From Asticcacaulis tiandongensis (lineage in GTDB: Bacteria > Pseudomonadota > Alphaproteobacteria > Caulobacterales > Caulobacteraceae): a DNA stretch of 64,000 nt. The notes under the pieces are model-generated. The model worked only from the letters and a program-made list of their open reading frames with translations. It was not told the DNA's origin and made no database searches. A program made the position numbers and the translations under genes. This document shows, piece by piece, positions 1-64,000 of this stretch; within the stretch, counting starts at the first letter, position 1; the number at the start of each line of letters is the position of its first letter. The stretch lies in NCBI RefSeq assembly GCF_006475605.1, contig NZ_SSBC01000020.1, positions 124,001 to 188,000 on the forward strand, given 5' to 3'.

Positions 1-218
1 TCAAACTGCGCGGCCTTGTTCCAGATAGCCATCATGGTTTCCTGCATCAGCTCTTCGGCCAGTTGCCGGTTGCCATCGGCCTTAAGCATATAGGCGGTGA
101 TTTTCGGGCCATAATGACGAAACAGGGTTTCAAAGGCATCCACGTCCTGCCTTGTGGCCACGCGTCTGAGACAATCGCTCAGCGTCTGGGTCAGAACATC
201 AGGCTCTGGCTGTGTCAC
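1..218 (-). CDS. rpoE: ECF RNA polymerase sigma factor (RpoE-like), 3' end cut by window
   Basis: Reading leftwards from base 218, the frame encodes the N-terminal part of a sigma-70 region 2 protein: DAFETLFRHYGPK, then LAEELMQETMMAIW, which matches the region 2.1-2.2 helices of ECF sigma factors. The remaining two thirds, and the ChrR-type anti-sigma gene usually found next, lie outside the window. The start is uncertain. GTG at 218 gives a normal-length N-terminus, whereas an in-frame ATG at 320 would add 34 residues rich in rare codons and would sit almost exactly at the transcription start predicted from the promoter at 327-355. The gene faces a FAD oxidase/DUF1365/CFA synthase cluster, the arrangement known for RpoE-ChrR (singlet-oxygen response) loci of alphaproteobacteria. 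The family call is firm; the stress it answers to is inferred. Confidence 0.85.
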   Translation of the reverse strand, partial: MTQPEPDVLTQTLSDCLRRVATRQDVDAFETLFRHYGPKITAYMLKADGNRQLAEELMQETMMAIWNKAAQF

Positions 219-326
219 GCGGCGCTTCTTTTCCCAATGCGGCTTCGTCCGCGTCAGCAGGACACCCTGTGACGTATCGCGGAAGCTTATCTCAGCTCTA
301 TTGGAAACGACTATTTGCATGAACAC

Positions 327-355
327 AAGTACGCAGTGTGTCGTTAAATGGATCA
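327..355 (-). promoter_or_regulatory. ECF-type promoter for the sigma gene
   Basis: On the minus strand TGATCC (355-350) is followed after 17 bases by GTACTT (332-327). TGATCC is the -35 element recognised by Rhodobacter-type RpoE, and the TA at this distance fits its -10. The same layout occurs facing the other way at 381-409, which supports both. It predicts autoregulation of the sigma gene. Functional assignment is inference. Confidence 0.5.
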
Positions 356-380
356 TGCACCGCGAATTTTTTTATCCGCG

Positions 381-409
381 TGATCCAAAGGTGATGTGAC
401 ACCGTATCT
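381..409 (+). promoter_or_regulatory. ECF-type promoter for the lipid-modification cluster
   Basis: TGATCC (381-386), 17 bases, then GTATCT (404-409), about 30 bases before the FAD oxidase start. It mirrors the minus-strand element at 327-355 in both sequence and spacing. The two -35 hexamers are 25 bases apart, pointing away from each other. This suggests that the neighbouring RpoE-like sigma factor drives the oxidase-DUF1365-CFA operon. Confidence 0.5.
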
Positions 410-441
410 GAATTATAAGACCTTCGACTGCGGGGATGCAC

Positions 442-1815
442 ATGGCCGACACCACACACGATAGCGCTTTTTCAGGAAGCGTTTTTTCCGAGCGCAAATC
501 TATCGCTGTCATTGGCTCGGGCATATCTGGCCTGAGTGCAGCCTGGCTTTTGGGGCGCGCCCACGAGGTCACCCTTTATGAGGCAGACGCACGCCTTGGG
601 GGCCATGCCCATACGGTTGACGTGTCTATGCCCGAAGGTCGTGTGGCGGTCGATACCGGCTTCATCGTTTATAATGAGCGTAACTATCCCAATCTGACCG
701 CCTTGTTTGACACCCTGAATGTCCCGACGGTCGAATCGGATATGTCCTTTGCGGCGTCTCTGGGGGATGGGGCCTTTGAATATGCAGGCCACAGCCTGTC
801 GGGCCTTCTGGGGCAGAAAACCAATGCGGTTCGCCTGCGTTTCTGGCAGATGGTCAGCGATATTTTCAAATTCTACCGCCATGCGCCGAGCTATCTGCGG
901 GAGGTGCCGTGCCATGATGTCACTCTGGGGGAGTATCTCGATGCGCAGGGCTATTCCCAGAGCTTTATAGATAATCATATCCTGCCCATGGGGGCGGCGA
1001 TATGGTCAACCACAGCCAGTGAGATGCGGTCCTATCCGCTGGTGGCCTTTGTGCGGTTTTTCGAGAGCCACGGGCTTCTGACGATTACAGATCAGCCGAT
1101 CTGGCGAACGGTCAAGGGCGGCAGCCGCGAATATATCAAGCGGATGATGGCTGATTTCAACGGCACGGTTCTTACCCATGCACCCGTGCGCTCTGTCCGG
1201 CGAACCCCTAAGGGTGTTGAGGTGCGGGTCTCACCAGATAGGGCGCAGGTTTATGATGATGTGATCATCGCTACCCATGCCGATCAGGCGCTGGCCATGT
1301 TGGCGGACGCGACCCATGATGAAACGCGGTTACTCGGTGCGTTTGGTTATACGAAAAACCGTGCGGTATTGCATTCTGATCCTGCTCTGATGCCACGGCG
1401 TCGTAAGGTCTGGGCCAGCTGGAATTATCTTGGCGGGGCAGGGGAGGCTTCGGGTCAGAAACTGTGTGTCAGTTACTGGATGAACCGCCTTCAGCCGCTG
1501 GAGACGCGTTCTGACCTGTTTGTAACGCTTAATCCCATCCGTGAACCGCGTTCAGGCCTGACCTATGCCGAATTTGACTATGCGCATCCACTGTTTGATC
1601 AGGCAGCGCTTGTGGCACAAACACAGCTTTCGCGTCTTCAGGGGCAGGGCGGTGTCTGGTACTGCGGCGCACATTTTGGCAGTGGCTTCCACGAAGACGG
1701 GTTGCAATCCGGTCTGGCGGTGGCGGAAATGGCCGGGCAGGTCAGACGCCCCTGGCGGGTCAATAATGAATCGGGCCGTATCTGGCTGCCCAAGGCACTG
1801 GTGGCGGCAGAATGA
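442..1815 (+). CDS. FAD-dependent amine-oxidase-family protein (NAD(P)/FAD oxidoreductase)
   Basis: A cytoplasmic flavoprotein of about 457 residues with an N-terminal Rossmann dinucleotide motif IAVIGSGISG (residues 21-30), an ELYEAD-like strand end, and an amine-oxidase/protoporphyrinogen-oxidase-type body. The closing segment HFGSGFHEDG...SGLAVAE is the usual C-terminal FAD-contact region. ATG 442 is preferred over ATG 436 because GGGG at 432-435 then lies six bases upstream. It overlaps the DUF1365 gene by four bases (ATGA), followed by CFA synthase. Homologues in sigma-E/ChrR regulons are annotated as cyclopropane fatty-acid-associated oxidases and have been linked to unusual acyl-chain chemistry. 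A role in modifying membrane fatty acids is inferred from this context; the substrate is unknown. Confidence 0.85.
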   Translation: MADTTHDSAFSGSVFSERKSIAVIGSGISGLSAAWLLGRAHEVTLYEADARLGGHAHTVDVSMPEGRVAVDTGFIVYNERNYPNLTALFDTLNVPTVESDMSFAASLGDGAFEYAGHSLSGLLGQKTNAVRLRFWQMVSDIFKFYRHAPSYLREVPCHDVTLGEYLDAQGYSQSFIDNHILPMGAAIWSTTASEMRSYPLVAFVRFFESHGLLTITDQPIWRTVKGGSREYIKRMMADFNGTVLTHAPVRSVRRTPKGVEVRVSPDRAQVYDDVIIATHADQALAMLADATHDETRLLGAFGYTKNRAVLHSDPALMPRRRKVWASWNYLGGAGEASGQKLCVSYWMNRLQPLETRSDLFVTLNPIREPRSGLTYAEFDYAHPLFDQAALVAQTQLSRLQGQGGVWYCGAHFGSGFHEDGLQSGLAVAEMAGQVRRPWRVNNESGRIWLPKALVAAE

Positions 1816-2597
1816 CCTCGGCCATCTATACAGGCACCGTCGTGCATCAGCGGTTTCGGCCCAAGCCTCATCACCTCAGGTACAGGGTGTTTTGCCTGAG
1901 CCTTGATCTGGATGAACTGGATGGCCTCAGCCAGCGCCTGACGCTTTTTAAGCGTAATCGCTTTGGCATCTTCAGTTTCCATGATGCCGACCATGGCGCG
2001 CTGGATAGTGAAGCCTCTCTGAAAGACTGGGTCTATGGACATGTCAGAAGTCTGGGGCACGACACGGCGGGGCTTAAGGTTGAGATACTCTGTTATCCGC
2101 GCCTGTTCGGCTATGTGTTTAATCCGCTGACCGTCTATTATTGCGGCGACGCCAAAGGGCAGCTTGTGGCCATTCTTTATGAGGTCTGTAACACTTTCAA
2201 GGAGCGTCATACCTATGTCATTCCTTGCCTTGGTCAGGGTGAAACCGTGCGTCAATCCTGTCCCAAGGCCTTCTATGTTTCGCCCTTTCTGCCGCCGGAA
2301 GGGGACTATCATTTCAAGCTTACCCCGCCTGCTGAGCGGGTCAGTGTCCACATCACCGAGACCCTGCCCGAGGGGAAGGTGCTGTTTGCGGGTTTTGACG
2401 GCACGCGCGTGCCGCTGAGTGACAAGGCTCTGCTGAAAATGCTTCTGACCTACCCCCTGATGACCCTTAAGGTGACGGTGGCGATTCATTTCGAGGCCCT
2501 GCGCCTGCTGCTCAAGGGGCTTAGGGTGTATAGCCATACCCCTGCCAAACACCGCGTCGCCAGCAGTCTGTCCGGTGTCGCGGCAGGGGGAGACTAA
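1812..2597 (+). CDS. DUF1365 family protein
   Basis: This 261-residue protein matches the DUF1365 family: early HQRFRPKPHHLRYRVF segment, FGYVFNPLTVYYC (a hallmark around residues 96-108) and the central VCNTFKERHTYV region. No signal peptide is visible. It starts four bases before the oxidase stop and ends three bases before the CFA synthase start, so translation of the three is probably coupled. The biochemical role of DUF1365 is unknown, but it nearly always travels with this oxidase/CFA pair, which points to work on the same lipid product. Confidence 0.85.
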   Translation: MTSAIYTGTVVHQRFRPKPHHLRYRVFCLSLDLDELDGLSQRLTLFKRNRFGIFSFHDADHGALDSEASLKDWVYGHVRSLGHDTAGLKVEILCYPRLFGYVFNPLTVYYCGDAKGQLVAILYEVCNTFKERHTYVIPCLGQGETVRQSCPKAFYVSPFLPPEGDYHFKLTPPAERVSVHITETLPEGKVLFAGFDGTRVPLSDKALLKMLLTYPLMTLKVTVAIHFEALRLLLKGLRVYSHTPAKHRVASSLSGVAAGGD

Positions 2598-2600
2598 GCC

Positions 2601-3815
2601 ATGCAGCAGGCAGATATTTTAAAGCAAGGCCACAAACCGGTACGTCTCAAGCTGTGGCAGTCGCTGTTTCAGCGCCTGCTGTCCAAAGCGCAGGCAGGCA
2701 CCCTGCATGTGAGATTTTCTGATGGAAATTATTTTACCATCCGTGGTGCAGACGAAGGTCCGCAGGCCGTTTTGCATCTGCATAATCTGAGGCCCGTGTG
2801 GCGGCTTATAACGGCGGGCGAACTGGGCTTTGCGCGTAGCTATCTTGAGGGGGACTGGGACAGTCCCGATGTCGGCGCGGTGTTAGGGTTTGCCCTGAAA
2901 AACGAGCAGGCGCTTCTGTCGCTCCTGAGAACCTCAGGCGTATGGGGGCGACTGGATTACTGGCGGCATCGCCTGCGCCCCAACAGTGTGCGCGGCAGTC
3001 GTCAGAATATCGCCTTTCATTATGATTTGGGGAACGACTTTTACAGGCTGTGGCTTGACGAAAGCCTGACCTATTCGTCGGCCCTGTTTACGCGGCCTGA
3101 CCTGACCCTATTTGAGGCGCAGGCGGCCAAGTATGCGCGTATCCTGACACAGTTAAATATCGGCCCTGAGGATCATGTGCTTGAGGTAGGCTGTGGCTGG
3201 GGCGGGTTTGCCGAATATGCCGTGCGCAAAACCGGGTGCCGCGTCACCGGCCTGACCCTGTCGACCGAACAGGCGCACTATGCACGGGCGCGTCTCAAGG
3301 CGGCCGGGTTTGAAGACCGGACGGATATTCGCCTCGAAGACTACAGGCATGTAACCGGCACCTATGACAAGATTGTCTCCATCGAGATGTTCGAGGCAGT
3401 CGGCGAAGACAACTGGCCGGTCTATTTTGACGTGCTGCGCCAGCGCCTTAAGCCTGAGGGCAGGGCGCTGATCCAGACAATTACGATTTCGGATGAACGG
3501 TTTGAGCATTATCGCCGCCATGCTGACTTCATACAGACCTATATTTTTCCGGGCGGGATGTTGCCGTCACCTGATGCTTTCCGGCGCAGTGCGACCGCCA
3601 GCGGTTTTAAGGTCGATGAGGCCCTGGCTTTCGGGAGCGACTATGCCCGTACCCTGCGCCTGTGGGATCAGGCATTCATCAAGGAATGGGACAGCATAAA
3701 GGTGCAGGGCTTTGACCAGCGCTTTTTCCGCATGTGGCACTATTATCTGCAATATTGTGCGGCTGGTTTTGAGGGCGATCCCCTCGATGTCTATCAATAT
3801 ACCCTATCCGTCTAA
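2601..3815 (+). CDS. cfa: Cyclopropane-fatty-acyl-phospholipid synthase family methyltransferase
   Basis: 404 residues, normal for the family, which transfers a one-carbon unit from S-adenosylmethionine to the double bond of membrane phospholipid acyl chains. HYDLGNDFY (140-148) is the family signature, VLEVGCGWGGF (193-203) is the SAM-binding loop, and the C-terminus ends in the usual QYCAAGFEGDPLDVYQ region. It is the third gene of the tight oxidase-DUF1365-CFA operon and ends overlapping the convergent DUF1295 gene by 12 bases. In an RpoE-linked cluster the product may be a methylated or furan-type rather than cyclopropane fatty acid; this cannot be decided from sequence. Confidence 0.9.
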   Translation: MQQADILKQGHKPVRLKLWQSLFQRLLSKAQAGTLHVRFSDGNYFTIRGADEGPQAVLHLHNLRPVWRLITAGELGFARSYLEGDWDSPDVGAVLGFALKNEQALLSLLRTSGVWGRLDYWRHRLRPNSVRGSRQNIAFHYDLGNDFYRLWLDESLTYSSALFTRPDLTLFEAQAAKYARILTQLNIGPEDHVLEVGCGWGGFAEYAVRKTGCRVTGLTLSTEQAHYARARLKAAGFEDRTDIRLEDYRHVTGTYDKIVSIEMFEAVGEDNWPVYFDVLRQRLKPEGRALIQTITISDERFEHYRRHADFIQTYIFPGGMLPSPDAFRRSATASGFKVDEALAFGSDYARTLRLWDQAFIKEWDSIKVQGFDQRFFRMWHYYLQYCAAGFEGDPLDVYQYTLSV

Positions 3816-4586
3816 GGACTTTCGGGGGCCGGGGAAGAAGGCATTGACCTGACGCTGATAGCGGCGAAAGGCGTCGCCGCGACTGGCCAGCATGTGCTTC
3901 TCAAGCGGCGGTATGCCTGACGCATGTACCAGTACCCAGTACATCATCAACGGTGCCAGCAGGCTAAGCGTCACCAAACCCCAGCCGCCACTAAGCGCCA
4001 TTACCGGCCAACTGCACCAGAACAGCCATTCAAAAAAGTAATTGGGATGACGGGAATAGCGCCACAGGCCTTCGTCGAATACGCCGCCCTTCGCGCCGGA
4101 CTTGCGATGCGCCGCCAGTTGGTGATCAGCCAGGGCTTCGCCGCCGATGGCGACAACGGCAATCATCACAGCCAGAGCATCGGTCAGGCCAAGCGGCCCT
4201 GAACCTGAAGCTGCCGCCAGAATCGATACGACTAAAACAAACGACGCAGCGGCCTGAATTTGCAGAAATTTGAACAGTTCAAACGATGCACGATCACCCC
4301 ATCGTTTCATCAGATCGGCGTAGCGCGGGTCATCGGTAATGCCCCCGCTTCGTCGGCCAATATGGCTGGCCAGACGCACGGCCCACAGAACGATCAGCCC
4401 CATAACCATCCAGCGCCGCGCACTGTCGGGCAGCATCAGCAGACCTGACACCGCCGCCAGACCGGTCAGGGCCGCCCAGACCGTGTCGATCCAGCCGCTA
4501 TTGCCCGTGCGCCTCTGTATCCACCAGGCCAGCGACATGCCGAGGAAAAGAAATGCCGCGATAGCCATCAAAAGTTCCGCTGTCAT
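3804..4586 (-). CDS. DUF1295 integral membrane protein (steroid 5-alpha-reductase/ICMT-like)
   Basis: A 260-residue hydrophobic protein with about six membrane segments. YSRHPNYFFEWLFW (about residues 175-188) is the hallmark of the DUF1295/isoprenylcysteine-methyltransferase-like fold, and the final SRGDAFRRYQRQVNAFFPG is typical of DUF1295. It is convergent with cfa, overlapping it by 12 bases. Members often sit in RpoE/CFA clusters and are proposed lipid reductases or methyltransferases, but no activity has been assigned. The family is clear; the function is open. Confidence 0.85.
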   Translation of the reverse strand: MTAELLMAIAAFLFLGMSLAWWIQRRTGNSGWIDTVWAALTGLAAVSGLLMLPDSARRWMVMGLIVLWAVRLASHIGRRSGGITDDPRYADLMKRWGDRASFELFKFLQIQAAASFVLVVSILAAASGSGPLGLTDALAVMIAVVAIGGEALADHQLAAHRKSGAKGGVFDEGLWRYSRHPNYFFEWLFWCSWPVMALSGGWGLVTLSLLAPLMMYWVLVHASGIPPLEKHMLASRGDAFRRYQRQVNAFFPGPRKSLDG

Positions 4587-4642
4587 ATCGGTTACCCTTC
4601 TGTTTTCAGCCCCGTCAGTAAGATTACGTCAACTCGAACGCT

Positions 4643-4657
4643 CCGGATGTCATCCGG
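4643..4657. repeat. Short perfect palindrome upstream of the DUF2147 gene
   Basis: CCGGAT-GTC-ATCCGG, a six-base-arm inverted repeat 41 bases before the DUF2147 start and 57 bases before the divergent DUF1295 start. It could be an operator for either gene or a small hairpin; no regulator can be named. Confidence 0.3.
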
Positions 4658-4698
4658 AAGCGATTTTCATACGTATTGAGAGGGAAATGGAGGTTCCT

Positions 4699-5085
4699 AT
4701 GCGACATCTTTCCTTTTGCCTTGCGCCTCTTATGGTGCTGAATGCATCTCCGGCCTATGCTGATAGTGCCCATGTTGGCAGTGAACACATAAAAGGCCAA
4801 TGGGCGCGTGATGACGGGCGCTCACGCGTGGAAATCAGCCGCTGTGGCGATGACTGGTGTGCGGTCAATCTGTGGATTAAGCCCGGCACCAAGGATGAAA
4901 AGGCCGGAGATGTCCTGATCATGACGCTGAAGCCTGAGGGAGATAAAAGTCTGTCGGGATCAGCCTATGATCCGCAACGCAAACTGACCTATAGTATCCG
5001 CATCAAAACCGGTGCGGAGGTCATGACGACAGAGGGCTGTTTTCTCGGTCTTTTTTGCCGATCTGTACAATGGAGCCGGCTCTAA
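4699..5085 (+). CDS. Secreted DUF2147 domain protein
   Basis: 128 residues with a signal peptide (LSFCLAPLMVLNASPAYA) followed by a lipocalin-like DUF2147 domain: IKGQWARDDGRSRVEISRCGDDWCAV near the mature N-terminus and LTYSIRIKTGAEVMTTEGCFLGLFC near the end. The start at 4699 is chosen because GGAGG at 4689-4693 lies five bases upstream and the signal peptide begins there; a longer upstream frame is not supported. Probably periplasmic. The family's function is unknown. It is followed by a response regulator gene 66 bases on, without clear co-transcription. Confidence 0.8.
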   Translation: MRHLSFCLAPLMVLNASPAYADSAHVGSEHIKGQWARDDGRSRVEISRCGDDWCAVNLWIKPGTKDEKAGDVLIMTLKPEGDKSLSGSAYDPQRKLTYSIRIKTGAEVMTTEGCFLGLFCRSVQWSRL

Positions 5086-5151
5086 ATCTTGAATTAAGTT
5101 ATCTGCCCTAGGGTAAGCCTCTTTTAGAGGTAACGGGCTCAAGTTTCCGAA

Positions 5152-6066
5152 ATGGTGCGGACATCCACAGCGAAAAAACCGGAGAGTGCGAATGTTACGG
5201 GCGCCAGTATTCTGGTGGTCGAGGATAATGACTCCGCGCGGCGCATGATCAGCGACCTCCTGCGGGCCATAGGGTTCAACAGGCTTTTGCAGGCCCGCAC
5301 AGGCGAGGAAGCCATTGCGCTGATAGAGGGGCATAATCCCGACATTCTGCTGGTTGACTGGGGCTTACCCGGTATGTCCGGCCTTGAACTGGTCAGCCGG
5401 CTTAGACAAGCCGCGGTCATGGACGACAAGCGCTTCCCCAATCCGAAAATGCCGGTAGTCATGCTGACCGCACGTCAAAGATCGATGGATGTGGCCGATG
5501 CCCGTAATGCCGGTGTCGATGAATTCGTCGTCAAACCTTTTTCAACCACCAGCCTTCTGAGGGCGGTTCAGGCCGTGCTCCTGAACCCGCGCCCCTTCAT
5601 TATTGCCGCCGGTTATGTTGGCCCGTGCCGCCGCCGCAAGCCGGATACCGCTTATGACGGGCCAATGCGTCGGACAGACGACATAGAGCGCGCCGCAGAT
5701 GCTGAATTTCGCGATATGTTCCAGCGCAGTCTTTCGGTGGAACTGGAAAGTCTGCGGGCCCTGATGCAGGCGCGCGGCGGGCTGCACAAACAGACGCTGC
5801 GCTATATGGTCAGCCAGTTGCTTGAGAAAGAACGCAAGGCGCTGGAATATCGCCTGACGCTCGTGGCGCGCGCTACACACTCTTTAAACGATTATATGCA
5901 AGAGTTTGGCGATGACGCCGATCCGAAGGTTCTGGATGTGCATCTTGAGGCCATCATTCGGCTGAGCGGATTGCAGGCAGAGGAAACGGAAGAGGCGCGA
6001 AAGATTATACGCCAACTGGATAATCTGGTGGCGCGGCGCAAGAAAAACAGAAGGTTGAGCGCATGA
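5152..6066 (+). CDS. CheY-type response regulator with uncharacterised C-terminal domain
   Basis: 304 residues. The receiver domain (about 18-140) has the acidic pair E24/D25, the phospho-acceptor D69 in LLVDWGLPG, T106 and K128 in VVKPF, so it should be phosphorylatable. It is followed by a GYVGPCRRRKPD linker (about 153-165) seen in other alphaproteobacterial receiver proteins, and a helical C-terminal half with no recognised DNA-binding motif. Its stop overlaps the next start by four bases (ATGA), coupling it to two paralogous unknown proteins. No histidine kinase is present in the window. Likely a signalling output or adaptor protein rather than a classical transcription factor. Confidence 0.85.
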   Translation: MVRTSTAKKPESANVTGASILVVEDNDSARRMISDLLRAIGFNRLLQARTGEEAIALIEGHNPDILLVDWGLPGMSGLELVSRLRQAAVMDDKRFPNPKMPVVMLTARQRSMDVADARNAGVDEFVVKPFSTTSLLRAVQAVLLNPRPFIIAAGYVGPCRRRKPDTAYDGPMRRTDDIERAADAEFRDMFQRSLSVELESLRALMQARGGLHKQTLRYMVSQLLEKERKALEYRLTLVARATHSLNDYMQEFGDDADPKVLDVHLEAIIRLSGLQAEETEEARKIIRQLDNLVARRKKNRRLSA

Positions 6067-7244
6067 ATGCCTTGGCGGGCAAAGAGTCGGGTCGCGGTTT
6101 TGCGGATCAGGCATACGGAAGCACCGGCAATGCGGGCCGTGATGTCCGTAATCTGGCTAATCTCGGGGAAACGGCGTCCACCAGCCGTGTGCTTAATCTG
6201 TCGCAGATATATCTCAGTTCCTCAAACGAGGACGACTATTACGCGCGCCCCTTCTTCAAGGATTCGCAACTCAATAAAGCCATTGTCGTCAAGCATACCT
6301 TGCGGGCGAATGAACGTGACCATTTCTCGCGCCCCCGCCGCACAGCCACTAAGGTTATCCTGCCGTTTGATCCTATGGACCTAAAGCTCGGAGGGCGTTC
6401 AGTTCTGGTCAACCAGATCGGTTTTGACACCTTTGCGCGTAACTATTTCAATATTGATGACGTGGCGGGCCATCACGACGTTCAGGTTTTGCGTCTGCTG
6501 GATCAGTTGCCGTCGCTTGATCCGTTTCTGGTGCGTGAACACCTGTCGCGCAATGGCTTCAAGCCAGCGGCCTGTTATCTGAAAATCTCGCCCTATGATG
6601 TGCAGCGCATGATCGGCTTCGCCAACGAAGAGATCGAGCGTCTGGTAATGACGGCGTTTGGTGACGGACTGGTCGGTGGGGCATCGCGCAAGCTGGCGGG
6701 CAAGATACTGGCCAATGAGCTTGATCGCGAATTGTGGCCGCTCAAGAAAACCCTGCGGATGTCCGACGAGGAATTCTCGGATGGCATTTTCTCATGGCGC
6801 GGGTTTTTATACTTCAAATGGCGGCATATCGAACTTCAGGAAGAAATGCGCCGCGTGCTTGAGGGCCTCGCCAGCTATATGCCGCTGGGTATCATGGATG
6901 AAGGGGTTCGGGACTATCTCAAGGAAGCCCGCCCGCGTCTGGCCCGACGCATCGTACAGGCGATTTCGACCGTGGGTCGCACGCTGGCCATCTATGATCA
7001 GGCCTATCATGCGCTGGTCGAAGGGGAAAATCCGGGGCCTTTCCGGCGGTTCTTGCTTGATGGACCAAGCCTGTTCTTTGAACTGGGTGAAAGCATCGGC
7101 ATCCTGGGCCATATTAGTTCGTTCTGGGGCTATCGCATGTCGGCCAATCCGATGATGCAGCGCCTGACGCCACTCGAATATGCGGACATACTGATGGATT
7201 TCGAAGACAGTCTGATGATTTTGGGTGCGCCCGAAGTCAACTGA
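6063..7244 (+). CDS. Conserved-looking unknown protein, first of a tandem pair
   Basis: 393 residues, soluble, no signal peptide and no motif I recognise. A low-complexity N-terminus (1-25) is followed by the block VRNLANLGETASTSRVLNLS, then TLRANERD (79-86), PSLDPFLVRE (150-159) and a C-terminal half rich in charged helices ending MDFEDSL. Every block recurs in the next gene, so the two are paralogues. The start overlaps the response regulator stop, implying co-translation and perhaps a shared signalling complex. I cannot assign a function; a kinase-partner, scaffold or RNA/DNA-binding role are all open. Confidence 0.75.
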   Translation: MNALAGKESGRGFADQAYGSTGNAGRDVRNLANLGETASTSRVLNLSQIYLSSSNEDDYYARPFFKDSQLNKAIVVKHTLRANERDHFSRPRRTATKVILPFDPMDLKLGGRSVLVNQIGFDTFARNYFNIDDVAGHHDVQVLRLLDQLPSLDPFLVREHLSRNGFKPAACYLKISPYDVQRMIGFANEEIERLVMTAFGDGLVGGASRKLAGKILANELDRELWPLKKTLRMSDEEFSDGIFSWRGFLYFKWRHIELQEEMRRVLEGLASYMPLGIMDEGVRDYLKEARPRLARRIVQAISTVGRTLAIYDQAYHALVEGENPGPFRRFLLDGPSLFFELGESIGILGHISSFWGYRMSANPMMQRLTPLEYADILMDFEDSLMILGAPEVN

Positions 7245-7268
7245 AGCGTTTTCGACAAGGTAGATTAG

Positions 7269-8492
7269 ATGAAGGCGAGAAAACCAGCCTCAGCGGTGGC
7301 GTCCCGAATAACCCCTGAGTTTCAGCCACGGGTTATTCGCGAATATCGCAATCTGGCCAATCTGAACCAGACGGCGTCCTCAAGCCGTGTGCTTAACCTG
7401 TCGCGCATTTACCGTATCTGTGGCAGGGACAGGGACTATAGCGAGGCGCCGTTTTTCCAGTCGTCGCTGTTGAACCGCTGCATTATCCTCAAACATACCC
7501 TGCGGGCCAATGAGCGCCATTTTTATCATTCCAATCGTCGTACGGTCACCAAGATCATACTGCCCTATGATCATTCCGACCTGAGACTGGGGGGCGCCAG
7601 TATCTTTATCAACCAGTTGGGCTTTGAAAGTCTGGCACGGCAATATCTGAATATTGCTGACTTTGATAAGAACAAGGACATCAAGGTCCTGCGTATTCTC
7701 GACCGGCTACCATCGCTTGATCCGTTTCTGGTGCGGGAAAATCTGGCGCGTGCCGACATCAGGCCGGCCTCATGCTATCTCCAGATTTCCGGCGCTGACC
7801 TGTCGCGCATGATGCAGTTCACCAGCCGTGAAATCGAGCGACTGGTGAATACGGCTTTGGGGGAGTATTATACCGGTGCGTCGATGAAGCTTGGCAACAA
7901 GATATTGTCCAATGAGCTTGATCAGGAACTGTTGCCGCTGAAATCCACCTTCCGCATGTCGGAGCATGAATTTACCGAAGGCGTCTTCGCCTGGCGGGGC
8001 TTTCTTTATTACAAATGGCGTTACCTTGAGCTTCAGGACGCCTTGCGCGAAGTGCTTTCGGGCCTTGGCAGCTATCAACCGACGGGGATGCGAGACGATA
8101 CGGTGCGCACCTATCTGGCTTCGGCGAAGGTCAGGCTGGCCAAAGGCATGGCACGTGCCCTTAATCAGGCCTATGACGTGTTGAATGTCTATGACACAGC
8201 CTATGCCGACATGGTGGCGCGTGGCAAACCGGCTCCGTTCAAGCGGTTTTTGCTGAATGGCTCAGGCCTGTTTACGGAACTGGGGGAGGTGATTGGTACG
8301 CTTGATCACATCACATCCTTCTGGAAGTTCCGCATGAGCAAGTCCATCCAGACCGGCAAGGCGCTCAAGAGTGCCGAATATGCCGATGTGCTGATGGATT
8401 TTGAAAGCGGGCTGAGTCACCTGTTTGAAGAGCGGCCAAGTTTCAATGTGACCACAACAGGCTTTGCCCGCGCGGTTATACCGGCGGGCTAA
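7269..8492 (+). CDS. Conserved-looking unknown protein, second of a tandem pair
   Basis: 407 residues, paralogous to the preceding protein along its whole length: YRNLANLNQTASSSRVLNLS, TLRANERH, PSLDPFLVRE, a FRMSEHEFTEGVFAWRGF block and a final LMDFESGL. By eye roughly half of the core positions are identical. The N-terminal 20 residues are basic and differ, and there is an additional C-terminal tail of about 20 residues. No membrane segment or catalytic motif is recognised. The 24-base gap to the upstream gene suggests one operon with the response regulator. The tandem duplication may give a heterodimer or two specialised copies. Confidence 0.75.
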   Translation: MKARKPASAVASRITPEFQPRVIREYRNLANLNQTASSSRVLNLSRIYRICGRDRDYSEAPFFQSSLLNRCIILKHTLRANERHFYHSNRRTVTKIILPYDHSDLRLGGASIFINQLGFESLARQYLNIADFDKNKDIKVLRILDRLPSLDPFLVRENLARADIRPASCYLQISGADLSRMMQFTSREIERLVNTALGEYYTGASMKLGNKILSNELDQELLPLKSTFRMSEHEFTEGVFAWRGFLYYKWRYLELQDALREVLSGLGSYQPTGMRDDTVRTYLASAKVRLAKGMARALNQAYDVLNVYDTAYADMVARGKPAPFKRFLLNGSGLFTELGEVIGTLDHITSFWKFRMSKSIQTGKALKSAEYADVLMDFESGLSHLFEERPSFNVTTTGFARAVIPAG

Positions 8493-8514
8493 AACCTCAG
8501 TCTATAGAGTGTGT

Positions 8515-8904
8515 TTAAGACGCAGTGCGGGTGCAGGCGTCGTCCGTACCCCATGTGGCCATATCGCCATCCCGGTGCAGACGGTGATCACCGCCCGTAT
8601 AGAGATCGCCACGGTCGGAATCGACCTTGTTCAGGGTGACGGTCTGGTTGGTGGTGCCAAGGATGGTTACATCCGCCTTATCCATGCCATAGACGACCGA
8701 CAGGCGCGCACCGCTGGCGCATTCGTAGATATTGGGATCAGAGGTGGTGAGGTCTGCGGCGGCTGACGATACGGCGACAGCGGCTTCGCTGGCCAGATTT
8801 TCAGTGGCCGAGCCGATCTGGTTGAGGTTTTCTTCGGTTTCGGGGTTATTACAGGCCACAAGCAAGCCGCCCATAAAGCCGACCGCGATAATTTGACGTA
8901 TCAT
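8515..8904 (-). CDS. MliC-like lipoprotein (C-type lysozyme inhibitor fold)
   Basis: 129 residues with a lipoprotein signal, GGLLVAC (lipobox cysteine 18), then an alanine/serine-rich linker (about 25-55) and a C-terminal domain beginning YECASGARLSVVY and ending with DMATWGTDDAC. This Y-x-C...W-x-x-x-x-x-C pattern resembles MliC/PliC periplasmic lysozyme inhibitors, which protect the cell wall. Convergent with the unknown tandem pair and 22 bases from its end. Family call is moderate because the domain is short. Confidence 0.65.
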   Translation of the reverse strand: MIRQIIAVGFMGGLLVACNNPETEENLNQIGSATENLASEAAVAVSSAAADLTTSDPNIYECASGARLSVVYGMDKADVTILGTTNQTVTLNKVDSDRGDLYTGGDHRLHRDGDMATWGTDDACTRTAS

Positions 8905-8993
8905 TATATCCTCCTGAACATTCCTGTAAGCGAGGGCTTAGGCGTATCAGGGCTTTTATAAGAAAACGATTGCCGGTAACGGGCTGCGTGATC

Positions 8994-9022
8994 AAAAAAG
9001 GGGCAGGTTTTGCACCTGCCCC
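8994..9022 (-). terminator. Rho-independent terminator after the prolyl oligopeptidase gene
   Basis: GGGGCAGGT (9000-9008) pairs perfectly with ACCTGCCCC (9014-9022) around a five-base loop. On the minus strand it is followed by six Ts (8999-8994), directly after the oligopeptidase stop. Confidence 0.85.
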
Positions 9023-9029
9023 TTAGGTA

Positions 9030-11204
9030 TTAATCCATTAGCTTCTGCATCAGATAGGTGTATTCCAGCGCATGACGCTTGGCGGTTTCCTTAAGGTTAG
9101 CGGCGGCGGAGTGGCCGCCATCAATGTTCTCGTAATAGAGATAGGGCAGGCCCATATCCTCAAGCAGGGCAGCCATTTTGCGGGCGTGGCCGGGGTGAAC
9201 GCGGTCATCCTTGGTTGAGGTAACAAAGAACGGTTCCGGATAGGCGACGCCGTCTTTCAGGTTATGATAAGGCGAGATGCTCTTAAGGAACGCGCCTTCG
9301 GTGGCGTCATCCGGACGGCCATATTCGCCCTGCCATGAGGCACCGGCCAGCAGGGTATGGAAGCGGAGCATATCGAGCAGCGGCACCTGAATGACCACGG
9401 CATTCCACAACTCAGGGCGCTGGGTCAGTTGCACGCCCATCAGCAGGCCACCATTCGAGCCACCCATAATGCCTAAACGGCGCGGTGAGGTGATCTTTCT
9501 GGCGATGATGTCTTCTGCTACGGCCTGAAAATCATCAAAAATCAGCTGGCGGTTGGTTTTTAGGCCAGCCTCATGCCATTTGGGGCCGAATTCACCGCCG
9601 CCGCGGATATTGGCCAGTACGTAGGCCCCACCCTTTTCCAGCCAGAGTTTGCCTAGGCCCCCGGAATAGGAGGGTTTCAGCGAAATCTCAAACCCGCCAT
9701 AGGCATAAAGCAGGGTGGGTGTTGAACCATCAAGCTTTGCGTCTTTGCGCATCACGACGAAATAAGGGATTTTTGTACCGTCTTTTGAGGTTGCCCAGTG
9801 CTGTTCGACCTTGAGGCCGGCGGGGTCAAAACGGGCCGGGCTGGCCTTGACCTCATGGGCCTCAAGGCTCACGGCATCGGCACGGTACAGGGTTGAAGGT
9901 TGCAGATAGCCGGTTGACCAGGCAAGGACCGCGTCGCTTTCGTCATCGGCAGACCCAATGCTTAAGGATGAGTTTTCCGGCAGGGCGATGGTGTGTTGCG
10001 TCCACTGACCGTTGTTGAAATCAACGCTGACGATCTTGCCGGTTACGTTGGATAATACCGACAGAATGACGCGGTTTTGCGTCAGGGTCAGGCTTTCGAC
10101 GCTTTCGTGGTCGGAAGGCGCAAAGACCACTGTGGGTTCAATCTGTTCGGGATATTTGAGGGCGGCAAACAGATCAAGCGCAATGACGGCGCCTTCGGGA
10201 TAGACTATGCCTTTGGTGCTTTTAAATTCGTCCTTGAGGCTGAATATCGCCTGTCCCTTATGATAGGCGCTGAGTTCAGTGGTGAGGGGCAGGGGCAGTC
10301 TGACCTCGCGGCCCTCATGGAACCATGTGGTTTCGACCTCAAAGAACGACGGGCGGCGATCCGCAAAATCAATGACATAGTTGCCGTCGATATCCCGAAG
10401 CACGGTGCGGTAGGCGATCATGTCGGTCGCTTCGCCGCGATGAATTTCAACGGCCTCCTCAAGCTTTTGCCCGCGCTTAAGCGCCTTGGTGACATAGGCG
10501 TAGCCTGAGGGGGTAACTTCACCCGGCACCCATTCACGTGCGACATAAAGCGTATCGGCATCTTTCCATGTCACCACCTGCTTGCCTTCGGGAAGTTCAA
10601 AACCGCCTTCGACGAAGGTTTTGGTTGTCAGATCATATTCACGTACGGTGATGGCGTCCTTGCCGCCATCGGACAGATTGATCAGACACAGGGTATTTTC
10701 CGGCGGCAGGCAGTCCGAGCCTTTGTAAACCCAGTTCTTGTCTTCAGCCTTGGCCAGCGCATCGAAATCGAGCAGGGTTTCCCATTCAGGGCTGTCGCTG
10801 ACATAGGAGGCCCAGGTCGTGCGCCGCCAGATACCGCGCACATGGTCCTTGTCCTGCCAGAAATTGTCGATCTTGCCGCCCTTGGCAAACGAAGGCGCAG
10901 GGATGCGGTCTGTGGCCTCAACGATTTTCAGCATCTCGGCTTCGTTTTCGGCAAAGCGCGGATCGGTGCGCAAATGATTCAGGCTGCGTTCATTGCGCGC
11001 ACGCACCCAATCGAGCGCCGCTTCGCTTTCAACCTCTTCAAGGAACTGACGCGGATCGGGTGTGTCGGCGGTTGCGGTGTGCGGGTTATGGATAGCGGGT
11101 TTAGCGGTTGTCATCTGAGCCTTACTGGTGAGGGGAAACGCCATGGCCAGACAGGCAATGCTCAGGCTGGCGAGCTTGGAGCGCAGGGGGCGGTTTCCGG
11201 TCAT
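9030..11204 (-). CDS. Prolyl oligopeptidase family serine peptidase (S9A), exported
   Basis: 724 residues, the usual size. An N-terminal signal peptide (LSIACLAMAFPLTSKAQ) is followed by a propeller domain (about 80-440) and a C-terminal alpha/beta-hydrolase domain. The nucleophile is Ser583 in GGSNGG, the acid is in TKDDRVHPGH (Asp666/667) and the base is His698 in DGGHS. Family members cut short peptides after proline. Being exported, it probably acts in the periplasm on imported peptides. It stands alone, with its own terminator. Confidence 0.92.
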   Translation of the reverse strand: MTGNRPLRSKLASLSIACLAMAFPLTSKAQMTTAKPAIHNPHTATADTPDPRQFLEEVESEAALDWVRARNERSLNHLRTDPRFAENEAEMLKIVEATDRIPAPSFAKGGKIDNFWQDKDHVRGIWRRTTWASYVSDSPEWETLLDFDALAKAEDKNWVYKGSDCLPPENTLCLINLSDGGKDAITVREYDLTTKTFVEGGFELPEGKQVVTWKDADTLYVAREWVPGEVTPSGYAYVTKALKRGQKLEEAVEIHRGEATDMIAYRTVLRDIDGNYVIDFADRRPSFFEVETTWFHEGREVRLPLPLTTELSAYHKGQAIFSLKDEFKSTKGIVYPEGAVIALDLFAALKYPEQIEPTVVFAPSDHESVESLTLTQNRVILSVLSNVTGKIVSVDFNNGQWTQHTIALPENSSLSIGSADDESDAVLAWSTGYLQPSTLYRADAVSLEAHEVKASPARFDPAGLKVEQHWATSKDGTKIPYFVVMRKDAKLDGSTPTLLYAYGGFEISLKPSYSGGLGKLWLEKGGAYVLANIRGGGEFGPKWHEAGLKTNRQLIFDDFQAVAEDIIARKITSPRRLGIMGGSNGGLLMGVQLTQRPELWNAVVIQVPLLDMLRFHTLLAGASWQGEYGRPDDATEGAFLKSISPYHNLKDGVAYPEPFFVTSTKDDRVHPGHARKMAALLEDMGLPYLYYENIDGGHSAAANLKETAKRHALEYTYLMQKLMD

Positions 11205-11352
11205 GAGGTCTGATCCTGTGCAGGAATGAGCGGGCAGCTAACACTGTCAAAGGGCGGGGGTGCAACCGGAAAAGTGAGTGTGTGGCAATAAATGACTTTA
11301 CAAAATAAAGTTCTTTTTGTAGTTGGATGTGTGTGAACTTCCCTGTTCGCTT

Positions 11353-11393
11353 CCCGCCTATGTCATCGACCGTTACGAGGTGACACAGGCGGG
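11353..11393. promoter_or_regulatory. Imperfect palindrome before a membrane protein/regulator pair
   Basis: CCCGCCTATGTCA (11353-11365) pairs with TGACACAGGCGGG (11381-11393), 12 of 13 positions, around a 15-base spacer, ending 30 bases before the next start. It could be a wide operator for the winged-helix regulator encoded downstream or a leader hairpin. Confidence 0.35.
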
Positions 11394-11423
11394 GTCATCC
11401 ATTTCTGCCACGAGGGGGCAAAC

Positions 11424-12035
11424 ATGTCCGAAGCACTGAAAAACGATATAGCCTATATGAAGGCGCTGGCCGAAGACGGTGGCCGTCAGCCGATACGCGG
11501 GGGCGGTGCTCTGTTCTGGGCGGGTCTGTGCTTCGGGGCCGCAAGCCTTGTGCACTATGGATTTATTACGGGGCTGCTGCCCATGCCGACGCCGTGGATT
11601 ATCAGCGCAAGCTGGCTGGGTGCAGGTGCGATATATGCGCTTCTGTCGATTGTCAGTATCAGGGCGTCCATTGCCCGTTATGGCTCAGGCGGAGCCATGA
11701 ACCGCCTGTTTGGTGCGGTGTGGTCAATGACCGGCGTGAGCATATTTATCATCGCCATGTGTTTGTTGCTGGCTGGTAACCGGTTGGGCCATACCGATAT
11801 TCTGATTGCCGGGCTGGCACCGACTATTCTGGTTCTTTATGGGGTGGCCTGGTGGGTGAGCGCCGTCATTTCGGGGCAAAACTGGCTGAAATGGGTCTGT
11901 TTTGGCACCTTTGGCGGTGCCATTCTGACGGCCCTGACCGCCAATGAGCCTGAGCAGTTTCTGGTCTATGCCCTGTGCCTGATCCTGTTTGCGACCCTGC
12001 CGGGCCTTAAGCTGATGTCGGCGGAGCGGGGGTAG
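11424..12035 (+). CDS. Integral membrane protein of unknown function
   Basis: 203 residues with a soluble N-terminus of about 25 residues (SEALKNDIAYMKALAEDG) and six predicted membrane helices (about 27-50, 57-80, 95-117, 127-147, 153-170, 174-192). A GAGGGGG ribosome site precedes the ATG. The following gene, three bases on, encodes a small winged-helix regulator, a common arrangement for a regulator and the membrane protein it controls. No transporter motif is recognised. Confidence 0.75.
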   Translation: MSEALKNDIAYMKALAEDGGRQPIRGGGALFWAGLCFGAASLVHYGFITGLLPMPTPWIISASWLGAGAIYALLSIVSIRASIARYGSGGAMNRLFGAVWSMTGVSIFIIAMCLLLAGNRLGHTDILIAGLAPTILVLYGVAWWVSAVISGQNWLKWVCFGTFGGAILTALTANEPEQFLVYALCLILFATLPGLKLMSAERG

Positions 12036-12038
12036 ATC

Positions 12039-12341
12039 GTGGCAGATGATTTTAATCTTGAGGCTATAGATGATGTTATTCATGGTCGGTTGCGTCTGGG
12101 GGTCATGGCCTATCTGTCGACGGCCGGATCGGCGGATTTTACCCGCCTCAAGCAAAAGACAGGTGCCACGGACGGCAATCTTTCGGTGCAACTGCGTAAG
12201 CTGGAGGAGGCCGGATATGTGGCCATCGACAAGAGCTTTGTCGGCAAGAAGCCTCTGACGACGATCACCCTGACCGAGACCGGTCGTGCCGCCTTCGTAA
12301 GCTATCTTGAGGCCATGCGCCGCCTGATTGATACGGTTTAG
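12039..12341 (+). CDS. Winged-helix transcriptional regulator (MarR/ArsR-like, HTH_34 type)
   Basis: 100 residues with a single winged helix: LRLGVMAYLSTAGSADFTRLK, recognition helix TDGNLSVQLRKLEEAGYV (about 46-63), wing KKPLTTITLTETG. It resembles the small stand-alone regulators of Pfam family HTH_34. GTG start at 12039, three bases after the membrane protein stop, so the two are co-transcribed. It probably regulates its own operon; the palindrome at 11353-11393 is a candidate site. Confidence 0.82.
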   Translation: MADDFNLEAIDDVIHGRLRLGVMAYLSTAGSADFTRLKQKTGATDGNLSVQLRKLEEAGYVAIDKSFVGKKPLTTITLTETGRAAFVSYLEAMRRLIDTV

Positions 12342-12356
12342 CAAAAGCGTTACACT

Positions 12357-12384
12357 GCCCCTCAGGCACTGAGGGGGCTTTTAT
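12357..12384 (+). terminator. Rho-independent terminator overlapping the next gene's ribosome site
   Basis: GCCCCTCAG (12357-12365) pairs with CTGAGGGG(G)GC (12369-12378), followed by TTTTATT. It ends the membrane protein/regulator operon. Its G-rich right arm is also the only Shine-Dalgarno-like sequence before the ATG at 12386. Confidence 0.7.
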
Positions 12385-12385
12385 T

Positions 12386-12676
12386 ATGTCAGTCAGAACA
12401 GTCAGATGGGGCTTGATGGCCATGGCGGGAGTGGTCTTACTGAGCGCCTGTGCGACGCAGGCAGGCTATGTGTCGCCGCCTTCGGTGCCGGGGTTCTGGA
12501 TGGGGCTGGTGCACGGGGCCATTGCGCCCTTTTCGCTCATCGGCCACCTGTTTAATCCCGAAGTGCGCATCTATGCTGTGCCCAATAGCGGCGGCTGGTA
12601 CGACTTCGGGTTTCTGATTGGCCTGTCAGTGGTCTGGGGCGGTGGTGGTGCCGGTGCGGCTTCAAGCCGGAGGTAG
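12386..12676 (+). CDS. Small putative lipoprotein, unknown function
   Basis: 96 residues. The N-terminal signal ends in the lipobox LLSAC (cysteine about 22). A stretch rich in glycine, phenylalanine and tryptophan follows, with a second hydrophobic segment (GFLIGLSVVWGGGG), so it may be held close to the membrane. Similar small lipoproteins of this kind are usually annotated as hypothetical. Its last 15 bases overlap the convergent SRPBCC gene. Confidence 0.6.
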   Translation: MSVRTVRWGLMAMAGVVLLSACATQAGYVSPPSVPGFWMGLVHGAIAPFSLIGHLFNPEVRIYAVPNSGGWYDFGFLIGLSVVWGGGGAGAASSRR

Positions 12677-13255
12677 CGGCAGGCTTAGCAGCTTGTCGTC
12701 GGGAATCTGCTGGTAATGGGCTTCGATGGCGGCGTGGGTCGTCCAGAACGGACGGGGCGGACGGTTATTAGCCACGTCTTCAAAAATGCCCAGATGTGAA
12801 TGCCACCCGCCGAGATAATCGATAATCAGGTCACGGCGAATACGCGGATTGGTCTGGGTCAGGCGCAATAAGACCTTATCGTCCTGAGGGGTCAGGGTAA
12901 TGGTGACCGTGGCGATCTCATCTTCTGAGGCTTCGTCGCCTTCGGGCCAGGTGAAGGAAACCTGATGCGGGGCGTCGATGCTCAGGAGTTTGACATCGAA
13001 ACTGACCGGCTCACGCATGACGCTGAACCGCTCAGGGGCCACTTCGCCGGAAAGCTGTGTGTGGTTGAAGGTCATGGTGAAGTACTGACCGGCCTGAGAG
13101 GGGATGTTGCCGCTGCTGAACCATCTGGCGCGTTTATCGCCATCGACAATATAGGCCCAGACCTTTTCCAGCGGGCCGGGCAGAAGGCGCTCAAACACCA
13201 GCATGCCGTTTTCATATACTTTCCCGTAGTCTGTGTTTTGGGATTTATCGGTCAT
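12662..13255 (-). CDS. SRPBCC/AHSA1 domain protein
   Basis: 197 residues with the START-like AHSA1 fold: LLPGPLEKVWAYIVDGDKRARWF near the N-terminus, VSFTWPEGDE in the middle and a C-terminal GGWHSHLGIFEDVANN motif, the usual end helix. ATG at 13255 is chosen because it overlaps the stop region of the ArsR-type gene; a longer frame starting at 13399 would overlap that gene by 150 bases. The pairing of an ArsR regulator with an AHSA1 protein is a common two-gene module; the ligand is unknown. Confidence 0.85.
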   Translation of the reverse strand: MTDKSQNTDYGKVYENGMLVFERLLPGPLEKVWAYIVDGDKRARWFSSGNIPSQAGQYFTMTFNHTQLSGEVAPERFSVMREPVSFDVKLLSIDAPHQVSFTWPEGDEASEDEIATVTITLTPQDDKVLLRLTQTNPRIRRDLIIDYLGGWHSHLGIFEDVANNRPPRPFWTTHAAIEAHYQQIPDDKLLSLPLPPA

Positions 13256-13577
13256 CGTCCGGTGTCTCCGTAAGAAGGGTTTCAAGGTTGTCCAGCGCCT
13301 GTGCCCAGTGGCGACGGGTGCGGGTAATCCACTCTGACATGTCGTCAAATCCGGCCTGATTAAGCCGGTAGATACGTTGCTGTCCCCTGACTTCGACACT
13401 GACCAGTTGTGCAGCCTTGAGGATTTTCAGGTGCTGGGAAATGGCGGGCTTTGAGAGGGTGAATTGCGCGGCAATATCGCTGGCGGGCATGTGGGCGGTC
13501 TGCGCCAGATGCTCAAGGATGCGCCGTCGCGTCGGGTCGGAAAGGGCGGTGAAGCTGTCGGGGTCGGATGAAGTCAT
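13245..13577 (-). CDS. ArsR-family transcriptional regulator
   Basis: 110 residues, one winged helix-turn-helix: ALSDPTRRRILEHLAQ (residues 11-26), recognition helix KPAISQHLKILKAAQLV (about 43-59), then the wing QQRIYRLN. It lacks the metal-binding CVCD motif, so it is not a metal sensor of the classical type. It leads the AHSA1 operon with an 11-base overlap. CTTAATTAAG at 13598-13607, just upstream, is a candidate autoregulatory site. Confidence 0.88.
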   Translation of the reverse strand: MTSSDPDSFTALSDPTRRRILEHLAQTAHMPASDIAAQFTLSKPAISQHLKILKAAQLVSVEVRGQQRIYRLNQAGFDDMSEWITRTRRHWAQALDNLETLLTETPDDDR

Positions 13578-13597
13578 ATGTAATAATTAACCATCTA

Positions 13598-13607
13598 CTT
13601 AATTAAG
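13598..13607. promoter_or_regulatory. Candidate ArsR operator
   Basis: The perfect ten-base palindrome CTTAATTAAG lies 20 bases upstream of the ArsR start, within an AT-rich promoter-like stretch. It is assigned by position only. Confidence 0.3.
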
Positions 13608-13688
13608 TCAATTATAAAATATACTCACATTGACAGGGGCGGCAAAACGGCGTTCTGTGGCGCGCATAAATATAAATCGGAGAGGAAA

Positions 13689-14522
13689 ATGAGCGCGATG
13701 TGTTCACGGAGAGGTATGCTGAAAGGGGTGATGGGGCTGGGGCTTATGGCGTCGTTTGCACCAATGTCCTTAAGGGCCGGTACCGTCCCGTTCCCGCATA
13801 TCGGGGCGCAGGTCTATACGGTGCGTGAAGCCTATGCGGCCGACCCTCTGGGGACACTCAAACGCCTTAAGGCCATCGGCTATGACGAAGTGGAACTCAC
13901 TGGGCTTGGGGGGATTGCCCCGAAGGTATTGCGTCAGGCCGTGTCAGATATGGGGCTTAAGGTGCCGTCGATGCATATCGGTCTGCATGACTGGCGCGAC
14001 CGGCCTGAGGCGGCGCTTGATGAGGCGGCAGAGTTGGGCGTCCGTTATGTCGTTCTGGCCTGGGTCGAGGAGGCTGATCGTGGTGACTGGAAGGCGCTGT
14101 CCGATGCCATGAACCCGTGGGGCGAACTGGCTAAGGCGCGGGGGCTGCGCTTTGCCTATCACAACCATGATTTCGAGTTTACCCAGAAGGTCGATAATGA
14201 GCCGGTTCTGCATACGATTCTGAACCGTACCTCTGCCGATCTGGTGACGCTTGAGTTCGATGTATACTGGTCGGCCTTTGCCGGATATGATCCGCTCTAT
14301 GTGATGACACATCATGGGGATCGTATCGAGTTGCTGCACCTCAAGGACATGGCGGCAGATAAGAAAATGGCCGATGTTGGGGCGGGGACGCTTGATTTTC
14401 CGGCTATCCTGAAACAGGCAAAGGCCTCAGGGGTGAAGCATGTCTTTGTCGAGCGCGATGATGCGTCGGACCCGTTCGCAACGGTTGAGAGCACATTGCG
14501 TTATTTGCGCACAGTGGTTTAG
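13689..14522 (+). CDS. Exported sugar phosphate isomerase/epimerase-like TIM-barrel protein
   Basis: 277 residues. SRRGMLKGVMGLGLMASFAP at 6-25 is a twin-arginine signal, so it is probably exported folded. The rest is the AP-endonuclease-2/xylose-isomerase-like barrel: VYTVREAYAADPLGTLKRLKAIGYDEVEL, YHNHDFEF (about 157-164), LEFDVYW and VFVERDDA, which carry the typical histidine and acidic metal ligands. Related proteins isomerise or epimerise sugars and inositols; the substrate is unknown. It is monocistronic, preceded by GGAGAGG. Confidence 0.82.
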   Translation: MSAMCSRRGMLKGVMGLGLMASFAPMSLRAGTVPFPHIGAQVYTVREAYAADPLGTLKRLKAIGYDEVELTGLGGIAPKVLRQAVSDMGLKVPSMHIGLHDWRDRPEAALDEAAELGVRYVVLAWVEEADRGDWKALSDAMNPWGELAKARGLRFAYHNHDFEFTQKVDNEPVLHTILNRTSADLVTLEFDVYWSAFAGYDPLYVMTHHGDRIELLHLKDMAADKKMADVGAGTLDFPAILKQAKASGVKHVFVERDDASDPFATVESTLRYLRTVV

Positions 14523-14579
14523 GCCGCTATAGTGAGGGGGCAACAGAAGATATGGGGGCGGTAGGAAACAGGAGCCGCT

Positions 14580-14900
14580 ATGTCATTTGCTACAGACCCT
14601 ATTCGCCTTACCGAGGATCAGATCAGGGGCTTAAGCGAAACCCTGCCCCTCTGGCAGGTAAGCCACGATCACCTGACGATTACGCGAGAATTTAAGTTCC
14701 GCGATTTCATGAGCGCCTTTGATTTCATGACCGAGGTGGCCGCCGTCGCCGAGGTCGCGGATCATCATCCCGATTGGTCAAACAGCTACAACAAAGTCAG
14801 TATCAGTCTGACAACCCATTCTTTGGGCGGCTTATCCGACAGGGATGTACGTCTGGCCGAAGCGGCGGATATGGCGGCGGTCACCCATAAAGGCCGATAG
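14580..14900 (+). CDS. phhB: 4a-hydroxytetrahydrobiopterin dehydratase (pterin carbinolamine dehydratase)
   Basis: 106 residues, the family size. It dehydrates 4a-hydroxytetrahydrobiopterin formed by aromatic amino acid hydroxylases, and in some bacteria acts on molybdopterin-related pterins. The active-site block EVADHHPDWSNSYNKVSISLTTHSLGGLS (about 59-87) has the conserved His-His-Pro and distal histidine. A clear AGGAG precedes the ATG. No phenylalanine hydroxylase gene is nearby. It ends four bases from the convergent nadE. Confidence 0.92.
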   Translation: MSFATDPIRLTEDQIRGLSETLPLWQVSHDHLTITREFKFRDFMSAFDFMTEVAAVAEVADHHPDWSNSYNKVSISLTTHSLGGLSDRDVRLAEAADMAAVTHKGR

Positions 14901-14904
14901 CCTC

Positions 14905-16950
14905 TTAATCGGGTACATTGGCCCGCAATTCCTCAAGCCAGACGGTGGCTGTGCTGTCCGACGGGGCGCGCCAGTCGCCGCGCGGCGACAAGGCCCCGCC
15001 GGAGATCAGCTTGGGCCCATTGGGCACAGCCGAGCGTTTGAACTGAGAAATGGTGAAGAAGCGGAACAGGAAGACTTCGAGCCATTTTTTGATTTCCGCC
15101 AGATCATAGGCGCGGCGTTTGGCTGCGGGGTAATCGGGTGGCCAATGTCCGGTTTCGGCGTCCTTCCAGGCCTGATACTGCAAAAAGGCGATCTTGGACG
15201 GTTTCAGGCCGTAACGGGTCAGGTAATAGAGCGTAAAGTCCTGAAGGTCATAGGGGCCGACCTTGTCTTCGGTGCGCTGAACCTCTTCGCCGGTCACAGG
15301 TACTAGTTCCGGTGAGATTTCGCGCTCAAGCACCGAGCGCAATATGCGTGAGGTCTTTGGGTCGAATTCGGTTTTCGCCGCCCAGCGGATCAGGTGCTGG
15401 ATCAGGGTCTTGGGCGCGCCGCCATTGACATTGTAATGGCTCATATGGTCGCCGACGCCATAGGTACACCAGCCGAGCGCCAGTTCCGACAGATCACCTG
15501 TGCCGACAACAAAGCCCTTGTGTTCGCCCGCCAGACGGAACAGGAAATCGGTTCTCAGGCCCGCCTGCACATTTTCAAAACTGACGTCATAGACGGCTTC
15601 GCCGCGCGAATAGGGGTGGCCAATATCCATCAGCATACGCTTGGCGGCCGGACGGATATCGAGTTCGTGTGCCGAAACGCCCAGCGCCTTCATCAGCTTA
15701 TGGGCATCGGATTTCGAGCCGGAAGTAGTGCCAAAACCCGGCATGGTATAGGCCTTGATGGCCTCACGCGGCTTGCCCAGACGGTCAAAAGCCTTGACGG
15801 CGACGATAAGGGCGTGGGTCGAGTCAAGCCCGCCCGACACGCCGATCACTACGCTTTGCGAGCGGGTGTGCTCAAGGCGCTGCATAAGGCCATGCACCTG
15901 AATATTGAAGGCCTCATAGCAGTCTTCGTCAAGACGCGAGCGGTCGGCGGGCACATAGGGGTGACGGGCCACGCTGCGGTAAAAGTCAGTCAGATCATGG
16001 GCTTGCCAGTCGAAGTTAATACGCCGTGCTGATCTGGCCTCAAGGCGTGCCGCGTCGGCAAAGGTGCCGTTTTTCAGGCGATCCAGCGCGATGCGTTCGG
16101 CATCAATATCGCCATAGATCAGGCTGTCGGCGGTGAAGCGTTCGCCTTCGGTAATCAGGTTGCCCAGTTCGTGAATCAATGATTGACCGTCCCACGCCAG
16201 ATCGGTTGTGGATTCGCCCAGGCCTGCGGCAGAATAGGCATAGGCGCACATCAGGCGCTCTGAGGTGGCCGCACATAAGGCCTTGCGGGCGCGGGATTTT
16301 CCAACCACGACCGGAGAGGCTGACAGGTTGAGCAGGATGTGTGCGCCATTGAGCGCCAGTTGGGTTGATGGTGTGACCGGAGACCAGACATCCTCACAGA
16401 TTTCCACGCCAAAGGTGAAGTCAGAAAGTCCGTTGGCGCTAAAAATCAGGTCGGTGCCGACGGGTACGGTTTCACCATCCAGATTGATTTCCGTGATCCG
16501 CAGATCAGCGCCTGAGGCAAAATAGCGCTTCTCGTAATATTCGCGGTAATTGGGCAGATAGATTTTCGGTACAATCCCAAGGCAGCGCCCGCCCTTGATG
16601 ATGGCGGCGACATTATACAGGCTGGGACCAAGGCGCATCGGCAGGCCGAGCACCACCACACTGCGCCAGTCTTTTGAGGCGTCGATAAGGGCCTTCAGGG
16701 CGGATTGGGCGCTCTCAAGCACGGCCTGCTGGCTGAACAGATCATCGAGCGCATAGCCGGTCAGAGACAATTCGGGAAACAGCACCAGATCGCTACCAGC
16801 GGCATTGGCCTCAAGCGAAAGGGTGAGGTGGCGCTCCAGATTGGCCTGAGGATCACTAAGCCTGACCTTGGGTGTGGCGCAGGCCACTCTTACAAATCCG
16901 TGTGAAGCCGGTGAGGAGAAAGTTTTCGGATTTTTTCCGGTTTCGGACAT
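14905..16950 (-). CDS. nadE: Glutamine-dependent NAD+ synthetase
   Basis: 681 residues, the two-domain form. It converts nicotinic acid adenine dinucleotide to NAD+ using ammonia made from glutamine. The N-terminal nitrilase-type glutaminase domain has the triad E60 ([10 protein letters not shown]), K129 (PKIYLPN) and C185 (EICEDVW). The C-terminal synthetase domain has the ATP pyrophosphatase loop SGGLDST at about 370. Complete and cytoplasmic. The 226-base gap upstream holds the divergent ilvA control region. Confidence 0.95.
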
Positions 16951-17078
16951 TTTCTGCCAATCCTTGAATCAATTGCCCTGTTTATGCCGGTGTAATTGTA
17001 AAATGAATATGCAGAAAATCAGATTTGACGTAATAAATGACGGCAAGTGAGGTGTTGCACGTGAATTTTGTACAAAAC

Positions 17079-17125
17079 GTATCAAATGATACTTTATTCG
17101 TGCGGGCAGGTTTTCCTGCCTTTTT
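17079..17125 (+). terminator. Two hairpins, one terminator-like, with no gene upstream
   Basis: GTATC-aaat-GATAC (17079-17092) is followed by GGCAGG-tttt-CCTGCC (17105-17120) and five Ts (17121-17125) on the plus strand. No plus-strand gene precedes it, so it must end a short leader or small RNA, or act as an attenuator for ilvA, which starts 52 bases later. Confidence 0.5.
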
Positions 17126-17176
17126 GCATTTTAGCTTTGGGGCTTAAGCGCGCCTCTGTTAAGGAAGCGCCTTATT

Positions 17177-18397
17177 ATGTACGAAGACACATCTATGAGC
17201 CTGACCTATAAGGATATCACCGCCGCTGCCGAGCGCCTCAAGGGGCACGTGCTGAATACGCCGTTTTACCACTCGCAGCGCCTGAGCGCCGCGACGCGTA
17301 CACAGGTGTGGATCAAGGCGGAAAACCAGCAATATACCTCGGCGTTTAAAGAGCGCGGCGCACTCAACAAGCTCCTGAGCCTGAGTGATGACGAACGCGC
17401 GCGCGGGGTTTATGCGGCGTCTGCGGGCAATCACGCGCAGGGCCTTGCCTATCACGGGCAGCGTCTGGGGATTCCGGTCACCATCGTCATGCCGCGCGGT
17501 ACGCCCTTTGTGAAGGTGCAGAAAACGCAGTCCTACGGGGCGAAAATTGTCATCGAAGGCGCAAGCTTTGACGAGACCTCAGCCTATGCACAAAAGCTGT
17601 GCCGTGATGCGGGTGCCGTCTATGTCGATCCGTTCAATGATGAAATCGTCATGGCCGGTCAGGGTACGGTGGCCATTGAAATGCTTAAGGCCGTGCCGGA
17701 GATCGACACCCTGATCATCCCGATCGGTGGTGGCGGTCTGATTGCCGGTATGGCTGTGGCCGCCAAGGCTATCAAGCCGTCTATCCGGATCGTTGGCGTG
17801 GAAACGGTGATGTATCCTTCTTTCCATACACGCCGTAACGGTCTGGCCTCGCCGGTCGGTGGTTCAACCATCGCCGAAGGCATTGCCGTCAAGGATATCG
17901 GCGAGCGCAGCTTTGCCATTGCCGATCCGCTGGTGGATGAGGTGCTGGTAATCGAAGAAGCCGATTTCGAGCGCGCCATCGCCATGTACGTCAATGTTGA
18001 AAAGACGGTCACCGAAGGGGCGGGGGCTGCGGGCATTGCGGCGGTTCTGCGTCATCCTGAGAAGTTCGAAGGCCAGAAGGTCGGTCTGATCATGACCGGC
18101 GGCAATATCGATATGCGTTTGCTGGCGTCTATCCTGCAACGCGAACTGGTGCGTGAAAAGCGTCTGGTGACCTATCGCATTCTGGGCGATGATCGTCCGG
18201 GCATGCTCAGCCAGATGGCCGATGTCATCTCGAGCAAGGGTGGAAACATCGTCGATGTGGCGCATAATCGCCTTGTGCTTGATGTCCCCGCCAAGGGGGC
18301 CGAGTTCGACATCATGGTCGAAACGCAGGATGCCCGCCACGCCCATGAAATCTCTGAAGCCTTGAGGAATACCGGATATGCCCTTCGCATGGACTAA
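17177..18397 (+). CDS. ilvA: Threonine ammonia-lyase with ACT domain
   Basis: 406 residues. A pyridoxal-phosphate enzyme converting threonine to 2-oxobutanoate and ammonia, feeding isoleucine synthesis. K58 in SAFKERGA is the Schiff-base lysine, and the GGGGL loop near 184-188 holds the cofactor phosphate. The C-terminal part (about 330-406, YRILGDDRPGMLSQMADVI) is a single ACT domain, as in the shorter threonine dehydratases. The start at 17177 follows GGAAG at nine bases; an internal ATG at 17195 is the alternative. Its end overlaps the FKBP gene by 20 bases. Confidence 0.92.
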   Translation: MYEDTSMSLTYKDITAAAERLKGHVLNTPFYHSQRLSAATRTQVWIKAENQQYTSAFKERGALNKLLSLSDDERARGVYAASAGNHAQGLAYHGQRLGIPVTIVMPRGTPFVKVQKTQSYGAKIVIEGASFDETSAYAQKLCRDAGAVYVDPFNDEIVMAGQGTVAIEMLKAVPEIDTLIIPIGGGGLIAGMAVAAKAIKPSIRIVGVETVMYPSFHTRRNGLASPVGGSTIAEGIAVKDIGERSFAIADPLVDEVLVIEEADFERAIAMYVNVEKTVTEGAGAAGIAAVLRHPEKFEGQKVGLIMTGGNIDMRLLASILQRELVREKRLVTYRILGDDRPGMLSQMADVISSKGGNIVDVAHNRLVLDVPAKGAEFDIMVETQDARHAHEISEALRNTGYALRMD

Positions 18398-18875
18398 ACC
18401 TGCCCTTGTGGCAACGGCGCTGATGTTTGGTCTGAGCGGGGCGGCCTGCGGGCAAAAGCCTGATCCGGCAGCGGTGGCCGCAAACCTTGAGGCGGGTCAG
18501 GCTTACCTGACCAAGGTTTCCAAGGAAGACGGCGTGCAGCCGCTTGAGCGCGGCATGTACTATAAGGTGCTGACCCCTGCCGCCGATGCCAATGCCCCTA
18601 AGCCCACGGTGCGCGACACCGTTAAGGTGCATTATGAAGGCAAGCTGATTGACGGCACGGTGTTCGATTCCAGCTTTGAACGCGGCTCGCCTGCCGTGTT
18701 CCCCCTTGAGGGGCTGGTTGAGGCCTGGCGCGTGGCGATCCCGCAAATGAAAAAGGGTGAAACCTGGGAACTTTATGTGCCGTCTGAACTTGGGTACGGC
18801 GACAAGGCCGCAGGGCCCATTCCGGCCAACAGTGTGCTGGTGTTCAAGATTGAGCTGATTGATATTCAGCCATAA
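18378..18875 (+). CDS. FKBP-type peptidyl-prolyl cis-trans isomerase, exported
   Basis: 165 residues. An N-terminal hydrophobic signal ending LSGAACGQK could be cleaved or lipidated at Cys24, though the lipobox is imperfect. The FKBP domain (about 60-165) is recognisable by VKVHYEGKLIDGTVFDSSFERGSPAVFPL and ELGYGDKAAGPIPANSVLVFKIEL. It helps protein folding in the periplasm. It starts inside the ilvA 3' end and is closed by a strong terminator. Confidence 0.9.
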   Translation: MPFAWTKPALVATALMFGLSGAACGQKPDPAAVAANLEAGQAYLTKVSKEDGVQPLERGMYYKVLTPAADANAPKPTVRDTVKVHYEGKLIDGTVFDSSFERGSPAVFPLEGLVEAWRVAIPQMKKGETWELYVPSELGYGDKAAGPIPANSVLVFKIELIDIQP

Positions 18876-18880
18876 GTAAA

Positions 18881-18911
18881 AAGCCCCTTCTGAAAAGAAG
18901 GGGCTTTTTTT
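18881..18911. terminator. Bidirectional terminator between FKBP and rlmN genes
   Basis: AAGCCCCTTCT (18881-18891) and AGAAGGGGCTT (18896-18906) form an 11-base-pair stem with a GAAA loop, with a T run to the right and an A run to the left. It serves both convergent genes. Confidence 0.9.
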
Positions 18912-18915
18912 ATTC

Positions 18916-20097
18916 TTATAATCCTGAGGCCAGATTTCCGTAGGGCAGGGGCGCGACGCGATCCTGCTTGCGCAGTTCACTGGCGCGGGTCTTCTCACTC
19001 TCGGATTTTAACTGGCCGCAAGCCGCCAGAATATCACGTCCGCGTGGTGTGCGGATCGGTGAGGCGTAACCGGCCTTGTTGAGAATAGCCGCGAAACGCT
19101 CAATGGTTTTCCAGTCCGAGCACTGATAGTTGGTGCCGGGCCAGGGATTGAACGGTATGAGGTTGATCTTGGCTGGAATTCCTTTGAGTAGCCCCAGAAG
19201 CGCACGGGCTTCGGCGGGTGAGTCATTCACATCCTTCAGCATGACATATTCGAAGGTCACGCGACGGGCATTGGAAATGCCGGGGTAGTTACGAATACCT
19301 GCCATCAGTTCCTTAAGCGGGTATTTCTTGTTGAGCGGCACCAGCATGTCACGCAGATCGTCATTGGTGGCATGTAGCGAAATGGCCAGCATGGCCGCCG
19401 TGCGGTTGCCGAGCGCTTCCAGCTCAGGCACGACGCCGGAGGTAGATACCGTGATCCGGCGGCGCGAAATAGCGATGCCTTCGTTGTCGGAAATGATATC
19501 GATGGCGTCGGACACGCTGTCGAGATTATAAAGCGGCTCGCCCATACCCATGAAGACGATGTTCGACAGCTTACGGTCTTCCTTGGGTGAAGGCCACTCC
19601 TCAAGGTCATCACGGGCAATCTGTACCTGAGCGACGATTTCAGCCGCCGTCAGATTGCGCACCAGCTTTTGCGTGCCGGTGTGACAGAAAGAACAGTTGA
19701 GCGTGCACCCGACCTGTGAGGAGACACAAAGCGCGCCTGAGCGGCCGACGTCGGGAATATAGACGGTTTCGACCTCGATGCCCGGTGCCATGCGGATCAG
19801 CCACTTGCGCGTGCCGTCCTGAGAAATCTGGCGCTCAACGACTTCGGGGCGGGCCAGCGTGAATTTCTCAGCCAGCGGGCCGCGCTGATCCTTGGCGATA
19901 TCCGTCATCTTGTCGAAGTCGGTAAAGCCGTAATGATGCACCCAGCGCCAGATCTGCGTGGCACGCATCTTCGCTTTGCGCGCTTCAACCACGCCTGAGG
20001 CGATCAGGGCCTCAACCAGCCCCTGACGCGTCAATCCGGTAATATTGACCAGTGACGGGGTATCAGGTTTGGCAGACAGATCGAGTGTATAGGCCAA
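18916..20097 (-). CDS. rlmN: Dual-specificity 23S rRNA/tRNA adenine-C2 methyltransferase RlmN
   Basis: 393 residues. A radical-SAM enzyme that methylates A2503 of 23S rRNA and A37 of some tRNAs. The iron-sulfur cluster cysteines are C131, C135 and C138 in CTLNCSFC, and a conserved C-terminal cysteine (about 360, in DILAACGQL) is the methyl-carrying residue. GEPLYN and SLHATND blocks are typical. It ends against the shared terminator. Confidence 0.95.
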
Positions 20098-20170
20098 GGT
20101 TCAGGCTTTCATTAAGAGATAAGCTGCGAGCCTATACAGGAAAAAGCCTTTGACGCCAAGCGTGGCCTTT

Positions 20171-20590
20171 TCAGATCGCTAAAGCGAGCCAGACGACACG
20201 GCCCATCAGTATCATTACACTCACAAAATTGATAAGGAACACCATGCCACGCAGGGGGATATTACTGGTCAGGGTCTGAACGGCGCTGTGAATGAGGCGT
20301 CCGGCGAGGAACAGCCATGCCGCAAAAACATCTATGGCTGTGACGGCTTGCGAAAAATAGATGAACGTCGCCGCAAACAGGGCGAAAACCGGCAGTTCGA
20401 ACTGGTTCGACAGGTTGCGGGCCACGCGCTTTGAGCGCGACGGGTCGGCACCGGCATTAACGAAATCGCCAATCCTGACCTCACCCTTGGCCACAGCGCT
20501 TTGTCGCAGGACCGTTAGCCAGACATAAAGAAGCGCGACCAGAGCAAAGTGGCCAAGAAACGGCAGGATAAACCACTGGGTGAGCGTCAT
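20171..20590 (-). CDS. MAPEG family membrane protein
   Basis: 139 residues with four membrane helices. The motif FVNAGADPSRSKRVARNLSNQFELPVFAL is the MAPEG (membrane-associated eicosanoid/glutathione metabolism) signature region. The start at 20590 has GAGG six bases upstream; a longer frame from 20620 would run into the upstream terminator. Bacterial members are mostly uncharacterised. Confidence 0.85.
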   Translation of the reverse strand: MTLTQWFILPFLGHFALVALLYVWLTVLRQSAVAKGEVRIGDFVNAGADPSRSKRVARNLSNQFELPVFALFAATFIYFSQAVTAIDVFAAWLFLAGRLIHSAVQTLTSNIPLRGMVFLINFVSVMILMGRVVWLALAI

Positions 20591-20605
20591 ATAGCCTCGG
20601 GTATG

Positions 20606-20631
20606 AAAAAGCCCCTCCACGAGGAAGGGGC
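20606..20631 (-). terminator. Rho-independent terminator after the DUF937 gene
   Basis: GCCCCT (20611-20616) and AGGGGC (20626-20631) form a stem; on the minus strand it is followed by TTTTT (20610-20606). It lies 9 bases after the DUF937 stop. Confidence 0.8.
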
Positions 20632-20639
20632 CTTAAGGC

Positions 20640-21038
20640 TTAGCGCTTGAACAGGCCACCGAGCAGGTTGCCAACGGCACCGGCATCAATGCCCTTGCCG
20701 CCCAGAAGGCCACCAAGGGCATCGGCAATGCCACCCTCAGGGAGTTGGCCGTTCGGCGTCAACTGATCAATCACGCCGGGCAGCAGGCTGGCGATCTGCG
20801 ACGGATCAATGCCGAAACGCGACGCCAGCTGGGTTAGTTGTTCATTGCCGAGAATATTCTGAAGCTGTTCGGCGGATACAGGGAGGTTTTCCCCATTCCC
20901 GATCCAGGATTGCACGACCTCACCCAGACCGCCCTGAGACAGCTTTGCGACGATGTCCTGTACGCCGCCATTGCCGAGAAGGTCGCCAATCGCGCCAAGG
21001 TCGAAGCCGCCTTTGCCGCCGAGAAAATTGTTCAGCAT
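20640..21038 (-). CDS. DUF937/YidB-like protein
   Basis: 132 residues, glycine- and leucine-rich, with repeated GGLG/LLGG segments. FGIDPSQIASLLPGVIDQLTPNGQLPEGG (about 75-103) is the YidB-type core. No signal peptide is visible. The function of the family is unknown. Monocistronic, with a clear terminator. Confidence 0.8.
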   Translation of the reverse strand: MLNNFLGGKGGFDLGAIGDLLGNGGVQDIVAKLSQGGLGEVVQSWIGNGENLPVSAEQLQNILGNEQLTQLASRFGIDPSQIASLLPGVIDQLTPNGQLPEGGIADALGGLLGGKGIDAGAVGNLLGGLFKR

Positions 21039-21131
21039 GATATAGTCCTGTTCATCAAAAAAGCTGGCGCGATCATGGGCTTTGTCTACGATTCACGCCA
21101 GTGATTTTTTAAGTACAGATATGTGTCAGCT

Positions 21132-21992
21132 TTATGCCTTAAGGGCCTGAGCCAGACTGTCTCTGGCACTAACCGGATTGTGACCGGTCAGGGTTTTAAC
21201 GGCGTCTGTGACCGCACTGAGTTCATTCTGACGGACGGCCTTTTCAAATGACACCAGCATGTCGGCGACAAAACCGGGCAGACCGGCCTGCGTCAGGCCT
21301 CCGTGTAATTGTTCGTCGCTGATTTCGATGAGGTCAATGGGCTTGCCCGTGACCTCGGTGGCGATACGGGCGATGTCGGCATAGCTGAGCGCTTCGGGGC
21401 CGGTCAGTTCATAAATGGCCCTGGGCGCGGGCGGGTTAAGCAGAACCGCAGCGGCGGTTGCGGCGCAGTCTTCGCGGGTGACATAGGCGACCTTGCCGCC
21501 AGCTGTGGCGGTGAACCACTGGCCGCTGGAAAGGGCTTGAGCGAGGCCGTCAAGCAGGTTTTGCGTGTACCAGTTGTTACGCAGGATCGTATAGTCCAGA
21601 CCGCTGCCGATGATCGCCTGCTCGGTGCCGTAATGATCAGGGGCCAGCGTCAGGGCGCTTTCAGGCACCGGATTGGGCAGGGAGGTATAGATGATGTGCT
21701 TTACACCGGCGGCCTTGGCGGCGGTAATCGCGGCGGTGTGCTGACGCAGGCGTTTGCCTTTTTCATCAATGCTGTCTGTGGAAATGAGCAGCAGACGGTC
21801 AACGCCTTCAAAGGCGGCTTTAAGGGTGTCCGGCTTGTCGAAATCGGCGGCGCGCGCCTCAAAACCGCTGTCGGACAGTTTTGAAGGATCGCGTGTGGCG
21901 GCGATGACCTTGTGGCCGTTAGTCGCTTTCAGATGGCTGAGGACAAGCTGGCCCAACTGGCCCGAAGCGCCGGTTACGAGTAATGTGGACAT
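21132..21992 (-). CDS. NmrA-like NAD(P)-binding oxidoreductase (QorB/AzoB type)
   Basis: 286 residues. An atypical short-chain dehydrogenase with the nucleotide motif LVTGASGQLGQLVL at the N-terminus, ARAADFDKPDTL and the NmrA-type ALTLAPDHYGTEQAIIGSGLDYTILRNNWY block. Relatives reduce quinones or act as redox sensors. The start at 21992 has AAGGAA nearby; the longer frame from 22025 is not supported. It is divergent from an HxlR regulator, a common pairing in which the regulator controls the oxidoreductase. Confidence 0.87.
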   Translation of the reverse strand: MSTLLVTGASGQLGQLVLSHLKATNGHKVIAATRDPSKLSDSGFEARAADFDKPDTLKAAFEGVDRLLLISTDSIDEKGKRLRQHTAAITAAKAAGVKHIIYTSLPNPVPESALTLAPDHYGTEQAIIGSGLDYTILRNNWYTQNLLDGLAQALSSGQWFTATAGGKVAYVTREDCAATAAAVLLNPPAPRAIYELTGPEALSYADIARIATEVTGKPIDLIEISDEQLHGGLTQAGLPGFVADMLVSFEKAVRQNELSAVTDAVKTLTGHNPVSARDSLAQALKA

Positions 21993-22019
21993 ATCTGAGT
22001 TCCTTAAGTATATTAATAG

Positions 22020-22032
22020 TCTCAAATTGAGA
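22020..22032. promoter_or_regulatory. Candidate HxlR operator
   Basis: TCTCAAATTGAGA, a palindrome with one central mismatch, lies between the divergent oxidoreductase and HxlR genes beside a TATAAT (22038-22043). Assigned by position only. Confidence 0.35.
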
Positions 22033-22108
22033 TCAGGTATAATTTAGGAAGTTTTGGAAAGCTGTAAAGACGGCAGCTTTTTGTACCATAGGGAGCCGGA
22101 GGTAACCA

Positions 22109-22522
22109 TTGGCCGATACGTTAAACAAGCTACCTGACGCGGCACAGATCGCCGAGAGCGTGATGAACGCTGGCTTTGACATGCGCAATTGTCCGGTGCG
22201 CGATGTGCTCGATCAGATTAGTGGCAAGTGGGCGAGCCTGATCCTTCTGGCCTTAAGCACTGAACCACACCGCTTCGGGGCGCTGAAACGCGCGGTGCCG
22301 GATATTTCGCAGCGGATGCTGACCCAGACCCTTAAGGATTTACAGCGGGACGGGTTCATTAGCCGTCATGTCTTTGCCACCGTGCCGCCGAGTGTGGAAT
22401 ATCGCCTGACGGATATGGGGCGGTCATTGATGGTGCCGTTGTCGGCGCTGATTGGCTGGGCGGTGGATAATCACGCGCAGGTGGTTGTGGCGCGTGAGCG
22501 GTTTGATGAGGTGGCGCAGTAG
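22109..22522 (+). CDS. HxlR-family transcriptional regulator
   Basis: 137 residues. CPVRDVLDQISGKWASLILLALSTEPHRFGALKRAVPDISQRMLTQTLKDLQRDGFI is the HxlR winged-helix core, with the conserved cysteine (C29) that serves redox sensing in some relatives. It begins with TTG at 22109, preceded by a strong GGAGG (22098-22102). Divergent from the NmrA-like gene, which it probably controls. Confidence 0.9.
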   Translation: MADTLNKLPDAAQIAESVMNAGFDMRNCPVRDVLDQISGKWASLILLALSTEPHRFGALKRAVPDISQRMLTQTLKDLQRDGFISRHVFATVPPSVEYRLTDMGRSLMVPLSALIGWAVDNHAQVVVARERFDEVAQ

Positions 22523-22532
22523 GGCCGGTTTG

Positions 22533-22570
22533 CCCCTCACCCCGACCCTCTCCCCAAAGGGGAGAGGAGG
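22533..22570. repeat. REP-like GC-rich palindrome
   Basis: CCTCTCCCC (22547-22555) pairs with GGGGAGAGG (22559-22567) around AAA, preceded by a CCCCTCACCCCGACC tract. This wording recurs in intergenic regions of many proteobacterial genomes. Here it separates the HxlR gene from the convergent aldolase operon and may also end transcription. Confidence 0.6.
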
Positions 22571-22580
22571 GCAGACGCGA

Positions 22581-23219
22581 TTATGCCTTCAAAGCGTTCC
22601 AGCCATCGACAAAGGCCTTAGCTTTTTTGAAGACGATTTCCGGTGTGTCGCCGGGCTTATATACTGCTGAACCAATGCCGAAACCGGCGGCACCGACCTC
22701 AAGATAGGTGTTCATATTATCAGGCTCTACGCCGCCGACCGGAAATACCGGCAGGTCCTTGGGCAAAACGGCCTTAAGCGCCTTCAGACCCTTGGGGCCA
22801 GCCAGTTCGGCGGGAAACAGCTTAAGGGCATCGGCACCGGCATCAACCGCCGCAAATGCTTCGGTCGCGGTAAAGAAGGCCGGAAACGAGATAAGGCCGA
22901 GCGCCTTGGATTCGCGGATCACCTCAACATTGGTATTGGGCGAAATGACGATCTGACCGCCAACATCGGCCAGTTTGCGCACGCTTTCGACGTTAAGCAC
23001 CGTACCGGCCCCGACAATGGCGCGGCTGCCCAGAGACTTGGCCAGCTTTTCGATGCTGACAAAGGGCTCAGGCGAATTGAGCGGCACTTCGACGATTTTA
23101 AAACCCGCTTCCATCAGAGCTTCGCCGACCTCGACCGACTCTTCGGGCTTGAGGCCGCGCAGGATCGCCACGAGCGGCAGGGTTTGCAGGATGTCCTGCC
23201 ATTGGGCCAGAAGGGTCAT
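22581..23219 (-). CDS. dgoA: 2-dehydro-3-deoxy-6-phosphogalactonate aldolase
   Basis: 212 residues, a class I aldolase of the KDPG/KDPGal family splitting the phosphorylated sugar acid into pyruvate and glyceraldehyde 3-phosphate. LPLVAILRGLKPEE near the start holds the conserved Arg/Glu region; DALKLFPAEL contains the Schiff-base lysine. ATG at 23219 overlaps the kinase stop (ATGA), so the two are coupled. With the kinase and lactonase upstream it forms a lactone-to-triose pathway operon. The galactonate rather than gluconate isomer is chosen from the DgoK partner. Confidence 0.88.
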   Translation of the reverse strand: MTLLAQWQDILQTLPLVAILRGLKPEESVEVGEALMEAGFKIVEVPLNSPEPFVSIEKLAKSLGSRAIVGAGTVLNVESVRKLADVGGQIVISPNTNVEVIRESKALGLISFPAFFTATEAFAAVDAGADALKLFPAELAGPKGLKALKAVLPKDLPVFPVGGVEPDNMNTYLEVGAAGFGIGSAVYKPGDTPEIVFKKAKAFVDGWNALKA

Positions 23220-24127
23220 GAATTGCTCCGCAGTTTGTGAATGGCCCACAGACCGGCTTCTGAGACATTGGTGCCGTCATAACGGGTCACGTCCTTGAAA
23301 CCAGCAAAGGCCAGCGCTTTTTCGTAAAGATCAACCAGTTGTCCGTCCCCCACCAGACGCACGGGGCTGTGGCCGTGGCGTTCCAGTTCGGCAATGACTT
23401 CCGAACCGATCAGAATGCCCGACAGATAGGACGACAGGCTTTCGGACTTGATATTATTGAACAGGGCTTCGGTGCGCACGCTGAATAAAAGCGACAAAAG
23501 CGCACGGTTATACATGCCGCGCTCAACCCCCAGCAGGAAGGCTTCGTCGTCGTGGCGGTCATTGTTCATCAAGGCCCCAAGGATCGAGTGGGTCTTCAGA
23601 ACCTGAAACGCTTCGCCGGTCATGTGGGTAGAGAAGCTTTGAACCTTCTCGTCACGGATCAGTGCCCATTTGCAATGGGTGCCGGGCAGGACGAAGAAGC
23701 CGTCGGCCTTTTCCTGCTCCAGAAGGCCGAATATCTGGGTTTCTTCGCCACGCATGACGTTCAGAAGGCCGGTGCCCGGGCTTTCGGCAAACAGGCCCGG
23801 AACGATCGAGACGTCGTATTTGTCGGACGGGGCCTTCACCAGACCATCAACAAGGGTCTGAAGCGAGGCAGGGCAGGCGGCATAGGGGGCTTCGATCCAG
23901 CCCTGACGCGAACCTACCATGCCGGACAGCAGGAACGGCAGGTTTTCGTGACCGGCGAAGTCGTCCTTAAGCACGCTCTGGAGCGCCTGTTCAAACGACA
24001 GAACCCCAAGGTTTTTCAGGCCGATATTGGCGGCGTGGCGGGCAATGACCTTACCGTCCTGATCATAGAGGAACAGACGGAAGTTGGTCGTGCCCCAGTC
24101 GGCAGCGATCAGTGATGGCGTGGACAT
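23216..24127 (-). CDS. dgoK: 2-dehydro-3-deoxygalactonokinase
   Basis: 303 residues. DgoK family: IAADWGTTNFRLFLYD (residues 7-22) is the ATP-binding start shared by this family, LPGTHCKWALI (about 147-157) is a family block, and a C-terminal LVGDGQLVDLY region completes the fold. It phosphorylates 2-keto-3-deoxygalactonate. Middle gene of the lactonase-dgoK-dgoA operon, overlapping dgoA by four bases. Confidence 0.93.
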   Translation of the reverse strand: MSTPSLIAADWGTTNFRLFLYDQDGKVIARHAANIGLKNLGVLSFEQALQSVLKDDFAGHENLPFLLSGMVGSRQGWIEAPYAACPASLQTLVDGLVKAPSDKYDVSIVPGLFAESPGTGLLNVMRGEETQIFGLLEQEKADGFFVLPGTHCKWALIRDEKVQSFSTHMTGEAFQVLKTHSILGALMNNDRHDDEAFLLGVERGMYNRALLSLLFSVRTEALFNNIKSESLSSYLSGILIGSEVIAELERHGHSPVRLVGDGQLVDLYEKALAFAGFKDVTRYDGTNVSEAGLWAIHKLRSNS

Positions 24128-24160
24128 ATTTGTGGTTCTTTCTTTCCGAAGACCTAAGTC

Positions 24161-25024
24161 TTAGCCTTTGAATTTCTGTGGCTCAAGACCGGTATGGCCG
24201 CGCAGCAGATCACTTGGGATTTCAAACAATGTGCCGGCTTCACGAACCTCATCCAGTCCTTCGGCAGCCGAGGTGACAAAGACGCGATCAAGGTTCTCGC
24301 CGGCAAAGGTCAGGCTGGTGATCTGGCTGGCGGGCAGGTCAATATGGAAATCAATGGACGCATCGGGGTTGAAGCGTGTCACACGACCTGGCCCCCAATG
24401 AGCGACCCAGATGCCGCCTTGTGCATCCGTGGTCATACCATCCGGCCCGCCCCAGTCGTCTTCAAATTTCAGCCACAAACGTTTGTTTGCCAGTTCGCCA
24501 TTGACGACATCAAAGACGTAGATTTCCGACTTGCCGGTATCGGTGTGGTAGATCGTCTTGTGATCCGCACTAAAGGTTGGGCCATTGGCGATCTTATAGG
24601 GGCCATCAACCTCACTGAAGCTCAGGTCGGTCTCAAGGCGGTAAAAAGCACCGGACACCTTTTCGATTGGCTTGTGCATCGAACCGGCCCAGATACGACC
24701 GCGATCGTCGGCCTTGGCGTCATTCAGGCGGTTTTCCGGCTCATGCGGATAAGGGGTGCCGATATGTTTTATCGAAAACGGCTCAAGCGTGACCTCGGCA
24801 AAACCGCTCATCAGGCCGGCAATGAAGCCGCCTTTTTCGCGCTCGATCACCCAGCCAATGGGTTCGGGGAAATCCCATGTACGGTTTGACCCGTCTTTCA
24901 GGGAATGGGCATGGAGACGATGCGAAAGGATATCCACCCAATAGATGCTGTTGTCACGACGTGACCATAGCGGCCCTTCGCCGAGAATGGCCCCTGCGGG
25001 CGTGCAGCGGATGATATCGCTCAT
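24161..25024 (-). CDS. SMP-30/gluconolactonase family sugar lactonase
   Basis: 287 residues, a six-bladed propeller lactonase. LGEGPLWSRRDNSIYWVDI near the start supplies the metal-binding glutamate, and NRLNDAKADDRGRIWAGSM and WGGPDGMTTDAQGGIWVAHW give the asparagine/aspartate ligands. It opens aldonolactones (galactono-, arabinono- or xylonolactone) to the acids. First gene of the operon with dgoK and dgoA; the next step, a dehydratase, is encoded separately at 32727-34538. Confidence 0.88.
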   Translation of the reverse strand: MSDIIRCTPAGAILGEGPLWSRRDNSIYWVDILSHRLHAHSLKDGSNRTWDFPEPIGWVIEREKGGFIAGLMSGFAEVTLEPFSIKHIGTPYPHEPENRLNDAKADDRGRIWAGSMHKPIEKVSGAFYRLETDLSFSEVDGPYKIANGPTFSADHKTIYHTDTGKSEIYVFDVVNGELANKRLWLKFEDDWGGPDGMTTDAQGGIWVAHWGPGRVTRFNPDASIDFHIDLPASQITSLTFAGENLDRVFVTSAAEGLDEVREAGTLFEIPSDLLRGHTGLEPQKFKG

Positions 25025-25263
25025 GTCGTCTCCCCTTGGTTTTTGTTGGTAAAATCTATAGCCGGATTACAGCCGCAACGCCGCTGTGGCAAGCTTTTGT
25101 CCGATAATTTGGGCCGGTTGAGCCAAAATTCTTCAAGAGCAAAAACGGGCTTTACAGGGGCTTCGTTGCCCCATCTCCCGAATATGTTACCCGTGTCGTA
25201 TCTTGACGTTTGCGTAAGCATGGCGCAGGGTGTCGGGCATAATCTCGCTTATGGAGAACGCAA

Positions 25264-26481
25264 GTGCCTGATCTCGTTCACGGAGCCTATATATATGACG
25301 CGGTGCGCACGCCGCGCGGTAAGGGGAAAAAGGACGGCAGCCTGCATGATATTACGGCGCTGAACCTGTCGGCACAGGTGTTGGCGGCGCTGCGTGACCG
25401 TACCGGTATTGATACAGCGCGCATCGATGATGTGATCTGGGGGTGCGTGACACCGGTCGGTGAGCAGGGCGGTGATATTGCCCGTGCGGCGGTTCTGGCG
25501 GCGGGTTATGCGCAAACCACCGGCGGGGTTCAGATCAATCGCTTTTGTGCCTCAGGTCTTGAGGCGGTCAATATGGCGGCGGCGAAGGTCATTTCCGGTG
25601 AGGCGGATTTCGCCATAGGTGGCGGCGTGGAATCCATGAGCCGCATCCCCATGGGGTCGGATGGCGGCGCATGGGCCATTGATATCAATGCGGCCTTCCC
25701 GACCTATTTCGTGCCTCAGGGCGTTTCGGCGGATACGATTGCCACCAAGTGGGGCTTTTCGCGTCAGGATGTCGACGCCTATGCCGTCGAAAGCCACAAA
25801 CGTTCGGCCCAAAGCTGGGCCGAGGGGCGGTTCAAGGGCTCGGTCGTACCCGTTAAGGATCAGATGGGGGTGACGCGCCTTGATCGCGATGAAACCATCC
25901 GTCCCAACACATCGCTTGAGACTCTGGCCGGGCTTAATCCGTCCTTTGCCATGATCGGTGAGATGGGGTTCGATGCGGTGATCAACCAGCGCTATCCCGA
26001 ACTTGAGCGCATCAATCACGTGCATACGCCCGGTAATTCTTCGGCGATTGTCGATGGCTCGGCAGGGGTGCTCATCGGGTCGGCGGAGGCCGGTAAGCAG
26101 GCAGGACTTAAGCCACGTGCGCGCATCAAGGGCATGGCGTCGATTGGCTCGGAGCCATCGATCATGCTGACCGGACCGTCCTATGTCACCGAAAAGCTTC
26201 TGAAAAAACTTGGGATGGGTGTCGGCGATATCGACCTCTATGAACTGAACGAAGCCTTTGCTTCGGTGGTGCTGAGGTACATGCAGGTGCTGGATATTCC
26301 GCACGATAAGATCAATGTCTGCGGGGGGGCGATTGCCATGGGCCACCCACTGGGGGCCACAGGGGCGATGATTTTGGGCACGGTGCTTGATGAGCTTGAG
26401 CGGACGGGCAAGCAGACGGCGCTGGTGACGCTCTGTGTCGGCGGTGGCATGGCCACAGCCACAGTTATTGAACGGATATAA
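25264..26481 (+). CDS. fadA: Acetyl-CoA C-acyltransferase (thiolase)
   Basis: 405 residues. Catalyses the thiolytic last step of fatty-acid beta-oxidation. The acyl-carrying cysteine is C95 in [25 protein letters not shown] and CVGGGMATA near the C-terminus hold the catalytic histidine and second cysteine. GTG start with GGAG upstream at about 25253. It is followed 9 bases later by the multifunctional FadJ-type subunit, giving a two-gene operon. Confidence 0.93.
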
Positions 26482-26490
26482 GGGAGTCGG

Positions 26491-28710
26491 ATGATGGAAA
26501 ACTTCAAGATTGAAATCGACTCCGACGGCATCCTGACGGCGTTTTTCGATGTGCCTGGTAAGTCGATGAACACCTTCACCAAGGGCGCTCTGGCTGATCT
26601 GGCACGCATTGCCGAACAGGCAAGAACCGATGACGCCATCAAAGGCGTGGTGATCACCTCAGCCAAGACCAGCGGCTTTTGCGCTGGTGCCGACCTTGAG
26701 GAAATGCTTGGGGGCGCATGGGAAGGGCCGGTTGACAAGAACGACCCCGAAGGCGCGCTCAAGGCCGGTTTTGACGCCGCCTTTGAAATGAACCGCGTCT
26801 ATCGCGCGCTTGAGACCTGCGGCAAGCCGGTGGCGGTAGCGATCAATGGTCTGGCCTTAGGTGGCGGGCTTGAACTGTCTCTGGCCTGTCATTACCGCGT
26901 ACTCAGCGACGGGCCGAAGGTGCAGGTTGGCCTGCCGGAAGTGAAAATCGGCCTGTTCCCCGGTGGGGGCGGATCGCAGAGACTGCCGCGCCTGATTGGC
27001 GTTCAGGCCGCGCTTATGGCCATGTCCGAGGGCAAGAGCTTCAAGCCAAAAGAAGCTCTGTCCGCCGGTATCGTCCATGAGGTCGTTGCTGACGATCAGG
27101 TGCTTTCGGCGGCGAAGACATGGGTAAAGGCCAATCCCAAGGCATCGGCTCCATGGGACAAATCCGATTTCAAAATCCCCGGTGGCGGGCCGTACCATCC
27201 GGCGGGCTCACAGATTTTTGTCATGGCCAATGCCCTGTTGCGCAAGCAGTCCTTTGGCAATTATCCCGCCGTTCAAAACCTGATGAAGGCGGTCTATGAG
27301 GGCATTCAGCTGCCCTTTGATGCGGCCATTCGTGTCGAGAGCCGCTATTTCGTCAATACCCTGCAAACGCCGCAGGCCAAGGCGATGATCCGCACCTTCT
27401 TCTTTTCCATGCAGCAGCTTGGCAAGGGCGCGGGCCGTCCGGCGGGTATCGCCAAAACCGATCCGCAACAAGTCGCGGTCATTGGTGCGGGTATGATGGG
27501 CGCAGGTATCGCCTATGTCTCGGCTCTGGCGGGTATCAAAGTCATATTGCTGGATCGGGATCAGGCGGCCGCCGATAAGGGCAAGGCCCATGCCGAAGGG
27601 CTGGTCAAAAAGGGTGTTTCACGCGGCAAGACGACAGAGGCCAAGGGGCAGGCTCTGCTTGATCTGATCACCCCGTCGACCGATTACAGCCTTATCGAAG
27701 GCTGCGATCTGGTGGTTGAGGCGGTGTTTGAAAACACTGACCTGAAAGAAAAGGTCACGAAGGACGCCGAGGCCAACCTTTATAAGGGCGCAAAGGCCGA
27801 CAGTGCGATCTTTGGCACCAATACCTCAACGATCCCGATTTCGCTACTGGCTCAGGCGTCAACATCCGCGGAAAAATTCATCGGGATTCACTTCTTCTCT
27901 CCGGTCGATAAGATGCAACTGGTGGAGATTATTCGGGGGGAACAGACCTCGGATGAGACCGTGGCCAAGGCTATTGATTATGCGCTGAAAATCCGCAAGA
28001 CGCCGATTGTCGTCAATGACGCGCGCTTCTTCTTCGCTAATCGCTGCTTCATTCCGTTTACGGCTGAGGGTCTGCATCTGTGGGCCGAGGGCTATGCACC
28101 GGCCTTGATCGACAATGCCGGACGGGCGACAGGAATGCCGCGCGGGCCGCTGGAGATGATGGACGATGTGGCGCTCGATCTCCTGACCAAGATTACCTCG
28201 GAAACGGCCAAGGCCATGGGTGACGCCTATGTGCCGATTCCGGGTGAAAAAGAGGTCGCTCAGATGGTTGCCGATGGCCGTCTGGGGCGGAAGAACGGCA
28301 AGGGTTTCTATGATTATCCTGACGGTGGCCAGAAGGCGCTGTGGTCGGGCCTTGGTGATCTGTTCGCAGTGAAGGTCGATGACTCGACGCCGGAACTGGT
28401 GCAGGAAATCAAGGACCGGCTTCTGTATATTCAGGCGGTGACGGCGGCCCGCTGTTTCGAGGAAGGCGTGATCACCGACCCGCGTGAAGCCGATGTCGGC
28501 TCCATTCTGGGCTGGGGCTTTGCGCCCTGGTCAGGCGGGATCATCAGCTTTATCGACGCGATTGGTGTTGAGAAATTTGTTGCGCGGTTGAAAGAACTTG
28601 AGGCGAAATTCGGTGCGCGCTTCGCTACGCCGCAACTGCTGACCGATATGGCCACGAAGGGCGAAACCTTCTATGGCCGCTTCGGCAAGGCTGAGAAAAA
28701 GGCCGCTTGA
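26491..28710 (+). CDS. fadJ: Trifunctional-type 3-hydroxyacyl-CoA dehydrogenase/enoyl-CoA hydratase
   Basis: 739 residues. N-terminal crotonase domain (about 1-190; [17 protein letters not shown] and [16 protein letters not shown]), linker, then NAD-binding 3-hydroxyacyl-CoA dehydrogenase with [15 protein letters not shown] (about 328-342), GTNTSTIPI and [11 protein letters not shown], and C-terminal dehydrogenase domains. It performs the hydration and oxidation steps of beta-oxidation and partners the thiolase upstream. Start at 26491 or the adjacent ATG 26494. Confidence 0.93.
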
Positions 28711-28774
28711 TTTTCCGGTTGATTTTTTGATCGCCCCGCCTGAAAGTTGTCCATAGGTTAGGTGGGGGGAAATC

Positions 28775-28909
28775 ATGATTAGTAAAATTATCGCTATTGC
28801 CGCAATGATGTTGTGGGCATCATCGGCTTGGGCGCTTAATGCCGAGGTACACCGCAAAGCTGGCGCAGTAGGTTCAAGCGGGGTGGGGCATGCGCAACGA
28901 AAGTTTTGA
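28775..28909 (+). CDS. Tiny putative exported peptide
   Basis: 44 codons. MISKIIAIAAMMLWASSAWA at residues 1-20 is a textbook signal peptide, followed by a short basic, glycine-rich tail. A strong GGGGGGA lies four bases before the ATG. Its end overlaps the start of the membrane protein gene by 20 bases, which suggests translational coupling. No family is recognised; it may be a true small exported peptide or the decayed start of a longer gene. Confidence 0.45.
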   Translation: MISKIIAIAAMMLWASSAWALNAEVHRKAGAVGSSGVGHAQRKF

Positions 28910-29690
28910 ACGCATCGTGGGTAAGGAGGGCAGTCTCTCGCCCAGCTATATATTTATGGCCATACTTGGTTATGGAGTCGTGCTTTTGGGTTACGCCCTT
29001 ACGTCATGGCGACAGGGGCAACACATTATAGGCTTTGTCGCTGAAATGCAGCCGTATCATGTCTGGCTCGCCATAATTTTTGGCCTGTTTGTGCTTATGT
29101 GCGCTTTGCCTAAGTACTTCCAGTATCGATATGTTTTGCCGGTCATCTGGTGTGCCACCCTTATCTGTGTGGCGGAGGCATTTCGCATGGGGCAGACTGA
29201 ATTTTTGGAAGAGTTGCGTCAGTTTGCCGAGTTAGGCCTTTTGATTATCGTGGGCATTCCAATCGGCCTGTTGTATCGATTATACGGGGCCTACCGAAAG
29301 GGAGATTTGGGGCCAGGTGCGTACGATGAGATACGCAGCTATAGTCTGGCGATGGTCATGTGGATGATGTGTCTCGCCTATGTCTATATCAGCTGGCGGG
29401 CATATAGTGATGGAACGCATCATTTTTTGGCAGGACGCCCGTTCATCTATGTCATTCTGGTTGCTCTAGGGGGGTGGTTTGCCGCCTCTGATGGGGGTAA
29501 GCGTCCGTATGTTTTGCCGGTTGCGGCCGGATCGATAGTGGTGCTGGAATTAGCCGTCTGGCGGCTCAAGCTTGCGCCTGTGCGTCAATTCCTGTTTGAA
29601 GACCATTTGCATGAACTGATTTTTGCGGGGCACCTTGGGTTGGTGACCTGTTCTTGTCATTGTTATATCAGCACAATAAGAGCGCTATAA
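28890..29690 (+). CDS. Polytopic membrane protein of unknown function
   Basis: 266 residues with about seven membrane helices separated by short charged loops; YRLYGAYRKGDLGPGAYDEI is the longest cytoplasmic-looking loop. No known family is recognised. The DNA is more AT-rich and codon use looser than in its neighbours, which may mean recent acquisition. GGGGTGGGG directly upstream could serve as ribosome site. The C-terminus has an unusual CSCHCY cluster, possibly a metal or disulfide site. Confidence 0.6.
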   Translation: MRNESFERIVGKEGSLSPSYIFMAILGYGVVLLGYALTSWRQGQHIIGFVAEMQPYHVWLAIIFGLFVLMCALPKYFQYRYVLPVIWCATLICVAEAFRMGQTEFLEELRQFAELGLLIIVGIPIGLLYRLYGAYRKGDLGPGAYDEIRSYSLAMVMWMMCLAYVYISWRAYSDGTHHFLAGRPFIYVILVALGGWFAASDGGKRPYVLPVAAGSIVVLELAVWRLKLAPVRQFLFEDHLHELIFAGHLGLVTCSCHCYISTIRAL

Positions 29691-29843
29691 AAGATAAGCT
29701 TCGTGAGCTGTTTCCAAAAGCGTATCCTTAAGCCAGCCGTCAAAAGTCACGCCCATCTCACGCTATCGTCGCTTGCGCTAAGGCTTAGGGGCTTTTATAG
29801 CGGTTAGCCCATAGTTTCTCATATATTGATCAAAGGTAACGCC

Positions 29844-30569
29844 ATGCCCACACTCATTTTGCTTCGTCACGGCCAGAGCCAGTGGAATCTGGAAAACCGT
29901 TTCACCGGCTGGGTGGATGTGGATCTGACCGCCGAAGGTGAGGCACAGGCCCGTCGCGGTGGTGAACTCATCAAGGCCGAAGATATTCAGATTACCCGCG
30001 CCTTTACCTCTGTTCTGACACGCGCCATTCGCACCTGTAATCTGGCGCTGGATGCGGCGGCGCAAGGGTTTGTGCCGGTCATCAAGGACTGGCGCCTCAA
30101 TGAACGCCATTATGGCGGTCTGACGGGCCTTGATAAGGCGGAAACCGCTGCCAAGCACGGTGAGGATCAGGTGAAAATCTGGCGTCGGTCCTATGACGTG
30201 CCGCCGCCTGAGCTTGAGGCCGGCAGCGAGTTTGATTTCACTAAGGACCGCCGCTATGCCGGTTCGGTCCTGCCGCAAACGGAATCGCTTAAGACGACGC
30301 TTGATCGTGTGCTGCCGTTCTGGGAGGAAACCATTGTTCCGGCGCTGAAAAGCGGTGAAACCGTGTTGGTGGCCGCGCATGGCAACTCCATTCGCGCCAT
30401 CGTCAAGCAACTGTTTGACCTGTCCGAAGCTGCCATCCTTGAGGTGGAAATCCCGACCGGTAATCCGCTGGTAATCCAACTGACTGACGAGTTGCGTCCG
30501 CTGAGCGCGCATTATCTGGATCATGAGCGCGCCAATCCGTTACCGGTTCTGTCGGCCTATACGTCCTAA
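29844..30569 (+). CDS. gpmA: 2,3-bisphosphoglycerate-dependent phosphoglycerate mutase
   Basis: 241 residues. Interconverts 3- and 2-phosphoglycerate in glycolysis. [10 protein letters not shown] holds the phospho-accepting His9; [15 protein letters not shown] and [12 protein letters not shown] supply the other active-site residues. ATG 29844 is chosen because the catalytic block begins immediately after it. The next gene starts with no gap (TAAGTG), so they are co-transcribed. Confidence 0.95.
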
Positions 30570-31205
30570 GTGGCGGACGAAAGCTATATGCGCAGGGCGC
30601 TTGAGTTGGCCTATGGTCAGCTTGGGCGCACCTCGCCTAATCCGGCGGTGGGCTGTGTCATTGTGCGCGATGGGCAAGTAATCGCTGAAGCCGCAACCGG
30701 TGACGGCGGCAGACCCCATGCCGAGGAAACCGCCTTGCAAATCCTCGGTGGCAAGGCTGAAGGCGCGACCGCCTATGTCACGCTGGAACCCTGCGGTGAG
30801 CGCTCAGGGGGCGGTTGTTCCTGCTCAGAATTACTCGTGCGGGCAGGCGTGAAGCGCGTGGTATTTGCCTGTGACGACCCGTCCCCCTATGCGTCGCACA
30901 TCGGCACAAGGCGGCTTGAGGCGGCCGGCATTGTGGTTGAAACCGGCCTGATACACGCCGAAGCCTTCGGTCTGATTCACGGATTTGTCCATTATCTGAA
31001 TACCGGCAGACCATTGGTGGCCGAAAGTGTCACGGGCGAGGGCTTCGATGCCCGTTACGAACAGGCCCCTTTGACCGAGGCCGCTGAGGATTTAAAGATT
31101 TGGGGCGGGCGCGGCTTTCGCAGGCTTTGGGTCGAAAGCGGTTCAGACCTTGCGAAACATCTGGCGCAGCAAGGCCTTTTGCATCGTGCGCCTGTAAGCG
31201 GTTAA
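30570..31205 (+). CDS. RibD-like deaminase domain protein, no reductase domain
   Basis: 211 residues resembling the N-terminal pyrimidine deaminase half of RibD: GRTSPNPAVGCVIV (about 18-31), zinc ligand His49 in RPHAEETAL, and LEPCGE followed by C-S-C as remaining ligands. After about residue 150 the match fades and no NADPH reductase domain follows, unlike typical RibD of about 360 residues. GTG start abuts the gpmA stop. It may be a stand-alone deaminase or a diverged paralogue; the main riboflavin enzyme is presumably elsewhere. Confidence 0.75.
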   Translation: MADESYMRRALELAYGQLGRTSPNPAVGCVIVRDGQVIAEAATGDGGRPHAEETALQILGGKAEGATAYVTLEPCGERSGGGCSCSELLVRAGVKRVVFACDDPSPYASHIGTRRLEAAGIVVETGLIHAEAFGLIHGFVHYLNTGRPLVAESVTGEGFDARYEQAPLTEAAEDLKIWGGRGFRRLWVESGSDLAKHLAQQGLLHRAPVSG

Positions 31206-31263
31206 TTAACCGGTGCGCAGTTAAGCTTGGGCATAAGAATGACCTTAAGGAAGCCCGTAACCC

Positions 31264-32517
31264 ATGAGTGCCGCTAACGCAGGATCGCGTTACAAAAAAC
31301 TGACACAGGCCGATGTGGATATGGTGTGTGAAAAGCATGCCCGCCTTAAGTCAGGTCGTCCCGGTGGCGCGCGCGCGGTATTTGCCTGGTCGGATATTTC
31401 AGGGCTTGATCTGAAAGGGCGTGATCTTATTGACGCCGATTTCACGGCGACGATCATGGTCGGCACCGACCTGACGGGTGCGCGGCTTGATCAGTCGAAT
31501 TTCTATTGCGTCGATATGCAGATGGCCAATCTGAGCTATGCGTCAATGCGTCGGGTTGATCTTCGCGGCGCCTGTCTGCGCGGGGCCAACCTTCTGGGGG
31601 TTGACCTGTTTGAGGCTGATTTGCGTGAAGGGGCGCTGGCTTTGCCGGATAAGGCATCGGGTCTGGCCTATGTCGAGACGCAGCCGCGTATATCAGACGC
31701 GGGTTTCACCAATTTGCGCGGGGCCAATCTTGAGCGGTCGAAACTGACCGGTATTCAGGCCATGAAGGCCGATTTTACCGACGCCATCATGACCCAGTGC
31801 AAGCTGGTGCGAGCCAACCTTAAGCTGGCCAAGCTGGATAATTGCGACCTGTCGGGCGCTGATCTGTCGGGGGCCGATGTGTCGGGCGCGTCAATGAAGG
31901 ATGCGGTGCTGATCGGGGCCAAGGTCGAGGGCTGGAATGCCACGCAGGCCGATTTGTCCGGCGTTCTGACCGATAAGGCCGCAGGCACAGACGTCACGAC
32001 CCTGCCCTATGATGAAATGATCCGCGACCACGCCCTATGGGTGGAGACGGTCGGGAAATCGGGTAAGCCGTCTTTGTTTGATAAGGCGGACCTGCGCGCC
32101 CTCAAAAGCATCAAGGGGCTTAATCTGGCGGCCTTATCGGCCAAGGGGGCCGTCTTTTACGGTCTGGATATGCGCAATGTGCAGCTTTCCGGTGCGCAAC
32201 TGGAAGATGCCGACCTGCGTAACTGTGACCTGCGTGGCGCTGACTTGCGCGGGGTGCGTCTGACGCGCGCCCGTCTGGATGGGGCCAATATGGAAGGGGC
32301 GCAGATCGGGCCGCTCATTCTGGGGGGCGATCGTTTGTTCCCCGCAGATCTGCGCGAAGCCCGTATACGGGGTGTCAATCTGCGCTGCGCCAATCTGCGT
32401 AAGGCGCGTATGGATGGGGCCGATCTGTCGCGCTCGGACGTTCAGGACGCGCAACTCGATATTGAAAGCCTCGTCAACGTGGTCTGTGTCGCCCTAAAGG
32501 GTAAGATTGCCGCTTAA
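31264..32517 (+). CDS. Pentapeptide-repeat protein
   Basis: 417 residues in at least three blocks of A(D/N)LxG-type repeats (about 45-120, 155-240 and 285-400), which should fold as right-handed quadrilateral beta-helices. An intervening stretch (about 240-285, LPYDEMIRDHALWVETVGKSGKPSLFDKADLRAL) is not repetitive. No signal peptide. Some family members mimic DNA and protect gyrase, but most are unassigned; no specific function is claimed. Confidence 0.85.
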   Translation: MSAANAGSRYKKLTQADVDMVCEKHARLKSGRPGGARAVFAWSDISGLDLKGRDLIDADFTATIMVGTDLTGARLDQSNFYCVDMQMANLSYASMRRVDLRGACLRGANLLGVDLFEADLREGALALPDKASGLAYVETQPRISDAGFTNLRGANLERSKLTGIQAMKADFTDAIMTQCKLVRANLKLAKLDNCDLSGADLSGADVSGASMKDAVLIGAKVEGWNATQADLSGVLTDKAAGTDVTTLPYDEMIRDHALWVETVGKSGKPSLFDKADLRALKSIKGLNLAALSAKGAVFYGLDMRNVQLSGAQLEDADLRNCDLRGADLRGVRLTRARLDGANMEGAQIGPLILGGDRLFPADLREARIRGVNLRCANLRKARMDGADLSRSDVQDAQLDIESLVNVVCVALKGKIAA

Positions 32518-32560
32518 GCGCTTTCCGAAAAGTGTGTCGCACTTTTCGGATTAAAAGCGC
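32518..32560. repeat. Intergenic palindrome with TCCGAAAAGTG arms
   Basis: TCCGAAAAGTG (32524-32534) pairs perfectly with CACTTTTCGGA (32540-32550), extended by GCGCTT/AAGCGC outside a small bulge. It begins directly after the pentapeptide protein stop. Palindromes of this wording are frequent between genes in alphaproteobacteria; it may act as a terminator or mRNA stabiliser. Confidence 0.55.
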
Positions 32561-32584
32561 GTCAAGATAGAGCAGGGTCGCGGA

Positions 32585-32710
32585 CCCTGCACCCGTTAGG
32601 CCTGAGGTGTGTGTCTCTGTCCATGACAATATAAAGAAAGCCTCCCCATGCACAGGCATAGGGAGGCGAAAAGGTCGGTACCGTTTGCCTCGGGGCTAAC
32701 GGGTGCAGGG
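32585..32710. repeat. 126-base inverted-repeat unit enclosing a terminator
   Basis: CCCTGCACCCGTTAG (32585-32599) is repeated in inverse as CTAACGGGTGCAGGG (32696-32710), and the match continues imperfectly inward to GAGG/CCTC. Inside lies the terminator of the dehydratase gene (32640-32667). The left arm also belongs to a competing GCAGGGTC/GACCCTGC hairpin (32572-32590). It may be a small mobile repeat or a structured 3' RNA. Confidence 0.55.
32633..32667 (-). terminator. Terminator after the dehydratase gene
   Basis: GCCTCCC at 32640 pairs with GGGAGGC (32661-32667), with ATG/CAT continuing the stem. On the minus strand a T-rich stretch (32639-32633) follows. Confidence 0.7.
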
Positions 32711-32726
32711 CCTGAGGCCTTGCCTG

Positions 32727-34538
32727 CTAGTGGTTGTCGCGGGGCACGCCTGCGCCGATCTGGGCGATGCGTTGATATTTGACCGCATTTTCCAGAACCA
32801 TGCCGGAACCCATCTGACCCACAACAGCGCGTTGCATTTCCTGCCAGGGGGTTTGGTGGGCGGGGAACTGGAAGCCACCGGCTGCCTCAAGGGCGGCGCG
32901 ACGCTCAGCGATTTCCTCATCCGAAATCAGGACGTTGACGGTATTGGCATTGAGGTCAACGCGCACCTTATCGCCGGTTTTCAGAATGCCGAGATTACCG
33001 CCAGCCGCCGCTTCGGGAGAGGCGTTGAGGATCGACGGCGAACCGGAAGTGCCGGACTGACGGCCGTCACCGATACAGGCCAGAGACGTGATGCCACGCT
33101 TCAGAAGGTAGTTCGGCGCGCGCATATTGACGACTTCGGCTGCACCCGGATAACCGATGGGGCCTGCGCCGCGCATGAACAGGATCGAGTGCTCGTTGAT
33201 GCCGAGAGATTCATCGTCGATGCGGTGATGATAGTCCTCAGGGCCATCAAACACGATAGCGTCGCCGGTAAAGGCGTTGGGGGAGGCCGGATCGGACAGG
33301 TAACGGTCGCGGAATTCCTGAGAAATAACCGATACCTTCATGACTGCTGAATCGAACAGGTTGCCCGACAGGACGCGGAAACCGGCGGCTTCCTTAAGCG
33401 GTTGATCGAACGGACGGATAACGCGTTCGTCTTCGATGATCGCATTACGGCAGTTGTCACCGATGGTCTTGCCGTTGACGGTCAGGGCGTTTTCATGGAT
33501 CAGGCCCTGCTTGATAAGCTGACCGACAACCGCAGGCACACCACCGGCATGGTGATAGTCTTCGCCTAGATATTCACCGGCTGGCATGAGGTTAACCAGA
33601 AGCGGGATTTCCTCACCATATTCCTGCCATTCCTCAACCGAAAGCTCGACACCGATATGACGCGCCAGGGCATTGAGGTGGATCGGGGCATTGGTCGAAC
33701 CGCCGATAGCCGAATTAACGCGGATGGCGTTGATAAAGGCTTCCTTGGTCAGGATGTCCGAAGGCTTCAGGTCCTCGTGTACCATTTCAACGATGCGCTT
33801 ACCCGTCAGGTAAGAGCATTCCTGACGGTCGCGGTGCGGGGCCGGAATAGCGGCCGAATAGGGCAACTGCATGCCCAAAGCTTCGGCCAGCGAGTTCATG
33901 GTTGTCGCCGTACCCATGGTGTTGCAATAGCCCGTTGACGGGGCCGAAGACGCCACGAGCTTGATGAAGCCCTGATAGTCGATCTCACCGGCGGCCAGAA
34001 GTTCACGCGCCTTCCAGACGATGGTGCCGGAACCCGTGCGCTCCCCCTTATACCAGCCGTTGAGCATTGGCCCGACGCTAAGGGCAATCGACGGGATGTT
34101 GACGGTGGCCGCTGCCATCAGGCAGGCAGGGGTCGTCTTGTCACACCCAATGGTCAGAACGACGCCATCGAGCGGATAACCATAGATGATTTCCACAAGG
34201 CCGATATAGGCGAGGTTACGGTCAAGGCCTGCGGTCGGACGCTTGCCGGTTTCCTGAATCGGGTGAACCGGAAACTCAAGTGGGATGCCACCGGCTTCGC
34301 GGATACCTTCACGGATGCGCTTGGCCAACTCAAGATGGTGGCGGTTGCACGGAGATAGGTCTGATCCCGTCTGGGCAATGCCGATAATCGGCTTGTCGGA
34401 CTGTAACTCTTCGAGCGACAGGCCGAAGTTCATGTACCGCTCAAGATACAGCGCGGTCATGTCAGCATTTTCCGGATTATCGAACCATGCACGTGAACGC
34501 AGTTGGGTCTTGGAACGGGATACGGGATCGTTAGACAT
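32727..34538 (-). CDS. IlvD/Edd family sugar-acid dehydratase (xylonate/galactonate dehydratase-like)
   Basis: 603 residues. [42 protein letters not shown] and [16 protein letters not shown] closely resemble the xylonate dehydratase XylD of Caulobacter, with the cluster-binding cysteines and the [22 protein letters not shown] block intact. It removes water from an aldonic acid to give a 2-keto-3-deoxy acid using an iron-sulfur cluster and magnesium. It follows galM by 36 bases. Substrate could be xylonate, arabonate or galactonate; the dgoK/dgoA operon nearby favours a galactonate role, sequence similarity a xylonate role. Confidence 0.88.
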
Positions 34539-34574
34539 ATTAGTCGGTGCTTTTTATAAGATTACGCAAAAGGA

Positions 34575-35735
34575 TTATTCAGCCACGAAAATGTGGTGAA
34601 CGGTCGTCTGGGTGTAGGTTTGGCCCGGATCGAGGCGGGTTGACGGGAAAGAGGGCTGATTGGGCGAATCAGGGAAATGCTGGGCTTCGAAGGCCACGGC
34701 ATCACCCATGCGTGTCACCCGACCGTTCTTGCCGGGAATTTTACCATCAAGGAAGTTGCCGGTGTACATCTGAATGCCCGGTTCAGTCGTCAAAATCTTC
34801 ATGCCGCGCCCTGAGGCTTCGTCGGTGAGGGTAACCGCCAGACGGGGCTCTTTGGTCACGCCGCCACGCAGGACGTAATTGTGGTCGATCCCCAGACCAA
34901 TCAGGATTTGCGGATCACGGGCGTCACGCACACGGTCATTGATGATGGCCGGAGAGGTGAAGTCGAAAGGCGTGCCAGCGACTGGCGCGATATTGCCATA
35001 GGGAATAGCGGTCTCATCGGTCGGCAGATAACCGTCGGCTTCAAGTTGCAGTTTGGCCTCAAGCGCGCTACGGCCCGACTCAATGCCCGCCAGATTGAAC
35101 AGGGCGTGATTGGTCAGGTTGACGACGGTCGGCTTATCGGTGGTGGCTTTATAGCTGACGGTCAGATCGTTGTTTTCGTTAAGGCTATAGGTCACTTCGG
35201 CAATCACCTTGCCCGGATAGCCTTCTTCGCCATCGGGGGAGATGTAGGTGAAGGTGACGCTGGCTTCACCGGCGGCACCGCCGTCTTTGACGGACTTAAC
35301 CGTCCAGTTGACCTTGTCCCAGCCCTTGAGGCCACCGTGCAGATGGTTGCCGTTATTGTTCGTCGCCAGCGTATATTCCTTGCCATCAAGGGTGAACTTG
35401 CCCTTGGCAATGCGGTTGGCATAACGGCCAACGGTCACACCGAGATATTGCGGCGTATCGACATAGCCTTTGAGGTCATCATAACCGATGGTGATATCGG
35501 CAATGTCGCCCTTACGGTCAGGGGCGTGCAGCGCCTGAAGGGTGGCGCCATAGGAGATAACCCGGGCGGAAACGCCCTTATTATTCTTCAGGACAATGGC
35601 CTGAACCTTTGAACCGTCAGCCAGACTGCCGAAGTCTTCGGTAGTGGCGGTTGCGGCGATGGCTTGAGTCATGACACCCATTCCTCCAAATCCCACAAGC
35701 CCGGCCATTGCGGCGGATACGAATAGTTTTTTCAT
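34575..35735 (-). CDS. galM: Aldose 1-epimerase, exported
   Basis: 386 residues with a signal peptide (AAMAGLVGFGGMGVMTQAIA). Mutarotates aldoses such as galactose, xylose or glucose. GVTVGRYANRIAKGKF, NNGNHLHGGLKGWDK (catalytic His), LTNHALFNLAG (second His) and the C-terminal EAQHFPDSPNQPSFPS with the catalytic glutamate are all present. First gene of the galM-dehydratase operon. Its periplasmic location suits processing of sugars released by the exported hydrolases. Confidence 0.93.
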   Translation of the reverse strand: MKKLFVSAAMAGLVGFGGMGVMTQAIAATATTEDFGSLADGSKVQAIVLKNNKGVSARVISYGATLQALHAPDRKGDIADITIGYDDLKGYVDTPQYLGVTVGRYANRIAKGKFTLDGKEYTLATNNNGNHLHGGLKGWDKVNWTVKSVKDGGAAGEASVTFTYISPDGEEGYPGKVIAEVTYSLNENNDLTVSYKATTDKPTVVNLTNHALFNLAGIESGRSALEAKLQLEADGYLPTDETAIPYGNIAPVAGTPFDFTSPAIINDRVRDARDPQILIGLGIDHNYVLRGGVTKEPRLAVTLTDEASGRGMKILTTEPGIQMYTGNFLDGKIPGKNGRVTRMGDAVAFEAQHFPDSPNQPSFPSTRLDPGQTYTQTTVHHIFVAE

Positions 35736-35942
35736 GAAGCCTGGAGCCTTTCCGTAAGGGATGATTAGCGTTTCCCGATAGTTTTATACACGATCGTTTT
35801 TTGGGGCGCAGTGTGTCCTGCGTCGTCGGTGAATGGTTTAGCCTTGGTTTTTAAGTCAGACAATAGCAAATATAGAGGCTGGCTATTTATATGACAAAAT
35901 GTCGCTAAAAGCATAGGATATTTATCCCTGCTGACGGCGAAA

Positions 35943-36806
35943 TCAAACCTTGAATTGATTGCCAAAAAACGTGGTTTGCCGTTTGGCGTAATTGCGGGTT
36001 TTTTGTTGCGCCAGCGCTATGGCGGCCTCAAGTGACATCTCGTCGCGCAGGTAAGCCCACAATTCGTTTAAGCCCAGCACGCGCAGGATCGGCCAGTCCG
36101 GTTTGAGGCCATTGGCGACCAGTGATTCGACTTCAGCCAGCGCCCCGTTCTGTATCATCAGCTTAAAGCGCTGATCACAACGTGCATAGAGTATGTCACG
36201 CTCAGGCTTCAGTATGGTGAGTTCATACTGGCCCTCAAGCAAAAGCGGCGTGTTGGATTGCTGCCAGACGCTTAAGGGTTTGCCGGTTTGCCAGAAGACC
36301 TCAAGAGCGCGCGTCAGGCGCTGGCGGTCATTGGGGGCGATGCGGGCCGCAGCGTCAGGATCATGCTGATGCAACAGGGCGCGGAAGGCATCTTCGCCCA
36401 TCTCCTCATAGGCCTGACGGGCTTTTTGCCGCACGTCTTCGTCAATATCAGGGATTTCAGACAGGCCGCGTATCAGGCTGAGAAAATAAAGCCCCGTCCC
36501 ACCAACCAGACACAGTGGTACGCCACCTGAAAGGGCGGCGTCAATATAGGGCCTGATGGCCCTGACCCAGTCACCGGTTGACCAAAGCTGATCGGCTGCG
36601 AGTATGCCGTACAGGTGGTGAGGCGCTACGGCCTCATCTGCGGCTGAAGGTCGCGCCGTCAGGAGGGGCGCATCACGATACAGCTGCATCGAATCCGCAT
36701 TGACGATGACGCCACCGGTTTGTGCGGCCCAGTCGAGCGCATGGGCGGACTTTCCCGAAGCGGTCGGGCCAGCCAATAAAAATACGGGGGGGGAGGAAGC
36801 GGACAT
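35943..36806 (-). CDS. miaA: tRNA dimethylallyltransferase
   Basis: 287 residues. Adds the isopentenyl group to A37 of tRNAs reading codons that begin with U. GPTASGKS (13-20) is the nucleotide-binding loop; NADSMQLYRD and LVGGTGLYF follow in the usual order, and LNELWAYLRDEMSLEAAIALAQQKTRNYAKRQTTFF closes the domain. Slightly short of the usual 300-310 residues but complete. Divergent from mrp. Confidence 0.95.
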   Translation of the reverse strand: MSASSPPVFLLAGPTASGKSAHALDWAAQTGGVIVNADSMQLYRDAPLLTARPSAADEAVAPHHLYGILAADQLWSTGDWVRAIRPYIDAALSGGVPLCLVGGTGLYFLSLIRGLSEIPDIDEDVRQKARQAYEEMGEDAFRALLHQHDPDAAARIAPNDRQRLTRALEVFWQTGKPLSVWQQSNTPLLLEGQYELTILKPERDILYARCDQRFKLMIQNGALAEVESLVANGLKPDWPILRVLGLNELWAYLRDEMSLEAAIALAQQKTRNYAKRQTTFFGNQFKV

Positions 36807-36913
36807 CTGCGAAAAAGGGTTGTCTTGTGTCTAATTAAGCCTATTTGAGCCTATAGGCGAAAACGCCCGCACTTACATCTAAAATTGGCACCTAAAACTA
36901 AAGGATACGGATC

Positions 36914-38041
36914 ATGGCACAGGTAGACAAGGAAGCCGTCATTACGGCGCTCAATGGCCTGAAGGATCCGGTGTCAGGTGAGGGGCTCTATGCGGCGGGG
37001 CTTGTGCGTGGGCTGGTGTTGTCGCCCGGTCGGGTCGGGTTTATGATTGAAGTGCCGTCTGACAGGGTCACGCTTTATGGGCCGGTACGCCTTGAGGCCG
37101 AGCGTCTGTTGTCCTCGCTTGAGGGGATACAGAAGGCGCAGGTCGTCCTGACCGCCGAGGTCGAAAACCCGTCCGAGCCCGCGCCGCCGCGCCGTCCGGC
37201 AACCGCGCGTCTGGCCCCTCAGGCCGTGGATCAGCACGCCAAGGGGGCAGGCGGTAAGGGCAAGCCTGCGCCGGTGCCGACCGAGCGTCCCGCCCATGTG
37301 AAATATGTCGTGGCCGTCGGTTCAGGCAAGGGCGGCGTTGGCAAATCGACTGTATCCCTTAATCTGGCGCTGGGTCTGAAGGCGTTGGGGCTTAAGGTCG
37401 GGCTTCTGGATGCCGATATCTATGGCCCATCGGCCCCCGTTATGCTTGGGATTACCCAGCCGCCGACTTTCAATGAACATAAGCACATGGTGCCGCCGGT
37501 TGCCTTTGGCCTTAAGGTCAATTCGGTTGGTTTTCTGGTCGATGCCGATCAGGCGATGATCTGGCGCGGGCCTATGGCCTCTCAGGCATTGACGCAGCTT
37601 CTGACGCAGACCGAATGGGGGACGGCGGAGGCACCGCTCGATGTACTGGTGGTTGATCTGCCGCCGGGAACGGGGGATGTGCAACTTACCCTGACGCAAA
37701 AAACCCTGATTGACGGGGCGGTGGTGGTGTCCACGCCTCAGGAAATGGCGGTGATTGATGCCCGACGTGCTGTGACCCTGTTTGGCAAGACCTCTATTCC
37801 GGTGCTGGGCGTGGTGGAAAACATGGCCTATCTTGAGGGGCCATCGGGTGAAAAGATCGAAGTCTTTGGCCGTGGTGGTGCGAAGGCGCTGGCTGACGGA
37901 TTGGGGATTACATTCCTGGGCGAAGTGCCGCTTGATCCGGCCTTGCGTAAGGCGACTGACGACGCACAACCGATTCAAAGCGGCGATGTGGCTGAGCGTT
38001 TTAAAGCCATTGCCGAAAAAGTGTGGGCAAAGCTCGGCTAA
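36914..38041 (+). CDS. apbC: Mrp/ApbC iron-sulfur cluster carrier ATPase
   Basis: 375 residues: N-terminal MIP18-like domain (1-85), a proline/alanine-rich linker (about 86-125), then the P-loop ATPase with GKGGVGKST (138-146), LDADIYGPS and DLPPGTGDVQLTL. It loads iron-sulfur clusters onto target proteins. The usual C-x-x-C before IFG is replaced by LEGPSGEKIEVFG, so the bridging cysteines of classical ApbC are absent; this is seen in several alphaproteobacterial homologues. Confidence 0.92.
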   Translation: MAQVDKEAVITALNGLKDPVSGEGLYAAGLVRGLVLSPGRVGFMIEVPSDRVTLYGPVRLEAERLLSSLEGIQKAQVVLTAEVENPSEPAPPRRPATARLAPQAVDQHAKGAGGKGKPAPVPTERPAHVKYVVAVGSGKGGVGKSTVSLNLALGLKALGLKVGLLDADIYGPSAPVMLGITQPPTFNEHKHMVPPVAFGLKVNSVGFLVDADQAMIWRGPMASQALTQLLTQTEWGTAEAPLDVLVVDLPPGTGDVQLTLTQKTLIDGAVVVSTPQEMAVIDARRAVTLFGKTSIPVLGVVENMAYLEGPSGEKIEVFGRGGAKALADGLGITFLGEVPLDPALRKATDDAQPIQSGDVAERFKAIAEKVWAKLG

Positions 38042-38106
38042 TGTGCTTGCGGGCGGCACAATCGTAACTATCTCTGAGACAGTTTTGTTTCGGTAAGGTA
38101 GTTATT

Positions 38107-39195
38107 ATGTCTCTGGATACGCTTTTTTCGCCATTTGGCCTCAAGTCATTACAATTGAAAAATCGCATCGTTATGGCTCCCATGACGCGGCAGTTTTCGC
38201 CGCACGGAGTGCCAACTCAGGACGTCGCCGCCTATTATCAGCGCCGTGCCGAAGGTGGCGTCGGGCTGATCCTGACCGAAGGTACGGTGGTTGAGCGGCC
38301 GTCATCCAAAAACGAACGCGATATTCCGAATTTTTACGGCGATGCTATTCCGGCATGGAAAAAGGTCGTTGAGTCGGTTCACGCCAAGGGCGGACTGATT
38401 GCGCCTCAAATCTGGCATACGGGCGCGGCATCAAGTCAGGGTGGCTATGATGCAGGCCCCAAGGAGTCGCCTTCCGGTCTTGATCTGGAGCTTAAGTCTC
38501 AGTGGTCGCCAATGACCGAGGCCGATATTGCTGACACGATTGCGGCTTTTGCTCGTGCGGCGGGTGACGCCAAAGTTGCCGGTTTTGATGCCATTGAACT
38601 GCATGGTGCGCACGGCTATCTGATTGACGAATTTTTCTGGGACAAGACCAACCGCCGCGAAGATCAGTGGGGTGGGGCAAGCATCGGTGAGCGCACACGC
38701 TTTGCCGTTGAGATCATCAAGGCCGCTCGCGCTGTCGTCGGCCCTGATTTCCCGATTATTATCCGTTTATCGCAGTTTAAACCCGGTGCCTATGACGCCA
38801 AGGTGGCGCAGACGCCCGACGAACTTGAGGCGTGGGTGCGCCCGCTGCTTGAGGCAGGCGCCGATATTATCCATGCCTCGCAACGGCGGTTCTGGGAACC
38901 TGAGTTTGACGGCTCGGATCTCAATTTTGCCGGCTGGGTCAAGAAGCTTACCGGTGCACCGGTCATTACGGTGGGGTCTGTGGGCCTGAGTGGGGATTTC
39001 ATCAATGGCTTTGCCGGTGAAAAATCGGAACCGAGCGATCTGAATGAGTTGTTGCGTCGTCTGGATCGCGGTGATTTCGATCTGGTGGCGGTCGGACGGG
39101 CTTTGATCAGTGATCCGCAGTGGGTGGAAAAAGTGCGCCGCGGCGCTGATGATTTCAAATCCTTTGAGCGGACATTGTTGGGCAGCCTTTACTAG
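38107..39195 (+). CDS. NADH:flavin oxidoreductase (old yellow enzyme family)
   Basis: 362 residues, FMN-binding TIM barrel. LKNRIVMAPMTRQFSPHGVPT at the start, AAYYQRRAEGGVGLILTEGT, APQIWHTGA, ELHGAHGYLIDEFFWDKTNRR (catalytic residues) and VAVGRALISDPQWVEKV are in canonical order. It reduces activated double bonds such as enones. Preceded by a short gap after mrp; its promoter and substrate are not visible. Confidence 0.92.
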   Translation: MSLDTLFSPFGLKSLQLKNRIVMAPMTRQFSPHGVPTQDVAAYYQRRAEGGVGLILTEGTVVERPSSKNERDIPNFYGDAIPAWKKVVESVHAKGGLIAPQIWHTGAASSQGGYDAGPKESPSGLDLELKSQWSPMTEADIADTIAAFARAAGDAKVAGFDAIELHGAHGYLIDEFFWDKTNRREDQWGGASIGERTRFAVEIIKAARAVVGPDFPIIIRLSQFKPGAYDAKVAQTPDELEAWVRPLLEAGADIIHASQRRFWEPEFDGSDLNFAGWVKKLTGAPVITVGSVGLSGDFINGFAGEKSEPSDLNELLRRLDRGDFDLVAVGRALISDPQWVEKVRRGADDFKSFERTLLGSLY

Positions 39196-39324
39196 CTGTC
39201 GCAGATTGCCGCGCGCCAGATTGTCAGTGTGTCAGTCTGCCGCGCGGCATAATGCGCAGGTGCTATGCCACCCGCTGAGGCGTAATACGGCTTCATACCC
39301 ATGCTAAGTTTAGGGAATTATGGT

Positions 39325-39972
39325 ATGAAAGTTTTCTCCGTTGCCGCCGTCAGCCTTCTGGCCCTGTCCGCATCTGTTTCCGCTCAGGCGCAGGATTTTA
39401 AGCCTAAGGAAAAGGGCACCTTTATCGTCAATGCGCGCGTGACGAATGTCGGACCTGAGGAGTCGGGTGATATCAAAACGGCCGCAGGCGTTGATTCAGG
39501 TCTTGATGTAAAGGTCAACGACGACACCATCCCAAGCCTTGGCTTTACCTACTTCTTTACGGACAATATTGCCGTTGAGGCCATCCTAGGCACCTCAAAG
39601 CATGAGGTTCGCGCGGTCGGCGGTACAACCGATACCAAGGTGCATTCGACCTGGGTGCTGCCGCCCGTCGTGGCCGCACAATATCATTTCAATCCGAAAG
39701 CCCGCGTCAGCCCCTATGTCGGCGCCGGTCTGAATGCGATGGTCTTTTATAATGATAAGAACTTAAACGGTTTCGACGTCGAGCTGGATAACGGTATCGG
39801 CTACGCGCTTCAGGCCGGTGTCGATATCGCCGTCAAGGGTAACTGGCAGGTCAATATTGATGCCAAGAAGGTCTTTTTTGAAACCGATGCCAAGATCAAC
39901 GGCGGCGACCTGAAATCCAAGGTAACGCTTGATCCGTGGGTTGTCTCGGTTGGCGCAGGCTATCGTTTCTGA
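39325..39972 (+). CDS. ompW: OmpW family outer-membrane protein
   Basis: 215 residues with a signal peptide (SVAAVSLLALSASVSAQA). It is an eight-stranded beta-barrel: TFIVNARVTNVGPEESG, DDTIPSLGFTYFFTDNIAVEAIL, LPPVVAAQYHFNPKARVSPYVGAGLN and a final DPWVVSVGAGYRF ending in phenylalanine, as outer-membrane proteins do. The start at 39325 fits AGGGAA upstream. Probably a small hydrophobic-compound channel. It ends with a very strong terminator. Confidence 0.92.
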   Translation: MKVFSVAAVSLLALSASVSAQAQDFKPKEKGTFIVNARVTNVGPEESGDIKTAAGVDSGLDVKVNDDTIPSLGFTYFFTDNIAVEAILGTSKHEVRAVGGTTDTKVHSTWVLPPVVAAQYHFNPKARVSPYVGAGLNAMVFYNDKNLNGFDVELDNGIGYALQAGVDIAVKGNWQVNIDAKKVFFETDAKINGGDLKSKVTLDPWVVSVGAGYRF

Positions 39973-40013
39973 GTATACGCCTAACCACCTTTTTAATCCT
40001 CAGGTGGGAGACT

Positions 40014-40095
40014 GCCCTGAGACCTTTGCCGCTAAACCCTCAAAACCGGTAGCCGTTTTGAGGAGGCGACTTTCAAAGGTCTCAGGGCTTTTTTT
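40014..40095 (+). terminator. Two-tier terminator after ompW
   Basis: GCCCTGAGACCTTTG (40014-40028) pairs perfectly over 15 bases with CAAAGGTCTCAGGGC (40074-40088), followed by a T run (to 40095). Inside, CCTCAAAAC (40038-40046) pairs perfectly with GTTTTGAGG (40055-40063). The stacked 15 plus 9 base-pair structure is much longer than an ordinary terminator. Confidence 0.8.
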
Positions 40096-40097
40096 AT

Positions 40098-40658
40098 CTA
40101 TTGTTTCGGTCCCATGTTCAGCACAAAGGACGGCCCGATATCGACGGTCTGCTTCGAATGCGCCAGTTGCACGGCAAAGGCGGTGGTATCCTTGGGGTAG
40201 TCTTTGGTGGCGATGATTTCCACCGTGTACATTTCCCATTCGCCCTTGATCACATGGTCCTTCTGGATCAGGCCGGTATAGGGCGCGCCGCTTTCCTGAA
40301 GGCGTAAGGTGACCTTGGGGGCCGAGCCATCGGTTTCAACCGACTTCAGCCAGACCACGGCAACAATCTGATCACCCTGTTTGATGCGGCCCTTAATGGC
40401 GGTCTGAGCGGTGGCGTCCCACGGCTGGGCGCTGGCTTCGGTAACGACGACACGGCGGGCCTCTCCGCCCTGTACGGTCTCGTCCTTGATAGCTGAGTTG
40501 GTTTGTTTTGAACCATAGATACCATAGGCGGATACCGCCGGATTGTTAATCGCCTTTTTGAGGATATCTTCCTGAGCCATGGCCGCAGGGGCCATAACCA
40601 CAGGCACCACAAGACTGGCGCTCAGAAAAGCCGTTACGGCTAAACGCAGTGTTTTCAT
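40098..40658 (-). CDS. Small secreted protein, possible carbohydrate-binding module
   Basis: 186 residues with a signal peptide (VTAFLSASLVVPVVMAPAAMA). The mature part is rich in beta-strand pattern (QTAIKGRIKQGDQIVAVVWLK, APKVTLRLQESG, WEMYTVEII) like the CBM4/9-type sandwiches attached to xylanases, but stands alone here. It is the third gene of the GH10-GH43 operon (18 bases after GH43). A role in substrate binding is inferred from context; no family is firmly recognised. Confidence 0.6.
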   Translation of the reverse strand: MKTLRLAVTAFLSASLVVPVVMAPAAMAQEDILKKAINNPAVSAYGIYGSKQTNSAIKDETVQGGEARRVVVTEASAQPWDATAQTAIKGRIKQGDQIVAVVWLKSVETDGSAPKVTLRLQESGAPYTGLIQKDHVIKGEWEMYTVEIIATKDYPKDTTAFAVQLAHSKQTVDIGPSFVLNMGPKQ

Positions 40659-40676
40659 ATTTATTCTCCCCTGTTT

Positions 40677-42374
40677 TTATTTGGTTTTATGTGTGTAAGG
40701 CCCGATTACCGTACCGACAAACCCTCCGGCCTTACGGGTACTCAAAAAGGTGGCGTCGGTAGCCTCAACAAGCGGGCTCAGTTCTCCGCCTGTGCCGTAT
40801 AGCGCCTCAAGCTGTGCACCATTGAACCTCAGTTCAAGATTAAGGGTATCGCCGTTAAAGGGGGCGCTGGCGATTAGTGTACCCTGTGCCGGATCAGAGG
40901 TGCTTTCGCGTTTATAAAGCGCAACCGCTGTCTGGCCCTCAAGCTGTGTCAGGCCGAAAAATAGATAGGCGTCATCGCTCTGTACCGCCAGCAGACCGGC
41001 GCGGTCGGCCGCGCTTTCAGGTCTGTAGGAGAGGGTGGTTGTCACGGTAGCGACATGATGCTGCTGACGGCGGCCAATAAAGGCGGGCGCACCTTTGGTG
41101 TTGCCCATGTGGTCGTCGGTGGCTTTGAGGACTAAGTTGCCATTGTTAATGTCATAAAAGGGTGCCGTCGGTGTGCGGATGCCTATCCATGCGGGCGACA
41201 GGGTGGCGTCGTCAAATTCTTCGACATAGGCGAAGTCACCTGTGGTCGGCGTCTTTGACTGGCCTTGTGCGGGCAGGTCGGGCTTATCAACCACAAAGGC
41301 AATCCGTTTACCGTCTTCAAGGATACGCGGCCAACCATCTTCCCATGTCACCGGCAACAGGAAGGTTTCACGCCCGATATTATACAGATCAGGCCCGTAA
41401 GGCCGTGTGGCAAGGAAGCTTGCCCACCAGTCGCCGGTCTGGGTTTGCACGAACTTGGCATGACCCGCTGAGGTGACCGGATGGTCGCGGTTGGGATCAA
41501 GGGTGCGCTGGCTGAGGATCGGATTGCCTTTATGCGGCACAAACGGGCCACGAACAGAATCTGAGCGGAAGACAACCTGTGAATGCTGATCACCTGTGCC
41601 GCCCTCTGCGGCAATCAGGTAATAGAAGCCGTCTTTTTTAATCAGGTGCGGGCCTTCGATCCAGCTGGGTTTGGTCGATATGTCCACGCCGCCATTGACG
41701 ATCAGGGTGCGCTCACCGGTCAGTTTTAAGGTTTTCGGATCAAAAGCCTGAATCCAGATGGCGCGATGGCCGTCATAAAGCGGTTCACCGATCGGCGGGC
41801 CGTTATTGAGCATATAGGCCTGACCGTCTGTATCGAGGAAGATGGACGGGTCTATGCCGTCAAAGTCAAACCATACCGGATCAGACCACGGTCCGGCGGG
41901 GTCTTTGGCGGTGATAATAAAGTTGCCACCGCAATCGACGCAGGTATTGACGATAAAGAAGGTGCCCTCATGATGGAAAATATCCGGCGCGAAGACGCCG
42001 CGTGACACGCCGAGGTTGCTGAAATTCAGTTGTGACGGTCGGTCAATGGCATTGCCGATCTGTGTCCAGTTCACAAGGTCTGTGGAATGGAACACCGGAA
42101 TGCCCGGAAAATGGGCAAAGGTCGAATTGATCAGGTAATAGTCATTGCCGACGCGGGTGATGCTGGGGTCGGGATAATAGCCTGACAGGATGGGGTTAAT
42201 GTACTGGTTGGCGGTCGGCTTGACTTGTGCGCTTTCCTGAGACTTGCCGACATAACCGAAGCGCTCAAAGCGGGCTTCGGCAGCGACGGCCTTATCGACG
42301 CCACCATAAAAACCTGCGCAACCGCCGAGAGAAAATGCCAGAAGCAGGGCACCGGATTTGAGCATAAGGCGCAT
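40677..42374 (-). CDS. GH43 beta-xylosidase/arabinofuranosidase, lipoprotein
   Basis: 565 residues. The signal ends in FSLGGCAG (lipobox cysteine 19). Five-bladed GH43 catalytic domain: base D69 in YYPDPS, pKa-modulating D175 in GIDPSIF and acid E240 in SWIEGPHLI. A C-terminal beta-sandwich (about 375-565), typical of xylosidase-type GH43, follows. It releases xylose or arabinose from xylo-oligosaccharides at the cell surface or periplasm. Three bases downstream of the GH10 stop, so co-expressed. Confidence 0.92.
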   Translation of the reverse strand: MRLMLKSGALLLAFSLGGCAGFYGGVDKAVAAEARFERFGYVGKSQESAQVKPTANQYINPILSGYYPDPSITRVGNDYYLINSTFAHFPGIPVFHSTDLVNWTQIGNAIDRPSQLNFSNLGVSRGVFAPDIFHHEGTFFIVNTCVDCGGNFIITAKDPAGPWSDPVWFDFDGIDPSIFLDTDGQAYMLNNGPPIGEPLYDGHRAIWIQAFDPKTLKLTGERTLIVNGGVDISTKPSWIEGPHLIKKDGFYYLIAAEGGTGDQHSQVVFRSDSVRGPFVPHKGNPILSQRTLDPNRDHPVTSAGHAKFVQTQTGDWWASFLATRPYGPDLYNIGRETFLLPVTWEDGWPRILEDGKRIAFVVDKPDLPAQGQSKTPTTGDFAYVEEFDDATLSPAWIGIRTPTAPFYDINNGNLVLKATDDHMGNTKGAPAFIGRRQQHHVATVTTTLSYRPESAADRAGLLAVQSDDAYLFFGLTQLEGQTAVALYKRESTSDPAQGTLIASAPFNGDTLNLELRFNGAQLEALYGTGGELSPLVEATDATFLSTRKAGGFVGTVIGPYTHKTK

Positions 42375-42377
42375 GAT

Positions 42378-43529
42378 CTACCTCGCTGGGGCGGCTTTGA
42401 GCGCCGAGGCTATGGCTTCGCGGATCGGCTTAGGGCGGAAATCCGTGTCATAAGGTGTCGGGCGCTGAGGTTTGCCGTCGGCCCGCGGGGCAAAGCCCTG
42501 CAACCAGCTATAGTTATCGACCAGTCCCCAGCACAGCACGGCCTTTAATTGCGGATATGAGAGCATGAAGTCGAGATAGTCCTTGGTCACCGCCGCCTGC
42601 TGGGTATCTCGGTTTTTGATGTCGGCGGGCAGGTCCTTGTCGTTGACATCCAGTTCGGTGATCAGAAGATTATAGCCCATGCCGACGATTTCATCGATAA
42701 AGGCCTTCCATTCCTTGTGCTGGATATTGTCGATGCGCCCGTCATTGCCCAGGTGGCTCTGGACGCCAAAGGCATCGATGGGGACGTTCTCTTTTTTGAA
42801 CTTCTCCAGTAGCTTAAGTACGCCGTAGCGGTGGGTTTCGTTGCCTTTTTCCCAGCCCATATAGTCGTTATAAACCAGTTCCGTGCCCGGCGCATATTCA
42901 CGTGCCGCCTCATAGGCAACACGCAGGGCATCAAAGCCCATAGCCTTGGTGAAGGGCGTGTCGCGTACCAGACCGGTCTGCGGGTCTATGGTTTCATTGA
43001 CGACATCCCACGAATAGATGCGGCCTTTGTAATGCTCGCATACCGTTTCGATATAGTCGCGCAGGAAGCGTTCACATTCGGTGGCAGGGAAGGGGCCGAA
43101 ATCATAGTTCAGTACCCACTGAGGCAGGAAGTCAACACGGTTCCAGAACAGGGTGTGGCCGCGCATCTTCATACCGTTTTCGAGCGCGAAGTTCGTCAGG
43201 CGGTCAGCGGGCTCAAAATCATAGCGATCAGGCTGGGCGGCAATGACGTAAATCTTGTGCTCGTTCTCTGCCACCAACACATTGCATTCAGCTTTAAGCA
43301 GTTCCCGATAGCGGGCATTCTCAAACGTACCGGTGAGTGTGCCCGGTTTGCCTGCCCCGACAGCGGAACCGAACAGCAGGCCTTTTTCCGCCGCCAGATC
43401 TTTCAGCGGCGTGGGCGAAGCCGCAAATGCAGGCAGCGCACATGCAATGGCGCCCGTGGCCGTGATACCGGCAAGGGCCTGTAACGTCTGACGGCGTGAA
43501 AGTAGCCTTGAGGAGTTCATTCGCTTCAC
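42378..43529 (-). CDS. GH10 endo-1,4-beta-xylanase
   Basis: 383 residues with a twin-arginine signal (SRRQTLQALAG at 11-21). The GH10 barrel is complete: acid/base E179 in WDVVNET and nucleophile E292 in LLITELDV, with RGHTLFWN and FGVQSHLG landmarks. It cuts the xylan backbone. First gene of the GH10-GH43 operon; a perfect TAGCGCTA-centred palindrome (43547-43564) sits 18 bases upstream, in the promoter, indicating control by a LacI-type xylose regulator. Confidence 0.95.
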   Translation of the reverse strand: MKRMNSSRLLSRRQTLQALAGITATGAIACALPAFAASPTPLKDLAAEKGLLFGSAVGAGKPGTLTGTFENARYRELLKAECNVLVAENEHKIYVIAAQPDRYDFEPADRLTNFALENGMKMRGHTLFWNRVDFLPQWVLNYDFGPFPATECERFLRDYIETVCEHYKGRIYSWDVVNETIDPQTGLVRDTPFTKAMGFDALRVAYEAAREYAPGTELVYNDYMGWEKGNETHRYGVLKLLEKFKKENVPIDAFGVQSHLGNDGRIDNIQHKEWKAFIDEIVGMGYNLLITELDVNDKDLPADIKNRDTQQAAVTKDYLDFMLSYPQLKAVLCWGLVDNYSWLQGFAPRADGKPQRPTPYDTDFRPKPIREAIASALKAAPAR

Positions 43530-43546
43530 CTGTTGATTTTATATTA

Positions 43547-43564
43547 TTTGTTAGCGCTAACAAA
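43547..43564. promoter_or_regulatory. XylR-like operator of the xylanase operon
   Basis: TTTGTTAGC-GCTAACAAA, a perfect 18-base palindrome. A TTGACG -35 element lies on the minus strand at 43588-43583, placing the palindrome over the expected -10 and start region, the right place for repression. The core matches the TGTTAGCGCTACCA-type site of the Caulobacter xylose regulon. Confidence 0.7.
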
Positions 43565-43638
43565 ACCGCGTTTAAGGAAAGGCGTCAACTCTATTTGTGC
43601 CGTTTCACGTAAAATTCAGTTGAGGCGGCAGGGGGCGC

Positions 43639-43678
43639 AAAAAGACGCACCGGAATGTTTCCGGTGCGTCAGTTTTTT
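43639..43678. terminator. Bidirectional terminator after the TonB receptor gene
   Basis: GACGCACCGG (43644-43653) pairs with CCGGTGCGTC (43661-43670). A T run follows on the plus side and an A run precedes on the left, so it can stop transcription both ways. It separates the receptor from the xylanase operon. Confidence 0.85.
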
Positions 43679-43699
43679 CTCGCTAAAGCGTGGCGTTAC

Positions 43700-46600
43700 T
43701 TAGAATGTACCACGAATAACGAAGGTCACGCGACGGTCGTTTACGAACCATGAGCGACCGGCTGTCAGCAGTTGATTGTTGAGAATTGCCCGGGTGTGGG
43801 TGATCTCGTTGTTCAGGTTAACACCCTGAACCCCAATCTTGATCTGCGGCGTGATATCATAGAAGAGTGAGGCGTCGATCTGACCGCCGCCTTCCTGCAT
43901 GATAGGTTGATAAGGGACGATAACGTCACGTACGGTGATCAGGAAGTCTGAGCGGTAGTTATAGGCCAGACGTGCAGACAACCCGTATTTTTCATAGAAA
44001 ACAGCGAGGTTGGCATTCCGCTTGGACAGGCCCTGCAGCGGCAGCAGCGACGTATCAATTATCGAGACACGACCAGCGGCAACGTCCGGATCGGTTGCGG
44101 AGAGCGTGCTTTGGCTCACGTTAGACGACGAAATATATGAGTAGTTCGCGTTGACGCCCAGTCCGTCAAATGGAGATGGCAGGAAATTGAACGTCTGTTG
44201 GTAAGCCAGTTCGAAACCCTTGATTTTCGCCTTGTCAGGTGAATTCATTGGCTGGCTGATAACGCCTTCGAAGGTTACGCCATTGTTCGTGAGCGGAACC
44301 GTACGCGTATCATTAGTCACGACATTATACAGTTCCTTATGGAACAGGGCCAAAGTCAATGACCCGACAGGTGCGAAGTACCATTCTGCCGAGAGGTCAA
44401 TATTATTTGATGTGGTAGCTGTGAGATTAGGGTTGCCTATCCCTGCGACCACACGTGGTACACCGCCGTTAGCCTGAACGGTTTCACGGGCGTTATCCTG
44501 AAGATCCATCGCATAGTTTTGATAGTTACGAATGACACCCATTTCAGGATAGGTAAGTGTCTTGGACAGCCCCAGACGGAACACCCACTCAGGGCTTGGC
44601 TGAACCTTCAGGTTAAAGCTCGGCAAGAGGTAACGCATGTCGGTTTTTGCCGAAACCGGAATAATAGCACCGTTGGAAAAAGCGCGAACCTGATCACGTA
44701 CTGCAGGGGAAAGGTCATTACAGAATACGCTTTCCGCCCGTGCCGCGGCGCATTGTGCTTCGGTCATCATGGAAGCGAAGGGGAAAGCAATATAGCCATC
44801 CGATTGACGATTGGTCGATGTATAGCGAAGGCCGACATTGCCGGAATAAGTCCAGCCATTATCGGCTTCGTGACGGTACTTGACCATAACGTAAGCGGCT
44901 TTGTTGATCTCGTTGATCGGGTTTATTTCGTTCGCGCGGAACGGCCCGTCAACCACATCACAGCGAAGATCGGCAGGTACCCAGTTTTGCGGTGCCGGTG
45001 TGCCGTCGCCGCAGACAAAATCCGGATGCTGCGGGTCACGCCAGGTGCTGCTGATTGCGGACGCAAAATCACGATAGGTCTGATAATCTGCTACGGCATC
45101 AATTGAAGAATACCAGCGCGGCGTATCCAATGGATGGCTGATTTCACCATTCATGAAATTATCGAAGCCGAACAGGTAGCCATTCGATGATGCGGCCTGA
45201 CCATTGTTGAGGGTTTCATCAAGCCATACAGGACCGGTACCGCCCCAAATTTCTGATACAGCCCCCCAATTATAGCTGGAGAAACGCGTTGTTTGGTCGC
45301 GTTCAGCCCAGCGGGCACCGAATGAAATCGAGGTTATGTAATTATTGGGTTCGAAAATATATTCGCTATCGGCGCGGAAGGAAAGGAGTTCGCCTTCCGA
45401 ACGTTCGAAGTGATCCATGGCCGCCCGCCAGAATGTATTGTACGGGTCGGCATAGGTTGGATGGTCAGGGCCTGCATAAAGACCACACCCATTATCGTTA
45501 TCCCAGTCTCCGTTAGCCGGATCACATGGGGTGCCATTGGGGCTGAGAAGGGTTGGGGTGCGGAAGCGAATATCAGGAATGTCTTTGCCGTTGGTGCGGA
45601 TTTCGACGTCCTGGAAAGATGAAGACCAGAGGCCGTGGTCATCTACAACCACATCAGATTTCACATGCTGAAGGTCGAACTTGAAGCCCCAGCGCTCATT
45701 AGGGGTCCATTGCAGGGCCAGACTCATATCCTGAGTCATGTATTCCTGATTTTGATCGCGGCGCTGGTTATTGGATTGCAGTCCGTAACGTGGCGTACGG
45801 CTGTCGTTACCACCCGCCACATCCGAGCGCCAACCGGTGTAACCACTGATCAGGCCGTTGGTGAAGACGCCGCTTTGATCATATTCAACATCCGTACCGT
45901 AGACGGGGAACGAATCGCCGTTGCTGGTGACATTGTCGGTAGCAATTTCAATTGTGTGTTCGGTCCACGCCTGAGTGGCTTCGGAACGCAGGAACTGGAA
46001 TGTTGCCAGCATCGTATCGTCAGTGGAACGCCACTGAGCAGCCACGCCGTAACCTTCGCGCTTACGCTCAGACGTTTGTGTGCGCATGACGGCGCCACGA
46101 GGGAAATAAACGCCTGCATTCCCGTTGCAGGAAACGCCTGGAGCCGTGACAGGTGTGGCGGGGGCTGTGGGATTGTTCGCGTCGTATGTTAAAATATCAT
46201 CGCGGCAGGAATAGTTGGAAAGCTGGGCACCGTCCGAGCGGGTAGTCAATTCCGAATTGACATAGTTGACCAGCAAACCAAACTCACCAACTTCGGTGTC
46301 CCAACGGTTTGAATAGAGGGCTGAATAGGTGGGCGTCCACTTTTTTGCGAAATCACCATAAGAGCCTTCAGCGGAGAAGGAGAAAACCTGACCGCTTGAG
46401 CCAAACGGGACGCGTGTACGTAGATTGACTGTACCCGCGATACCGCCTTCGATCATGTCGGCAGAAGGATTCTTAAAGACATCTACACCTGCCATAAGTT
46501 CGGACGGTACATCGGCAAAACTCAGTGCGCGACCATTGTTGGCAGAGAAGGAATCGCGACCATTCAGCTCTGAACGGGTAAGATTCAGGCCGCGGACCGT

Positions 46601-46972
46601 GACGCCAGAACCTTCAACAGAGAAGTGGTCGGGGTCAACGCCGGCAGCGAAGCGGTTAATCGATACGCCGGGGATACGTTGAAGCGCTTCGGTAACCGAG
46701 CGGTCGGGCAGGGCACCGATATCTTCAGCCGTAACCGAATCGACGATGACGTCTGAAGTTCTTTTGATGTTTTGCGCGTTCTGTAATGAACGACGGATGC
46801 CGGTAACGACGACCTCTTCGACTTCTTCGGCCGCAGGTGCTGTGTTTTGCGCAAAGGCGGGGGCGGCAAAAGCCGACAAAGCAACGGCCGAAACGCCGCA
46901 AAGCATAGCTGCTGCGGATACATTGCGACCGTATGGGCGCGGCGTGCCGCGCGTACGTTTTGAGTCTCTCAT
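43700..46972 (-). CDS. TonB-dependent outer-membrane receptor (xylan oligosaccharide type)
   Basis: 1090 residues. Signal peptide (ending PAFAQ), a TonB-box-like EEVVVTGIRRSL segment, a plug domain with VTEALQRIPGVSINR and MIEGGIAGTVNLRTRVPF, and a long beta-barrel closing with VTFVIRGTF. This TonB-dependent receptor type with the IRRSL box imports carbohydrates in Caulobacterales and xanthomonads. The start at 46972 has GGGAAG upstream. It stands between the xylanase operon and the halogenase-GH operon; an operator (47001-47012) overlaps its start region. Xylo-oligosaccharide is the inferred ligand. Confidence 0.9.
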   Translation of the reverse strand: MRDSKRTRGTPRPYGRNVSAAAMLCGVSAVALSAFAAPAFAQNTAPAAEEVEEVVVTGIRRSLQNAQNIKRTSDVIVDSVTAEDIGALPDRSVTEALQRIPGVSINRFAAGVDPDHFSVEGSGVTVRGLNLTRSELNGRDSFSANNGRALSFADVPSELMAGVDVFKNPSADMIEGGIAGTVNLRTRVPFGSSGQVFSFSAEGSYGDFAKKWTPTYSALYSNRWDTEVGEFGLLVNYVNSELTTRSDGAQLSNYSCRDDILTYDANNPTAPATPVTAPGVSCNGNAGVYFPRGAVMRTQTSERKREGYGVAAQWRSTDDTMLATFQFLRSEATQAWTEHTIEIATDNVTSNGDSFPVYGTDVEYDQSGVFTNGLISGYTGWRSDVAGGNDSRTPRYGLQSNNQRRDQNQEYMTQDMSLALQWTPNERWGFKFDLQHVKSDVVVDDHGLWSSSFQDVEIRTNGKDIPDIRFRTPTLLSPNGTPCDPANGDWDNDNGCGLYAGPDHPTYADPYNTFWRAAMDHFERSEGELLSFRADSEYIFEPNNYITSISFGARWAERDQTTRFSSYNWGAVSEIWGGTGPVWLDETLNNGQAASSNGYLFGFDNFMNGEISHPLDTPRWYSSIDAVADYQTYRDFASAISSTWRDPQHPDFVCGDGTPAPQNWVPADLRCDVVDGPFRANEINPINEINKAAYVMVKYRHEADNGWTYSGNVGLRYTSTNRQSDGYIAFPFASMMTEAQCAAARAESVFCNDLSPAVRDQVRAFSNGAIIPVSAKTDMRYLLPSFNLKVQPSPEWVFRLGLSKTLTYPEMGVIRNYQNYAMDLQDNARETVQANGGVPRVVAGIGNPNLTATTSNNIDLSAEWYFAPVGSLTLALFHKELYNVVTNDTRTVPLTNNGVTFEGVISQPMNSPDKAKIKGFELAYQQTFNFLPSPFDGLGVNANYSYISSSNVSQSTLSATDPDVAAGRVSIIDTSLLPLQGLSKRNANLAVFYEKYGLSARLAYNYRSDFLITVRDVIVPYQPIMQEGGGQIDASLFYDITPQIKIGVQGVNLNNEITHTRAILNNQLLTAGRSWFVNDRRVTFVIRGTF

Positions 46973-47000
46973 GATGTTCTTCCCTGATTGATGATAGTTT

Positions 47001-47012
47001 GTTAGCGCTATC
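47001..47012. promoter_or_regulatory. XylR-like operator of the TonB receptor gene
   Basis: GTTAGCGCTATC, sharing the TAGCGCTA core of the xylanase operator. On the minus strand TTGACA (47051-47046) and, 17 bases on, TAAAAA (47028-47023) form a promoter whose start would fall a few bases before this site, fitting repression. Confidence 0.65.
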
Positions 47013-47022
47013 ATTCTCGTAT

Positions 47023-47051
47023 TTTTTAGGTTAGTATAAAGCTTGTGTCAA
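47023..47051 (-). promoter_or_regulatory. Promoter of the TonB receptor gene
   Basis: TTGACA at 47051-47046, a 17-base spacer, then TAAAAA at 47028-47023 on the minus strand. The operator at 47001-47012 is placed just after the expected start of transcription. Confidence 0.45.
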
Positions 47052-47235
47052 GAATGCGTCACAAGTCATAAGGGGAAGAGTTGCATAAATATACATATAA
47101 AGGGAAGTTATATGCTTAGGTTGCACTGCAATAGATAAATGTGTCTGACAATATATACATTAATCCGACAAAATGGATAATTATCATATAAATAAGGGCG
47201 GGCAGGGCGCATATATTGAATCTGCACGGGGGCGG

Positions 47236-48780
47236 ATGAAAGTGACTGATTGTAATGATAAAAAAATAAAGCGTGTTCTGATTGTTGGTGGCGGCACATC
47301 GGGATGGATTGCGGCTGCGAGTCTCTCTCATCTTTATAATCACGCGGATTTGAATATTCGTCTGGTGGAATCGCAAGAAATCGCCACGGTGGGCGTGGGT
47401 GAAGCAACTGTGCCACACATCAGATATTTTAACGCACGCCTGGGTCTGGACGAGCGTGAATTCATGAAAAGCACGCAGGCGACCTTCAAATTGGGCAATG
47501 AATTCCGCAACTGGGGCCGCGAAGGTCTGCGCTATGCCCATCCGTTCGGCGCTTTTGGCGAATCTGTGGCTGGTGTCGGCTTTCACCATCACTGGGTCAG
47601 GGCGCATAAAAAAGGGCTGGCGTCCGAGATTGGTGACTATGCCTTGTCGGTACAGATGATGAATAAGGGGCGGTTTGCCTTACCTGACAAAGACCCGCAA
47701 TCGGTTTTATCGACCTTTTCCTATGCCTATCAGTTTGATGCCTATCTCTATGCCGCTTATTTGCGCAAATACAGTGAGGCGCGCGGGGTCGTACGCACCG
47801 AAGGCAAGGTCACCCATGTCGAGCAGCATCCGGAAACCGGCGATGTTACGGCCATTCAGCTGGCCAGCGGTGAGCGCATTGTGGCGGACCTGTTTATTGA
47901 CTGCACGGGCTTTCATGGCCTGCTGATCGAGCAGACACTCAAAACCGGCTACGAGGACTGGAGCCACTGGCTGCCCAATGACCGGGCCTGGGCGGTGAAC
48001 TGTGAAATCCGCGAGGGTCATCTGCCTCTCACGCGCAATACAGCACATAAGGTTGGCTGGCAGTGGCGCATTCCTCTGCAACACCGGCTGGGCAATGGCT
48101 ATGTCCATTCCAGCGCCTTTATAGATGAGCAGGACGCGCTCGATACGCTGATGAATAATCTTGAAGGGCCGACTCTCACTGAGCCGAAGCTTCTGAAATT
48201 CGTCACCGGAAAGCGTAAGAAACAGTGGAATAAGAATGTGGTGGCGATCGGTTTGTCGTCAGGCTTTCTTGAGCCGCTTGAATCGACCTCGATCCACCTT
48301 ATCCATCTGGCGGTGACCAATCTGGTTGAGATGTTCCCCGACAAGGATTTCCGCGACGAAGACCGTGATGAATATAATCGCATCATGAGCATGGAATATA
48401 CGCGGGTACGTGATTTTCTGATCCTGCATTATCACGCCACCGAGCGGACAGATTCCGAGTTTTGGAACTATTGCCGGACGATGGAGATACCTGACGCCCT
48501 GAAATATGAGATGGACCTGTTCCGTCAGCGGGCCGTTGTGGTCAATTACAAGCAAAAATTCTTCCTGGAGCCGAGTTGGTTGTCGGTCTATTTCGGGCAG
48601 GGCGTCATGCCGGACAGCTATGATCCTTTGAGTGAGCGTCTGAACGATGCGGAACTTGAGGCGCTGATGGTGCATACCAAATCACGCATTGATCAGGCGG
48701 TGGACGCCATGCCGTCCAATGGAGCCTTCCTTGAGGCCTATTGCCCGGGATCGGTTACACCGGAAAAGGCGTTGCACTAA
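47236..48780 (+). CDS. Flavin-dependent halogenase family protein (tryptophan halogenase-like), first copy
   Basis: 514 residues. FAD motif GGGTSGW (18-24), the conserved lysine K85 in TFKLGNEF matching the catalytic lysine of PrnA/RebH, and W275-Q-W-R-I-P280, the halogenase signature. So it has the features of an active enzyme using FADH2, halide and oxygen. Start 47236 is preferred (GGGGGCGG just before) over 47173. First gene of a cluster with GH3, GH35-like and GH115. Relatives sit beside TonB receptors in Caulobacterales and xanthomonads; BrvH from Brevundimonas brominates indole in vitro, but the natural substrate is unknown. Confidence 0.88.
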   Translation: MKVTDCNDKKIKRVLIVGGGTSGWIAAASLSHLYNHADLNIRLVESQEIATVGVGEATVPHIRYFNARLGLDEREFMKSTQATFKLGNEFRNWGREGLRYAHPFGAFGESVAGVGFHHHWVRAHKKGLASEIGDYALSVQMMNKGRFALPDKDPQSVLSTFSYAYQFDAYLYAAYLRKYSEARGVVRTEGKVTHVEQHPETGDVTAIQLASGERIVADLFIDCTGFHGLLIEQTLKTGYEDWSHWLPNDRAWAVNCEIREGHLPLTRNTAHKVGWQWRIPLQHRLGNGYVHSSAFIDEQDALDTLMNNLEGPTLTEPKLLKFVTGKRKKQWNKNVVAIGLSSGFLEPLESTSIHLIHLAVTNLVEMFPDKDFRDEDRDEYNRIMSMEYTRVRDFLILHYHATERTDSEFWNYCRTMEIPDALKYEMDLFRQRAVVVNYKQKFFLEPSWLSVYFGQGVMPDSYDPLSERLNDAELEALMVHTKSRIDQAVDAMPSNGAFLEAYCPGSVTPEKALH

Positions 48781-48781
48781 T

Positions 48782-50224
48782 ATGACAGCGCTCAGACACT
48801 TAGTTATTATTGGCGACAGCTATGCGGCATGGATGGCAGCAGCCTTTCTGGGGCATAGCCTGAAGGCGCTGGATGGGCGTCAGTTGACACAGGTCAGTGT
48901 GGTGGCGACGGATGCGCCACAAAGCCGCCGTGCCTTAAGTGCGCCGCCCTCGTTTCGTGCCTTCAATGCGCGCATCGGCCTCAATGAGGCGCAACTGTTC
49001 ACGGCGGCGAAGGCCTTACCGTTTTATGGAAGCCAATACGACGGGTTTGGGGATGGTACTGGTTCGGGGGCGTTCTGGCGCGCCTTTGGTGACTATGGCG
49101 TGCGCCTGAATACAGCCCCCTTCCATCATTTCCTGACCTGGCAGGCGCAGCAGACGGGGATGGTCGATATAGACGACTATGCCCCCGCGGTGAAACTTGC
49201 GGCTTCGGGGCGTTTTACACCGCCCGTGTCGGCGATGGAGTCTCCGCTTTCCGGCGTGGGCCATGGCCTCAATCTTGATACCGCAGCCTACAGGCGCTTG
49301 CTGAAAACGGCCTCTCCTATGGTCAGAGTCATTGAAGGCACGCTGTCTGGTTTTAGCCGTGATGAGCTGGGGAGGGTCAGTGCGATACAGCTTGAGGGCG
49401 GTCAGACGGTCGAGGCGGACTTTTTCATTGATGCTGACGGCTGGCTGACGGAACAACGGAATGTGCCGTTTGTGGCCGCAGTCGGCTTGTCTCATGATCG
49501 GGCTATTGAGGTCGGCGCCCTTCATGCCGATGAACGGGCGGCCAATCATATTACGGCGGTGGACGGCGGCTTTATGCTGCGGCGGCCCGTGGGCGGCGAA
49601 GACCGTATTCGGCTGGTATATGACAGCCGCCAAATAGATACGGATCAGGCGCGAAACCTGTTGGGAGACATGGGTGCCGAAGCCGAAATCGAAACCTTTG
49701 TACAGGGCCGCCGCACCGCCTTCTGGCAGGATAATGTGCTGAGCATCGGTGAGGCCTCAGGGGTACTGGACGGCATTGGCCTGCATGAACTGATGTTTGT
49801 TCAGCACGAACTGACGCAGTTTCTGGCGCTGTTTCCCGATCAGGAAAGTCGGCCGGAACTGGCGCGCGAATATAACCGTGTCCTGACCCAGAGCTTTGAC
49901 CGTACGGCTGATTTTGCGCGGCTGCATTATGCGGAATCAGGCTGGTCAGAAAGCGTGCGGCAAAAGGTCAGCTATTTCCGAAGTCGCGGTTACATTCAGA
50001 TGCTGGACGACGAAACGGCCAGTGAAGCCGACTTCCTTTCACTTTTGTGGGGGCGGGGCATCCGGCCTGAGCGTTATGACCGCACGATTGATGCGCTCGA
50101 CAAGGCTTTGACGCTGAAAAGACTTGAACAGATGCGCAATATCATCAACCATGAAATCAATCGCCTGCCATCCTTTGCCGTACTCCGGCAGCAGATAGAG
50201 CAGGCGGCGTCAGGGCGGGCCTGA
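48782..50224 (+). CDS. Degenerate halogenase-family protein
   Basis: 480 residues, clearly of the same family (ARIGLNEAQLF, SIGEASGVLDGIGLHELMFVQHEL) but altered at key sites: the FAD motif is GDSYAAW instead of GGGxxGW, the Trp-x-Trp-x-Ile-Pro motif is absent, and the catalytic lysine region reads AKALPFYGSQ. It probably does not halogenate; it may be a partner subunit, a different flavoprotein or a decaying copy. Starts one base after the first halogenase stop (TAATATG), so tightly coupled. Confidence 0.8.
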   Translation: MTALRHLVIIGDSYAAWMAAAFLGHSLKALDGRQLTQVSVVATDAPQSRRALSAPPSFRAFNARIGLNEAQLFTAAKALPFYGSQYDGFGDGTGSGAFWRAFGDYGVRLNTAPFHHFLTWQAQQTGMVDIDDYAPAVKLAASGRFTPPVSAMESPLSGVGHGLNLDTAAYRRLLKTASPMVRVIEGTLSGFSRDELGRVSAIQLEGGQTVEADFFIDADGWLTEQRNVPFVAAVGLSHDRAIEVGALHADERAANHITAVDGGFMLRRPVGGEDRIRLVYDSRQIDTDQARNLLGDMGAEAEIETFVQGRRTAFWQDNVLSIGEASGVLDGIGLHELMFVQHELTQFLALFPDQESRPELAREYNRVLTQSFDRTADFARLHYAESGWSESVRQKVSYFRSRGYIQMLDDETASEADFLSLLWGRGIRPERYDRTIDALDKALTLKRLEQMRNIINHEINRLPSFAVLRQQIEQAASGRA

Positions 50225-50273
50225 ACCGCCGTGACGTTATTTAAATATACAGAGGAAGCAGGAGCGTAGGTTT

Positions 50274-51818
50274 ATGCGTGAGAACCGGATTCAGTCGATC
50301 ATCATTATCGGTGGCGGCACGGCGGGGTGGATGACGGCAGCGGCCTTGTCCAAGATTCTGGGTAAGGACTATGCCGACATAAGGCTGGTCGAATCCGAAC
50401 AAATCGCTACGGTGGGCGTCGGCGAAGCGACCATTCCGCAGTTGAATGTTTTCAACCGGCTTCTGGGGTTGGATGAGAACGACTTTGTCCGTCAGACTAA
50501 TGGCTCATTTAAGCTCGGTATCGAGTTTGTTGACTGGGCGCGTAAGGGCGATCGCTATTTCCATCCTTTTGGTCCGTATGGCGTTGATATGCGCGGCGTA
50601 TCATTCCATGCCTACTGGCAAAAGCTTCAGACCCTTGGGGTGGTGGATTCAATTTCCGACTATAACCTGATGTCGGTCGCTGCACGCGAAAATCGCTTCA
50701 TGCGCGCGGATCGTTCGGCGAAAAATTCACCCATCGCCAATATTTCCTATGCCTTTCACTTTGACGCCAGCCTCTATGCCAAATTCCTTCGGCGGTTTTC
50801 CGAAGCACATGGCGTCACCCGCGTCGAAGGCAAAGTCGTTGATGTCGAACAGAATCCGGAAAACGGTTTTGTCACCGCCATTAAGCTTGAGAATGGTGAG
50901 CGCCTTGAGGCTGAACTGTTTATCGACTGCTCAGGCTTCCGGGGCGTGTTGATCGAGCAGGTGCTGAAAACCGGTTATAATGACTGGTCGAAATATCTGC
51001 CTAATAACCGTGCCTGGGCGACGCAGTGCGAATATCACCGTGATGAAAACGGCAAGACCGTCGGTTTTACACCTTTCACACGGGCAACAGCGCGTGAGGC
51101 GGGCTGGCAATGGCGTATTCCGCTTCAGCACCGTATCGGCACGGGCTATGTGTTCTCGAATAATTTTGTCGATGAAGAAAAGGCGCGTGACACACTCCTT
51201 CAGAATCTGGACGGCAAATATATTCAGGAACCCCACCTGATTAAATTTGTCGGTGGTCATCGCAAGAAGTTCTGGAACAAAAATGTTGTGGCGATCGGTC
51301 TGGCGGCGGGCTTTATGGAGCCTCTGGAATCGACCTCGATCTTCCTGATCCAGAGCGGTATCGCCAAGCTTCTGCAACTGTTCCCCGATAAGGATTTTGA
51401 ACCGGCGGACCGTGACCGCTTCAATACCTTAAGCACCAACGAATATGAATATATCCGCGATTTTCTTGTGCTGCATTTCAATGCCACGGAACGCGATGAC
51501 ACGCCCTATTGGGACTATTGCCGTAATATTCCGCTGCCTGACCGGCTTAAGGAAAAATACGAAGTATTCCAAAGCCGCGGGCGTATTTTCCGCGAAGACC
51601 TTGAACTGTTCAATGACACAAGCTGGTTTGCCGTCATGACCGGTCAGAGAATGCAGTCACGAAGCTATGATCCGGTCGTTGAGATGTTGACGGATGAGGA
51701 ACTGAAGGCCAGACTGCATGACATCAAGGACGTCATCTATCGATCGTCACAGGTCATGCCCAGTCAGGCTGAGTTTATTAAACGCCACTGTGCTTCACCA
51801 GAGTTCGTACACGGCTGA
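50274..51818 (+). CDS. Flavin-dependent halogenase family protein, third copy
   Basis: 514 residues, the same length as the first copy and very similar to it: GGGTAGW (13-19), K80 in SFKLGIEF and the W-Q-W-R-I-P motif near 280, so all halogenase hallmarks are intact. The gap from the degenerate copy is 49 bases. It is followed by a hairpin and T run (51835-51867) and then GH3. The two intact copies probably arose by duplication within this locus and may differ in substrate. Confidence 0.88.
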   Translation: MRENRIQSIIIIGGGTAGWMTAAALSKILGKDYADIRLVESEQIATVGVGEATIPQLNVFNRLLGLDENDFVRQTNGSFKLGIEFVDWARKGDRYFHPFGPYGVDMRGVSFHAYWQKLQTLGVVDSISDYNLMSVAARENRFMRADRSAKNSPIANISYAFHFDASLYAKFLRRFSEAHGVTRVEGKVVDVEQNPENGFVTAIKLENGERLEAELFIDCSGFRGVLIEQVLKTGYNDWSKYLPNNRAWATQCEYHRDENGKTVGFTPFTRATAREAGWQWRIPLQHRIGTGYVFSNNFVDEEKARDTLLQNLDGKYIQEPHLIKFVGGHRKKFWNKNVVAIGLAAGFMEPLESTSIFLIQSGIAKLLQLFPDKDFEPADRDRFNTLSTNEYEYIRDFLVLHFNATERDDTPYWDYCRNIPLPDRLKEKYEVFQSRGRIFREDLELFNDTSWFAVMTGQRMQSRSYDPVVEMLTDEELKARLHDIKDVIYRSSQVMPSQAEFIKRHCASPEFVHG

Positions 51819-51834
51819 GTTCGCCGTTGAGATA

Positions 51835-51867
51835 CCGCTCCGCCGCAGACGGAGCGGGACGCTTTTT
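51835..51867 (+). terminator. Attenuating terminator between third halogenase and GH3
   Basis: CCGCTCCG (51835-51842) pairs with CGGAGCGG (51850-51857), followed five bases later by TTTTT (51863-51867). It may end or reduce read-through of the halogenase part of the operon. Confidence 0.5.
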
Positions 51868-51908
51868 GAATAACAACCAGAAAAAAACCACTACAAGGGA
51901 AGTATGAA

Positions 51909-54305
51909 ATGACCCAAGCTACGACAACCGTTACGCGCCGAGGTTTCACTGCAAATGTTAGCGCTACCGCTCTGTTTTTAGGCGTCGCCGGATCGGCCTC
52001 AGCCCAGGGCAAACCGCTCTATAAGGACGCCAGCGCTTCGGTTGAGGCGCGCACCAACGACCTTCTGGGGCGCATGACCTTAGAGGAAAAAGTCGCCCAG
52101 ATGCAGTGTATCTGGCTCGAAAAGGGCAAGATCAACAACCCCAAAGGCGATTTTGACCCGAAAAAAGCGTCTGCGGAATTCCCCAATGGCCTCGGTATGA
52201 TTGCCCGCCCAAGCGACAAGCGCGGCATGAGCGAGGGTAATGAAAATGCCGGTGCTGACGCCGAGGTCGTCAACCGTACCGCCTTTGAAACGGCGACCTA
52301 TATCAATGCGGCGCAAAAGTGGGCCGTTGAAAAAACCCGTCTGGGCATCCCGATGTTTATGCACGAAGAATCCCTGCACGGCTATGTGGCACGCGATGCG
52401 ACCTCATTCCCGCAGGCCATTGCCATGGCCTCGGCCTTTGATCCGCAAATGGTCGAAGACATCTATGCCGTCTGCGCCAAGGAAATGCGGGCGCGTGGGG
52501 CCAATCTGGCTCTGACGCCGGTGGTTGATGTCTGCCGTGAGCCGCGCTGGGGCCGCGTTGAAGAAACCTTTGGTGAGGACACCTATCTGATGGGCGTTCT
52601 GGGTGTGGCCTCGGTCAAGGGCTTCTCAGGTACTGAGCGTAAGCTGGCACCTGATAAGGTGTTTGCGACCCTGAAGCACATGACCGGTCACGGTCAGCCG
52701 GAAAACGGCACCAATGTCGGGCCAGCGCAGATTTCCGAGCGCGTCCTGCGCGAAGTCTATTTCCCGCCGTTTGAAAAGATCGTCAACGAAACGCCTATCG
52801 CGGCCATCATGCCGTCCTATAACGAAATCGATGGTGTGCCATCACACGCCAACCGCTGGCTGCTGACGAAGATCCTGCGTGAGGAGTGGGGCTTTAAGGG
52901 GCTGACGGTTTCCGACTATTTCGCCATCAAGGAACTCATCAGCCGTCACCAGTTGACGCCGAACCTCAAGGAAGCCGCCTTCCGAGCGCTTAAGGCCGGT
53001 GTTGATATCGAAACCCCGGACGGTGAAGCCTATCCGCATCTGGTGGAACTGGTCAACGAAGGCCGCATCAGCATCGCCGAGATTGACACCGTTGTGCGCC
53101 GTATTCTCGAATGGAAGTTCCTGTCGGGTATGTTCGAGGCCCCTTATGTTGATGCGAAGAAAGCCGATAGCCTGACGGCAACACCTGAGGCGGTGAAACT
53201 GGCACATGACTCGGCCCTCAAGTCGGTCGTGCTCCTGAAAAACAACGGCATGTTGCCGCTGGATGGCAAGACCGTCGGCAAGGTGCTGTTGCTCGGTACA
53301 CACGCCAAGGACACGCCGATCGGTGGCTATTCCGACATTCCGCGTCACGTGGTGTCGATCTATGAGGGCCTTGAGCGCGAAGCCAAACAACAGGGCTTCA
53401 CGCTCGAATACCGCGAAGCTGTGCGCATCACCGAAAAACGCGACTGGGCGGCCGATGAGGTGCATTTCGTCGATCCGGCGGTCAATCGTCGCCTGATTGC
53501 CGAAGCGGTTGAGTCGGCGAAAACCGCCGACACCATCATCATGGTTCTGGGGGACAATGAGCAAACCTCACGTGAGGCCTGGGCCGACAACCATCTGGGG
53601 GATCGTGACTCGCTTGATATGGTTGGTGAGCAGAACGAACTGGCCGAAGCCATTTTCGCACTGAAAAAACCAACCACTGTGTTCCTGCTCAATGGCCGAC
53701 CCTTGTCGATCAACCTGTTGCAGGAAAAGGCCGACGCGATTGTCGAAGGCTGGTACCTCGGGCAACAGACCGGTTTTGCCGCCGCCGACATCCTGTTTGG
53801 CCGTTACAATCCGGGCGGTAAACTGCCGATCAGCTTTGCGCGCAATACGGGCCAGTTGCCGGTATTTTATAATCACAAACCTACGGCACGACGCGGCTAT
53901 CTCGGGGGCGACACCTCGCCGCTCTATCCGTTCGGGTTCGGCCTCAGCTATACGACCTTCGATATTTCCGAGCCGCGTCTGTCGAAATCAACCATCGCTA
54001 CCAATGAGACGGTAACGGTTCTGGTCGATGTCAAAAACACCGGTTCACGCAAGGGTGATGAGGTGGTGCAGCTTTATATCCGCGATGACTTTGCCTCCGT
54101 CACCCGTCCGGTGAAGGAACTGAAGGGTTTTAAGCGCGTCACGCTTGAGCCGGGTGAAACCAAGACGGTTGAGTTGAAAATCGGCCCTGCGGAGCTTGAG
54201 TTCTTCGACACCAGCATGACCCGTGTCGTCGAAGCCGGTACCTTCACCATCAGCGTTGGCCCTAACAGTGTGGACCTCAAGAACGTCACCCTGACGGTGG
54301 CGTAA
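51909..54305 (+). CDS. GH3 beta-xylosidase/beta-glucosidase, exported
   Basis: 798 residues. The N-terminus (TRRGFTANVSATALFLGVAGSASA) looks like a twin-arginine signal. GH3 barrel with KHMTGHGQPENG, nucleophile D336 in LTVSDY (Tyr replaces the more common Trp), second alpha/beta domain with ILFGRYNPGGKLPISF, and a C-terminal fibronectin-like domain (about 690-798). It removes terminal xylose or glucose from oligosaccharides. A TAGCGCTA-type operator lies inside its signal-peptide codons (51956-51968). Its TAA is immediately followed by the next ATG. Confidence 0.93.
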   Translation: MTQATTTVTRRGFTANVSATALFLGVAGSASAQGKPLYKDASASVEARTNDLLGRMTLEEKVAQMQCIWLEKGKINNPKGDFDPKKASAEFPNGLGMIARPSDKRGMSEGNENAGADAEVVNRTAFETATYINAAQKWAVEKTRLGIPMFMHEESLHGYVARDATSFPQAIAMASAFDPQMVEDIYAVCAKEMRARGANLALTPVVDVCREPRWGRVEETFGEDTYLMGVLGVASVKGFSGTERKLAPDKVFATLKHMTGHGQPENGTNVGPAQISERVLREVYFPPFEKIVNETPIAAIMPSYNEIDGVPSHANRWLLTKILREEWGFKGLTVSDYFAIKELISRHQLTPNLKEAAFRALKAGVDIETPDGEAYPHLVELVNEGRISIAEIDTVVRRILEWKFLSGMFEAPYVDAKKADSLTATPEAVKLAHDSALKSVVLLKNNGMLPLDGKTVGKVLLLGTHAKDTPIGGYSDIPRHVVSIYEGLEREAKQQGFTLEYREAVRITEKRDWAADEVHFVDPAVNRRLIAEAVESAKTADTIIMVLGDNEQTSREAWADNHLGDRDSLDMVGEQNELAEAIFALKKPTTVFLLNGRPLSINLLQEKADAIVEGWYLGQQTGFAAADILFGRYNPGGKLPISFARNTGQLPVFYNHKPTARRGYLGGDTSPLYPFGFGLSYTTFDISEPRLSKSTIATNETVTVLVDVKNTGSRKGDEVVQLYIRDDFASVTRPVKELKGFKRVTLEPGETKTVELKIGPAELEFFDTSMTRVVEAGTFTISVGPNSVDLKNVTLTVA
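51956..51968. promoter_or_regulatory. XylR-like operator inside the GH3 gene
   Basis: TGTTAGCGCTACC, the closest of the three sites here to the Caulobacter xylose operator. It lies 47 bases into the GH3 reading frame, where it codes for part of the signal peptide. It could act as a transcription roadblock or mark an internal promoter. Confidence 0.45.
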
Positions 54306-55925
54306 ATGAAGTCGCTGATCAGCGTTCTGACCCTGAGCTTCGCCCTTGCGGGCGGGGCTCAGGCCGCCGCCCCGTACCTGAAAACACAGGGAACGACCCA
54401 GCAACTGATCGTCGATGATCAGCCGTTTCTGATCCTTGGGGGGGAACTGGGCAATTCGACCGGTTCCTACCTGCCTAATCTGGCGAAACAGTGGGAGACA
54501 TTGAAAGCTGGCGGCCTGAATACGGTGCTGATCCCCCTGACTTGGGAGCAGCTTGAGCCGGAAGAGGGGCGTTTTGACTTCACCCTGACGGACGGCATTA
54601 TCCGTCAGGCGCAGGCAAATGATATGCGCGTGGTCTTTCTGTGGTTTGGGGCTTGGAAAAACTCCATGTCCACCTATGTGCCCGCATGGGTGAAGCACGA
54701 CCCGAAACGCTTTTCCCGTGCCCGCAACGGTGACGGTCAGGCGCAGGATATTTTAAGTGCGCATGATCCCGATACGCTTGAGGCGGATCGCAAGGCCTTT
54801 GCCGTCCTGATGGCGCATCTGGCGAAAAATGACCCTGACCACACGGTGATCATGGTTCAGGTGCAGAACGAGATTGGTATGCTGCCGTCGGCCCGCGACC
54901 ACAGCCGTGAGGCGGAAGCCGCGTGGAAAGGGCCCGTGCCTGCCGCGCTGACGGCTTATCTGACAAAGAACCGCGCCCGTCTGCATCCGCAGATGAAGGC
55001 CCTGTGGGACGCCAATGGCGCGAAAGCCAAAGGCACATGGGCCGAGGTATTTGGCACGTCCGATGCGGCGCAGGAGGTGTTTCAGGCCTGGGGCTATGCG
55101 CAATATGTCGAGACGCAGGCCAGATCGGGTAAGGCCGCGCATAATATCCCGTTATTCGTCAATGCCGCGCTTAATCAGGCCGGAAAAAAGTCGGGCGAAT
55201 ATCCGTCCGCCGGGCCATTACCGCATCTGTTTGATGTCTGGAAAGCTGGTGCGCCGACCATTGATATTCTGGCGATTGATATTTACTGGCCGGATTTTGT
55301 GCACTGGGTGCAGCAGTTCAAACGCCATGACAATACCCTGTTCATTCCTGAATCGAACCGTGCCGAACGGGCCGAGGCGGGGGCTGAAGCCTTCTATGCG
55401 TTTGGTGAACTGGATACGATCGGGGTCTCTCCGTTTGCGATAGAAAACCTGCCGCGTGACGGGCGCTTAAGTGAGGCCTATGGCCTGCTGAAAAACCTGT
55501 CACCACTCATTGCCGCCCATCAGGGCAAAGGCACCATGCGGGGCCTGATTGCGCCTGTGGATGGTGAGGGCAAGGTCGATACGACACCTCAGTTCTTTGA
55601 GTTGGGTGGCTATCGCTTTAAGGCGGTATTTGTCGATCCGTGGACGCCTAAGGATCAGCAGAAACATGCGACCCACGGCGCGCTGATTATCCATACGGCT
55701 AAGGATGAGTTTATCGTCGCGGGCTCAGGGGTCACTCTGACCTTCGAAGACCCGAAAGGCCATGACCGGATTGCCATTGACCGGATAATCGAAGCCGAGT
55801 TCATTGACCGGCAATGGCAGGACGGGCGCTGGCTCAATGGTGACGAGAGTCATCAGGGGCGGCATCTGCGCCTGCCCCCCAGTCATTTCGGCGCACAACG
55901 CCTGAACCTCTACAGGTACAGATAG
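54306..55925 (+). CDS. GH35-like glycosidase with DUF5597 domain, exported
   Basis: 539 residues with a signal peptide ending GGAQAAA. A beta/alpha barrel of clan A (GH35/GH42 type): LIPLTWEQLEPEEGRFDF, likely acid/base E189 in VQVQNEIG, likely nucleophile E349 in FIPESN, and a C-terminal DUF5597-type domain (about 395-539). Such proteins are usually called beta-galactosidase-like but occur in xylan and xyloglucan loci. It abuts GH3 with no gap. Likely removes a galactosyl or other side sugar; the substrate is inferred. Confidence 0.82.
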   Translation: MKSLISVLTLSFALAGGAQAAAPYLKTQGTTQQLIVDDQPFLILGGELGNSTGSYLPNLAKQWETLKAGGLNTVLIPLTWEQLEPEEGRFDFTLTDGIIRQAQANDMRVVFLWFGAWKNSMSTYVPAWVKHDPKRFSRARNGDGQAQDILSAHDPDTLEADRKAFAVLMAHLAKNDPDHTVIMVQVQNEIGMLPSARDHSREAEAAWKGPVPAALTAYLTKNRARLHPQMKALWDANGAKAKGTWAEVFGTSDAAQEVFQAWGYAQYVETQARSGKAAHNIPLFVNAALNQAGKKSGEYPSAGPLPHLFDVWKAGAPTIDILAIDIYWPDFVHWVQQFKRHDNTLFIPESNRAERAEAGAEAFYAFGELDTIGVSPFAIENLPRDGRLSEAYGLLKNLSPLIAAHQGKGTMRGLIAPVDGEGKVDTTPQFFELGGYRFKAVFVDPWTPKDQQKHATHGALIIHTAKDEFIVAGSGVTLTFEDPKGHDRIAIDRIIEAEFIDRQWQDGRWLNGDESHQGRHLRLPPSHFGAQRLNLYRYR

Positions 55926-55928
55926 CCC

Positions 55929-56951
55929 ATGGTAAAACCGGTACGCGTTTATGAGAACGTCACCAAAGAACAGTTTGAGGCGGAGATCATCCCCTCAAAC
56001 CGTCCGGCGGTGCTCAAGGGTCTGGTGGTGGACTGGCCGGTGGTCAGACTGGCGCAAACCTCACCTGAGGCCCTTTGCAACTATCTTAAGCAGCATGATA
56101 CTGGTAAACCGGCGCAGGCTTTGACGCTTGAGGCGCAGCACAGAGGGAAATTCTATTATACGCCGGATTTTGCAGGGCTTAATTTTCAGAAAATTCCGAC
56201 AACCTTAAGCGCCTCACTTGACTGGCTGTTGCAACATCAGGGGCAGTCACCCCGCGAAGGGGAATGCGCTGCCCATGTACTTCAGGCCCTGATCGCGCAC
56301 GAATATTGCCCGCCGTTTGTTAATGAAAACCGGGTCGGTTTGCTTGATCCGCGTCTGGGGCCGCGCTTCTGGATCGGTAATGCCGCCCGTACCCAGACCC
56401 ATTACGATATTATGGACAATATCGCCTGTAATGTGTCGGGTGAGCGCACCTTTACGCTGTTTCCACCTGAGCAATTGCCTAATCTTTATCCGGGGTCGTT
56501 TGATCTGACGCCTAATGGCACGCCCATAAGTTTGCCGGATGTTATCGCGCCGGAACTGGGTAAATATCCGAAATTTGCCGACGCTTTAGAAACTGCGGAA
56601 CAGGCAGTGCTTGAGCCGGGCGATGCCATCTATATCCCCTATTTCTGGTGGCATGACGTGCAGGCGCGGGGGGCGTTCAATATGCTGGTCAACTATTGGT
56701 GGCGTCCGGGACGCCCTGATCTCATGCCGCCCTATCCGGCATTTTACATGGCCCTTGCGGCTTTTGCCCATATGACACCCGAAATGCGCGCAGGCTGGAA
56801 AGAGATGTTTGACCATTTCATTTTCCGCGTGAACGGCGAACCGTTTGCCCACCTGCCCGAAGCGCAGCGAGGCATGTTTGGCCCCATGCCCCCTGAGCGT
56901 ATGGGCAGCCTGAAAAATTTCATTCTCAGCATGCTGAGGCCCAATAAATAA
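55929..56951 (+). CDS. Cupin-like (JmjC type, Cupin_8) protein
   Basis: 340 residues, no signal peptide, so cytoplasmic. The metal site is likely H-x-D in THYDIMDN (about 156-163) with a distal histidine in WWHDVQA, the pattern of iron/2-oxoglutarate hydroxylases such as FIH-like JmjC enzymes. NRPAVLKGLVVDWP at the start is also typical. Proteins of this type often accompany the halogenase/TonB receptor loci. Three bases after the GH35-like gene. The hydroxylation target is unknown. Confidence 0.85.
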   Translation: MVKPVRVYENVTKEQFEAEIIPSNRPAVLKGLVVDWPVVRLAQTSPEALCNYLKQHDTGKPAQALTLEAQHRGKFYYTPDFAGLNFQKIPTTLSASLDWLLQHQGQSPREGECAAHVLQALIAHEYCPPFVNENRVGLLDPRLGPRFWIGNAARTQTHYDIMDNIACNVSGERTFTLFPPEQLPNLYPGSFDLTPNGTPISLPDVIAPELGKYPKFADALETAEQAVLEPGDAIYIPYFWWHDVQARGAFNMLVNYWWRPGRPDLMPPYPAFYMALAAFAHMTPEMRAGWKEMFDHFIFRVNGEPFAHLPEAQRGMFGPMPPERMGSLKNFILSMLRPNK

Positions 56952-56970
56952 AAATCTGAGGAAACGACCC

Positions 56971-59580
56971 ATGCGACTTAAGATGATTGCCGCATTACTG
57001 GCCGCTACCGCTCTTACACCTTTATCAGTACTGGCCTGTGATACGCCGGTAAGTGTCTGTGACCGTGACACAGGGGCGGCTTTTGCACTGATACGCAACG
57101 CCACTCCCGTCAGCATCTATGTTGACGCCACGGATGATCCGGCGGTTTTGCATGTGGCCGGAAACTTCGCCAAGGACCTTGAGCGGGTATCGGGCAAACC
57201 GGCGACGGTGGTACATGACCTTAAAAACGCCAAAGGGCAGGTGGTGATCATCGGATCGCTGGGGCACAATTCTGTTGTTGACGGGCTTGTGGCCTCGGGT
57301 GCGGTGCGGGCCGACGACCTCAGCGGCCAATGGGAAGCCTATCGTCAGGTGGTGGTCGATAAGCCGTTTGCGGGTATTGATCGGGCCTTGGTGATTGTTG
57401 GCTCCGACCGGCGCGGGGCGGTGTTCGGCACCTATGATATTTCCGCGAAAATCGGTGTGTCGCCCTGGTACTGGTGGGCGGATGTGCCGGTCGAGCGTCG
57501 CCGGTCGGTCTATATCACCGCTGGTGAGCGTCAGGATCAGCCCAAGGTGAAATACCGTGGCCTGTTTATCAATGATGAGGAACCGGCCTTTGGCAACTGG
57601 GCGCGGGAAAAGTTCGGCGGCATCAATGCCGATATGTATGAGAACGTTTTTGAGCTGAATCTGCGGCTTAAAGGCAATTTCCTGTGGCCTGCCATGTGGG
57701 GCAAGGCGTTTAACGACGATGACCCGCGTAACTATAAACTGGCTGATGAGATGGGGATCGTCGTCAGCACGTCTCACCACGAACCCATGATGCGGGCGCA
57801 GGACGAATGGCACCGCAATAAAGATCAGGGCGTGACCGGCGGGGCGTGGAACTATGTCACCAATGGCGAAAACCTGCGCAAATTCTGGCGCGGCGGCATT
57901 GAGCGCATGACCAAAACGGACGGGACGATATACGACAGTCTGGTGACTTTGGGGATGCGTGGTGATGGTGATGAGCCCATGACCGAGGGGACGGCGACCG
58001 AGTTGCTTGAGACCATCGTGGCCGATCAGCGCAAGATCATAGCCGATGTCACCGGACGCGCGCCCGAAGCCACACCGCAGGTATGGGCGCTGTATAAGGA
58101 GGTGCAGGACTATTACGATCACGGCATGCAGGTGCCTGATGACGTGTTGCTGCTGTTTGCTGATGACAACTGGGGCCAGATCAGGCGGTTGCCAACCAAA
58201 GACTTCGACCGTAAGGGTGGTTATGGCGTCTATTATCATTTCGACTATGTCGGCGGGCCGCGTAACTATAAGTGGATTGACACCATCCAGATTGAAAAGA
58301 CCTGGCAGCAGATGGATCTGGCCTATGTCAGTGGCGCCCGCGACCTGTGGGTGGTCAATGTCGGTGATATCAAACCGGCTGAAATCCCGCTGTCGTTTTT
58401 CCTCGATATGGCATGGAACCCTGAGGCCATGACACCGGAAGCGTTGGCACATTGGTCTGCGCAATGGGCGGCGCAACAGTTCGGCGTTACGCATTCTGAG
58501 GCTATCGCCGATCTCATGACCCGTTATGCGACGATTTCGTCGCGCCGTAAGCCTGAACTGGTGGATGCTGATACGTTCAGTGTGGGCACACTCGAAGACC
58601 TCAAGGCTGGTCGCGGCGAGTGGCAGGAGCGTGTAGCCGAATTGAAAGCGCTTGAGGCCGATGCCGAAGCCATTGGCGCGAAACTGCGCCCTGATCAGCA
58701 GGATGCCTTTTTCCATCTGGTGAGCCACCGGATCATCGCCCTGTCGAACCTGTATCAGCTTTATGAGGCGGTGGCCATGAACCGCGCCCTGCATGGATGG
58801 GGCTATGCCGATGCCAATAAATGGGCCGATCGGGCAGAGGCCCTGTTCAAAAATGATGAGGCTATATCCGCGCGTTATCATGCGATGAATGGCGGCAAGT
58901 GGAACCATATGATGTCACAGACGCGTATTGGTTACACCTACTGGCAGCAGCCTGAAACGCAGGTCATGCCAAAGGTTGAACGGAATGCATATTCTAAAGC
59001 CGCACCGGCTTTTAAGGTCACGCCCGAGCCGTTTAAACCGGACATTCGGGCGGGCGATGAATTTGGTGAGAAAAACGAAGTCGTCTCCATCGAGGCACCG
59101 AATTTTAAACGGTCGATAAAACGATCTGACGTGGGTTGGGCGGTTATCCCCCATCTGGGCCGGACACTGGGGGCAGTAGTATCCCTGCCGCAGGATGCCC
59201 CTTCGACGACACCGGAAGATAATGTCCGGCTTGAATATGACATCCGCCTGATCAAAGATGCCGATACGGAACTGCATGTCTATCTGGTGCCGACGCTTGA
59301 TACGCGCGGGCAGGGGGGGCTTAGGTTCGGTGTGTCCATTGATGACGGGCCGGTGCAGATTCTGAGTTTTGACCTCATCCCCGATAAGCCTGACTGGGAA
59401 AAGGCGGTCAGCGACAATGCCCATGTTATCAAGGTGCCGTTCAAGGGGCTCAGGGCTGGCGATCACACAATCAAGATATGGCGCATCGATGCCAATGTGG
59501 TCATCCAGAAGCTTGTGCTGGATACAGGCGGCCTGAAGCCGTCCTATCTGGGGCCGCCCCAAAGCCATCCGGTCAACTGA
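56971..59580 (+). CDS. GH115 xylan alpha-1,2-glucuronidase
   Basis: 869 residues with a signal peptide (ALLAATALTPLSVLA). GH115 layout: N-terminal small domain (about 30-180), a barrel with SPWYWWADVPVERR, YRGLFINDEEPAFGNWA, LRLKGNFLWPAMW and HHEPMMRAQDEW, a helical region (about 520-670), and a C-terminal beta-sandwich (about 690-869). It removes (4-O-methyl)glucuronic acid side chains from xylan. Last gene of the plus-strand xylan operon. Its presence identifies the substrate as glucuronoxylan. Confidence 0.94.
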   Translation: MRLKMIAALLAATALTPLSVLACDTPVSVCDRDTGAAFALIRNATPVSIYVDATDDPAVLHVAGNFAKDLERVSGKPATVVHDLKNAKGQVVIIGSLGHNSVVDGLVASGAVRADDLSGQWEAYRQVVVDKPFAGIDRALVIVGSDRRGAVFGTYDISAKIGVSPWYWWADVPVERRRSVYITAGERQDQPKVKYRGLFINDEEPAFGNWAREKFGGINADMYENVFELNLRLKGNFLWPAMWGKAFNDDDPRNYKLADEMGIVVSTSHHEPMMRAQDEWHRNKDQGVTGGAWNYVTNGENLRKFWRGGIERMTKTDGTIYDSLVTLGMRGDGDEPMTEGTATELLETIVADQRKIIADVTGRAPEATPQVWALYKEVQDYYDHGMQVPDDVLLLFADDNWGQIRRLPTKDFDRKGGYGVYYHFDYVGGPRNYKWIDTIQIEKTWQQMDLAYVSGARDLWVVNVGDIKPAEIPLSFFLDMAWNPEAMTPEALAHWSAQWAAQQFGVTHSEAIADLMTRYATISSRRKPELVDADTFSVGTLEDLKAGRGEWQERVAELKALEADAEAIGAKLRPDQQDAFFHLVSHRIIALSNLYQLYEAVAMNRALHGWGYADANKWADRAEALFKNDEAISARYHAMNGGKWNHMMSQTRIGYTYWQQPETQVMPKVERNAYSKAAPAFKVTPEPFKPDIRAGDEFGEKNEVVSIEAPNFKRSIKRSDVGWAVIPHLGRTLGAVVSLPQDAPSTTPEDNVRLEYDIRLIKDADTELHVYLVPTLDTRGQGGLRFGVSIDDGPVQILSFDLIPDKPDWEKAVSDNAHVIKVPFKGLRAGDHTIKIWRIDANVVIQKLVLDTGGLKPSYLGPPQSHPVN

Positions 59581-59653
59581 TGACGGTTCTGAGGATTGAT
59601 CAGGGCATAATGTTTCTGATAACAGGGGCGGGCATTGATTATGGAGCATTCCC

Positions 59654-59890
59654 TTGACGACCCTGACAGTTACCGAAGCGCTTGAAAACGTCTATACGTC
59701 TATGATCGAGGACAATGCCGATCTCGATACGCATATCAGCGCCCTGAAGAAAGCGCTAAGCGAAGCCGGTGAAAAGCAGGTGGTCGTTGAGCCTGAGCGT
59801 CTGGCCCAGAACAACCGCGCCGGCCGCAAGCTGATGCAGTCCTATTTCAAAAAGCGCGGCGTGACGGTGGTGTTTAAGGAAAACGCTTAA
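59654..59890 (+). CDS. Small unknown protein
   Basis: 78 residues, mixed charged helices, no signal or membrane segment. VEPERLAQNNRAGRKLMQSYFKKRGVTVVF suggests a compact basic C-terminus. TTG start at 59654 with GGAG eight bases upstream. It lies between the GH115 gene and the Sel1-repeat gene. No family is recognised; similar small proteins in related genomes are usually annotated as hypothetical. Confidence 0.65.
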   Translation: MTTLTVTEALENVYTSMIEDNADLDTHISALKKALSEAGEKQVVVEPERLAQNNRAGRKLMQSYFKKRGVTVVFKENA

Positions 59891-59899
59891 GGTTCCGGG

Positions 59900-61135
59900 C
59901 TAACCGCCGTTTTTAGCCAGCCATTCCGTGGCTTGCGTCAGGCCCTGCGCGGCTGATTTCCTGATCCATTGTTTGCCCGTTGCCTGATCCTGCGTTACGC
60001 CGCGCCCCACATAATAGAGCAGGCCGACCAGAAACTGGCTTTCGCGGTTGCCCCTGTCGGCAGCGATTTTGTACCACTGAAATGCCTTTGCGTCGTCCTG
60101 CGCGAAATGCGTACCTTCTAAGTACATGCCGCCAATCATGCTGGCGGATAGGGCGTGGCCCATGTCTGAGGCTTTGGTCAGTGACGGGACAGCCTTGGCG
60201 TAATCACCAGCCAGATGATAGTTGGCCCCTTCGGTGAACCATTCTTCGGCGGTTTTGGTGTAGCCGTCATTTTTGGCCCGCCACTCAACAGCGGCAGGAA
60301 ACCCCTTGTCGGCGGCCTTGCGAATCCATTGCCGACCGGTATCTTCATTTTTGCCAGTGCCGATGCCGCTCCAGTACATTATCCCGAGCGCATATTCATC
60401 CAGTGCCCGCCCCTGATCGGCGGCCTTTTTCGTCCAGTAGAACGACTTGGCGTAATCTGTCGGAACCCCCTGACCGCTCAGATGCATGCCTGCCAGTCGG
60501 CTTTGGGCCGGCGCATAGCCGCGCTCGGACGCAGCGGTGATTAACGGCAGGGCTTCGGTGAATTTCTTCGCCAGATGCAGTTTTTCCCCCTCATCGTAGA
60601 GTTGTTCCGGCGTTTTGTTGGCATAGGCGGCCGGACCCTGACCCTGACCCTGACCCTGATTGGGCAGAGGATTCTTCTCCAGCCATTGAATAGCGGCATT
60701 ATTGCCACCTGCGGCGGCCTGTGTGTAGAGCTGACGTGCCCTAACAGGGTCTCTGGGCAAGCCATTGCCTTCGTTATGCAGGGCGGCCAGCAAACTTTGT
60801 GCATCGGCGCTTCCGGCATCTGCGGCTTTACGTAACCAGCCCACTGCCTTCGGATAGTTAACTTGTAAGCCATTGCCGCCTGCGACATAAATCGCCCCAA
60901 GCAGAGTCTGGGCCAGCACATTGCCTTTTTCGGCGGCCTTTTCAAAAGCCTCAGCCGCGCGCACATTGTCTTTCAGGTCATAGAAACGAAAGCCCTCCTT
61001 TATCCACTGTTCAACTGTGAGCGGGACATGCGCAGGGACGGATGTCTGGGCAACGGCCGGAATTGGCAGGGGCGAAAGCCCCAGAATCACGGAGGAAACC
61101 AAAAGGGACAGGCGTGTCGCGGCAGACTTTTTCAT
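59900..61135 (-). CDS. Exported Sel1-repeat (TPR-like) protein
   Basis: 411 residues with a signal peptide (LLVSSVILGLSPLPIPAVA). About seven Sel1-type repeats in two blocks (about 65-160 and 215-400), e.g. AQTLLGAIYVAGGNGLQVNYPKAVGWLRKAADAG, divided by a Gln-Gly run (about 160-168) encoded by four copies of the hexamer GACCCT/AGGGTC. Such proteins serve as periplasmic protein-protein scaffolds. Convergent with the small protein upstream; substrate or partner unknown. Confidence 0.85.
   Translation of the reverse strand: MKKSAATRLSLLVSSVILGLSPLPIPAVAQTSVPAHVPLTVEQWIKEGFRFYDLKDNVRAAEAFEKAAEKGNVLAQTLLGAIYVAGGNGLQVNYPKAVGWLRKAADAGSADAQSLLAALHNEGNGLPRDPVRARQLYTQAAAGGNNAAIQWLEKNPLPNQGQGQGQGPAAYANKTPEQLYDEGEKLHLAKKFTEALPLITAASERGYAPAQSRLAGMHLSGQGVPTDYAKSFYWTKKAADQGRALDEYALGIMYWSGIGTGKNEDTGRQWIRKAADKGFPAAVEWRAKNDGYTKTAEEWFTEGANYHLAGDYAKAVPSLTKASDMGHALSASMIGGMYLEGTHFAQDDAKAFQWYKIAADRGNRESQFLVGLLYYVGRGVTQDQATGKQWIRKSAAQGLTQATEWLAKNGG
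60634..60657. repeat. Four-copy hexamer repeat inside the Sel1 gene
   Basis: GACCCT four times in tandem. On the coding (minus) strand it gives a Gln-Gly repeat. Copy changes would keep the reading frame, so this is a candidate length-variable site. Confidence 0.8.
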
Positions 61136-61233
61136 GGGCTGATTCCATAGGATGAACAGCCGAAGCTAGGCGATGTTCTCAAGGCCACATACCCCTGTTC
61201 AGGGAGGGCGGAGGGAATAATCTTGCCACCAGA

Positions 61234-61248
61234 TGCAATTGACTTGCA
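61234..61248. promoter_or_regulatory. Candidate iron-responsive operator for bfd-bfr
   Basis: TGCAA-ttgac-TTGCA, a perfect inverted repeat overlapping a possible -35 TTGACT (61239-61244), 74 bases before the ferredoxin gene. It resembles Fur-family binding sites, and bfd/bfr genes are commonly iron regulated. The regulator is not shown. Confidence 0.45.
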
Positions 61249-61321
61249 ATCCGGTTAATGGTCATCTATATGAAAGCCATTCTCAGAGGCATTAACACCG
61301 CTAAAGGCATAGGGTCAGTCT

Positions 61322-61507
61322 GTGTACGTCTGTAATTGTAACGCAATTCGCGAAAGAGATGCGCAAAAGGCCATTTTATCAGGGGCGGGAACCGTCAAGG
61401 CCGTTTTCGACCATTGCCAGAGCCGTCCGCAGTGCGCCAAATGTGTTTGTGACATCCGGCAGATGATCGACGAGGTTTGCGCTGGCGCCCAGATGGCCGC
61501 CGAGTAG
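61322..61507 (+). CDS. bfd: Bacterioferritin-associated ferredoxin
   Basis: 61 residues. Cysteines at 4, 6, 38 and 41 match the [2Fe-2S] ligands of Escherichia coli Bfd; three further cysteines (32, 43, 53) are present. It reduces iron stored in bacterioferritin to release it. GTG start at 61322. It precedes bfr by 54 bases, so probably in one operon. Confidence 0.93.
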   Translation: MYVCNCNAIRERDAQKAILSGAGTVKAVFDHCQSRPQCAKCVCDIRQMIDEVCAGAQMAAE

Positions 61508-61561
61508 CCTTTTAAACATCCTTCTTCTGCCGCCCATAGACACTTTTAAGGAGCGGCTGCC

Positions 61562-62047
61562 ATGAAGGGCAATCCTGAAATCATTAAACTTCTCAACCGG
61601 GTTCTGACCAACGAACTGACGGCGATCAACCAGTACTTCCTGCACGCGCGTATGCTGGAAAACTGGGGCCTCAATCATCTGGGCCGCATCGTCTATCAGG
61701 AATCGATTGAGGAAATGAAACACGCCGACATGCTGATCAAGCGTGTCTTCTTCCTTGAGGGCCTGCCCAATCTTCAGGACCTGAACAAGCTGAAGATCGG
61801 TGAAACCATCACCGAATGTCTTGAGGCTGACCTGTCGGTTGAAACCTATGGCCACGGCATTCTGGTGCAGGGCGTCAAGTTCTGCGAAGACAATGCCGAC
61901 TATGTCAGCCGTGATCTTCTGAAGAAGATTCTGTCGGATACCGAACACCACATTGACTGGCTTGAGACGCAACTCAGCCTGATCAAGCTGATGGGCGAAC
62001 CCAACTATCTGCAAAGTGCTATGAAAGAGATCGAAGGCGAAGGTTAG
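61562..62047 (+). CDS. bfr: Bacterioferritin
   Basis: 161 residues, the normal size. It stores iron in a 24-subunit heme-bearing shell. Ferroxidase ligands are visible: E18 (VLTNELTAIN), E51 and H54 in ESIEEMKHAD with heme-binding M52, E94-region and E127/H130 in LSDTEHHIDWLE. AAGGAG precedes the ATG. Followed by a strong terminator. Confidence 0.95.
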   Translation: MKGNPEIIKLLNRVLTNELTAINQYFLHARMLENWGLNHLGRIVYQESIEEMKHADMLIKRVFFLEGLPNLQDLNKLKIGETITECLEADLSVETYGHGILVQGVKFCEDNADYVSRDLLKKILSDTEHHIDWLETQLSLIKLMGEPNYLQSAMKEIEGEG

Positions 62048-62073
62048 AAACCGTCTTTAAGGTTGTATTTTAC

Positions 62074-62122
62074 AGGCCGCATTCCGATTATCTTTATCGG
62101 GATGCGGCCTTTGGCGTTTTTT
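62074..62122 (+). terminator. Terminator after bfr
   Basis: AGGCCGCATTCCGAT (62074-62088) pairs with ATCGGGATGCGGCCT (62096-62110), 15 pairs including one G-T wobble, followed by a T run (62117-62122). Confidence 0.85.
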
Positions 62123-62300
62123 AGGCGCTTTGGCGGGCGATTCGGCTTTGACCTTTGCAGGCGTTCCCCCTAACTTCGCTTCCTCTGTTTCGGGGCTTTA
62201 GTCCCGAACTGGCCGCAGGGGATTGGCGGCCTTAAGCGAAATCAGTGTGGCTTGGATTGAGGTGCGGCTTTTGACAGACGGGCAAACAGTTTCACAATAT

Positions 62301-63182
62301 ATGCGTCTTAACCGGCGCGACTGGCTGCGGCGTATCGGCATGGGCGGCGCGGTGGCCGCTTTGTTGCCCGCCTGCACGAAGGCCCCCGAAGAAGAAGCGC
62401 CGGTGCCGGGCAAGCCCGAAGAAGGTTCGCTGATCTGGGCGATTGAAGGGAACTGGCGCAATGCCTCGCACCGTGATCGCGACCGCTTCCGTCACCCCAT
62501 TGAGACCATAGAGTTTTTTGGCATTGACCCGCGTGATACGGTCATAGATGTCTGGCCGGGCAGCGGCTATATGACCGGCATTCTGGCGCCCTGGCTGGCG
62601 CGCGGCAAGGGGCAGTATGTTGCCGCCCTGATCGAGGCCGCAGAAGGCTCCGATGCGGACACGCTCAATGCCCAGTACAAGGCGCAGCTGGATGCCGACA
62701 AAAAGCTATATGGTGATATTACCTATACGGCCTTTGGCCCGCAGACGACGGGGCTGGGTGATCCGGCCAGCGCGGACTGTGTGCTGTTCCTCCTGACCCT
62801 GCATGACTGGATGGCGGCGGGTATTGCTGAAAAGGCTTTTGCTGATGCCTTTGGCGTCCTTAAGCCGGGCGGCATACTGGGCATAGAGCAGCACCGCGCT
62901 GATGTTGGGAATGTTCAGGACCCGGCCGCGACCAACGGCTATGTGCAGGAACCTTTCGTCAAACAACTGGCCAGTGAGGCGGGCTTTGAATTTGTTGAGG
63001 CCAGTGAAATAAATGCTAACCCCAAGGATAATAAGGCCCATCCGTTTGGGGTATGGACTTTGCCGCCACAAAGGTTAACCTCTCCACGGGGGGAGCCGCC
63101 AAATCCGGAATTTGATGGTACACTCTACGAATCAATCGGTGAAAGTGACCGAATGACGTTGAAATTCAAAAAACCCGGATAG
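62301..63182 (+). CDS. Exported methyltransferase-like lipoprotein
   Basis: 293 residues. The N-terminus NRRDWLRRIGMGGAVAALLPAC is a twin-arginine signal with a lipobox, so it should be exported and anchored. The body resembles class I SAM methyltransferases: VIDVWPGSGYMTGIL (about 70-84, motif I, normally D/ExGxG) and VLKPGGILGIEQHR. ATG 62301 is chosen because a longer frame from TTG 62223 would bury the signal. An enzyme of this fold outside the cytoplasm lacks SAM, so its role is puzzling. Confidence 0.75.
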   Translation: MRLNRRDWLRRIGMGGAVAALLPACTKAPEEEAPVPGKPEEGSLIWAIEGNWRNASHRDRDRFRHPIETIEFFGIDPRDTVIDVWPGSGYMTGILAPWLARGKGQYVAALIEAAEGSDADTLNAQYKAQLDADKKLYGDITYTAFGPQTTGLGDPASADCVLFLLTLHDWMAAGIAEKAFADAFGVLKPGGILGIEQHRADVGNVQDPAATNGYVQEPFVKQLASEAGFEFVEASEINANPKDNKAHPFGVWTLPPQRLTSPRGEPPNPEFDGTLYESIGESDRMTLKFKKPG

Positions 63183-63188
63183 TTTCTC

Positions 63189-64000
63189 GTGAGCCGTATC
63201 GCCGCCCTGTCGTCTCAGGCCCCTTTGATGGCCATCCCCGAAGCACGCCCGCCTGCGGGTGGTGTCGGGGAATGGTACCGAGGGGCGGGCGGTTTACGCC
63301 TGCGGCTTGGCTTCTGGCAGCCTGAAGGAACCGCCAGAGGTACCGTATTTGTCAGTCCGGGGCGGACCGAACCCGTCGAAAAATATTATGAGGTGGTAGG
63401 CGACCTGCTGGCGCGCGGCTTTGCGGTGGTTGTCCATGACTGGCGCGGGCAAGGCCTGTCGGCGCGCCTGATGCCAGATCGCCTTAAGGGCCATGCGCGG
63501 TCTGAGTCTGAATATCTGGATGACTATCAGCGCCTTCTTGATGCGTTTGAAGATCGCGCGCCCAAGCCCTGGCTGATGATCGGCCATTCTATGGGGGCGG
63601 CGCTCAATCTGGCGACCCTGATACAGGGTGAGACGCGGATATCAGGGGCGATTTTCATTAACCCGATGCTCAGGGTCAAGACCGGTCGTCATTCCCTGTG
63701 GGCGGTGACCTTCCAGACCGACTGGAAAGTGCGCCACGGCCTGTCGTCTGACTATGTGCCGGAACTGTTCGATGATCCGTTTGAACATACTTTTGAGCGC
63801 GACGCTCTGACCCATGATGAGCGCCGCTATAATCTGTGGCGTGAACAATTGTTTGCCTGCCCGCATCTGGGGATTGGTTCACCGACCTGGGGCTGGCTGC
63901 ATTTCGCCCTCAAGCTGGGCGAGACCCTGATCCGCGATAAGGGCAAGCTGGTCAAAAAGGTCAAAACGCCGGTCAGCATCATCTGTTCCGGCGACGACAG
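63189..64000 (+). CDS. Alpha/beta hydrolase (lysophospholipase-like), 3' end cut by window
   Basis: 270 residues visible and open to the window edge. LGFWQPEGTARGTVFVSPGRTEPVEKYYEV, VVHDWRGQGLS and IGHSMGAAL (nucleophile Ser) match the monoglyceride lipase/lysophospholipase family. The acid residue should lie in SIICSGDD at the edge; the catalytic histidine is beyond it. GTG start at 63189, six bases after the preceding stop, so likely co-transcribed. No signal peptide. Confidence 0.85.
   Translation, partial: MSRIAALSSQAPLMAIPEARPPAGGVGEWYRGAGGLRLRLGFWQPEGTARGTVFVSPGRTEPVEKYYEVVGDLLARGFAVVVHDWRGQGLSARLMPDRLKGHARSESEYLDDYQRLLDAFEDRAPKPWLMIGHSMGAALNLATLIQGETRISGAIFINPMLRVKTGRHSLWAVTFQTDWKVRHGLSSDYVPELFDDPFEHTFERDALTHDERRYNLWREQLFACPHLGIGSPTWGWLHFALKLGETLIRDKGKLVKKVKTPVSIICSGDD

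Follow-up and report, generated by a model that had tools for sequence, protein, structure and literature searches.

A predicted flavin-dependent halogenase and its putatively non-catalytic paralog paired beside TonB receptors of Asticcacaulis tiandongensis and other Proteobacteria

Introduction

The group C flavin-dependent halogenases BrvH (6FRL) and Xcc4156 (6Y1W) are the nearest described relatives of the enzymes considered here. BrvH and the Xcc enzymes act in vitro on small indoles, and in the available text of both reports the native substrate of halogenases of this type is stated as unknown (PMC5945002, PMC7336383). MibH (5UAO), a lanthipeptide halogenase also of the PF04820 type, takes a peptide as substrate, according to the part of its report that is available (PMC8269204). 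Two further kinds of system bear on the present locus. CUT loci combine TonB receptors with xylan enzymes (PMC1790865, available part), and in trypanosomes a dead paralog activates its partner and a complex of the two is reported, as described in the accessible text on the AdoMetDC prozyme (PMC5201418) and deoxyhypusine synthase (PMC3663545).

The locus in Asticcacaulis tiandongensis

The window, which is the whole stretch of DNA analysed, comprises 64,000 nucleotides of contig NZ_SSBC01000020.1 (RefSeq assembly GCF_006475605.1, positions 124,001 to 188,000). An earlier note had described in it a trio of halogenase-family genes, two intact and one degenerate, which PF04820 matches and a reading of the motifs confirmed. 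Open reading frames and family matches likewise bore out its statement that cupin, GH3, GH35 and GH115 genes are in line with the halogenases and that a TonB receptor is divergent (Table 1). With a TonB receptor, GH10, GH43, GH3 and GH115 in one locus, the combination is that of a xylan CUT locus, and GH10 and GH43 round off a glucuronoxylan locus in the window. The word 'halogenase' never occurs in the CUT-locus paper (PMC1790865), whereas the window locus carries halogenases.

Table 1. Features of the locus, in positions of the window
Feature	Position	Strand	Characteristics
CBM_4_9-like protein	40098-40658	-	24.9 bits, under the Pfam cut-off of 25.9; beyond the receptor
GH43 with beta-xylosidase C-terminal domain	40677-42374	-	beyond the receptor
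GH10 xylanase-family protein	42378-43529	-	beyond the receptor
TonB receptor (P0005)	43700-47014	-	TIGR01782 class, 723 bits; divergent from halogenases; W583 and W590 in predicted long loop
Halogenase A (P0001), halogenase 1	47173-48780	+	PF04820, 632 bits; catalytic motifs intact; clade A
B (P0002), putatively non-catalytic halogenase paralog	48782-50224 (from ATG)	+	PF04820, 195 bits
Third halogenase (P0003)	50274-51818	+	PF04820, 624 bits; motifs intact; outside clade A
Terminator-like hairpin between halogenase 3 and GH3	51835-51857	+	weak, non-conserved
GH3 glycosidase	51909-54305	+	beta-xylosidase-like; score under curated NCBIfam cut-offs
GH35-family protein	54306-55925	+	NCBIfam GH35_fam, 695 bits; DUF5597
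Cupin_8/JmjC-type Fe(II)/2OG oxygenase-like protein (P0004)	55929-56951	+	Cupin_8, 192 bits; HxD...H present
GH115 alpha-glucuronidase-family protein	56971-59580	+	just past the end of the earlier note's span

An alternative start of A is the in-frame ATG at 47236, used in the earlier note. The ATG of B lies 1 base past the stop of A (the listing of open reading frames begins B at a TTG at 48689), and the GH3 stop and the GH35 ATG abut. The genes from the halogenases to GH115 likely form one operon, since the hairpin at the halogenase 3/GH3 junction is weak (7 terminator-like sites in the scan against 5.1 expected, fold z-score -1.2) and has no counterpart at the same junction of three orthologous loci.

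Catalytic motifs and nearest structures

P0001 and P0003 retain GxGxxG, the catalytic Lys of FKLG, WxWxIP, and EPLEST with its catalytic Glu, the same motifs as in BrvH and Xcc4156. The best PDB-chain matches of P0001 are 6y1w (494 bits), 9luq (494 bits) and 6frl (487 bits), and Trp halogenases are not the nearest. Judged from its sequence, A is a flavin-dependent halogenase of the BrvH/Xcc4156 type. The match of P0001 to MibH reaches merely 179 bits, and no RiPP genes were recognised among the proteins scanned here.

At the motif positions P0002 has GDSYAAW, PFYGSQY, GFMLRRP and VLDGIGLH instead, and thus none of the five motif features of flavin-dependent halogenases. It is still halogenase-like by sequence, its structure model has a pLDDT of 86.5, and a Pfam scan found no extra domain in it. 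From none to three of the features are kept in the 41 B proteins, GxGxxG in 17 of them; among 222 distinct halogenases other than B, 219 have all five and 3 have four (the counts omit a cut fragment, L164).

The residues H158-x-D160 and H242 of P0004 form the HxD...H iron triad in Cupin_8 that characterizes Fe(II)/2OG oxygenases of the JmjC type. P0004 matches the JmjC/Cupin_8 2OG oxygenases FIH, JMJD5 and C2orf60, best with 3al5 (56 bits), over a best-scoring stretch of residues 154-259 only.

Pairing of A and B

Comparison of 126 places (129 loci minus one empty record and two repeats), most of them retrieved through similarity to A or B or through receptor linkage, found A and B together in 41, A alone in 2 near-identical loci, and B alone in none. 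When the halogenases of five genomes were listed whole, both members were present at 6 of 27 places and a single member at none. The gene directly 5' of B belongs to clade A in all 41 cases, with the two frames overlapping or no more than 8 bases apart in 38. BrvH likewise adjoins a second halogenase gene, at 42.7% identity (PMC5945002, available part); the accessible text on BrvH and Xcc4156 makes no mention of an inactive paralog (PMC5945002, PMC7336383), unlike the A-B case.

Individual loci vary. In L172 the catalytic Glu of A is replaced by Lys and B is still present, and in L078 and L128 the B genes are broken into pieces. An orthologous xylan locus with a receptor 70% identical (L218, genome G002) has two other halogenases, neither A nor B. 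Shared loss of A and B could be a single deletion of neighbours. In L134 the frame of B extends further upstream. Long frames in L228, L229 and L231-L233 were considered as fusions and rejected, each having a single halogenase domain; that of L167 is a genuine two-domain frame, yet both domains are active-type copies.

The B proteins are monophyletic, with 41 B and no other sequence in their clade (support 1.0), and in a maximum-likelihood tree of 64 sequences drawn from 111 the result was the same (15/15, UFBoot 100). The clade spans Alpha- and Gammaproteobacteria. For held-out B groups the B profile outscored the active profile in 28 of 28 cases, and B-specific residues are common to B proteins. 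Clade A itself is poorly supported at its exact node (0.26), whereas the node that follows, taking in 40 of the 41 and 2 more, reaches 0.903; UFBoot was 84 in the 64-sequence tree, and 22/24 were recovered in an unfinished maximum-likelihood run. Four short fragments and frames outside 380-900 residues, that of L167 included, were left out, as were frames outside 430-650 residues in the newest loci. By distance correlation A-B (0.80) does not stand out from A-receptor (0.82), A-third halogenase (0.84) or B-receptor (0.59).

Ratios of dN/dS for B were 0.18-0.36 in 17 pairs, which cover 10 of the 41 B proteins, the window copy not among them. B thus combines paralogy, loss of catalytic residues and, in the 10 proteins measured, purifying selection, and it is best regarded as an ancient non-catalytic paralog rather than a product of simple decay.

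Linkage to TonB receptors

Across four related genomes, a TonB receptor of one class is encoded no more than 5 kb from 40 of the 49 halogenases. Cupin_8 genes go with the halogenases: of 16, 11 are at most 5 kb from one. 'TonB' never occurs in the papers on BrvH, Xcc4156 and MibH (PMC5945002, PMC8269204, PMC7336383), unlike the receptor-linked pair here. The survey of linkage proposed in the earlier note showed it to be conserved: orthologous receptors in G004, G008 and G012 lie in loci with a halogenase trio or quartet and GH10/GH43, and in a count of 80 loci xylan glycoside hydrolases were near 14 of the 22 that bear B, as against 1 of 58 others. GH3, cupin and GH115 genes follow in G008 and G012, the G004 contig stopping at its halogenases. 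The particular linkage with GH115 is weak, 3 of 10 GH115 genes in four genomes being within 7 kb of a halogenase.

A-B pairs also have GH18/GH20, PI-PLC, GH9/GH1 or fucosidase genes as neighbours, and in every such case a TonB receptor, whole or in pieces, accompanies them; the receptor of L132 was detected by Pfam and missed by the receptor profile. Xylan specificity of the pair, favoured by the 80-locus count, is removed by these other cargo contexts.

Possible functions of the pair

The reading that A and B are an obligate pair, most likely a heteromeric halogenase, with a substrate from the receptor module rather than the imported glycan, has in our judgement an even chance of being correct. 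The substrate is assigned to the receptor module because A-B follows one TonB receptor clade through different cargoes. A would turn FADH2, O2 and halide into a halogenating species, and B, probably co-translated with A, would most likely join it as a heteromer and hold or position the substrate. We infer the complex and this division of labour, as well as bromination in vivo and the identity of the substrate, which would be a protein or peptide with an aromatic side chain and could be the receptor itself. Companions of the pair, namely the Cupin_8 oxygenase and the third halogenase, vary from locus to locus. The AdoMetDC prozyme and deoxyhypusine synthase likewise pair a non-catalytic with an active copy; these are different enzymes with a reported complex, while A-B is a pairing of genes.

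An independent role of B, such as regulating the receptor operon by binding a flavin or a ligand, is rather unlikely. Some B may bind FAD, given the GxGxxG retained in 17, and B diverges faster than A (median identity 0.29 vs 0.53, 30 loci), yet every B directly follows a member of clade A and P0002 has no added domain. Retention of B by chance as decaying duplicates, to which the two broken copies and the high divergence could point, is very improbable: the B proteins form a single clade across two classes and share specific residues, the frame in the window is open, and the dN/dS values make decay unlikely.

The earlier note had proposed an aromatic of imported xylan as the target. If the halogenases and cupin acted on an aromatic that is freed from imported glucuronoxylan or bound to it as an ester, this would suit the GH10/GH43/GH115 neighbourhood of many B-bearing loci, the GDSL esterase that the G002 and G008 orthologs of the locus encode, and the small indoles taken in vitro by BrvH and the Xcc enzymes. 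The proposal was not borne out and now appears improbable, because the same pair sits in several cargo contexts and the distribution of halogenases in the genus follows that of the receptor class; no Pfam match to a feruloyl esterase was found among the window locus proteins scanned. We also consider it quite unlikely that A-B is a stand-alone device of chemical defence or redox function, making hypohalous acid or a halogenated small molecule and co-regulated with nutrient uptake. Flavin halogenases do form hypohalous acid (PMC11021962, available text), and near the pair of L126 are genes for a GMC oxidoreductase and for a protein that combines FGE-sulfatase, DinB_2 and methyltransferase domains. 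Against this, the linkage with one receptor clade recurs, and no other biosynthetic genes were recognised among the proteins scanned, which are part of each locus.

Receptor residues as candidate targets

If the substrate of the proposed heteromer were the receptor, its aromatic residues would be candidate sites. Among receptors of at least 700 residues, 90 linked to halogenases and 55 unlinked, no column of Trp came to 70% among the linked ones and none of Tyr was clearly specific to them, and a universal Trp or Tyr target was rejected. A Tyr/Phe column at 180 is linked-specific (0.88 vs 0.27). W583 and W590 are present at 100% in 37 receptors beside B (at least 800 residues), and every receptor in the A-B-bearing clade has them (47 records, 46 genes); outside that clade they occur in 5 of the 58 halogenase-linked receptors compared and in none of 53 unlinked ones. 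Two unlinked receptors of the A-B clade (L017, L026) retain the Trp pair. Ancestry or ligand binding explains the two residues equally well, since the receptors form one subclade in which numerous non-aromatic columns are invariant too. A structure model puts them at the longest loop, which is probably extracellular. A specific proposal of low probability is that A-B, as a heteromeric protein halogenase, creates bromotryptophan in the TonB receptor beside it ahead of export, with W583 and W590 as candidate sites. If this is true, nutrient receptors would be tuned in a halide-dependent way, a type of modification that would be new for outer-membrane proteins.

Implications

If B is an obligate partner of clade A, any member of this clade assayed alone would be assayed as an incomplete enzyme. 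The linkage to receptors narrows the search space for the substrate of these halogenases.

Gene arrangement and linkage

As the earlier note described, three PF04820 genes are transcribed divergently from the receptor and precede GH3, GH35, Cupin_8 and GH115; on the receptor's far side are GH10, GH43 and a CBM-like protein. Every catalytic motif is present in halogenases 1 and 3, and the middle protein, P0002, has none of the five catalytic features scored. The cupin, P0004, has an intact HxD...H triad and is similar to FIH, JMJD5 and C2orf60.

Coordinates of features in the window and in the compared loci (L-numbers)
Feature	Locus	Position	Strand	Remarks
TonB-dependent receptor (P0005)	window	43700-47014	minus	TIGR01782 class
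Terminator-like hairpin	window	51835-51857	+	between halogenases and GH3; absent from three orthologous loci
319-residue ORF	window	62223-63182	+	no Pfam or NCBIfam match
Clade A copy	L172	15339-16886	-	catalytic Glu to Lys; B present
Fused halogenases	L167	7396-10506	-	two active copies in one 1036-residue frame, adjoining TonB receptor
A-B trio	L221	15285-16394	-	with cupins, DUF6445 and PI-PLC-C1 gene; similar start in L163 at 5585
DUF6445 (PF20043)	L221	3270-3935		near halogenase-receptor locus
DUF6445 (PF20043)	L230	11045-11971		near halogenase-receptor locus
GMC oxidoreductase and FGE-sulfatase/DinB_2/methyltransferase protein	L126	5037-6764, 15623-17719	+	flanking receptor with A-B
Receptor, own genome	L017	2005-5340	-	no halogenase in stretch read
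Receptor, own genome	L026	3954-7340	+	no halogenase in stretch read
Frame	L026	604-2247		resolvase-like by eye

The genome contains nine PF04820 genes in five loci. A TIGR01782 receptor is within 4 kb of eight of these genes (one such receptor is cut by the contig end), both Cupin_8 genes belong to halogenase loci, and a second intact and degenerate pair, in L020, adjoins a receptor and a GH20 gene. In four genomes of the same genus such a receptor lies within 5 kb of 40 of 49 PF04820 genes, where about 9-13% of random positions fall within 6 kb; 26 of 101 TIGR01782 receptors there are halogenase-linked. A halogenase is found within 5 kb of 11 of 16 Cupin_8 genes in the relatives' genomes, and within 7 kb of 3 of 10 GH115 genes in the same-genus genomes. 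The steady partners of the halogenases are thus the receptor and the cupin, and GH115 far less so. A tree of 145 receptors shows nine changes of the linked state, compared to a mean of 44 after shuffling. DUF6445 is a possible additional component of the module.

A family of degenerate halogenases

P0002 belongs to B, a group of non-catalytic PF04820 paralogs. The sample consisted of 80 loci holding the nearest named relatives of P0001 (halogenase 1), non-random since they were picked by similarity to A, the clade of P0001, and of further loci from the same genome, genus and order. Scores for the five features are bimodal. Among 41 B proteins, 19 have none, 14 one, seven two and one three, and that of L132 retains both the Lys and Glu positions; 219 of 222 distinct non-B halogenases have all five and three have four (L172, L094 and L107, all clade A). 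B is monophyletic (41/0, support 1.0), and is again one clade in a 64-sequence maximum-likelihood tree (15/15, UFBoot 100). Because long branches can attract, profiles were built with each group held out; the B profile surpassed the matched active profile for 28 of 28 B proteins tested, in a comparison that its permissiveness tilts somewhat towards B, and B-specific residues exist too. The dN/dS of B is 0.18-0.36 (17 pairs above 50% identity, 10 proteins), a range that leaves out the window copy, whose relatives are too distant to measure. The degenerate gene represents a family.

Pairing of A and B

The halogenase directly upstream of B falls in the single clade A at 41 of 41 loci, A being defined as the common ancestor of these 41. 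Only two further members exist, L094 and L107, which share 99.6% identity; both lack B and carry a W to F change in WxWxIP. Among 126 places, 41 have both, two A only and none B only; in five genomes with a complete list of halogenases, six of 27 places read carry the pair, and neither A nor B occurs there without the other. The exact clade A node is weak (support 0.26; UFBoot 84 in the smaller tree). The next grouping, with 40 of the 41 and both L094 and L107, has support 0.903, and 22 of 24 A proteins stay together in a larger, unfinished maximum-likelihood run. One base separates the A stop from the B ATG in the window, and in 38 of 41 loci the two reading frames either overlap or are separated by no more than 8 bases. 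Near the C-terminus, G replaces a conserved acidic residue in 95% of A and 0% of other active copies; P0001 itself has K462. The L172 copy, paired with B despite its altered catalytic Glu, counts against necessity. The L167 fusion hints that tandem halogenase copies act together.

Candidate substrates

The earlier note had proposed that the oxidative enzymes act on an imported aromatic, with lignin-linked aromatic esters of glucuronoxylan as one candidate. The conserved linkage that it asked about exists for xylan glycosidases, which are near 14 of 22 B-bearing loci and 1 of 58 others (80 loci; Fisher 2.8e-9); GH115 itself is weakly linked. A GDSL esterase in the orthologous xylan loci of two related genomes, G002 and G008, also favors such a target. 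The G002 locus, whose receptor shares 70% identity with P0005, carries two other halogenases, neither A nor B; that of G008 has A-B and one further halogenase, and those of G004 and G012 A-B and two further each. However, A-B also occurs with GH20 (L020), GH18 and GH20 (L170), PI-PLC-C1 (L221), GH9 and GH1 (L080) and a fucosidase (L070), and no glycosidase was found among the scanned proteins of L126 (three) and L137 (one). What accompanies it each time, at all 41 loci, is a receptor or its pieces: a full receptor by profile in 37, one found by Pfam in L132, and pieces in L078, L139 and L170. A xylan aromatic is accordingly an unlikely substrate, and an aromatic of the cargo in general is improbable.

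The receptor itself was considered. No conserved Trp column was found over all halogenase-linked receptors. In a subclade of 47 (37 beside B, eight further linked and two unlinked, with the L172 gene entered twice, again as L173, because the two stretches overlap), all have W583 and W590; the L017 and L026 receptors belong to it. The structural model of P0005 (mean pLDDT 77.6) places both residues in a segment, 579-696, that is flanked by strands 560-578 and 697-716 and would be extracellular, as short turns alternate with long loops. Ligand binding by these tryptophans is at least as likely as their being a modification site, and receptor Trp is about as improbable a halogenase substrate as a cargo aromatic.

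Proposed mechanism

No paper was found in open-access full text that combines tryptophan halogenase, TonB-dependent and cupin, or halogenase, TonB-dependent receptor and glycoside hydrolase; the two matches for tryptophan halogenase with xylan were unrelated by title, and titles and abstract openings among the open-access matches listed named no inactive halogenase paralog. Xcc4156 is reported to have an open site into which peptides might fit (PMC7336383). In the mechanism favored here, A would be a flavin-dependent halogenase, while B, as a non-catalytic subunit, would present the substrate or control its access. The chances that the two form a heteromeric enzyme appear evenly balanced. The target would be a macromolecule of the receptor module.
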